Source of the DNA: a virus
Length of the DNA: 25,730 bases
Virus record (IMG/VR): IMGVR_UViG_3300030106_006042
Coordinates: 1,887-27,616 of that record
Reading direction: 5' to 3' (one strand)
Shown here: piece after piece, positions 1-25,730 of the stretch
How positions within the stretch are numbered: position 1 is the first letter of the stretch
Layout of the letters: the number at the start of each line of letters is the position of its first letter
The notes under the pieces: generated by a model
The model's database searches: none
The model's input: the letters and a program-made list of their open reading frames with translations, nothing else
What the model was told of the DNA's origin: nothing
Position numbers and translations under genes: made by a program

Positions 1-1362
1 AACAGAAAATAATGGATAGTTATCAGAGTCAGTTGTCATTTGTAAAGCTGGGCCATTCGATACATTGGAATCTGCTCCATTTATGGATAATCTACCACCA
101 CCAACTCCACCATGTGGTATTGATACAGTGCCTATACCTAATTTATCAGCAAAATGTCCAGCACCAAACGAACCAGTTATAGTCGATGAACCACTTATTG
201 CAGTACTTGTAAAAGTTGCTACTGTTCCGCCACCTCTTTTTATTATTGTATCCCCATCGGCATCTATAACAGTAGCATATCCGTTACCACTTCTATTTTT
301 AAATACAATTGTACTTGAATCTCTTTCTAATGAAAATAACTCACCACCACTACCGTGAAATACAAAAGCTGGTTGACTAAAATTCGACTTTAACACCGCA
401 TCGTTTGTATTCCAAATAATTTGGTCATTCTGTTGAAGTTTTATATTACCATCAATTTCTAATTTTTCACCTGGTGTCGTAGTATTGATACCAACGTTTC
501 CTGTCACTATATTAGCATTTAAAGGCCCAACTGATAAAGCACCAAACGAGCCAGTTGAGGTTGATGAACCACTTATCTGTGTTGAACCTGATAATGTTAA
601 TAGATTAGTATCATCTTGTGTTCCCAATTGTAACATTGAGTTAAATCTTGGGTAAACAGTTACAGCACCATATCCACTCCTACCCAATCTTAAATTTTCA
701 ACTTGAAAATCAAAAGTTCCAGAACCACCTGAATGTGCAATATCTGTTGGTAAGTATGCTTTTAATCCAGTGCTACTAAGATAAAAACCTTGACTTCCGT
801 TTGAACCCAATACATCTATAGGGCCTCTTGGAGTTGTGGTTTGGATTCCTAATTTATCAGCAACATGAACTTCACCAAACGAACCAGTTGAGGTTGATGA
901 GCCACTTATCCTATGTAGATTATTCAAATCATTTTTAAGAAACTTTCCAGCCTTATCGTTATATATACCCATGTTTGAATGTTGGGTGCAATAATAATAA
1001 AGAAAGTTTGGAGTGACCTTGGTAACCTTTATTTCCGTGTACGCACCTTTAACACCTGGTACTCCGTGAACCGTAACATTTGTTGTGTAGGCCGAACCAC
1101 CACCCCAAGTTCCGTTATAGGTCGTACTAAACCTAAACGGATGGTTGGTATTTGTGCTATCTGATTGGTCGAACCTATAGGTTTTACCCTCACTCAAAGT
1201 AAGGTCAGGTGCAATTCCACCTAAAAACACATATTTATTTCCTTGAGCTGTACTTTGGACGACAACCCTTATAATCTCGGTATGGTCACCGATTATATTA
1301 CCATTACGAACTAAAAGTTCATGGTCGAGTATGTTTTTACCTATGTATTTTGGATTGCTCAT
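1..1362 (-). CDS. Fibre-like virion structural protein, 3' end cut by window edge
   Basis: The minus-strand frame starts with ATG at 1362 (MSNPKYIGKNILDH), two bases after the stop of the upstream gene, and stays open for 454 codons to base 1, so its C-terminus lies outside the window. After about 150 residues of beta-rich sequence it becomes modular. The peptide ISGSSTSTGSFG or a close variant occurs three times (from about nt 909, 576 and 198), each followed by a segment such as VADKLGIQTTTP, GNVGINTTTPGEKLEIDG or ADKLGIGT. The 'VGIxTTxPxxKLEIDG' type of segment is common in trimeric phage fibre and spike proteins. The Shine-Dalgarno (SD) is weak, so coupling to the upstream gene is likely. 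It closes a run of tail or fibre-type genes after gp15. The exact virion position cannot be told from sequence; coding status is clear from the long open frame. Confidence 0.85.
   Translation of the reverse strand, partial: MSNPKYIGKNILDHELLVRNGNIIGDHTEIIRVVVQSTAQGNKYVFLGGIAPDLTLSEGKTYRFDQSDSTNTNHPFRFSTTYNGTWGGGSAYTTNVTVHGVPGVKGAYTEIKVTKVTPNFLYYYCTQHSNMGIYNDKAGKFLKNDLNNLHRISGSSTSTGSFGEVHVADKLGIQTTTPRGPIDVLGSNGSQGFYLSSTGLKAYLPTDIAHSGGSGTFDFQVENLRLGRSGYGAVTVYPRFNSMLQLGTQDDTNLLTLSGSTQISGSSTSTGSFGALSVGPLNANIVTGNVGINTTTPGEKLEIDGNIKLQQNDQIIWNTNDAVLKSNFSQPAFVFHGSGGELFSLERDSSTIVFKNRSGNGYATVIDADGDTIIKRGGGTVATFTSTAISGSSTITGSFGAGHFADKLGIGTVSIPHGGVGGGRLSINGADSNVSNGPALQMTTDSDNYPLFSV
162..912 (-). repeat. 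Three degenerate repeats encoding the SGSSTSTGSFG module
   Basis: Near-identical stretches of about 38 bases occur at roughly 870-909, 540-576 and 162-198, each encoding ISGSS-T-TGSFG. Spacings are about 333 and 378 bases (111 and 126 residues). They mark module boundaries of the fibre-like protein at the left edge. A shorter related peptide (FTGSFGSVETSG) lies in the gene at 1693-2202. Confidence 0.7.
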
Positions 1363-1363
1363 A

Positions 1364-1690
1364 CTATGTTATTTCCAATATACTTGCGAATACATCAATT
1401 GATGAGGTTTGTGAAGCCTGTGTTTCCAATTTATCCGATACACCGAGGTTTATTGGTTTCTCGATAACCACAGTCGAATCAGCTGGTACATCCACGGTCT
1501 TCAGTATAAATCTTCTCGTGTTAAAATTTGCGCTACCGCTTATCGATACGTTAATAGTCTCATCATTCACCCCATCCACATTACTTAAATACATGGCATG
1601 GACAACAGCTGATGTTGCTGCCGGACATGTATATAATGTCTGTATCGTTGTTGTTGAACCACTTGCTGCACTTATAAATGTGTTAGCCAT
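1364..1690 (-). CDS. Small beta-rich virion structural protein (108 aa)
   Basis: This 108-residue protein has no membrane segment or signal peptide. It alternates hydrophobic and Ser/Thr residues in a beta-sandwich-like way: an N-terminal TTTIQTLYTCPAATSAVVHA stretch, a middle INVSISGS, and a C-terminal SSIDVFASILEIT. Small proteins of this look (a 'T-x-YT-P-x-x-T-x-x-V-x-x-L-x-x-x-N' start and a 'V-x-x-SILE' end) are frequent among marine phage virion proteins, but I cannot name a family with certainty. The ATG follows the upstream stop by two bases, with GGAGG overlapping that stop. It sits between two fibre-like genes and probably belongs to the same assembly. Confidence 0.8.
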   Translation of the reverse strand: MANTFISAASGSTTTIQTLYTCPAATSAVVHAMYLSNVDGVNDETINVSISGSANFNTRRFILKTVDVPADSTVVIEKPINLGVSDKLETQASQTSSIDVFASILEIT

Positions 1691-1692
1691 TA

Positions 1693-2202
1693 TTATCCTC
1701 CAAATACTATTGCCATCGCCGTGGCGTGGTCTATTACTGATGTACCTTGTTCAAAAATTCTACCACTAGAATTTAAATCACCAGAGGTCTCAACACTACC
1801 GAAAGAACCAGTGAAACTAGAACTACCACTAATGTTTCCATCAACAAATAATTTTTTATTATCCCTATCGAGATTTAATATTGTTGCACTACCAGAACTA
1901 ATAATTAATGCATTCTGGTCACTCGTATTTATTTCTACGGTTTTTAAAACCGAACCATGATTAAAGTTATCGTATAGTTGTAGGGCAGACGTTCCACCAG
2001 TGGTGGTTAATAATCTTACTAGATTCGTATTATCATTTTGTCGTATATTTAAATCAACTGACGGCCCTTTTAAAATCGCTGAACCACTTATTGTGGTCTG
2101 ACCCTCTATCGTGGTTTGTCCGATTAGGTTTTGCGTCGAACCTGATATTACATAAGAACCAGATAATCTTGTGGATAATTGTTTACTCTTTAGTATTGCC
2201 AT
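1693..2202 (-). CDS. Fibre-like structural protein with SGS repeats (169 aa)
   Basis: A Ser/Gly/Thr-rich protein with short beta-type repeats (SGSYVISGST, TTISGSAILKG, FVDGNISGSSSFTGSFGS), like neighbouring tail genes. A middle segment (ALQLYDNFNHGS through ALIISSGSATILNLDRDNKKLFVDG) resembles the 'data/metadata' type repeats of fibre proteins. The start overlaps the end of the upstream zinc-protein gene by 13 bases in another frame and has an AGGA SD about six bases before ATG. It ends in AMAIVFGG. A role as a fibre or virion surface component is inferred from composition and neighbours only. Confidence 0.8.
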   Translation of the reverse strand: MAILKSKQLSTRLSGSYVISGSTQNLIGQTTIEGQTTISGSAILKGPSVDLNIRQNDNTNLVRLLTTTGGTSALQLYDNFNHGSVLKTVEINTSDQNALIISSGSATILNLDRDNKKLFVDGNISGSSSFTGSFGSVETSGDLNSSGRIFEQGTSVIDHATAMAIVFGG

Positions 2203-2513
2203 TTATATCCTTTTTTTCTCGCCTCCACAAACTCATCAAACGACAGGTTTGGTTTCGTTACTTCTAATAAATATCTATCGTATGACCTTTTGAACTGACC
2301 GATAGAAATTTTTTGTTTATGTTCAACTGATTTCGGTTGTTGCATTTTTTCAATCGTTTCCATTGTCAATTTTCTATCCATCTGTGCACATGATTTACAG
2401 ACACTATTGTTACCAACTGCTCTATCAAAAGAATCTTTTCTAGTGTAGGTCAAGATTCTCGTACAAGATGGACACTTTCTATTTTTTCTATCCTTCCAAT
2501 GTCTTTTCCTCAT
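2190..2513 (-). CDS. Small zinc-finger protein with NUMOD3-like motif
   Basis: A 107-residue basic protein. Two CxxC pairs (C14/C17 and C39/C42) form a likely zinc-binding knuckle in the first half. A SVEHKQKISIGQ segment at about residues 62-73 resembles the NUMOD3 DNA-binding repeat found in phage homing endonucleases ('S-x-E-x-K-x-K-I-S'). No HNH or GIY-YIG catalytic motif is present, so it is either a stand-alone DNA-binding protein or the remnant of a homing endonuclease. SD sequence before the ATG is poor (TATAGGT, three bases away), and a promoter-like octamer ends only four bases upstream. It is the only non-structural-looking gene between gp15 and the left edge. Function unknown. Confidence 0.7.
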   Translation of the reverse strand: MRKRHWKDRKNRKCPSCTRILTYTRKDSFDRAVGNNSVCKSCAQMDRKLTMETIEKMQQPKSVEHKQKISIGQFKRSYDRYLLEVTKPNLSFDEFVEARKKGYKWQY

Positions 2514-2517
2514 ACCT

Positions 2518-2525
2518 ATAAATAT
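2518..2525 (-). promoter_or_regulatory. ATATTTAT octamer, doubtful promoter candidate
   Basis: On the minus strand ATATTTAT stands four bases before the ATG at 2513. The surrounding 16 bases (2512-2527) are identical to 11231-11246. It is too close to serve that ATG with a normal leader, so it could only drive the genes after it, or be fortuitous. Confidence 0.2.
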
Positions 2526-2551
2526 AACAAAGTAGTAAAAGAAAAGTGGTA

Positions 2552-3382
2552 TTATGAATTAAATTTTCCCCAACCTACAACTTCATCATCACCAGACAAA
2601 ACATAACCAACATTTGATGTATCTATCTTTAACAATAGAGACGAACCGACTTGCTGTATATCCACCCCATCGTTTTCAACAATCACCCCATTGATAAAAA
2701 ACATGAAATCATTTTTCGTGGTTGATGTAAAACCAGATGGTGCTGACGCCGTCACCGCGTTAAAGCTAGATGTCGTTGAACTGATGAAACTACCGGTATG
2801 GGGAAAACACTTTCTCTGATAAGTCTGAAAACCCTCATATCCTATATTGTCTATATAAGTCTTACCAGCTCTTTCTGTCACAACATCTTGTGTGCTGTTA
2901 TCGGATAAAGCGGTGTCATTCGAAATATTTTGAATTGTTCCATTATTCAGAACGATGGAACCAGAAGATAATAAACTACCTGAGATTTTATGAGTGTCAT
3001 CTACTGAGTCCCCAAATAGACTCGAACCACTATCGAATATTGTGAATGATTGAGTCTGTTGTGATTCTATTTTTGAAGCAGTCGTTGCTCCTAATACCCT
3101 CATATCGTTACCGACTGTCAACGTTGTACTAAGTGTCAAATCACCCAATAGATTTATTGAACCAGTCATTGCATTCGGTGTAATTATAAATTGATTTATT
3201 TGGAATTCTTGACTCGTTGGTGTTACCGTTAAAAACAATGGTTGAGATGTCACACTCACATCATTACCGATTGATATATTTACTAATTCACGTGCCTCTG
3301 CTCTTAGTAATTGGTTGTCTTGATTTATCGTTACACCCGTTCCTTGTTTAGGTACGAAAGCCTCTCTGAATATATTAGCCAT
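2552..3382 (-). CDS. Fibre-like structural protein, paralogue of the gp15 C-terminal module
   Basis: This 276-residue protein begins with MANIFREAFVPKQGTGVTI, and from about residue 13 to its end it parallels residues 303-565 of the upstream gp15-like protein. Shared landmarks are QGTGVT, TIFDSGSSLFGDSVDDTH (gp15: IIFASGSTIFGDTADDTH), NDTALSDNST, FNAVTASAPSGF, KNDFMFFING and the final GKFNS. The fold is presumably a repeated beta module with a globular C-terminal tip. The ATG lies three bases after the gp15 stop with no clear SD, implying translational coupling. It is probably a virion appendage protein. The duplication is clearly visible; function is inferred. Confidence 0.85.
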   Translation of the reverse strand: MANIFREAFVPKQGTGVTINQDNQLLRAEARELVNISIGNDVSVTSQPLFLTVTPTSQEFQINQFIITPNAMTGSINLLGDLTLSTTLTVGNDMRVLGATTASKIESQQTQSFTIFDSGSSLFGDSVDDTHKISGSLLSSGSIVLNNGTIQNISNDTALSDNSTQDVVTERAGKTYIDNIGYEGFQTYQRKCFPHTGSFISSTTSSFNAVTASAPSGFTSTTKNDFMFFINGVIVENDGVDIQQVGSSLLLKIDTSNVGYVLSGDDEVVGWGKFNS

Positions 3383-3385
3383 AAT

Positions 3386-5083
3386 CTATGAGTTGAATTT
3401 TCCGATTGCTAATATTTCATCATCGGATTCTAGTTCATAACCTATACTATCGTTATCAACCTTGAGTAAAAATGTTGAGGCAGCCTGCTGAATTGATAAC
3501 GCATCATGTTCCATGTATTGTCCGTTTATAAAAAATACAAAGTCATTTTTCGATGTAGCAGTCAAACCTGTAGGTGCTGATGCCGTGACAGCTGTAAAAC
3601 TAGCAGTTGATGGAGTAGTTATTGATGTCGATGTTTTGAAAAATTGTTTTCTCAGATAAGTGTTAGGAGTAGATACTTGGTCATCAACATATCCTCTAAT
3701 TGCATTTTCCGTAACCAAAGCTGTTGCACTATTATCGGATAAACCTGTGTCATTTGATATCTCAGTTACCTCGTAGTTGTTCAACGATAAAGAACCAGAC
3801 ATCTGAACACTACCGCTGAATTGATGAGTATCATCCGCGGTGTCACCGAATATTGTAGAACCACTAGCGAAGATGATAGACGCTGAAACAAATTCGGTAT
3901 GAAGTTCTCTCACGGTTAGTGTTCCGTTGACCGTTGTATCGCTATTGATTGTTAAATCACCTGTAGTCGTCAATGAACCTAGAATTGATTGACTGCCTGT
4001 AATCTGTTGGTCTTTAAATGTTGTACTACCTAGAACCAACGAACTTGCCGATACAGCGTTGAACACTACGTTCGATGTTGTTTCAACGGGTTGACCTATT
4101 GCGATTGTTAAATCCACCCTGCTACCACCATCGAATTCAATTCCATTCGGCGTCAAAGTGACACCAGTCCCTTGATTGAAAACTATTGGGTTTGCAGTCG
4201 ATACACCTAAATCCCCTTCAGCTGGTTTACTGAAAACACTTACGTCGTCAGGTGCTTCACCAGTGAACTGACCCGCGATTCCTACATTATTAGTGACCGC
4301 GACATCTGTCTCTGCACCAAAAATTACTTTCTTCGGTGTTAAGAATTTTTGAGTCGTAGACCTATGGTCAAAGTTACCTTTAGGTAATAAATAACCTCTA
4401 AGAGTTACAGTAAAATTAGTTCTGACTATTCTCTCGGTGTCACTAACTTCTGTGGCGTCTGTAAATGTATCTATACTTGTCCTAAATCTCATCTTATCAG
4501 GATGACCCCAATAAGCACCATCGGAGTAAACAACTCTCTCAACTATTTTATTCATTTGTTCTATATAGGAAGTCCAAATAATAAAATCATATTGTAATGT
4601 AACATAATCAGGTAACATCACATTATAGTATTCTCTTTGTGGTAACAACCCTATTTGTTGAGAAAAATTATCATATCTATTTTCTTGGGAAAACTTCTTT
4701 TCGAAAGTATAGAAAATGTTAGGATTATTAGCATCCAACTTATCTTGTGGTATACTTTGGTCTTTCTCAATACTTGTTCTTCTATATGCGATAACTGGTG
4801 TAATAATTTGTCTTTTTTTATCACGCATGAAACCGTCACGTTTTATTGCTTTCCACCTTTCAGGTGACGCGTACATTATGGGTACTTTGGTGTTTTCTCC
4901 ATTGTCATCTACCGATGGTTGAATAACTTCATCGAAGTATGAAATTATCGCACTATCCATATCCATTAGAGTCACTTCAGGATTCTTTACTTTTTCATCT
5001 TTTCTCGTGTATAGATATCCTCTGTTCAGTACTCTTTGTTTTCTAGGTAAAGGTTTACCTGATGTCGTCCTTGTACCTCTCAT
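3386..5083 (-). CDS. gp15: gp15-like proximal tail sheath stabiliser with C-terminal fibre module
   Basis: Residues 1 to about 262 match T4 gp15, the protein that caps the contractile tail and joins it to the neck. VPIMYASPERW (residues 67-77) corresponds to T4 VPITYASKEHF. The stretch from LPDYVTLQYDFIIWTSY through MNKIVERVV matches the T4 region with IYELSIFTRY and QIVEQIL. T4 gp15 is 272 residues, whereas this protein has 565. Residues 263-565 are a Ser/Gly-rich beta module (ISGS-type repeats, then ASAPTGLTATSKNDFVFFING and a GKFNS end) that is paralogous to the whole next protein. The start overlaps the gp14-like stop as TAATG, with AGGAG seven bases upstream. It follows the two neck genes, as expected for head-tail joining. 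Confidence 0.8.
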   Translation of the reverse strand: MRGTRTTSGKPLPRKQRVLNRGYLYTRKDEKVKNPEVTLMDMDSAIISYFDEVIQPSVDDNGENTKVPIMYASPERWKAIKRDGFMRDKKRQIITPVIAYRRTSIEKDQSIPQDKLDANNPNIFYTFEKKFSQENRYDNFSQQIGLLPQREYYNVMLPDYVTLQYDFIIWTSYIEQMNKIVERVVYSDGAYWGHPDKMRFRTSIDTFTDATEVSDTERIVRTNFTVTLRGYLLPKGNFDHRSTTQKFLTPKKVIFGAETDVAVTNNVGIAGQFTGEAPDDVSVFSKPAEGDLGVSTANPIVFNQGTGVTLTPNGIEFDGGSRVDLTIAIGQPVETTSNVVFNAVSASSLVLGSTTFKDQQITGSQSILGSLTTTGDLTINSDTTVNGTLTVRELHTEFVSASIIFASGSTIFGDTADDTHQFSGSVQMSGSLSLNNYEVTEISNDTGLSDNSATALVTENAIRGYVDDQVSTPNTYLRKQFFKTSTSITTPSTASFTAVTASAPTGLTATSKNDFVFFINGQYMEHDALSIQQAASTFLLKVDNDSIGYELESDDEILAIGKFNS

Positions 5084-5568
5084 TAAATACTCCTAACTCT
5101 TTCGATATTTAAGTGTGATATTCTAATTAAATACGTGTTACATACAACAGAGTGATTGTAGTCTGTCTGTCCACCAACCAATTGATTTTCATTTATTGAA
5201 GAAATTTCCCAATATCCATTGTTCCAATTGATAACATCTCCTATCTCGACAACAAAATTTATGTCGACCAATGATTGTCTGATAAATGAAAACTCGGCGT
5301 TTTGTTGTAAATCAGGTCCAAATTCATCTGTGGTTGTTGTCTGGTCTTCGGCGTTTACCAAAGCGACAATTTGAACACCTGGTTTGAAAACCTTTCCTTG
5401 AGATGTTTCACCATACATGTTGACTTCGGTATCAGTCACCGATACCTTATAGATAATGACCGGTTGATTTATTATACCATCTTGTTCAGTAGATAAATTA
5501 CCGACTAATTCTTTGTTGAATTTATCAAAGGTGTCGATGTCTTTTTGTGAATAAAAACGACTTGGCAT
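5083..5568 (-). CDS. gp14: gp14-like neck protein
   Basis: A 161-residue protein between the gp13-like and gp15-like genes, the order of neck genes in T4-type phages. It has an N-terminal helical stretch (RFYSQKDIDTFDKFNKEL), then beta-rich sequence with VVEIGDVINWNNGYWEISSI, resembling the 'D-x-x-x-x-x-GD-x-I-x-W-N-x-x-Y-x-E-I' segment of marine gp14 homologues, and ends SHLNIERVRSI. T4 gp14 is longer (256 residues), so this is a short version. Its ATG lies four bases after the gp13-like stop, and its own stop overlaps the gp15 start (TAATG). The assignment rests on synteny and a short similarity. Confidence 0.6.
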   Translation of the reverse strand: MPSRFYSQKDIDTFDKFNKELVGNLSTEQDGIINQPVIIYKVSVTDTEVNMYGETSQGKVFKPGVQIVALVNAEDQTTTTDEFGPDLQQNAEFSFIRQSLVDINFVVEIGDVINWNNGYWEISSINENQLVGGQTDYNHSVVCNTYLIRISHLNIERVRSI

Positions 5569-5572
5569 TATT

Positions 5573-6736
5573 TTATCCTATATAAATTGGATACGGAACT
5601 TTTTGTAATTTTTCTTGTAAAAATTCTGCTTCATCCTTATCTGCTTCTAAAAGTGCTTTTCGACTCGTCTGTTCTAACATTTCTCTGAGTTGTGTAACCA
5701 ATGTTTCCTTCTCGGCAGAAGCTTCAGCTCTAAGGGTGTCACCATCCAAACTTGTGTCCGAGTTTGGTATAGGTATTGTACCATATTTACCTCGTATTAT
5801 ACCCAACAGTTCCTTACAGAGAGCCAAACCATATTTTTTAATCCATTGTTTACCAACATCGTTGATAAATTTGAACTCCATGTTGTCATACGGAACATTA
5901 GAAAAGTCTGATACTGTATCAGCTGAACCACTATATTCGGTAATCAACGGATTATCTCTCTCACTAGTTACCACGTAATCAAAATATACCGTTCTGTCCT
6001 CTTCCGGATCTGGAAATATTCTTAATTTATTATTTACTAACGAAAATGTATAAGCTGATTTTCTAATCGAATCATTCAACTCGATGGCTTGAACCCTAAG
6101 TAGGTCTTCGAATAATGGCATCAATGTAAATGATACCGCTGGTGAATATTTACCAAAACCAAATCCCTCGACCATGTTGATTGTCCCATAACCCGTTGTT
6201 GCGTAAGGGTCGAAAAATCTTTGCATCGCTGGTGTTGCTTCGTAGTAAACTCTTTTTACTTCAATTGAGCCACTTGTACTACCATCTACAAACAGTTTAT
6301 TTAAGTCATACTCCTGACTACCACTCGTGACGTTGATAGAACCTTTTTTAATGTCGATGTTTCCACCAACTTGAGCCTCTGTACCGTATTGTTTTGATAA
6401 TGTTATAGTTCTACCAAACGTTGGTGTCACCTTTTTGTGAGTCACATTAGAACCAGTTGCTTGACCAGTCAGATGTAATAAATTATCTTTTATATTGAAT
6501 TGATTTACTTGCGCGGAGTATTCTGTGATTGACTCCTCGTAACAAGCGTAAAATTGACCCTCTTGTAATTCGACTGACATTATTGGATAACCTAATCTTC
6601 TTGCCGCCCAATCGGCGAACCTATCAACAGAATGCACACCTGAACCTGAAAAATCGGTATCGTTATCGTAGAAACCATAGGGTGTTTCTCCGACGGCAAA
6701 TGAACTACTACCTGGCCAAATCGCTTCTTGTGCCAT
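5573..6736 (-). CDS. gp13: gp13-like neck protein
   Basis: This 387-residue protein opens a new transcription block after the capsid-gene terminator, with AGGAG about seven bases before the ATG. An N-terminal segment (DWAARRLGYPIMSVELQ, then FYACYEESITEYSAQVNQFNI) resembles the start of neck/head-completion proteins of marine T4-like phages. The middle holds VTSGSQEYDLNKLF and YYEATPAMQRFFDPY. The last third is helical (DVGKQWIKKYGLALCKELLG through LREMLEQTSRKALLEADKDE). T4 gp13 has 309 residues. Position directly before gp14- and gp15-like genes supports a role in the neck that closes the filled head. Similarity to T4 itself is faint, so the name rests on family pattern and order. Confidence 0.65.
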   Translation of the reverse strand: MAQEAIWPGSSSFAVGETPYGFYDNDTDFSGSGVHSVDRFADWAARRLGYPIMSVELQEGQFYACYEESITEYSAQVNQFNIKDNLLHLTGQATGSNVTHKKVTPTFGRTITLSKQYGTEAQVGGNIDIKKGSINVTSGSQEYDLNKLFVDGSTSGSIEVKRVYYEATPAMQRFFDPYATTGYGTINMVEGFGFGKYSPAVSFTLMPLFEDLLRVQAIELNDSIRKSAYTFSLVNNKLRIFPDPEEDRTVYFDYVVTSERDNPLITEYSGSADTVSDFSNVPYDNMEFKFINDVGKQWIKKYGLALCKELLGIIRGKYGTIPIPNSDTSLDGDTLRAEASAEKETLVTQLREMLEQTSRKALLEADKDEAEFLQEKLQKVPYPIYIG

Positions 6737-6771
6737 GAAAATCTCCTAAAATTAATTACATTTATTCATTA

Positions 6772-6779
6772 ATAAATAT
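6772..6779 (-). promoter_or_regulatory. Candidate late promoter octamer before gp13-like gene
   Basis: ATATTTAT on the minus strand, 35 bases before the ATG at 6736 and just after the capsid-gene terminator. The surrounding 20 bases (6761-6780) match 14711-14730 at 18 of 20 positions. A restart of transcription is expected here. Confidence 0.45.
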
Positions 6780-6790
6780 TAAGAGCATAA

Positions 6791-6819
6791 AAAAAGGGGA
6801 AGTTAGACTTCCCCTTTTT
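6791..6819 (-). terminator. Rho-independent terminator after major capsid gene
   Basis: A perfect 12-bp stem, AAAAAGGGGAAG (6791-6802) with CTTCCCCTTTTT (6808-6819), around a five-base loop. On the minus strand it lies about 32 bases past the gp23 stop and ends in a T run. The A/T flanks make it work in either direction. It separates the highly expressed capsid gene from the neck genes. Confidence 0.88.
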
Positions 6820-6850
6820 ATATCGTACCTAAGTACTATCTCAACCAATA

Positions 6851-8503
6851 TTAAACGTAGTTAACATCAGCAACGATTACCTTACCGTAGAACTCTGGTC
6901 TCACGATTTTCTTAGCGTAACGTGTCATTACACCTTTACGTGGAGTAAAGTTCTTAGGGTCGTATACAAGAGGAGTCATAATTAACGGTACATATGGAGC
7001 GTAGACCGCACCTGTTTCGAGGAAGTTACTTCCACGAAAACCTACCAAGATTACATTCTCGAACTGATAAGGGTTCTTATAGACTGTAAATCTATTGTTA
7101 ATTAAACCTGCCTTCTGTACACCCATAGCATACTGAGTCTTTGTAGAATCAGCATCACTATCTGAACTATATCCTGGTATTGACTCAAGGATTGTAGCGA
7201 CTTCAGGACTTACTACGATGAAGTTTGCACCACCACGTAGGGTCTTCTGATGAATCGCATTAGATACGGACTGTATCTTGTTACCTAGAGTTTGAAACCA
7301 CTCACCCTTTGAGTAAGCGTTTGATGCACCAGATGATTCAGCAAAAAGAGTACTTACAGGATCGTATTCGTATCCGACTCTTGTGCTCCAACGTTCTGTC
7401 TTCGCATTAGCGTTTAGATAAAGCATGTCTAGGATTTCTAAGTCGATTTCCATAGAAACGTACTCACTAAGTAGTGAAGTAAGTTCTGCTTCAGCGTCTA
7501 CACTATGGTAAGCATTAAGGTCTTGAGCAAGCTCAGGAGTCCATACTGCTTTTAACTTACGTGTTTTCGCAACGATAGCGATTGAACGCATTGATATATC
7601 GATTTCTGGTATATCAATATCGGTTTCAGGATTTGCACTAACACCAGCTGATGAAGCTTCAAAGTCACCACGAGTGATGTCTGTTGGTTGCTTATGAAAC
7701 AGTACTGATGCTGTCTGACCTGCGGATATACTTCCTTCGTCTACGATAAATCGTATGTGAGAAGCACCTGCATCAGATGGATTAACTTCGTTTCCGTCCG
7801 AACCATCTAATACTTTGTTATATGCAGGATAGTAAGCAGTCAAAGCGGATGAAGCTGTTATTTCAAAAGCTTTGATACCTTCTAAATCAGGATTTGTAAG
7901 TGTTGATATTGGAATATCATAGAATTTAAGATTATCCAATGAGCTAGATAAATCTGGCTCAAAATCAACATCGGCCCAACTAACTGAACCGGTTAAGGCT
8001 GCTACAGCCTGAGCAGTACCAGTGAAGTCATTGATAGAATATCCTGACCTACCAGCTCCGTAGAGACCACCGCTTGGGTCAGCATCTGAACCAGAAGTAA
8101 CACCGAACACTTGTTCACCGTCACTAAATCCAGCCTGAGCTGATCCGTATTTAAAATCAAGATAGAAAATAAGTCCACTTGGTAGATTCATAGGTTGAAC
8201 ACTTACGAACTCCTGAGCTGCTAACTCACCAAAGATTTTTCTAACCAATGGGAGTGCAACACCAGACCATTCTTCAGAGTTAGCGGAAGTACCTGTGTGA
8301 CTAGATTCGTCGATTAACTGACGAGCCTGGTTTTCAAGAAGTACTGCCATACCACTTACTTTTTGCTCTGTGCTCAAACCTTCTAACAAGCCAGTGGGTT
8401 CCCACTTCTTGATTAAACCACGAGTTTCCTCTTGTCGCTGCTTGTACGGATTATATCCATCCATCAATTTCTCGACTGCTCCGAGGTTTTTATGATTTGA
8501 CAT
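6851..8503 (-). CDS. gp23: Major capsid protein gp23
   Basis: A 550-residue protein (T4 gp23 is 521). The prodomain matches T4: KKWEPTGLLEGLSTEQK and VLLENQARQLIDE parallel T4 KWKPLLEGEGLPE and IFENQ. The conserved mature N-domain signature VSVQPMNLPSGLIFYLDFKYG-type sequence (near residue 100) corresponds to T4 VQPMNSPTGQVFALRAVYG. LIDE ends at residue 66, almost exactly where T4 gp23 is cut (after residue 65), so mature protein probably begins at S67. The HK97-fold body includes the E-loop/P-domain region and a C-terminal segment ending FYGKVIVADVNYV. GGAG sits eight bases before the ATG; a strong terminator follows. It forms the hexamers of the head shell. Confidence 0.95.
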   Translation of the reverse strand: MSNHKNLGAVEKLMDGYNPYKQRQEETRGLIKKWEPTGLLEGLSTEQKVSGMAVLLENQARQLIDESSHTGTSANSEEWSGVALPLVRKIFGELAAQEFVSVQPMNLPSGLIFYLDFKYGSAQAGFSDGEQVFGVTSGSDADPSGGLYGAGRSGYSINDFTGTAQAVAALTGSVSWADVDFEPDLSSSLDNLKFYDIPISTLTNPDLEGIKAFEITASSALTAYYPAYNKVLDGSDGNEVNPSDAGASHIRFIVDEGSISAGQTASVLFHKQPTDITRGDFEASSAGVSANPETDIDIPEIDISMRSIAIVAKTRKLKAVWTPELAQDLNAYHSVDAEAELTSLLSEYVSMEIDLEILDMLYLNANAKTERWSTRVGYEYDPVSTLFAESSGASNAYSKGEWFQTLGNKIQSVSNAIHQKTLRGGANFIVVSPEVATILESIPGYSSDSDADSTKTQYAMGVQKAGLINNRFTVYKNPYQFENVILVGFRGSNFLETGAVYAPYVPLIMTPLVYDPKNFTPRKGVMTRYAKKIVRPEFYGKVIVADVNYV

Positions 8504-8523
8504 TTAATTTCTCCAATTATGTC

Positions 8524-9699
8524 TTAAAGAATACCAGCCAACTTCTTAAATCTGTCTCTCAACTCATGTCCTTCAGAAATTACTTCCTGTTTTTCAGACT
8601 TAGTAGAGGCTACAGGCTTAGAAGCCGAACCTTTTGATTCTTTAATTTCAGTTTTTTTGTTATTTCCAAAAGACTCAGCTAAAGTAGAGTAAACTAATTT
8701 AACTTCACGAAGGTTATGTGCTCTATCAAAAGTTTCCACAACTTTCATCTTCTGGTCATTATTTAGACCAAAAGAACGAAATAGTTTATTTGTGAAAAGT
8801 AGTTTTGCGTTGAGCAAATTCACTTCGTTGAGTTTGGAACGTAGATATTTTACGACATTGCGATGCTCATCCAAGTCAGACTGCAATTTGGATACTTCAT
8901 TTTTCTCCTCTTCATCGTCATCCTCTTCTGTTAATGCTTTTACAATCTCTTCAAGGTCAATATCTTCTTCGACTTCGTCCTCATCTTCATGAGCTCCTTC
9001 GTTAACAGATTCGAATTTAGCTGAACCGGCTTTACCAATATCAGTTGAATCACCAGCTTTTTTATCGAGTTTGTTATCACCAGAACCTATGTTAGAAGAT
9101 ACATCGTTTTCATCAAGGTCTTCATTCTTTTCATCATCATCATCGTCTTCATGTTCGCCTTCTTCGATTTCATCGACTTCATTGACATCTTCCTCTTCAA
9201 GTTCTTTCAAGATTTCATCAAGGTCAAGGTCTTCATCCATATCATCTTCGTCTTTATCACCGTGCATACCCTCTTCAGGATCTTCGTCGTCTTCTTTTTC
9301 AGACACGACAGGTGCATATTTGACTCCATCAATTTCGATAATACCTTCATCGACATCTTCTTCATCGTCTTTTTCATGAGCTCTCTCTTCTACATCATCA
9401 TCTTCTTTCTCATGTGCTCTTTCTTCAACATCATCATCTTCTTTTTCATGAGCTCTTTCTTCGACATCGTCACCTTCTTCGCTTCTCTCTTCACCTTCTT
9501 CGCCTCTCATTGAACCTTCTTCTTCACGGTCATCCTCGTGTTCACCTTCGTCAACTTCGATTTCCGATTGAATTTTCTTTGAAAGCATAGATTGTAGTCT
9601 AGGAGTGAAAGCCTCTTCGAGTGCAATTTTAGCATTTTCTAAAGCAGTTTCACGAACAGCTTTAGCATCAGCAATGGCATCTTTTAAAAGATCATCCAT
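8524..9699 (-). CDS. gp22: Prohead core scaffolding protein gp22-like
   Basis: A 391-residue protein directly before the capsid gene, as in T4. It has a short helical N-terminus (MDDLLKDAIADAKAVRETAL), a very acidic Asp/Glu middle (about residues 45-275) with tandem repeats, and a C-terminal coiled coil (LQSDLDEHRNVVKYLRSKLN, LLNAKLLFTNKLFRSFGL) ending DRFKKLAGIL. The C-terminal part is the recognisable gp22-type portion in marine T4-like phages. Candidate prohead-protease sites include SVNE/G and VISE/G near the C-terminus, fitting the known destruction of gp22 during maturation. T4 gp22 is shorter (269 residues); the extra length is the acidic region. The SD GGAG lies eight bases before ATG, and the leader is long and structured. 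Confidence 0.88.
   Translation of the reverse strand: MDDLLKDAIADAKAVRETALENAKIALEEAFTPRLQSMLSKKIQSEIEVDEGEHEDDREEEGSMRGEEGEERSEEGDDVEERAHEKEDDDVEERAHEKEDDDVEERAHEKDDEEDVDEGIIEIDGVKYAPVVSEKEDDEDPEEGMHGDKDEDDMDEDLDLDEILKELEEEDVNEVDEIEEGEHEDDDDDEKNEDLDENDVSSNIGSGDNKLDKKAGDSTDIGKAGSAKFESVNEGAHEDEDEVEEDIDLEEIVKALTEEDDDEEEKNEVSKLQSDLDEHRNVVKYLRSKLNEVNLLNAKLLFTNKLFRSFGLNNDQKMKVVETFDRAHNLREVKLVYSTLAESFGNNKKTEIKESKGSASKPVASTKSEKQEVISEGHELRDRFKKLAGIL
9365..9472 (-). repeat. Three tandem 36-bp repeats in the scaffold gene
   Basis: Units at 9365-9400, 9401-9436 and 9437-9472 encode three copies of a 12-residue acidic unit (DDVEERAHEKED-like). Copies differ at a few third positions. Related single motifs (EGEHEDD, EGAHEDE) occur elsewhere in the same acidic region. 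The array is in frame and part of the gp22 core. Confidence 0.9.
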
Positions 9700-9723
9700 T
9701 ATTATTTCTCCATTTGGAATTAA

Positions 9724-9743
9724 TATAGTTATTAGGAACTATA
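9724..9743 (-). other. Hairpin close to the scaffold gene start
   Basis: Perfect 7-bp inverted repeat TATAGTT/AACTATA with a six-base loop, about 25 bases upstream of the gp22 ATG. It could affect access to the ribosome binding site or mRNA stability. No protein frame covers it. Confidence 0.45.
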
Positions 9744-9762
9744 ATAGAATTACATTCATGAT

Positions 9763-9796
9763 TACACTACAAGATGGTCGAAAAGACCGTAGTGTA
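9763..9796 (-). other. Interrupted hairpin in the leader between bS21 and scaffold
   Basis: An outer 8-bp stem TACACTAC/GTAGTGTA (9763-9770 with 9789-9796) encloses an inner 4-bp stem GGTC/GACC around a GAAAA loop (plus-strand letters), with a five-base bulge on one side. The gap 9700-9828 otherwise holds only the promoter-like octamer and a second hairpin. On the plus strand it is followed by a T-rich run and would look like a terminator for antisense transcription. On the gene strand it lies in the gp22 leader. Confidence 0.5.
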
Positions 9797-9812
9797 TTTG
9801 TTTTTTGTATAT

Positions 9813-9820
9813 ATAAATAT
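9813..9820 (-). promoter_or_regulatory. Candidate late promoter octamer before scaffold gene
   Basis: ATATTTAT on the minus strand, nine bases past the bS21 stop region and 113 bases before the gp22 ATG. It sits within the near-palindrome 9807-9822. If it is a promoter, the gp22 mRNA would carry about 100 bases of leader containing both hairpins. Confidence 0.35.
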
Positions 9821-9828
9821 ACAGAAAA

Positions 9829-10014
9829 TTAATTTTCGATATGATTTTTTTGCCTAAGTCTAGCTTTCGCTTTTTTTTCTTTACGTTTGGTTGATTTCTT
9901 AGTGTAAAACTCTCGTTCCCTTAATTCAACCAATAACTTAGACTCTTTAACCTTTTTCTTAAATTTACTTATAGCTTTCTCGTAATTATTTTTATAAACC
10001 TTTACGTAAATCAA
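9829..10014 (-). CDS. rpsU: Phage-encoded ribosomal protein bS21
   Basis: A 61-residue, strongly basic protein matching bacterial S21 along its length. MIYVKVYKNNYEKAISKFKK corresponds to the 'VIKVRENEPFDVALRRFKR' start of E. coli S21, and LREREFYTKKSTKRK to its RRREFYEKPTTERKR. E. coli S21 has 71 residues; the C-terminal tail is shorter here. The start codon is TTG at 10014, with a perfect AGGAGG four bases upstream that overlaps the TAG of the previous gene. S21 sits near the mRNA exit/anti-SD region of the 30S subunit. Marine phages are known to carry it, presumably to bias host ribosomes toward phage mRNA. Placement between head genes suggests late expression. Confidence 0.9.
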   Translation of the reverse strand: MIYVKVYKNNYEKAISKFKKKVKESKLLVELREREFYTKKSTKRKEKKAKARLRQKNHIEN

Positions 10015-10022
10015 GTATCCTC

Positions 10023-10676
10023 CTAATCAGTCTCGTTGTCTGCTTTATAGTTTTTATCAACATAGTTGAAGAATTTTTTCTTTTCATCATCATCTAAATC
10101 CGCTGGAGATTTAATACCAAACTTTTTCATCGCCTTTTGAAAAAACTCTTCATATGCATTCTCTTCAATATCGTAAGTCTCTACATCATCGGAATCATGT
10201 CCGTAGACGTGGGTTTCTCCTATCTCATAGTATCTACCTAGGATGTTACCCATATCTTCATACAGAGCACCTAATCTTTCCTGTAAAGACTTTGACTCTT
10301 GAGCTATCTTGCCAAACTGTTTTGATAAACCTGTCAATTCTTTCATATTACGATTGACCGTAATCTTATCAAACCAATCATCAGTTTCTTGGAGAGTATG
10401 TGATTTAGCCGATTTAGCAATCCAACTCAATTTTTCCGATATTTTAGATATATTTGATTTACCAAATATAGCTTCACCGATTCCGTTGTAGGATGATATT
10501 TCCTTAGTGAGTTGTTTTACATCAACCTTTTCTTCATCAATATCACCATACTTTTCTTTTACCATGTTGGATAAACTCATCTCTTCACCAAAGGCGTTTC
10601 TAGAGACTACACCACCCATCATAGTACCAGTAAAGTTTTCTTTCAGTAAATCCTTTAACTTGATTTTTTTAGACAT
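10023..10676 (-). CDS. Putative prohead core/internal protein (217 aa)
   Basis: This 217-residue helical, charged protein starts MSKKIKLKDLLKENFTG. That short amphipathic head ending in 'LLKE' resembles the capsid-targeting leaders of T4 internal proteins. The middle is predicted coiled-coil (MKELTGLSKQFGKIAQESKS). The C-terminus is FFQKAMKKFGIKSPADLDDD and FFNYVDKNYK, a segment I associate with small core-type proteins of marine T4-like phages. SD AGAGG is eight bases before the ATG. It lies between gp21 and gp22, where T4 has nothing. Role as a scaffold-associated or packaged protein is inferred. Confidence 0.8.
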   Translation of the reverse strand: MSKKIKLKDLLKENFTGTMMGGVVSRNAFGEEMSLSNMVKEKYGDIDEEKVDVKQLTKEISSYNGIGEAIFGKSNISKISEKLSWIAKSAKSHTLQETDDWFDKITVNRNMKELTGLSKQFGKIAQESKSLQERLGALYEDMGNILGRYYEIGETHVYGHDSDDVETYDIEENAYEEFFQKAMKKFGIKSPADLDDDEKKKFFNYVDKNYKADNETD

Positions 10677-10694
10677 AATATGTCCTCTTATTTA

Positions 10695-11198
10695 TTACGC
10701 GAGTGTTACAGATGAATCAACATCGTATATGATATCAGCAAACCAATTTGTTCCATCAGACCAGACCTCTGCCATATCACCAGCTGTTGAGACGTTATGT
10801 ACAAAGGTAATCAAATCTACAGCACTAACTACATTAGCACCCTCGTCGTTACCATGACCTCTAATATTACCAATGATAAGGTTAGCTGCAGTTGAACCAT
10901 CAGAAGTAGATGTTATCGTAATCGCTGCATTTGAATTATTTGCGATACTTGGTGCTGCTAAAATAAATTTGTACCAAGCTCCTCTTTTTGGTGTTGGTAG
11001 ATTGACGTTAAATCCTGTACCTACCGCTTGTTGTGTACCGACCACACCTAAAATAATGTAACCAGACTCATGCACTGATAAATTCTTAGCAGCATTTACG
11101 TTTGTCACGTTACAGAAATTAAGTTGGTCACACATTGAATCAAAATACCCTCCGTTTGTATTTTTCAAAGGGTTTTTTAAACTTTGTCCTATTTGCAT
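10695..11198 (-). CDS. Putative virion structural protein (167 aa)
   Basis: A 167-residue protein with SD TAGGAGAG before ATG and a 63-base gap upstream carrying a promoter-like octamer. Composition is Asn/Thr/Val/Gly-rich and beta-type. Landmarks include HESGYIILGVVG, PKRGAWYKFILAAPSIAN, ITSTSDGSTAANLIIGNIRG and a C-terminal MAEVWSDGTNWFADIIYDVD. The ending 'W-x-DGTNW' is common in phage beta-sandwich surface or decoration-type proteins. No catalytic motif, signal peptide or membrane segment is visible. Position among head genes suggests a head component, perhaps a decoration protein, but this is not demonstrated. Confidence 0.8.
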   Translation of the reverse strand: MQIGQSLKNPLKNTNGGYFDSMCDQLNFCNVTNVNAAKNLSVHESGYIILGVVGTQQAVGTGFNVNLPTPKRGAWYKFILAAPSIANNSNAAITITSTSDGSTAANLIIGNIRGHGNDEGANVVSAVDLITFVHNVSTAGDMAEVWSDGTNWFADIIYDVDSSVTLA

Positions 11199-11236
11199 GT
11201 TTACTCTCCTAGATTATTTGTTATGTTTTTATACCT

Positions 11237-11244
11237 ATAAATAT
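11237..11244 (-). promoter_or_regulatory. Candidate late promoter octamer before 167-aa gene
   Basis: ATATTTAT on the minus strand, 38 bases before the ATG at 11198, in a 63-base AT-rich gap. It is followed by AGGTATAAAA. The 16 bases 11231-11246 recur exactly at 2512-2527. Confidence 0.4.
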
Positions 11245-11261
11245 AAGTCATTATAATTTTT

Positions 11262-12281
11262 CTACAAACTAGTATACATACCAGTATGTTTGGTGAACAT
11301 TCCACGAAGGTCGTCTGCGTAAACTCCCTTGACTTTAGCTTTTACCTTTACACCCCTCACGGATACAAAGTTAAAATACATATCGTACAAATCTTTACCT
11401 CTATCTAAATCTATTCTTACGTAGTTTACATTTTTAGCATTTCTACCAATCTTGAAACCCATTCCCTTTGGGCCTACTACGAAATTCTTTGCACCGGTCA
11501 TAGCGATAAAACGATTACCACCCAACTGTTTTAAGGTCTCACCTGCCTGTCTCTTATCCATTCTTTCATTTACGGATTCATTGACATCGCTCTTACCAGT
11601 TAGTTTGTATCCTAATTGTTCAGCGTTTTCTTTTCTAGCTTTTTCGAATTTTTTCTTTTTAGAACCTTTGAGTTCACCACCAAAACCTTCCAATCCATCG
11701 TAATCCTGATAGATACCTCTACCTTTTAATTTGATTTTTTTTACTTTTTTTTTTAAACGAGTGGCTTTATTTTTCTCAATTTTTTTCAATAATCTATTAC
11801 TTATACTTTCAGCTTGACCACCGAACTGTCTTGCGTAGAAACTAGCGTCCGCTTTTGATTGTTTCTTCGGTTCGGTTTTTTTCTTTTTTGCTTTGGATAG
11901 CATCGCCTTAGCTCTATCCTTAATTCTATCTATTATACCTTTTGCCTTTTTATGCTGAGGATGACTTTTATTCGATAGTGCGGTTGCGACTTTTACCTTT
12001 TTACCACCACCTGTTGAGAGTTCTTTTTCTTTAGCCCTTGCCATAGCAGCTCTGACACCAGCAGCGATGGCAGCAGGATTTTCGAAAAGTTTATTTTCAC
12101 TTTTAACTCTTGTTGGTAATCCTTTATGTTTCGTCGAAGCATATTTCTTCACGTCTTTCCCTTTCATACTCTTTGCGGCGTCTCGTGCTTTCTTTGAAAA
12201 TTTTGATGCCGGTGCATCTCCTTTTTGTATCGCCCTAACGATACCCATAAACTTTTGTTGTTTTTTCGATAACGAGGGCAT
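11262..12281 (-). CDS. Modular basic protein: DUF3008 N-terminus plus conserved phage C-terminal domain
   Basis: This 339-residue protein has three parts. Residues 1-60 (MPSLSKKQQKFMGIVRAIQK, SKKARDAAKSMKGKDVKKYA, STKHKGLP) match the small phage DUF3008 family. The Lys-rich middle (about 65-230) is nucleic-acid-binding in character. The C-terminal ~100 residues (LGGNRFIAMTGAKNFVVG, FKIGRNAKNVNYVRIDL, GMFTKHTGMYTSL) form a domain that often stands alone in other phages. The linkers carry (L/V)xE sites: KLFE/NPA near residue 67 and DVNE/SVNE/R before the C-terminal domain. ATG overlaps the previous stop as TAATG. I infer a head-core protein processed by gp21, with the basic part possibly contacting DNA. 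Confidence 0.85.
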   Translation of the reverse strand: MPSLSKKQQKFMGIVRAIQKGDAPASKFSKKARDAAKSMKGKDVKKYASTKHKGLPTRVKSENKLFENPAAIAAGVRAAMARAKEKELSTGGGKKVKVATALSNKSHPQHKKAKGIIDRIKDRAKAMLSKAKKKKTEPKKQSKADASFYARQFGGQAESISNRLLKKIEKNKATRLKKKVKKIKLKGRGIYQDYDGLEGFGGELKGSKKKKFEKARKENAEQLGYKLTGKSDVNESVNERMDKRQAGETLKQLGGNRFIAMTGAKNFVVGPKGMGFKIGRNAKNVNYVRIDLDRGKDLYDMYFNFVSVRGVKVKAKVKGVYADDLRGMFTKHTGMYTSL

Positions 12282-12589
12282 TATTTTAATTTTTTAGTTA
12301 GTTTAGCAGCTTCTCTCATGAAGTTGGTAACATTATCTTTATATAATTTTTTGAGTTGTTTTGCAATCTCTCTATTCTCTGGTCTGGCGTCACGTAAGAA
12401 AGCTTGTTCCAATTTAAACATCTTATCTCTTAATCCACCTTCTTGTTTCGCTAAAGACTGAAACTTCTTCTTAGCCCTTGCTTTATCCTCTATGGATTCG
12501 TTGACCGAGCAACAATCACCACCACACTCACAATTTGACTTACGAAACTCGTGCCAAGTGTCCATGACTTTTCGATTGAGGTAACTCAT
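12281..12589 (-). CDS. Small Cys-rich core protein (102 aa)
   Basis: A 102-residue protein joined to its neighbours by TAATG overlaps at both ends. Near the N-terminus is a dense cysteine cluster, CECGGDCC (C20, C22, C26, C27), directly followed by SVNES, a candidate prohead-protease site. The remaining ~70 residues are basic and helical (KKKFQSLAKQEGGLRDKMFK to the Lys-rich end KLTKKLK). A metal or disulphide role for the cysteines is possible, but no family is recognised. A GAGGGGA SD inside the end of the protease gene precedes ATG. It is co-translated with gp21 and the modular basic protein, suggesting a prohead function. Confidence 0.8.
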   Translation of the reverse strand: MSYLNRKVMDTWHEFRKSNCECGGDCCSVNESIEDKARAKKKFQSLAKQEGGLRDKMFKLEQAFLRDARPENREIAKQLKKLYKDNVTNFMREAAKLTKKLK

Positions 12590-13200
12590 TAGCTTCCCCT
12601 CATAATGTCGTTGATTACTGATTCAACTTTACAGTAATCACCACATGTCCTACCGACTATCTTAGACTCATTTATTGATTCATTGGTTGGATGTAAGAAA
12701 GCTCCGTGTGTTGATGGGTTAGAAACGAAATCAAACGCTATAAGTTCGAAGTCAGGTTGTACCTCTTGTGCTTCACCCTCGTTAACTGATTCAACCGAAC
12801 CCATTCCACGAGAACTGATACCTAACTTGATACCACTTTTGAATAATTCTTTCAATATATTACCACTAGGTGTACCTAAAACTTCGACCGTACCCATTAA
12901 GTTATCGCCTTCAAAGTGCATTTCCTTGACATTATGAGAAACATTTTGTAAATTAACGACAGACGATTCAGGATGGTCTAGCTCACCCATGGCTCTTCTT
13001 TGATTTATAAATTCATCTGTGTATTTTTTAGCTTCTCTTACTAGTATTTCTTTTGGATAGATTCTACCGTTTTGATTCTTAGACTCGGCACGTTGTAAAA
13101 CACCCTTAACAATTAACTTACCATTGTTACCCTTCATGGATTCGTTAATTTGCTCTGGTTTTATTTCAAACGGCAAATAATCTACTATTAATTGTTTCAT
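12589..13200 (-). CDS. gp21: Prohead core protease gp21
   Basis: A 203-residue serine protease of the T4 gp21 type (herpesvirus-assemblin-like fold). H76 lies in MGELDHPESS and the nucleophile in GISSRGMGS (S129/S130), with the following FDFVSNPS typical of the family. T4 gp21 has 212 residues. It degrades the core and trims gp23 after (L/I)xE. Its own sequence holds candidate sites at INE20/S21, VNE141/G142 and TNE174/SINE177/S178, consistent with the self-processing known for T4. A C-terminal tail follows, with CGDYC. The ATG overlaps the previous gene as ATGA, with GGGAAGAG as SD. It lies between portal and scaffold as in T4. Confidence 0.93.
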   Translation of the reverse strand: MKQLIVDYLPFEIKPEQINESMKGNNGKLIVKGVLQRAESKNQNGRIYPKEILVREAKKYTDEFINQRRAMGELDHPESSVVNLQNVSHNVKEMHFEGDNLMGTVEVLGTPSGNILKELFKSGIKLGISSRGMGSVESVNEGEAQEVQPDFELIAFDFVSNPSTHGAFLHPTNESINESKIVGRTCGDYCKVESVINDIMRGS

Positions 13201-13385
13201 TTATCTCTTCCCATCATGATTTCAGTTCTAAGACTTTCCAACATCTCTATCCATTGTCCAAGTCTTTTCAACATATAATTCTTGTCCACATCTTTCTTCT
13301 GTATTTCGACTTGCCATCGTTTCAACAGAGTCGATATACTGAACAAAGTATCCATATAGGACTTCTTGTTCTCTTGAAATGGCAT
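13197..13385 (-). CDS. Small helical protein in the gp67/gp68 slot (62 aa)
   Basis: This 62-residue protein is mostly helical (SYMDTLFSISTLLKRWQVEI, YMLKRLGQWIEMLESLRTEI) and unlike anything I can name. It lies eight bases after the upstream stop and overlaps the gp21 start by four bases (ATGA). T4 has the small core genes 67 and 68 between portal and protease, so a core role is plausible by position alone. SD before the first ATG is weak. The second Met (nt 13355), with AAGAAG about six bases upstream, is an alternative start. Confidence 0.7.
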   Translation of the reverse strand: MPFQENKKSYMDTLFSISTLLKRWQVEIQKKDVDKNYMLKRLGQWIEMLESLRTEIMMGRDK

Positions 13386-13393
13386 ATCAATAC

Positions 13394-13831
13394 TTACTGT
13401 AATTGACCGACCTTGTTCGCTAGTTTTACTAACCTTTCACTAACTCTACGTAACGCCTTATGGGTATTTTTCCAATATGACCTTGAATCTACATTCAATT
13501 CATTTTTCAAACGAACGTTCATTTTGACTAATTTATCTAATTCATTCAGGCTATCTCTGATTTCTCTCATCGACTTACCAATTTTTTGTTTTGGTGTCAT
13601 TGATTCATCATTACGATATTCATGATATTTTCCTTCATGAACTTTTGTATACCCACCTGCCTGTGCAATTTTTTTCTTTTTCTCTTTATCTTTTTTACGC
13701 CCACCGTAAAAAGCATAAGGAGTTCTAGGTGGGCCTTCACCACCATCGAGATTACCCGTAACAGATACCTCTTCCAATTCTTGTCTGATTAACTCTCTGA
13801 TTATCTCTTTGAGTTTATCCTTTGTGGACAT
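13394..13831 (-). CDS. Putative prohead core protein (145 aa)
   Basis: I chose the ATG at 13831 (MSTKDKLKEIIRELIRQEL) over the upstream one at 13855, because AAGGAG stands eight bases before it. It overlaps the previous gene by 17 bases. The protein has a helical head, then a VSVTGNLDGGEGPPRTPYAF stretch of the kind seen after the N-terminal helix in marine phage core proteins, a very basic patch (GGRKKDKEKKKK), and a C-terminal coiled coil. Two candidate gp21 sites (KVHE/GK and RNDE/SM) lie between the basic patch and the coil. It occupies the T4 gene 67/68 region. A core function is inferred. Confidence 0.8.
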   Translation of the reverse strand: MSTKDKLKEIIRELIRQELEEVSVTGNLDGGEGPPRTPYAFYGGRKKDKEKKKKIAQAGGYTKVHEGKYHEYRNDESMTPKQKIGKSMREIRDSLNELDKLVKMNVRLKNELNVDSRSYWKNTHKALRRVSERLVKLANKVGQLQ

Positions 13832-14684
13832 TCTTAATCTCCTTAATAAGTTCATAATATCTCATCAAAGATAAAACTTGCTTTTCGTTGACAATTTTAC
13901 CTTTTGTCAAATTTTCTATTTGATTGATTGCTTCTGTCAATTTGATACTTGTAATTTTATCATCTACCCTAGGTAACTCTTTTTTCAATACTGATTTTAT
14001 ACGAGTAACCTCTTTATCAACATATTCTCTTAATGAATTAGTGTTACTGATATTATTAATATAATTCTTAAGTAGTTTCTTTTGGGATTCGTCAAGTGAT
14101 TTGTACTTTTTGTTGAATTTATCTACTAGTATTTCATAAGCTAGTAATCTTAAATCCTTATCTTGTTTACTATATTCAGCGATTACCTTTTGTTTTATTT
14201 TTTCATCATCTATCTTTTTGTGAGTTATATGTTCCAAAACAGTAAATTTAGAATTGACCAATTGGTCAGCTTTAAATTTCTCATCAGTAGTCTCGGATTG
14301 AAAAATATTATAGATGGATGCTAATAATCTATAGTTAGGTATTCTACCGTTGAAAAAATCTGTAACATTATAATTTTCTTTAATCGAACTAATCAAATTA
14401 TACTTTTCTCGACGTAGGTCTGAGTTGTTTAGGTTTTGTCTTTGTTTTATAACCACATTTAATAAATCATTAGCTTTGACTTCTGAATTATAATTTTTTT
14501 CTGATAATAACTTATAGAGTTCAAGTTCTTTACCTAACTCCGTCTTTTCATTAAAAAATTTCTTCAATATACCAACTGACTTTGTTGATTTTCCGGCTAA
14601 CACATCTGCTGTGATTTGTCTTGTCAATAATTCAAAAAGAATACCAGTATTCTTAATTTTTGAATGTTTTATTTTTCGAGCCAT
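13815..14684 (-). CDS. Conserved head-region protein after the portal gene (289 aa)
   Basis: A 289-residue Lys/Glu-rich, nearly all-helical protein with no enzyme motif. Its N-terminus (KIKHSKIKNTGILFELLTRQ, then ADVLAGKST and ILKKFFNEKTELGKELELY) is a pattern I associate with an uncharacterised protein that follows the portal gene in marine T4-like phages. The C-terminus ends KGKIVNEKQVLSLMRYYELI. A GGAG sits nine bases before the ATG. The 60-base gap upstream carries a promoter-like octamer, so it may head a block running through gp21. It is probably a core or portal-associated assembly factor; this is inference from position. Confidence 0.82.
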   Translation of the reverse strand: MARKIKHSKIKNTGILFELLTRQITADVLAGKSTKSVGILKKFFNEKTELGKELELYKLLSEKNYNSEVKANDLLNVVIKQRQNLNNSDLRREKYNLISSIKENYNVTDFFNGRIPNYRLLASIYNIFQSETTDEKFKADQLVNSKFTVLEHITHKKIDDEKIKQKVIAEYSKQDKDLRLLAYEILVDKFNKKYKSLDESQKKLLKNYINNISNTNSLREYVDKEVTRIKSVLKKELPRVDDKITSIKLTEAINQIENLTKGKIVNEKQVLSLMRYYELIKEIKNVHKG

Positions 14685-14721
14685 TATAGATTACTCCATA
14701 CAAGTGTATATTTATTCATAA

Positions 14722-14729
14722 ATAAATAT
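14722..14729 (-). promoter_or_regulatory. Candidate late promoter octamer after the portal gene
   Basis: ATATTTAT on the minus strand, 37 bases before the ATG at 14684. It is followed by TTATGAATAAATATAC, nearly the same as downstream of the octamer at 6772-6779. The second AATAAATA on the coding strand also resembles the T4 late box TATAAATA. Confidence 0.45.
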
Positions 14730-14744
14730 AAAGTTAAACAATAA

Positions 14745-16586
14745 TTAGTCATTTGATTTACCATTACTGAAAGAACTTACCTCATTTTGATACTCTTCTT
14801 CTAATTCTGATACCTCAGTTATGATTTCTCTATCTTTTTTGTTAAAATTCATTGATTTCTTAAGGGAATCGTAATGTGATAGGGCTAAAGCCTTACCATA
14901 CTTAGGAGCACCACTACCACCTTTTTTCTTATCGTGAGCTCCCAAAGGGTCTCGTCCTCTCGCTCCACTATCTTTTCCATATTTATTTGGTTCCTTGGGT
15001 CTTCCAGCACCTGGCTGTCCACCCTCTTCTGAACCACCTTCGTCATCCAACTCATGACCGGTTCTTCCCAACGCTAAATCTGACGGTGTACCTTGTGATT
15101 CGCCACTCTCAGCAGGGTCGTTACCCTCTTGTTCAATTTGTTGTCTTCTAAATTTATTTTTATAATCAAATGTAATTTGTTTATCCATCTCTTTAATTTC
15201 GTCCTCTGTGAAGTTGAAGATATTTTTATATATCCATTCGGACGAACATAGCCCGTCTCTTAACATCGAATCAGCCAAAGAAGTTTTATTATTCCAAAGT
15301 TCAATTTTTTCTTGTTCATATATCGTTGATGGGTTAGTCAAAGTCAATTCAAAATTTGTTAATTCTGCATCTTGATATCCTTGTGCGTATAAATGAACTA
15401 TAGCAATCTTTGTTAACTCTGAAAGAGTAATTCTCTGTATCCTTTCTATAGTTCTAGCAAAACGAACATCCTCTGCAGCTAGAGTGGCCTTGGAACCGAT
15501 TTGATCTTCGAACCCTAGGAATGCTTTAGGTATCCTAAGTGCAGATAATAATTTATTCTTCAAATACTCGATATCATCTGTCGCTTCATATGTCAAACCT
15601 GGCAAAGAATCTATACTCGTACCACTATCCCCACCACGGACAGGTAAAAAGAAATCCTCGGTAATATTTTGCATATTGTATTTCAGATTATAATCACCGG
15701 TAGTCTCATCGACAACAGGTGCTTTCTTCATTTTATTGATGACTTGTTGCATGTAATTATCAACTTCCGCTGGTGGTATGTTACCTATGTCGAGTTTAAA
15801 TACTCTTTTTTCGGGTGCTCTCATGATACGATGGATTAACATCGCATCTTCCATCAAGGTCAATTGTTTATATATTTTACGAGCCCCCTCTACTTGTGAT
15901 TTACCATAAGGTAAATAATTAGAGTCCGATAGTAATCTAAAATGTGCGACTTCATAGTTTTCTAATTCTTCTTTGGTGGATGATTGTTCGGCTTTGTATC
16001 TGTGTTCTGCCGTCGCAGCCTCTATTAAAAATTTCACATATTCAGGATTTTCAGGATCTAAACCCTCCAATCTAGACACATCATAAACAGAAAGTGGAAC
16101 AACATTGGTGATACCGTACTTTTCGTCTATCTCTAACTTCAAAAAGAAGTCACCATACTTACACATGTTACGAATCCATGGCCAAAGATTGAATTCAATA
16201 TTAACGATATCGTAGAATAGATTGTGTAGTATTTCTTTAATTTGGTCATTATCTGTCTGAATCTGTAAAACCTCACCGTATTCGGATTTCATTGTTGATT
16301 CATCGGAATATATATCTAGAGCCGATGATATTATAGCATCGGAGTCCATCGCTTCATAATCCTTAAATAGATTCAATCTCATTGATTTTGTCATCAAGGC
16401 ATCGGAGTATCCACTCAGTCCGGCACCTGTGAAAATCTTTTGATATCTATCGACAAGATTACTTTTTGCATAAGCTTGTGTGCGACTAGTATCACTTACC
16501 TTTAATTTTCTACCACCGACGTTTCTAACAACAACATTGGTTGAAAATAATCTTCTTAATCTACTGAATAAACTTGTATCAGCCAT
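14745..16586 (-). CDS. gp20: Portal protein gp20
   Basis: This 613-residue protein (T4 gp20 has 524) follows terL and precedes the core and protease genes. Portal-family features include YEAMDSDAIISSALDIYSDE near residue 75, MRAPEKRVFKLDIGNIPP, the NMQNITEDFFLPVRGGDSGT segment, YLKNKLLSALRIPKAFLGFE and the following QIGSKATLAAEDVRFARTIE. The extra length is mostly a Gly/acidic low-complexity region (about residues 490-560) before a helical C-terminus. It forms the dodecameric ring through which DNA enters and nucleates the prohead. ATG lies four bases after the terL stop, with AGAGG inside the terL end. Confidence 0.94.
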   Translation of the reverse strand: MADTSLFSRLRRLFSTNVVVRNVGGRKLKVSDTSRTQAYAKSNLVDRYQKIFTGAGLSGYSDALMTKSMRLNLFKDYEAMDSDAIISSALDIYSDESTMKSEYGEVLQIQTDNDQIKEILHNLFYDIVNIEFNLWPWIRNMCKYGDFFLKLEIDEKYGITNVVPLSVYDVSRLEGLDPENPEYVKFLIEAATAEHRYKAEQSSTKEELENYEVAHFRLLSDSNYLPYGKSQVEGARKIYKQLTLMEDAMLIHRIMRAPEKRVFKLDIGNIPPAEVDNYMQQVINKMKKAPVVDETTGDYNLKYNMQNITEDFFLPVRGGDSGTSIDSLPGLTYEATDDIEYLKNKLLSALRIPKAFLGFEDQIGSKATLAAEDVRFARTIERIQRITLSELTKIAIVHLYAQGYQDAELTNFELTLTNPSTIYEQEKIELWNNKTSLADSMLRDGLCSSEWIYKNIFNFTEDEIKEMDKQITFDYKNKFRRQQIEQEGNDPAESGESQGTPSDLALGRTGHELDDEGGSEEGGQPGAGRPKEPNKYGKDSGARGRDPLGAHDKKKGGSGAPKYGKALALSHYDSLKKSMNFNKKDREIITEVSELEEEYQNEVSSFSNGKSND

Positions 16587-16589
16587 TTT

Positions 16590-18179
16590 TTACCTCTTAT
16601 CTAGTAACCAATCTAGTGATTCTGGTCTTTTATTGATTTCCATAGTCCAAGAATCATTGATATTTTGTTTAGGAGTGTATACACCTTGATTAGATGTTAT
16701 ACTACTCATAGCTTTCTTCTGTAATTCAATTCCCTCTGCTCTTAATCTTAACGCAGTTTCTCGTATCCATAATCCCATAGCGTAAGACATTACAAGGTCG
16801 TCATTATAGCCGGACATTGCCTCTGCTCTACTACCATTATATATAAATACAAACAACTCATCAATTAGTCGATTCGAACGAACTGTAACTAATCTTTCTC
16901 TGAAAAATTCTTCTAACTTAGCAATCACTAACGGTCTTGTTTTTTGTGTTAATGTGAAACCAGGTACGAGTTGTTTTTCAGCTCTGTTAATTTTATTGTT
17001 GACCTGTCTATGTACATCAACAACTTGTAAATCTTTACTCATATAAAAGAGATTTTGATATTCCCTATCAATACATTGTTGTAGAGTCGCCCAACCTATG
17101 TTGTTATTTTCAATCACAAGTAAAGCGTCATTATATTCGATTGATATGTTAACTAAAAGATTTCCAAAATCTCGTGTGGACATTCTACCTTTATATTCAG
17201 CGACTTGTTCTAAACTTTCTATATCAAGAATGTGAAAAGCAGAATAATCCGATGAATCACCACGACTTACATCTGCACATACTATATAATCCTTTGTATA
17301 GTTTGGTGGCTCCCATATCCAAACATTACTATCAATACCTCTTTTTTCAATCGGTTCTCTTACTTGATTGTTTTTATATTCCTCAAGAATCAGACCATCG
17401 ACGACCGATTGACCAGATGTGATAAAGTCACAATCACATTCTTGTGCTGCTAATGATGGGCCTAACAAAGAATCTTGTTCTTTTCTCCAATCATCTCCTC
17501 TTTCGGGATGAACAGTCCAATGTAGTTTGATAAAATTGAAATCATTCAATCCATCTTCGGAATCCATCCAAGTTCTATGAAACCAATTTCCTACACCGTT
17601 TGGTGTGGATAGTGCTATACATTGACCACCAGTGGATAGTGTCTGTGATGCAGCAGCCCATATTGTATCAATTTTATCTATGAATGCAGCTTCATCGAGA
17701 ACTAACAATGATAATGCCTCTGAACGACCTGCATCCTCTCCACTCGATACAGCCTTTATCTGTGAACCATTTTTATATCTCAGAGATAATTTATTATCCT
17801 CAACACATTTTTGTTTCAACCAAGACGGTAGATTAGCATGCATCACCCTAACTTTTGTGACTAGATTTTTAGCGACTTCTTGTTTAGTAGCAATAACCAA
17901 AATATTTTTATCTTGATGAAATGTCATCATCCACAGAGAATAACCAGCCGTAATCGTTGATATACCTAGTTGTCTTGCTTTTAAAATTATGTTGAAACGG
18001 TGTTGCACGAAGTCTTCAATTGTTTTTTCTTGAAAATCGTAAAGTGCGAAAGGTATCTTACCTTTTATCGGATGCTGTATAAAACAGTATCTTTTCAAAA
18101 AGTAGATAGGGTCTGAGGCGCATTTTACATACTCCTTCCTTATGACATCTTTCAATTGTCCTTTTTGGTTTCTCTTCAT
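16590..18179 (-). CDS. terL: Terminase large subunit gp17
   Basis: A 529-residue packaging motor ATPase and nuclease. The N-terminal ATPase has a Walker A-like KARQLGIST (K67 onward), Walker B LLVLDEAAF (D162, E163) and a coupling-type ALSTPNGVGNWF near residue 190. The C-terminal RNase H-like nuclease has D303 in CADVSRGDSSDYS, E357 in VIENNN and D460/D461 in GYNDDLVMS, the three acidic positions of T4 gp17. T4 gp17 is 610 residues. It is separated by three bases from the gene before it, and SD is weak, suggesting coupling. Directly next is the portal gene. In T4, genes 18 and 19 stand between them. Confidence 0.96.
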   Translation of the reverse strand: MKRNQKGQLKDVIRKEYVKCASDPIYFLKRYCFIQHPIKGKIPFALYDFQEKTIEDFVQHRFNIILKARQLGISTITAGYSLWMMTFHQDKNILVIATKQEVAKNLVTKVRVMHANLPSWLKQKCVEDNKLSLRYKNGSQIKAVSSGEDAGRSEALSLLVLDEAAFIDKIDTIWAAASQTLSTGGQCIALSTPNGVGNWFHRTWMDSEDGLNDFNFIKLHWTVHPERGDDWRKEQDSLLGPSLAAQECDCDFITSGQSVVDGLILEEYKNNQVREPIEKRGIDSNVWIWEPPNYTKDYIVCADVSRGDSSDYSAFHILDIESLEQVAEYKGRMSTRDFGNLLVNISIEYNDALLVIENNNIGWATLQQCIDREYQNLFYMSKDLQVVDVHRQVNNKINRAEKQLVPGFTLTQKTRPLVIAKLEEFFRERLVTVRSNRLIDELFVFIYNGSRAEAMSGYNDDLVMSYAMGLWIRETALRLRAEGIELQKKAMSSITSNQGVYTPKQNINDSWTMEINKRPESLDWLLDKR

Positions 18180-18182
18180 TTT

Positions 18183-18485
18183 TTACTTATGTAATACGTG
18201 AACCACACCCGTAGCACCAATGACAACCTTTTTAGGTGCTATCTCGTATAAAGTATCAGCCGTCAAGGTTGAACCTGGTAATGTACCACCATTCTGTAGT
18301 TCAATCGTAACATTCGTTACGTTCTCACAAATGAATCCAGCAGCTATAGCCGAGCCGGTAAACGCGATTGTTTTGTTCGAACCAACCAAGGTTGCCTTAT
18401 TATAGAAACCAGGATTTTTAAATTCCGGTGCACTTCTACTAGTTACATCGGTTCTATTATTTGCTCCACGTTTTGTCTGAGCCAT
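18183..18485 (-). CDS. Small structural-type protein before terL (100 aa)
   Basis: A 100-residue Gly/Thr/Ala-rich beta-type protein. It starts MAQTKRGANNRTDVTSRSAP, continues with VGSNKTIAFTGSAIAAGF and VTIELQNGGTLPGSTLTADT, and ends VVIGATGVVHVLHK. It has AAGGAG about seven bases before ATG and a promoter-like octamer 33 bases upstream. Composition resembles a small virion surface protein. It is too short and too beta-rich for a small terminase, although it occupies the gene-16 place before terL. Function unknown. Confidence 0.78.
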   Translation of the reverse strand: MAQTKRGANNRTDVTSRSAPEFKNPGFYNKATLVGSNKTIAFTGSAIAAGFICENVTNVTIELQNGGTLPGSTLTADTLYEIAPKKVVIGATGVVHVLHK

Positions 18486-18518
18486 TGTTATTCTCCTTTA
18501 AGTTAAAATTCCCTATAT

Positions 18519-18526
18519 ATAAATAT
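18519..18526 (-). promoter_or_regulatory. Candidate late promoter octamer before the 100-aa gene and terL
   Basis: ATATTTAT on the minus strand, 33 bases before the ATG at 18485 and starting right after the TAA of the upstream gene. It is followed by ATATAGGGAA. It would drive the small protein, terL and the portal gene. Confidence 0.42.
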
Positions 18527-18527
18527 A

Positions 18528-19079
18528 TTATTTTAAAGAATCTTCCATTTTTTTAAGATAATCTAGAGCTTCTTCTGCTTGTTCCAATATGAAACTCTTA
18601 TCAATATCCCATTTTTCCTTATCAACCGAATAACCATCGGGTCTGAATTGTTGATAAAACTCAGGTGCCTTTTGTTTTTTAAATTGTTCTATAGTTTCTC
18701 TTTGTTCTTTTATCCAAGATAGCTTATTTTGTTTGATTTTTTCCTTTTCCCAATCCTCATAGGTTCCGTCTATCCTCATTTTATTTTCGACTTTGACCTG
18801 ACAATCAAAACAATGACCATACAAACGATACATTTTATCATCGAGTCTTTTTTTCATTACCTTTTTACATGTCGGACAAAACCAAGGGGTACGAGCGGCT
18901 GATAAGGCTTTTGACCTTTCACTTGACTTTTCTCTGTCTTCCGCGATTTGTTTTTGTCTTTGTTTTTTTTCATCAACATCTTCCATACTCACAAATATTC
19001 TTTTCTCTGGTGTACCACCATCAAGAATGGTTTGTAGAGCTTGATTTTGTCTTTGATTTTCTTTACTATATCCTGCCAT
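18528..19079 (-). CDS. Zinc-ribbon coiled-coil protein (183 aa)
   Basis: This 183-residue charged protein has a CxxC pair at C68/C71 (WFCPTCKKVM) and another at C90/C93 (GHCFDCQVK), a probable zinc ribbon. A Lys/Gln/Glu-rich N-terminal helix comes before it and a long helical C-terminus after it (SWIKEQRETIEQFKKQK, then FILEQAEEALDYLKKMED). Starts at ATG 19079 with AGAGG about six bases upstream, just after the stop of the giant gene. Zinc ribbons of this form bind nucleic acid or stabilise small folds. It could fill the missing small-terminase role by position, but nothing in the motif supports that. I treat it as unknown. Confidence 0.8.
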   Translation of the reverse strand: MAGYSKENQRQNQALQTILDGGTPEKRIFVSMEDVDEKKQRQKQIAEDREKSSERSKALSAARTPWFCPTCKKVMKKRLDDKMYRLYGHCFDCQVKVENKMRIDGTYEDWEKEKIKQNKLSWIKEQRETIEQFKKQKAPEFYQQFRPDGYSVDKEKWDIDKSFILEQAEEALDYLKKMEDSLK

Positions 19080-19087
19080 AACTACCT

Positions 19088-22000
19088 CTAAACGAACTTT
19101 AACATTCCTAAAATTTGATTCGCTGGTGCGAAAGCACCAGTATACTTATACAACTTACCCTTGAACACGAAGGTGATACCCTCTGTTGGAACCACCGCCT
19201 TTAAACCACCTATTGCTTTTAATCTATCGAGTTGTGTCTTAAGTGTATTGATGACCTTTGGGTCTTTTGATGTTTTTACTTGTTTTATTGCCTTAGCTAA
19301 ATCTTTTCGAATCTTTTGTGCTGCTTTATCAGGATTCGCTGCTATGAAATCAGATAGATTTGATAATATCTCTGCACCTAACTCGAAAAATAAAACCTCC
19401 CAATCTCTGATATGTTTTTTTTGTAAGCCTTGTAGGTCTGTTTTATCGGTACGAAGCACCCAATTCAAGAAATTTTTATTTGTTATTTCACGTCTTATAT
19501 CAGGTACTCTATAAGATTTATCTAAGAATGCCCATCTTTTTGTTAATTTACCCAAAACATTATTAGGTATATTGTATTTATATTGTTTCGCTGCATTGAA
19601 TATAAACTCTGTCCAATAAGCCTGATGATAATCAGCTAAGGTATCCGTACCTCTCAATGCGAATTGTTTTTGTAATCTATTTAGTTTACCGATAAAGTAT
19701 TTTTGTTTTCTACTAAAATCCTTCACTTGTGGTAATTTAGATATAAACGGTTTTTCAATTTTAAACGCTTTTTGTATATCTTGATTTATCTGTTTAATCA
19801 TACCGGCTAACATCCTAGCACTACCTCTGTCCTCTCCGATTGGGGAACCGTCGGTATCATATTCAATCGTACCGTGAAACTGTAATAGGGCTTTATCATA
19901 AGGTATTACATTTGCAGTCTTCGGATAAATAACCTCTAAAGACATAAATTTTTTACCATCATCAAATATTTTTTCTTTTTGTTTATCACTAAGTTTACCG
20001 ATAGCTTTTTGTAAATCCCTCATGGCGAATACAAATGCTTTTTCTATATCTCCACGACCAGCAAACATCGATTGAATACCACTAATGTCTGGTGCGTTTG
20101 CCCCATGATTCTTTATATGACCTTTATTTCTAGCAGCGATAAGTTTGTTGTTTTTCCAACTTATCATTATGTTCTGACCATCTGTTTTTTCTGTGACTGC
20201 ACCCTCTTTGTCTAATTTACCTTGTAGGGTATTAATAATTAGTGTTTTAAAATCTGAAAATGTAAGATTTTTGTCATCAAAAGGATGGTTCAAATGTCCG
20301 TAAGCTCCACCCTCTAGTAACACACCTTCTTTAAAATTTTTATCATCACTTTTTTGGTCATTTGATTTTATATAGGTTCCATCTTTTGATTTAAAATATA
20401 CGTCGGCGTCATCTTCGTTTTCCTTACCTTTTAATTTATACCTACCGAAACCAATCGAAACATATTTGTGGTCTCTTGACGGTAAAAGTTTTTTCCTTTC
20501 CCCAATCAAGATTTCTACTTCTTCATTTAAATTTATCTCTTTTAGTTTTAATTTTTGTTTTTCTGTATTACCAACATTATCATCACCGATACCTGGTACC
20601 ACTGGAGTCTCCACCTCTACACCGGTATAATTATTACCATCTGGTGTAATACCCATCCATTTTACCAACTCATACCCAATATTATGCAATACAGTTCCTT
20701 CTATATAATTTTTATAGGATTTTATTGGATTGTCTGTACCAAATCTAGTACCATATTTACCAGATTGTTTACGACCATAAGCTACAGCAGGAACTACATT
20801 GTATTTGAGGGTGTAATCATAATCAGGATTTATCGCATGTTTTCCTAAAATATATTGTACGACTTCCCAACCAGTATCACCGTACATATCATCCAACCAT
20901 CTTTTGGATTGATTCTTATAATCATTGAAACCTCTGTAGAAAGTTGGTGGGCCGTCATCTGTTGGGTTTATCGCGGTCAAACTTGCTTCGTTGACTAATT
21001 CTTTAAAATCTGTGTTGATAACGAAACCCTCTATACCCTCGTATAACTTTCTGAATTTATTCGTCATCATGTTATATATACCTTGGTCGAAGTATCCAAA
21101 AACCTTTTTAAAAGATTTTTTTCTTTCCTTATCATCTATTCTTGGGTCACCCAATAAAGACCTCATCTTAGTACCACTCATGTTACCGAATTGTGGTGCA
21201 GTGATAAAATATCCATGTTCTTTATATCCTCGGATGTCCTCTCTACTTTTCTTGTAATCACGAAAATATTTACCACCCCTTAATCTACCAGCATCTTTCT
21301 GTCCAAAAGCATAAACAACCGCGGTGGTTTCAGGATTGAATTTTTTTGTTACGTTATCAGCAACGTATGGTGACCTTTCTTGTATGATTCTATTTTTAGG
21401 TATTCCCATCTTAACCATATGACGTACTTTTTCCTTAAAATTCATTGGGTGTCTAGGGAGTTGTTTGATGTTAGAAGTCGTTATATAAGCCTCATCAACC
21501 TGTTTAGACAACCATTTATATGTTGCAAGATGTCCACTATGAAATGGTTGAAACCTACCACCGAATACACCGATGGTTTTTTTAATTTCTTTTTGTTCAT
21601 TTATCCCTAATTTTTTTCGTAGAGAACCGATTTTTTTAATGAGTTCTTTCTGTTTAGAAGAACCAGGTATCATTTTAAAAGCTTTATTATATAACTTAAT
21701 TAATTCTGTTTTATTATCTTCCCCTATAACATCGTACCCTATGAGAGCCATTGCTAAATCTCTATCAGAATCTCCTCTGAATTTTTTTGCTACTTTTTTA
21801 TAATTCTTTTTAATCATAGCGGATGCTTTCTTCGGAGACTTTCCAACCATTACTAAAATTTTATGTATGGAATCAATTGTTTTTTTATTTTCATCTACTT
21901 TCTTATAACCACTGCCATAAGGAACAGATGTGTTACCACGTTTCTTCATCTTCTTAACCATCTTACGACTTGGTGACGGTATGTTACCACCGTAGAGTTT

Positions 22001-23293
22001 CGCGGCTACAGTCGCGAAATCCTCGTTCTTTTTCTTTGTTTTCTTTTTCATCTTATTGATATAAGCTCGGTAGACAGCTGCTTGTGAAGCCTTACCCATC
22101 TCACGAGCTCTCTGTTCCATTGCAACCGCCGCCTGTATCTTGTGAGCATGACTCCTACCGCTGTTTCTAATCTTACTGACCGAGGCTCTCGCATCTTTGA
22201 CGGTAGCGAACTTTAATCCTTTGATAGTACCTTTCGGATTTTCATCCGTGTATAAATCGGAATGAGATTTGGAACCTCTGTGTTGTCCTTTCTTTCTAGG
22301 AACCCTAGGTGCCTCGTCTACATTTTTCATCGTACGAATCGTCGTTATCTTTTTTCCATTTATCGTTGGCATACCATGGTCGTCTTTTCCAATTGACTTA
22401 ACAACAACTTTTTTATTTTTGAATCTACCGGTAAGGATAGTATCACCAACTTTTATCGGAATATTTATGGATTCGAAAAACTTCGACTGGCCAGGATCTT
22501 TGAATATTTTAGAGTGTTTCTTTTCTCTCCGTATCCATTTTTTAGCTATCTTATTCTTCGGTGGTTTTTTTAGGAATTTATCAATCCCCTTACTGACCAA
22601 CATCTTGAAATGTTTTTTAATCTGAGCATCGGATAACATTTTATTGTTCTGTACAATCATAAAATTAGCACCACCGAATAAACCTTGGAAAGCACCTAGA
22701 TTCGATTGTACATCCTCCCAACTTTTTTTGACAATCGCGTCGGGTACAACCCTATCTCTTTTTTCATTTCGTTCTCTGGCAATCTTCAATGATGTGTTGA
22801 CAAAGACCATGTAGGTATCGTAACCCATATCCATCAGTTCTTTTCTTCTCTTTTTAATCTTTTCGAACTTATGACCAGTACCATCTATGATGACACCCAA
22901 CTTACCCTTGGTATAAAGTCTTAATCTTTCTTGACTCAAATCCTTTGCAAATTTTCTCAATCCACTTGTATCGTAATCAACAGGCTTACCTTGTTTGTCC
23001 ACACCAGTCAAGTCTTGAAATAAATCATCAGGCATATTATCGATATCCGTAGTACCAAAGTATTTTTTCAACAACATCTCTAGTTCAGAGTCTTGATTGA
23101 CCATCTTTAGACCAGTCTTCGATACGTTTATCTTTTCAGGTATACCGAATAACTTCTGTGCTACGAAAGACTTACCGCTACCAGGTCCACCGGCGAGGAA
23201 TATAGCTTTGAAGATGCCAGGATCTCTGACACCCTCTTCTATAATATCTTGTTCTAAAAATGGTTTTGTCAACCATTCGGTCAATTTATTCAT
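19088..23293 (-). CDS. Giant multidomain protein: P-loop kinase-like, HIGH nucleotidyltransferase and ligase-like domains
   Basis: 1401 residues. (1) Residues 30-220: Walker A AGGPGSGKS, GVIIDGTGH near 135, and a RNEKRDRVVPDAI lid-type segment, as in zeta-toxin/T4 polynucleotide-kinase-like P-loop kinases. (2) About 280-320: small beta domain (IKVGDTILTGRFKNKKVVVK). (3) 330-560: basic helical segments. (4) 573-745: cytidylyltransferase-like domain with GVFGGRFQPFHSGH and MSGTKMRS, the two motifs of NMN adenylyltransferase relatives. (5) 770-900: unknown domain. (6) 990-1401: KTDG at 1036-1039, ARNKG at 1054-1058, SLEVI at 1118-1122, EGITF at 1371, KLYK at 1380, matching ligase motifs I, Ia, III, IV and V. 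Linkers carry (I/V/L)xE sites. ATG directly follows the muramidase stop. Activities are predicted only. Confidence 0.9.
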   Translation of the reverse strand: MNKLTEWLTKPFLEQDIIEEGVRDPGIFKAIFLAGGPGSGKSFVAQKLFGIPEKINVSKTGLKMVNQDSELEMLLKKYFGTTDIDNMPDDLFQDLTGVDKQGKPVDYDTSGLRKFAKDLSQERLRLYTKGKLGVIIDGTGHKFEKIKKRRKELMDMGYDTYMVFVNTSLKIARERNEKRDRVVPDAIVKKSWEDVQSNLGAFQGLFGGANFMIVQNNKMLSDAQIKKHFKMLVSKGIDKFLKKPPKNKIAKKWIRREKKHSKIFKDPGQSKFFESINIPIKVGDTILTGRFKNKKVVVKSIGKDDHGMPTINGKKITTIRTMKNVDEAPRVPRKKGQHRGSKSHSDLYTDENPKGTIKGLKFATVKDARASVSKIRNSGRSHAHKIQAAVAMEQRAREMGKASQAAVYRAYINKMKKKTKKKNEDFATVAAKLYGGNIPSPSRKMVKKMKKRGNTSVPYGSGYKKVDENKKTIDSIHKILVMVGKSPKKASAMIKKNYKKVAKKFRGDSDRDLAMALIGYDVIGEDNKTELIKLYNKAFKMIPGSSKQKELIKKIGSLRKKLGINEQKEIKKTIGVFGGRFQPFHSGHLATYKWLSKQVDEAYITTSNIKQLPRHPMNFKEKVRHMVKMGIPKNRIIQERSPYVADNVTKKFNPETTAVVYAFGQKDAGRLRGGKYFRDYKKSREDIRGYKEHGYFITAPQFGNMSGTKMRSLLGDPRIDDKERKKSFKKVFGYFDQGIYNMMTNKFRKLYEGIEGFVINTDFKELVNEASLTAINPTDDGPPTFYRGFNDYKNQSKRWLDDMYGDTGWEVVQYILGKHAINPDYDYTLKYNVVPAVAYGRKQSGKYGTRFGTDNPIKSYKNYIEGTVLHNIGYELVKWMGITPDGNNYTGVEVETPVVPGIGDDNVGNTEKQKLKLKEINLNEEVEILIGERKKLLPSRDHKYVSIGFGRYKLKGKENEDDADVYFKSKDGTYIKSNDQKSDDKNFKEGVLLEGGAYGHLNHPFDDKNLTFSDFKTLIINTLQGKLDKEGAVTEKTDGQNIMISWKNNKLIAARNKGHIKNHGANAPDISGIQSMFAGRGDIEKAFVFAMRDLQKAIGKLSDKQKEKIFDDGKKFMSLEVIYPKTANVIPYDKALLQFHGTIEYDTDGSPIGEDRGSARMLAGMIKQINQDIQKAFKIEKPFISKLPQVKDFSRKQKYFIGKLNRLQKQFALRGTDTLADYHQAYWTEFIFNAAKQYKYNIPNNVLGKLTKRWAFLDKSYRVPDIRREITNKNFLNWVLRTDKTDLQGLQKKHIRDWEVLFFELGAEILSNLSDFIAANPDKAAQKIRKDLAKAIKQVKTSKDPKVINTLKTQLDRLKAIGGLKAVVPTEGITFVFKGKLYKYTGAFAPANQILGMLKFV

Positions 23294-23776
23294 TTACACT
23301 TCCATTGTCCTACGATACCATCCGAATAAGAACTTTTCTTGTTCGGGTTTTCTATTCACCAAATCATAGTAATGTTTCAATCTATAGCAACGAACCCTCG
23401 ATAGCGACGGATTGAATTCTTTGATAGCTCCTAAAGTTTTAGGGCCTAACCCACCATCGACCTTAAGGTCTGCTTTCTTGGAATTACAAGCTCTCTGTAG
23501 AACCTTTACCGCGGTTCCTTTACCTTGATTCACACACATATCGAAATATATATGTCTCAACTGTTCAGGCATCTCATCGACTTTGTTTTTATCCCAATAA
23601 TCTCTTCTATAAATATCTTTTGCTTTATCTTTCGTTAAATTTTTTATATCTACGTCTGGATAGAAACGTTTAGCGATACCAAAATTAGTCTCACCGCCTA
23701 AATCATTTGGGTCATTCACATATCCACCCTCATGATGTAACGTTATTTCTATTATATCGTCGAATTCTTTCAACAT
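23294..23776 (-). CDS. Muramidase, GH108-type lysozyme with peptidoglycan-binding end
   Basis: A 160-residue cell-wall hydrolase. Start chosen at ATG 23776, with AAGGAG seven bases upstream; an earlier in-frame ATG at 23818 lies inside the previous gene. Near the N-terminus, LHHEGGYVNDPNDLGGETNFGI contains the family's catalytic glutamate (E16) in the EGGY motif; YRRDYWDKNKVDEMP and FDMCVNQG continue the GH108 pattern. A C-terminal segment (LKVDGGLGPKTLGAI) is the PG_binding_3-type end. No signal peptide or membrane anchor, so release would need a holin, or the enzyme acts as a virion component. It sits between a fibre-like gene and the giant multidomain gene, away from any visible holin. Confidence 0.93.
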   Translation of the reverse strand: MLKEFDDIIEITLHHEGGYVNDPNDLGGETNFGIAKRFYPDVDIKNLTKDKAKDIYRRDYWDKNKVDEMPEQLRHIYFDMCVNQGKGTAVKVLQRACNSKKADLKVDGGLGPKTLGAIKEFNPSLSRVRCYRLKHYYDLVNRKPEQEKFLFGWYRRTMEV

Positions 23777-23796
23777 TTTATTTCTCCTTTTATTAA

Positions 23797-25730
23797 TTAT
23801 CCACAATGATACGTACAAGCCAAGAGTTTATAGGTCGTGGATTCGTTACTCCAAGTTACACTATCAGTAGCTTTGGCAACCGTATAGTTATGTAGTAAGT
23901 CATCACTCTGTTTACATCCATATCCACCCGAACCCGACGCAGTTGTTATATAATCTCCTATCTCTATATCACCATTTTGATTGTTGACCAATATATAACC
24001 ATCCCCAACGCTAGCTATGAGATGTTGGTCTTTAAGTTCAATATTGAAACCAATATCCTCATTCCATTCATAACTTCCTAGATAGACACCGTAGGCTCTT
24101 TTATCTTGATATGTCGAAGAAGACACCACAAAATTTAAAGGTTGAAAACTACTATCATAACTTGAACTTACAGATGATACTATGGTTCCTCGTTCATAAT
24201 ATAATTCTAAGCTAGAACTCGGTAGATTTGTAGCAACATCAGCTGATGGAGAGTCGGATTCCATCATATACGCACTATGAGCACCCGTGAATGGATTATA
24301 ACTTATTGTTCCGCTAGTACCAGTAATTGTACCGAAACCATCTCCGTCACCATCTTGAAAATTTACGAAAGTGTTGGTGCCACTTTGGTTATCAGTCCCA
24401 ATCTGAATAACGATACCTGACCTATTGGCATTATTTCCATCGTTACGAAAATAAGCTACGTAAGCGTTGTCGGCATTGGCGAGAAACTGTGCCACTCTAC
24501 CTCTGTATGTATTTTCTGGTGAATCACCGATTCCCAAAACTCCCATACTAGCGTCAAGAACGAAGGCTTGATCTAAATCAGCCATACCACCGATTGATGC
24601 ACCAGAGTCCACTTCCATTCTGACATCTACATTACCACCACCCTCGTTGAAAACAGCATCGTTACTGTCGATATCAAGGATATTGACACCACCAGCATCA
24701 AATCCTATATCATCCGTACCGAACACAATCTTTGTATTAGTATCACCACCGTGTATCAATGAACCTGCGATTGTTAAATCTCCATTGACGTCCAACGATG
24801 ATTGGGGATTATCCGTGCCGATACCGACCTTGCCGTCATGGGTTATACGCATCCTCTCGAATAAATCATCGTCTGAAAGCTCGTTTGTAGCGAATATCAT
24901 GTTACCATCTGTACGATCGTTTGTCGCGTTATCGCGGACTACAGCAATCGCACCGTTGATTGCGTCTAAGTCACCCAAACCTGATGAATCTTCGATTTGA
25001 AAAGCTATTCCGGCGAATGATGCCGATGTCTGACTTTCGCATTGTATCAAAAGTTGATAATCAGTGCTGTTCAAGGTATTAGACCAAACCGTATTTTGGT
25101 CGTTTCTAATAGTCACACCACCTGTGTCGCTGAATTCAATCTTTGTTCTAGTCGCATCCATGGTCATCAAATTGGTGGTCGTGCTCACATCATCATCAGG
25201 TGTTGTGTTAGGATGAATACCTAGTTTAATCCTATTGTCTGCACCCATGGCTATGATTGATGTTCCCTGCGGATGAACGAGATCTTCGCCAGTGTCGACT
25301 AAATCACCATTACCGATAAAGATTGTCGATAAACTATCCTCAGGTGGGCCTATTTCCAATTTCGTACCTGATGCTAAACTTACTTTCTTGGTTTTCACAC
25401 TCGTGAAAGCCTCCAAAACGTTGACGGAGGCCGTCGGTGCGTTTAACTCATATCGGTCTGTGAGATTATCATAACCTAAGCTCATTCTGACCGAACTACC
25501 GCTTACCCATTGAACGAAACCCTCTCCGAAAACCTCATCCCAAATCAGATTACTCCTCATACGAGCCTGTGGGGACATCTTGAATCCTCTTTTTAAAGCG
25601 ATATTATCGGATATAAATTCACCTGATATATAGTTCGTAGTATCGGTTGATGAGTCTGATAGTTTGAAGTTCTCCGTATATATGGGGACACCTTCGGGTA
25701 AACCTAGAACCGAGCATACCTTCGTGCCAT
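23797..25730 (-). CDS. Fibre/spike-like structural protein, 5' end possibly beyond the window
   Basis: The minus-strand frame is open from the right edge (25730) to TAA at 23797. A candidate internal start is ATG 25578 with AGAGG about seven bases upstream, giving 593 residues. However, 50 further codons upstream are open and look structural (YTENFKLSDSSTDTTNYISG), so I favour a gene continuing outside. The middle has trimeric-fibre motifs (MRITHDGKVGIGTDNPQSS, LDVNGDLTIAGSLIHGG). The C-terminal ~130 residues (DKRAYGVYLGSYEWNEDIGF, VGDGYILVNNQNGDIEIGDY, HNYTVAKATDSV, final LLACTYHCG) form a conserved tip of marine phage fibre proteins, reminiscent of self-cleaving or chaperone tip domains. 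Such a cleavage function is not shown. Confidence 0.88.
   Translation of the reverse strand, partial: GTKVCSVLGLPEGVPIYTENFKLSDSSTDTTNYISGEFISDNIALKRGFKMSPQARMRSNLIWDEVFGEGFVQWVSGSSVRMSLGYDNLTDRYELNAPTASVNVLEAFTSVKTKKVSLASGTKLEIGPPEDSLSTIFIGNGDLVDTGEDLVHPQGTSIIAMGADNRIKLGIHPNTTPDDDVSTTTNLMTMDATRTKIEFSDTGGVTIRNDQNTVWSNTLNSTDYQLLIQCESQTSASFAGIAFQIEDSSGLGDLDAINGAIAVVRDNATNDRTDGNMIFATNELSDDDLFERMRITHDGKVGIGTDNPQSSLDVNGDLTIAGSLIHGGDTNTKIVFGTDDIGFDAGGVNILDIDSNDAVFNEGGGNVDVRMEVDSGASIGGMADLDQAFVLDASMGVLGIGDSPENTYRGRVAQFLANADNAYVAYFRNDGNNANRSGIVIQIGTDNQSGTNTFVNFQDGDGDGFGTITGTSGTISYNPFTGAHSAYMMESDSPSADVATNLPSSSLELYYERGTIVSSVSSSYDSSFQPLNFVVSSSTYQDKRAYGVYLGSYEWNEDIGFNIELKDQHLIASVGDGYILVNNQNGDIEIGDYITTASGSGGYGCKQSDDLLHNYTVAKATDSVTWSNESTTYKLLACTYHCG

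Follow-up and report, generated by a model that had tools for sequence, protein, structure and literature searches.

The head gene locus

The window analyzed here, the whole stretch of 25,730 nucleotides, is part of a 30.3-kb fragment from an uncultivated T4-like myovirus. All genes of the locus lie on the minus strand (Table 1). As in phages of the T4 type, an S77 prohead protease, which is the predicted cutting enzyme, is encoded among the portal, the scaffold and the major capsid protein (MCP) gp23 (PF03420, PF07230, and PF07068). Three genes separate the portal from the protease and five the protease from the scaffold; in T4, genes 67 and 68 sit between 20 and 21, and nothing sits between 21 and 22. 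A megablast search of the region against isolated phages gave no match. Relatives in culture include Flavobacterium phage immuto, with Flavobacterium sp. LMO8 as host, and Microcystis phage Mel-JY01.

Table 1. Features of the head gene locus and the associated enzyme gene (↓, predicted cut).
Feature	Position	Strand	Basis
Major capsid protein gp23	6851..8503	-	PF07068
Scaffold, acidic, gp22 analogue, 391 aa	8524..9699	-	9 motifs vs 3.2 expected
217-aa core protein, N terminus MSKKIKLKDLLKE↓N	10023..10676	-	N terminus resembles capsid-targeting sequence
339-aa polyprotein	11262..12281	-	PF11450 and phrog_9437 matches
phrog_9437 C-terminal cassette	11265..11564	-	PHROG match; stand-alone relatives in other phages
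Basic module ending KSDVNE↓, net charge +31 in 168 aa	11577..12080	-	Charge computed
DUF3008 leader, 67 aa, ends LFE↓	12081..12281	-	PF11450
102-aa core protein, SVNE↓S	12281..12589	-	Core relatives fused behind DUF3008 leader
S77 prohead protease, gp21 type, 203 aa	12589..13200	-	PF03420, E 3.9e-29; PHROG 207, E 5e-54
145-aa core protein (153 aa from upstream start), KVHE↓G	13394..13855	-	Relatives carry 1-6 modules at junction
Portal gp20	14745..16586	-	PF07230; context gene
1401-aa enzyme polyprotein	19088..23293	-	PF13671 and PF01467
RNA-ligase-like nucleotidyltransferase module of the 1401-aa polyprotein	19091..20311	-	Invariant KxDG; Foldseek

Candidate cleavage sites and their distribution

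A sequence-only reading of this DNA had noticed recurrent cleavage-like peptides in the proteins encoded between positions 10,023 and 14,684. The quoted peptides were all located, and all but NDES are plausible sites. The predicted cuts are at SVNE↓S in the 102-aa protein (12496/12497), LFE↓N (12080/12081) and VNE↓SVNE (11576/11577 and 11564/11565) in the 339-aa protein, VHE↓G in the 145-aa protein (13633/13634), and LLKE↓N in the 217-aa protein (10637/10638). The protease itself carries INE↓S near its N terminus (13140/13141) and TNESINE↓S near its C terminus (12666/12667), with an additional VNE↓G (12777/12778). NDES was dropped because it has no I, L, or V at P3; it forms part of YRND[ED], a core sequence that the 145-aa family conserves.

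The motif agrees with the cutting rule of gp21 in T4, which is L/I-x-E (PMC9026906). Processing of IPIII in T4 is prevented when P1 is Asp (PMC9026906). The MCP propeptide contains the sites LLE41↓G, LLE57↓N, and IDE66↓S, which provide an internal control for the protease rule, and LLE↓G, LLE↓N, and IDE↓S/A are kept in related MCPs. The propeptide is predicted to end in the same type of site, at a length (66 aa) similar to that in T4 (65 aa).

When compared with composition-preserving shuffles, the core cluster contains 14 matches to [ILV]xE[SGAN] where 5.5 are expected (2.5-fold, P 0.0007), and five to [ILV]NE[SG] where 0.21 are expected. In the non-head genes of the window, the corresponding numbers are 15 vs 14.3 (1.05-fold) and 0 vs 0.5. 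The shuffle test revealed no enrichment of patterns with D or K swapped for E, nor of the motif in the portal. The predicted substrates are thus richer in L/I-x-E sites than other genes, and the comparison of head-region proteins with other genes of the phage, which the sequence-only reading had suggested, yielded an excess in the core cluster instead of equal frequencies. The extent of the proposed cluster required revision: the core genes with the motif belong, but the 167-, 62-, and 289-aa proteins encoded in the same interval show no clear enrichment and take no part, and outside the interval both the scaffold (Table 1) and a 1401-aa protein (seven motifs vs 3.0 expected) are enriched. The contrast between head and non-head proteins is repeated in an independent phage, S-SCSM1, which is annotated by virion mass spectrometry (MS). 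Its head and unassigned virion proteins contain 33 motifs (15.9 expected), its tail proteins 76 (76.8 expected), and its other proteins 151 (138.4 expected).

Some motifs, such as VDE601↓A of the adenylyltransferase, sit within folded domains; hence, not every match is a site.

Modular organization of the core proteins

The 339-aa protein consists of a DUF3008 leader (aa 1-67), a basic module (aa 68-235), the peptide SVNE, and a phrog_9437 domain (aa 240-339). In a structure model, pLDDT is below 50 at residues 47-66 and 218-239, and the cuts after E67 and E235 fall at or within these stretches, i.e., at predicted linkers. An alignment used for structure prediction comprised only the window and the viral_contigs loci. 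No paper on DUF3008 was found in the open-licence PMC literature; its relative in S-SCSM1 is a virion protein detected by MS (PMC9602691). The phrog_9437 domain weakly resembles, in its modeled fold, the C-terminal double-wing domain of T4 MotA (1kaf; Z 6.7, rmsd 3.6, 87 residues aligned). This likeness was not adopted and serves as a lead only: although top-ranked, it is not separated from unrelated folds (Z 6.0), and no sequence match to MotA was found.

The architecture becomes apparent only with relatives, here 241 related loci. Relatives of the 339-aa protein range from 197 to 1043 aa and carry other modules, whilst in relatives of the 145-aa protein the insertions are located at the site; both families form strings, up to 1043 aa long, of 1-10 modules. 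The same modules reappear in different genes and in different orders. For example, the end of the basic module corresponds to a cassette (c66, GFGGEL..DVNE) that occurs both in DUF3008 hosts and in a polyprotein with adenylyltransferase and ligase. A tblastn search of isolated phages with two single cassettes (E 1e-5) gave no match, the queries being short.

The breakpoints between families coincide with the sites. Of 435 module ends, 182 lie within five residues of a site vs 38.7 expected, counts that are not independent since the loci share kinship. Decoy motifs with D, K, or Q/N/T were below 1-fold at the same tolerance, and breakpoints in non-head proteins numbered 53 at sites vs 43.9 expected. 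A motif-free search of the breakpoints ranked [ILV]xE and E[SGAN] first (228 vs 102 and 219 vs 99, respectively), and in a small sample of nine independent shared modules, 14 of 26 ends were at sites vs 2.6 expected (P 2.7e-8). The motif is short and was chosen after the sequence had been read, which could have produced an apparent pattern by chance. However, the breakpoint, motif-free, and nine-module tests contradict such an origin, and the result is repeated in independent loci, with a motif found without presetting it, and in S-SCSM1; chance is therefore a very improbable explanation.

The peptides could also be flexible joints that are never cut, or short DNA repeats that promote recombination, given that these A+T-rich genomes frequently encode ESVNE as GAATCnGTAAATGAA. 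However, 67 of the 68 relatives in the 145-aa family keep the junction as [VLI]xE↓G, with P3, P1, and P1′ fixed and P2 free to vary, and this junction has 36 DNA spellings in 67 sequences, indicating that selection acts on the protein. Together with the absence of the decoys from breakpoints, the lack of enrichment in non-head genes, and the identity of the motif with the gp21 rule and with the sites in this phage's own MCP, this makes uncut modules improbable. The virus thus appears, from sequence comparison, to build several head-core proteins as exchangeable modules joined at the sites of its own head protease.

The 1401-aa enzyme polyprotein

The 1401-aa protein, encoded outside the interval considered in the sequence-only reading, belongs to the same module system, which that reading missed. 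It contains a P-loop kinase (aa 31-196), an adenylyl/cytidylyltransferase (aa 576-664), and an RNA-ligase-like domain (aa 995-1401), with IEE20↓G, FFE274↓S, VDE468↓N, LYE752↓G, VNE769↓A, and LLE994↓G between domains. In the ligase-like module, motif I (KxDG) is present, and EKxDGxN is invariant in 21 sequences. RNA and DNA ligases occupied ranks 1-10 in a Foldseek search with this module (E 5e-3 to 4e-2), but VIA Z scores were only 3.3-4.8 (e.g., 2hvr_B, Z 4.5, rmsd 4.8, 110 residues aligned), and comparison with PDB sequences gave only chance matches. Modules for a kinase, an adenylyltransferase, a ligase, and a CCA-adding-type polymerase share the polyprotein architecture. Several cyanophages carry relatives of the adenylyltransferase in their virions (PMC9602691; PMC9146016; PMC10665884).

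Proposed processing and fate of the modules

We propose that several prohead-core genes encode modular polyproteins. Each would begin with a leader, which is either DUF3008 or an N terminus that is short and helical, and continue with one to ten modules; these are small, mostly basic, and linked through [ILV]xE↓[SGAN]. The polyprotein would assemble into the prohead core, and the S77 protease would cut every junction during head maturation. The released modules would remain in the head together with the DNA, and some would be ejected into the host. As every module has its own sites, modules could be gained, lost, and moved between genes without breaking processing. We assign a probability of roughly 0.7 to this reading, in which polyproteins of modular build are loaded into the capsid and the S77 protease divides them into basic internal proteins, some of which are probably injected. 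The sequences themselves show the sites, the restriction of these to head genes, their position at module boundaries, and the exchange of modules between genes, by which processing of the polyproteins is strongly supported. The cutting itself, retention in the virion, and ejection into the host, in contrast, we infer. Accordingly, the earlier suggestion of an expanded set of processed core or injected internal proteins stands in its first part, given the restriction of the motif to head genes, the gp21 rule, the MCP sites, and the fixed P3, P1, and P1′ positions; injection is a matter of inference, and the site-joined cassettes had been overlooked.

Alternatively, the proteins may be cut but sacrificial, like T4 gp22, gp67, and gp68, with the pieces being lost as the head is cleared and the modularity reflecting relaxed constraint on filler. 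The position between portal and MCP, the presence of the same sites in the acidic scaffold, and the fate of T4 core proteins, which are cut into several pieces that mostly exit the head (PMC9026906), would fit. However, the modules are conserved, mostly basic domains (charge +10.3 vs -0.7 per 100 aa), unlike disordered filler, enzyme modules occur in the same architecture, and relatives of two components were detected in virions by MS (PMC9602691). We consider a sacrificial role unlikely, though it is the strongest competitor of the delivery of modules by the capsid.

A canonical T4 capsid-targeting sequence as a general feature was dropped, as such N termini are not enriched among the head virion proteins of S-SCSM1 (3/15 vs 38/234, P 0.46). 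N termini resembling a capsid-targeting propeptide of 10-19 residues are seen in the 217-aa protein and in the nicotinamide-nucleotide adenylyltransferase (NMNAT) of S-SCSM1.

If capsid delivery is correct, the virus could equip its heads with a variable set of helper proteins and perhaps also inject these into the host. In T4, every internal protein is encoded by a gene of its own and carries its own targeting peptide, and many core fragments leave the head instead of staying. Loading of many modules by one leader, with protease sites serving as universal joints, would account for the free exchange of head-delivered proteins in abundant marine phages. It would also suggest a modular delivery design and make it testable where head-delivered NAD and RNA enzymes came from, and cargo could be predicted from sequence by splitting open reading frames at the sites and finding the modules elsewhere. 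A bolder version, in which marine T4-like phages carry interchangeable, site-bounded effector cassettes like beads on a string, co-loaded, freed by the protease, and injected as an early-infection arsenal including an RNA-repair kit, is in our estimation about evenly balanced between true and false. The kit would comprise the kinase, the CCA-adding-type polymerase, the ligase, and the adenylyltransferase.

Related systems

No prior description combining polyproteins with a prohead protease or with domain shuffling was found in the open-licence PMC literature. The closest known system is that of T4, with gp21 (S77) and the internal proteins IPI-III and Alt, which have capsid-targeting sequences. 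It shares the S77 protease beside portal, scaffold, and gp23, the L/I-x-E rule, and short N-terminal propeptides in some proteins, and T4 internal proteins are basic, like the modules described here (PMC9026906). However, no match to the gp67, gp68, or IPI-III families was found with Pfam and PHROG, such proteins being short and fast-diverging, and in T4 each gene specifies a single internal protein with a single N-terminal propeptide, whereas here several exchangeable modules per gene follow a leader, with internal sites between them. In phiKZ and SPN3US, many head proteins are cut after xxE by an S77-like protease and have long propeptides with several sites; these extra sites lie in the removed propeptides, and the available parts of these reports describe no string of exchangeable, site-bounded modules (PMC5694885; PMC10052503).

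Polyvalent proteins, in which 2-15 conflict-related domains are combined in one virion-delivered polypeptide, were likened to polyproteins by Iyer et al. (2017; PMC5512222). They share with the proteins of this virus the presence of several unrelated domains per polypeptide, but their release was proposed to be mediated by embedded peptidase domains, a feature of many though not all of them. Here, the junctions are prohead-protease sites, and no embedded peptidase match was found in ten long polyproteins or in those of the window.

The virion-borne NMNAT/cytidylyltransferases of S-SCSM1, S-SZBM1, S-CREM2, and S-CBWM1 belong to the same nucleotidyltransferase family as the module in the 1401-aa protein. 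In these cyanophages, the enzyme is a stand-alone domain, whereas here it shares one polypeptide with a kinase and an RNA-ligase-like domain. The NMNAT of S-SCSM1 starts with MKSFLQFLKE↓AAES, and its gene adjoins that for the DUF3008 virion protein.

Head Gene Block

The 25.7-kb window lies within a 30.3-kb record of an uncultivated virus. Its head genes are arranged in the order known from T4, and every one of them is encoded on the minus strand. An S21-like gene at a location comparable to that in the window is also found in Microcystis phage Mel-JY01. Within the scaffold, a unit resembling DDDVEERAHEKE is present in tandem copies. The products of two adjacent structural genes are related in their C-terminal regions (SGSxxFGDxxDDTHxxSGS...ISNDTxLSDNS), probably as a result of duplication.

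Features of the window in gene order
Feature	Position	Strand	Remarks
GH108 lysozyme	23294-23818	-	with peptidoglycan-binding domain; adjoins 1401-aa gene
1401-aa protein	19088-23293		kinase and cytidylyltransferase domains; upstream of head genes
TerL	16590-18179	-
Portal gp20	14745-16586	-
289-aa, 145/153-aa and 62-aa proteins		-	between portal and S77 protease
S77 protease	12589-13200	-
102-aa, 339-aa, 167-aa and 217-aa proteins		-	after S77 protease, before S21-like gene
phrog_9437 cassette	11265-11564	-
Ribosomal S21-like protein, 61 aa	9829-10014	-	PF01165, E 3.6e-12; between core genes and scaffold
Acidic scaffold	8524-9699	-
Tandem unit in scaffold	9330-9465	-
gp23	6851-8503	-
Structural gene	3386-5083	-
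Structural gene	2552-3382	-

Predicted Protease Sites in Head Proteins

The prohead protease gp21 of T4 cleaves after L/I-x-E (PMC9026906). Sites were predicted in the form [ILV]xE/[SGAN], where the slash marks the predicted cut. The sequence-only reading had listed cleavage-like peptides in the core-gene cluster at 10023-14684; all of them are present, but NDES does not hold as a site. Relative to composition-preserving shuffles, the cluster contains 14 matches where 5.5 are expected, and the stricter form [ILV]NE[SG] is found five times against an expectation of 0.21. Excesses were also found in the scaffold (9 vs. 3.2) and in the 1401-aa protein (7 vs. 3.0). In contrast, all other genes of the window together are at expectation for both forms (15 vs. 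14.3 and 0 vs. 0.5, respectively), which speaks against an equal motif frequency in non-head genes. When E was replaced by D or K in the same shuffle test, the excess was gone. Some of the motif matches are not sites.

The record of cyanophage S-SCSM1 flags the virion proteins that were detected by mass spectrometry (PMC9602691). In this phage, the motif is found 33 times vs. 15.9 expected in head and unassigned virion proteins, and no excess is seen in tail proteins (76 vs. 76.8) or in other genes (151 vs. 138.4).

The first 66 residues of gp23 of the window contain the sites LLE/G, LLE/N and IDE/S, which are kept in related major capsid proteins. The propeptide of T4 gp23 comprises 65 residues. 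In a structural model of the 339-aa protein, which with a mean pLDDT of 61.6 is a rough guide only, predicted cuts after E67 and E235 are located at or in low-confidence linkers. Possibly, part of the set represents core peptides that are cut and then expelled.

Modular Core Proteins in Related Viruses

The reading of the core proteins as polyproteins, the modules of which are joined at predicted protease sites, was followed in about 240 related loci, akin to each other, which were obtained from three scans of viral contigs. Members of the 339-aa family start with DUF3008, followed by modules that differ between members; they range from 197 to 1043 aa and, if only modules with at least 25 aa are counted, have between 1 and 10 of them. 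In the 145-aa family, the C-terminal core is constant, and longer members carry a module that is inserted precisely at the site. Thus, the junction reads ...GYTKVHE/GKYHEYRND in the window, and ...GYSKVSE/AKFHVKTE...KKLENVNE/GRYHDYRND in a relative with an inserted module (L046). The junction conforms to [VLI]xE/G in 67 of 68 members, with N, T, G, K, S, V, H or R at P2. As its DNA is spelled diversely, with 36 different 12-mers among 67 sequences, the constraint appears to act on the protein.

Exchange of Cassettes

When the proteins were cut at the sites and the resulting fragments were clustered, cassettes emerged, five of which (c82, c118, c138, c139 and c141) are common to DUF3008 hosts and hosts of the 145-aa family, and one (c66) to DUF3008 hosts and the adenylyltransferase-ligase protein. 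Judged by their sequences, cassettes move between genes. Since the splitting itself uses sites, the test was repeated without it, by asking where local BLAST alignments between members of different families end relative to the sites. Of 435 ends, 182 were within 5 residues of a site, vs. 38.7 expected, and D, K and Q/N/T decoys were found at these ends at 0.3 to 0.8-fold. The decoy [KRD]xE[SGAN] was also raised (2.1-fold), probably because sites are often in tandem, e.g., NESVNE. When residue pairs at the ends were ranked with no motif preset, [ILV]xE came first and E[SGAN] second. After reduction to nine shared modules that are independent of each other, sites coincided with 14 of 26 ends, vs. 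2.6 expected (P 2.7e-8). By family class, 572 breakpoints were at sites in head families vs. 283.8 expected, and 53 vs. 43.9 in non-head families.

Possible Functions of the Modules

With a charge of +10.3 per 100 aa vs. -0.7, the modules are strongly basic, like the internal proteins of T4, and no known relatives were found for most of those searched. The 1401-aa protein combines a kinase, an adenylyltransferase and a C-terminal domain with an invariant EKxDGxN; the ten best Foldseek matches to a model of this domain are RNA and DNA ligases, all weak. A 1734-aa relative of the 1401-aa protein (L209:2-5206) contains poly(A) polymerase/CCA-adding-type, adenylyltransferase and ligase-like domains, which suggests a tRNA-repair kit. 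Together, these domains may form a kit for RNA repair or for NAD. In several cyanophages, relatives of the adenylyltransferase are among the virion proteins, although carry-over is possible according to the authors (PMC9602691, PMC10665884, PMC9146016).

The best structural match of the phrog_9437 cassette is the C-terminal DNA-binding domain of T4 MotA, a weak one (Z 6.7). A short acidic module with an EF-hand- or dockerin-like look, LDPVGKEDxDIDNDGxxxxxDxYLxxRR, is found in L085 ORF92, L083 3335-5860 and L080 (family of the 217-aa core protein), and also in Flavobacterium phage immuto and in a virion protein of S-SCSM1 detected by mass spectrometry.

Follow-up and report, generated by a model that had tools for sequence, protein, structure and literature searches.

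We asked what role could be played by an ORF for 1401 amino acids that lies among the clustered head genes of a T4-like myovirus, two small ORFs upstream of terL. The window analysed is a stretch of 25,730 nucleotides from the IMG/VR record IMGVR_UViG_3300030106_006042, and the ORF runs on its minus strand from an ATG start, without an internal stop (Table 1). The virus that carries it is marine and T4-like, and infects bacteria. We think it likely that the product is a head-packaged polyprotein of enzymes, which would be processed by the phage's own prohead protease, gp21, and injected as cargo at infection.

Modules of the protein and of its relatives

Comparison of 80 homologous viral loci revealed a mosaic built from ten modules. 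These change order, are lost or duplicated, or stand alone as genes that have leaders of their own. The several recognisable domains that had been proposed for the giant protein in an earlier note were borne out. An AAA_33/Zeta-type P-loop kinase at residues 31-203 passes the Pfam cut-off, and the best Foldseek matches of module K are to the Clostridium Pnkp kinase (4gp6/4gp7, E 1e-4). Module N contains both motifs of the NMNAT/HIGH nucleotidyltransferases (GRFQPFHSGH for GxFxPxHxGH and SGTKMR for SxTxxR), is matched above cut-off by Pfam CTP_transf_like (1.9e-8, residues 576-664) and TIGR00125 (3e-7), and resembles NadM 2qjo by Foldseek (E 1e-3). The C-terminal part appears RNA-ligase-like in relatives: 16/38 match PF09414 RNA_ligase at E<=1 (best E 0.003), the window's own sequence giving no match, and EKTDGQN, a KxDG motif, is almost invariant. 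Foldseek gave a weak match of module C to T4 Rnl2; a search of its sequence against solved structures returned chance ribosomal matches only, and the C-terminal model had no confident Foldseek match other than phage homologues. Module H is 78-80% identical to the N-terminus of the cyanophage T4-GC119 proteins SSM2_109 and Bellamy gp123, and module S may open the chain in relatives, come second or follow H. In relatives the set also includes a CCA-adding-enzyme module.

Table 1. Features of the window discussed in the text, with their coordinates
Feature	Residues	Coordinates	Strand	Site	Basis or remark
gp23, major capsid protein		6851..8503	-	expected propeptide cut QLIDE66/S	LI(D/K)E/(S/A) in all 11 sequences
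gp21, prohead protease, proposed cutter		12589..13200	-	own sites QINE20/S, SINE178/S	PHROG 207 head maturation protease, 5e-54
Whole ORF, modular protein	1-1401	19088..23293	-		stop codon 19088-19090
Leader MNKLTEWLTKPFLEQDIIEE, predicted capsid-targeting propeptide	1-20	23234..23293	-	IEE20/G	same leader before different modules in relatives
K, polynucleotide-kinase-like P-loop kinase	21-274	22472..23233	-	FFE274/S	Pfam AAA_33 2.7e-9; Foldseek; K starts
S, small KOW/SH3-like beta domain (sequence read by eye)	275-327	22313..22471	-	VDE327/A	variable placement in relatives
H (PRVPRKKGQ...)	328-424	22022..22312	-	KKNE424/D, non-canonical P3	identity to cyanophage T4-GC119
P (PSPSRKxVKKMKKKG...GYKK)	425-468	21890..22021	-	VDE468/N	module comparison with relatives
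X1, helical	469-525	21719..21889	-	IGE525/D	a minority of relatives have it; order varies
X2, helical	526-566	21596..21718	-	INE566/Q	E 100% conserved, P3 identity 8%
N, NMNAT/cytidylyltransferase-like (GRFQPFHSGH, SGTKMR)	567-752	21038..21595	-	LYE752/G	Pfam, Foldseek
Spacer	753-769	20987..21037	-	VNE769/A	E in 100% of 37, P3 identity 0%
M, no assigned function	770-924	20522..20986	-	LKE919 and LNE924 at end	conservation 95% (919), 30% (924)
Z, nearly phage-specific	925-994	20312..20521	-	LLE994/G	Z profile matched by this sequence only
C, RNA-ligase-like nucleotidyltransferase (EKTDGQN ... VPTEGITF)	995-1401	19091..20311	-		PF09414 matches in relatives

Kinase, ligase and nucleotidyltransferase modules would also suit an ordinary cytoplasmic multidomain enzyme of RNA repair or nucleotide metabolism, in which the cleavage-like motif would simply follow from the composition of E-rich linkers. 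Single-module homologues near the replication genes of HTVC008M favour such an enzyme; the position of the ORF within the head gene cluster speaks against it, as does the arrangement of the motif described below.

The leader and the prohead protease of the same phage

The likeness of the N-terminus to the leader of T4 internal head proteins, proposed from the window's own letters, was strengthened by the relatives. The T4 leaders comprise 10-20 residues and end in (L/I)xE, for instance MKTYQEFIAE/A in ipII/ipIII, and the 1401-residue protein begins with a stretch of this type. In relatives, one and the same leader, M-KLTEWLTKPFLxE, precedes kinase, KOW-like or 'PRVPRKKGQ' modules, and the leaders of standalone kinase genes, 8-55 residues long, end in [ILV]xE/G in 16/16. 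Leaders of this kind also occur in proteins proven to be in virions: a related cytidylyltransferase was detected by MS in virions of the cyanophages S-SM1 (T4-GC190), S-CREM2 and S-SZBM1, with the T4-IP-like leaders MKKFSAFLNE/A, MKNFSSFLTE/A and MRFRQFIIE/A. Support is strongest for the leader and its site.

A gp21-type protease of matching specificity is encoded in the window, and gp21 was present in the records of 16/16 sampled relatives. The peptide type that the earlier note had recognised at the expected cuts of gp23 and gp21 is conserved: hydrophobic-x-E followed by S or A is shared by 10 relatives of gp23 and, where the N-terminal site of gp21 is concerned, by 16 relatives of gp21. At the C-terminal site of gp21 the reading held for the window (SINE178/S), but some relatives have VNE or MSE/G instead. 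In T4 IPIII an E-to-D change blocks cutting. Its processing is governed by residues 8 and 10, that is, by P3 and P1 (PMC9026906).

The same leader could serve a different kind of cargo, from which gp21 removes the leader alone while the rest is delivered uncut as a multidomain effector. Polyvalent proteins of other phages are multidomain and packaged in the head (PMC5512222), and a hallmark of theirs, several conflict-related enzymatic domains in one chain, is seen here in the kinase, nucleotidyltransferase and RNA-ligase-like domains and, in relatives, the CCA-adding module. The strong support for the leader and its site fits uncut delivery. However, the internal junctions carry the same P3/P1 pattern as the leader junctions, and the occurrence of modules as genes with leaders of their own suggests that they act separately; we therefore regard delivery in one piece as unlikely.

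Candidate cut sites and the module junctions

The nine sites named in the earlier note all read as claimed (IIEE20/G, FFE274/S, VDE327/A, VDE468/N, INE566/Q, LYE752/G, VNE769/A, LNE924/E and LLE994/G). The list overlooked KKNE424, IGE525 and LKE919, and LNE924 was a poor choice beside the far better conserved LKE919 (Table 1). The 1401-residue protein contains 24 [ILVFM]xE motifs against 17.8 ± 3.5 in shuffles (p = 0.05), a total so near to chance that the raw count in a single protein is by itself no evidence for cutting and was dropped as support; it agrees with a cytoplasmic enzyme. The linkers are rich in E and K, so that some matches to the motif are expected. In AF2 models of low confidence (mean pLDDT 54 and 59), segments with pLDDT<50 hold 18/23 motif glutamates as compared with 20/43 other glutamates (p = 0.012), and all nine sites lie in such segments, outside confidently predicted folds.

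The placement of the motif across relatives is more telling. [ILVMF]xE is found at 204 of 240 distinct module junctions (85%) against 8.9% of windows inside modules, and shuffling within the windows of this set gave 100.5 ± 7.2, with a maximum of 126 in 500, although common ancestry of the relatives makes these windows partly dependent on one another. In 127 additional loci kept as a hold-out, the motif was at 135/155 junctions (87%) against 7.4% inside modules; the null yielded 63 ± 5.6 and at most 80 in 1000. Protease-type sites thus lie between the folded units and not inside them (85-87% vs 7-9%), as a polyprotein requires, and the enrichment exceeds both composition-matched shuffles and spacing controls. 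At kinase-module starts, [LIVM]xE and then G occurs in 38/38 distinct junctions, with P1 always E, P3 L/I/V/M in all 38 (L/I in 32; the background of hydrophobic P3 is 23%) and P2 polar or small, hydrophobic in 0/38. A motif arising from linker composition would hardly be always hydrophobic at P3 and never at P2, and we give the cytoplasmic enzyme very little credence. Microhomology of the junction DNA was considered as a source of the common E codon and set aside; it would leave the hydrophobicity at P3 and the free P2 unexplained. Non-canonical junctions also exist (KKKNE/ after H, KDE/AA, and LLLMG before C, which stands in place of the site in some relatives).

Of the conservation proposed for the sites, the part concerning position stood, the motif being at junctions and not within modules, but pooled conservation of motif glutamates was no higher than that of other linker residues (0.64 vs 0.56, p = 0.28). 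Individually, sites 20, 274, 566, 769 and 919 stand out. The glutamate is 100% conserved at 20, 274, 566 and 769, while P3 and P2 vary at 20, 566 and 769; a constant E with changing neighbours suggests selection on the site itself. This bears on the idea that once-separate head proteins with LxE leaders became fused and kept the tails of those leaders, internal cutting being incidental or partial. Standalone modules with leaders make such fusion plausible, and the loss of some sites (LLLMG) agrees with it. The internal junctions, however, mostly retain the motif of 3-4 residues without the entire leader, and together with the invariant glutamates this makes a mere relic of fusion improbable, only marginally less so than the cytoplasmic enzyme.

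A possible route to the host and its parallels

In the processing by gp21 that we favour, the ORF would yield a late, head-destined cargo polyprotein, whose leader would act as a T4-type capsid-targeting sequence and dock the chain in the prohead core. There gp21, active within the prohead, would cut after hydrophobic-x-E between modules. Of the ten or so pieces, one would be a polynucleotide-kinase-like enzyme, another an NMNAT-like nucleotidyltransferase and a third RNA-ligase-like, alongside several small domains without assigned function. The pieces would remain with the DNA and reach the host at infection, where the cargo is probably an RNA-repair and NAD kit. Immediate-early repair of RNA or tRNA, possibly with maintenance of NAD, against host defence is the most likely job, because the CCA-adding-enzyme module joins the set in relatives.

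T4 IPI, IPII, IPIII and Alt share with this protein the short N-terminal leader ending in hydrophobic-x-E, the constraint on P3 and P1, and a head gene cluster with gp21; each of those genes, however, gives one mature protein, whereas here many modules in shuffled order have a site at most junctions. Polyvalent proteins such as P1 DarA/DdrB (Iyer et al., 2017, PMC5512222) are likewise multidomain, mosaic and predicted to be co-injected with DNA, and some are trimmed proteolytically. As far as the consulted parts of that paper go, cutting of the processed ones is attributed to metallopeptidases embedded in them, and we found there no proposal of processing by a prohead protease. In the 1401-residue protein, by contrast, no peptidase domain of the zincin, papain or any other family was matched in Pfam, NCBIfam or PHROGs, and the sites fit the phage's own gp21. 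In phiKZ and SPN3US, according to the portions of PMC5694885 consulted, a gp21-related protease cuts many inner-head and ejection proteins after x-x-E, sometimes at multiple sites, but the multiple sites lie in discarded propeptides, and we found in those portions no description of several enzymes freed from one precursor.

Further parallels are the cyanophage T4-GC119 mosaics (S-SM2_109, Bellamy gp123 and S-CREM2 gp137), which also lie just upstream of terL and have NE/DE linkers; module H is common to those of the Synechococcus phages S-SM2 and Bellamy. Mosaic relatives also occur in the cultured Microcystis phage Mel-JY01 and Flavobacterium phage immuto. They differ in their other modules (DUF192, DUF6321) and are annotated as hypothetical proteins only. 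S-CREM2 gp137 is in the virion (4 peptides, 4% coverage); a search for direct homology between it and the 1401-residue protein found none, the two being linked only through modules shared with S-SM2 and Bellamy. Among the papers it covered, our literature search found no precedent for an enzyme polyprotein cut by a prohead protease, an absence that weighs little as evidence.

If the reading is correct, a DNA phage would here use its capsid protease to process a multi-enzyme polyprotein; the reading predicts the exact cut sites. We lean, with somewhat less assurance, towards a general arrangement in T4-like marine phages: a plug-and-play head-cargo polyprotein with one targeting leader and exchangeable enzyme modules between gp21 sites. 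It would be cleaved inside the prohead and injected into the host as a ready-made kit for RNA repair and NAD. T4-like phages would then load many enzymes into the head in a modular way with a single targeting signal, which would account for the giant mosaic 'hypothetical' proteins that marine phages encode upstream of their terminase gene. The leaders and the junction motif could become a rule for spotting head cargo in other phage genomes, and abundant ocean viruses would gain likely injected, immediate-early counter-defence functions in RNA/tRNA repair and NAD synthesis.

Modules of the 1401-aa protein among relatives

The virus record totals 30.3 kb, of which the window covers 25.7 kb; of the cultured phages, Microcystis phage Mel-JY01 and Flavobacterium phage immuto come nearest to it by TerL and gp23 (~52-55% identity). 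The ORF of the 1401-aa protein has no internal stops, and its product contains every one of the nine peptides that the earlier note had proposed as cut sites for the prohead protease gp21.

Coordinates of features in the window and in homologous viral loci (arrows, proposed cuts)
Feature	Coordinates	Strand	Remark
1401-aa protein	19088-23293	minus	
terL	16590-18179	minus	T4-type head cluster
gp20	14745-16586	minus	T4-type head cluster
Small protein adjoining gp21	13394-13855	minus	candidate site QELEE29↓V
gp21	12589-13200	minus	PHROG head maturation protease, 5e-54
Small protein adjoining gp21	12281-12589	minus	candidate site SVNE31↓S
339-aa protein	11262-12281	minus	second mosaic head-cluster protein
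Protein with N-terminus MSKKIKLKDLLKE↓N	10023-10676	minus	
gp23	6851-8503	minus	T4-type head cluster
gp22-like acidic protein		minus	T4-type head cluster
Polyprotein relative L045	5965-10737		CCA-adding/poly(A)-polymerase module between xNE/xTE sites
Polyprotein relative L048	2-5206		CCA-adding/poly(A)-polymerase module between xNE/xTE sites
Relative L017	5959-11064		1701 aa

In structure comparison the kinase-like module K matched the Clostridium Pnkp kinase domain (4gp6, E 1e-4), while the NMNAT-like module N matched NadM (2qjo, E 1e-3), both with Pfam matches too; the RNA-ligase-like module C retains EKTDGQN, with RNA_ligase matches at E<=1 in 16 of 38 relatives (best 0.003), and its structural match to T4 Rnl2 is weak and not confident. 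A scan of viral contigs gave 80 homologous loci, in which profiles made from ten pieces of the protein found modules absent, shuffled in order, inserted or standing as their own genes, in dozens of architectures (e.g., K-S-H-P-N-M-C, S-K-H-P-N-M-C, H-S-K-P-N-M-C and P-N-C). The extra module of L045 and L048 (PF01743, E ~1e-30) is bordered by VTE↓N or INE↓N on one side, with ILNE↓R or VINE↓A on the other; in L045 the kinase has a gene and a leader of its own. L017 has an extra module of ~300 residues between LITE↓DWW and LLLE↓GG. In immuto (L247), immuto26A_183 and immuto26A_192 are large mosaic proteins, one an NMNAT fused to additional domains, the other an 841-aa protein that by eye seems to have a helical module in common with cyanophage S-SM2_109, beside NE sites.

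Placement and conservation of the site motif

The motif [ILVFM]xE occurs 24 times in the 1401-aa protein against 17.8±3.5 in shuffles; its number by itself is no evidence, and its placement was therefore tested via the relatives. It lay in 204 of 240 distinct 15-residue junction windows versus 8.9% of 2095 within-module windows, whereas shuffling residues inside each window gave 100.5±7.2 matches (maximum 126, 500 shuffles); these windows are not fully independent, the phages being related, and the count of different upstream contexts weighs more. Control patterns reached 53% ([ILVMF]xxE), 53% (Ex[ILVMF]) and 13% ([ILVMF]xD) of junctions. In 127 additional loci, retrieved with modules H and K alone and counted for previously unseen windows only, the motif was present in 135 of 155 junctions versus 7.4% inside modules (null 63±5.6, maximum 80, 1000 shuffles). 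A cytoplasmic enzyme with compositional motifs, for which the near-shuffle count speaks and against which this placement does, is very improbable.

Counting residues back from the proposed cut, the distinct kinase junctions, aligned on their glutamate, have L, I, V or M at P3 in 38/38 (L or I in 32) and a hydrophobic P2 in 0/38, the background being a hydrophobic P3 at 23% of within-module glutamates. In T4 IPIII, mutational work showed that leader processing depends on residues 8 and 10, that is P3 and P1, and is blocked by D at P1 (PMC9026906). The protease gp21 is encoded in 16/16 records searched. The expected cut sites of gp23, the major capsid protein (QLI(D/K)E↓(S/A), 11/11 sequences), and of gp21 at its N-terminus (QI(N/S)E↓(S/A) in most of 17, with one KIDE↓S and one QIQE↓S) and near its C-terminus (hydrophobic-x-E↓S/G) agree with the P3/P1 pattern of the junctions. 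An internal gp21 loop of variable length (residues ~136-146) holds VNE141↓G, a possible extra self-cleavage site, with VNE, VSE, IDE or MHE in relatives.

When all linker-motif glutamates were pooled, they showed no excess conservation over other linker residues (0.64 vs 0.56, p=0.28). By site, E20, E274, E566 and E769 are conserved at 100%, E919 at 95%, E327 at 85%, E994 at 73%, E468 at 69% and E924 at 30%. Each of the nine named sites falls within a segment of pLDDT below 50, in weak AlphaFold models (mean pLDDT 54 and 59). Departures from the canonical motif are KKKNE↓ following module H, KDE↓AA, and LLLMG for LLxEG before module C; in L013, L024, L040, L043, L063 and L064 the LLxE↓GG site is LLLMGG, apparently lost as a cut site, and some of these relatives retain another hydrophobic-x-E farther upstream.

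Leaders, virion proteins and the proposed head polyprotein

Complete relatives have in common the leader M(N/D/K)KLTEWLTKPFLxE, and the module downstream varies: kinase in L024 and L002, KOW-like S in L017, L007 and L014, and the PRVPRKKGQ module H in L020 and L022. The 16 standalone kinase genes carry different leaders (e.g., MIKLKDLLAE↓G, MIPFILKE↓G, MKTFAELQE↓G), all 16 ending in [ILV]xE↓G, with the kinase fold starting at the G. The leader of T4 ipII and ipIII is MKTYQEFIAE↓A; standalone cyanophage genes have MKTYNDFITE↓V, MKSYKQFLSE↓S and MKTFKQYITE↓A, and two of them contain modules that also occur in the mosaic protein lying upstream of terL.

Elsewhere in the window, the protein beginning MSKKIKLKDLLKE shares IKLKDLL with the standalone-kinase leaders and is therefore a further candidate head-cargo protein. 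In the 339-aa protein, residues ~195-235 (GFGGELKGSKKKKFEKARKENAEQLGYKLTGKSDVNE) reappear in the L048 polyprotein, and a C-terminal PHROG 9437 domain begins directly after VNE235↓S / VNE239↓R. The small proteins adjoining gp21 are possibly core or cargo proteins.

Cytidylyltransferases were found in virions of S-SM1 (T4-GC190; PMC3037559), S-CREM2 (PMC10665884) and S-SZBM1 (PMC9146016), with N-termini MKKFSAFLNE↓A, MKNFSSFLTE↓A and MRFRQFIIE↓A, respectively; the one from S-CREM2 is related to module N only distantly (E 3e-5). S-CREM2 gp137, a virion protein by four peptides, although the S-CREM2 study warns of possible co-purification of such proteins (PMC10665884), is encoded directly upstream of terL and has modules in common with S-SM2_109 and Bellamy gp123, which have module H in common with the 1401-aa protein at 78-80% identity.

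The simplest account is a leader-targeted head polyprotein: the leader would steer the chain to the head, gp21 would cleave it at module junctions, and the cargo may act in RNA/tRNA repair and NAD chemistry when infection begins, the last being the least certain step and held only tentatively. An injected protein cleaved at its leader alone, for which the leaders speak and against which the junction motifs do, is unlikely, and a fusion relic is very improbable. Among published concepts, those nearest to a gp21-cut polyprotein are the T4 internal proteins that carry capsid-targeting sequences, the polyvalent proteins (PMC5512222) and the processed ejection proteins of phiKZ type (PMC5694885); in the portions of these accounts consulted we found no description of a prohead protease freeing several enzymes from one precursor, nor did the literature searched for such a precursor yield one. 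Flavobacterium phage immuto, a cultured relative with large mosaic proteins, offers a tractable test system.
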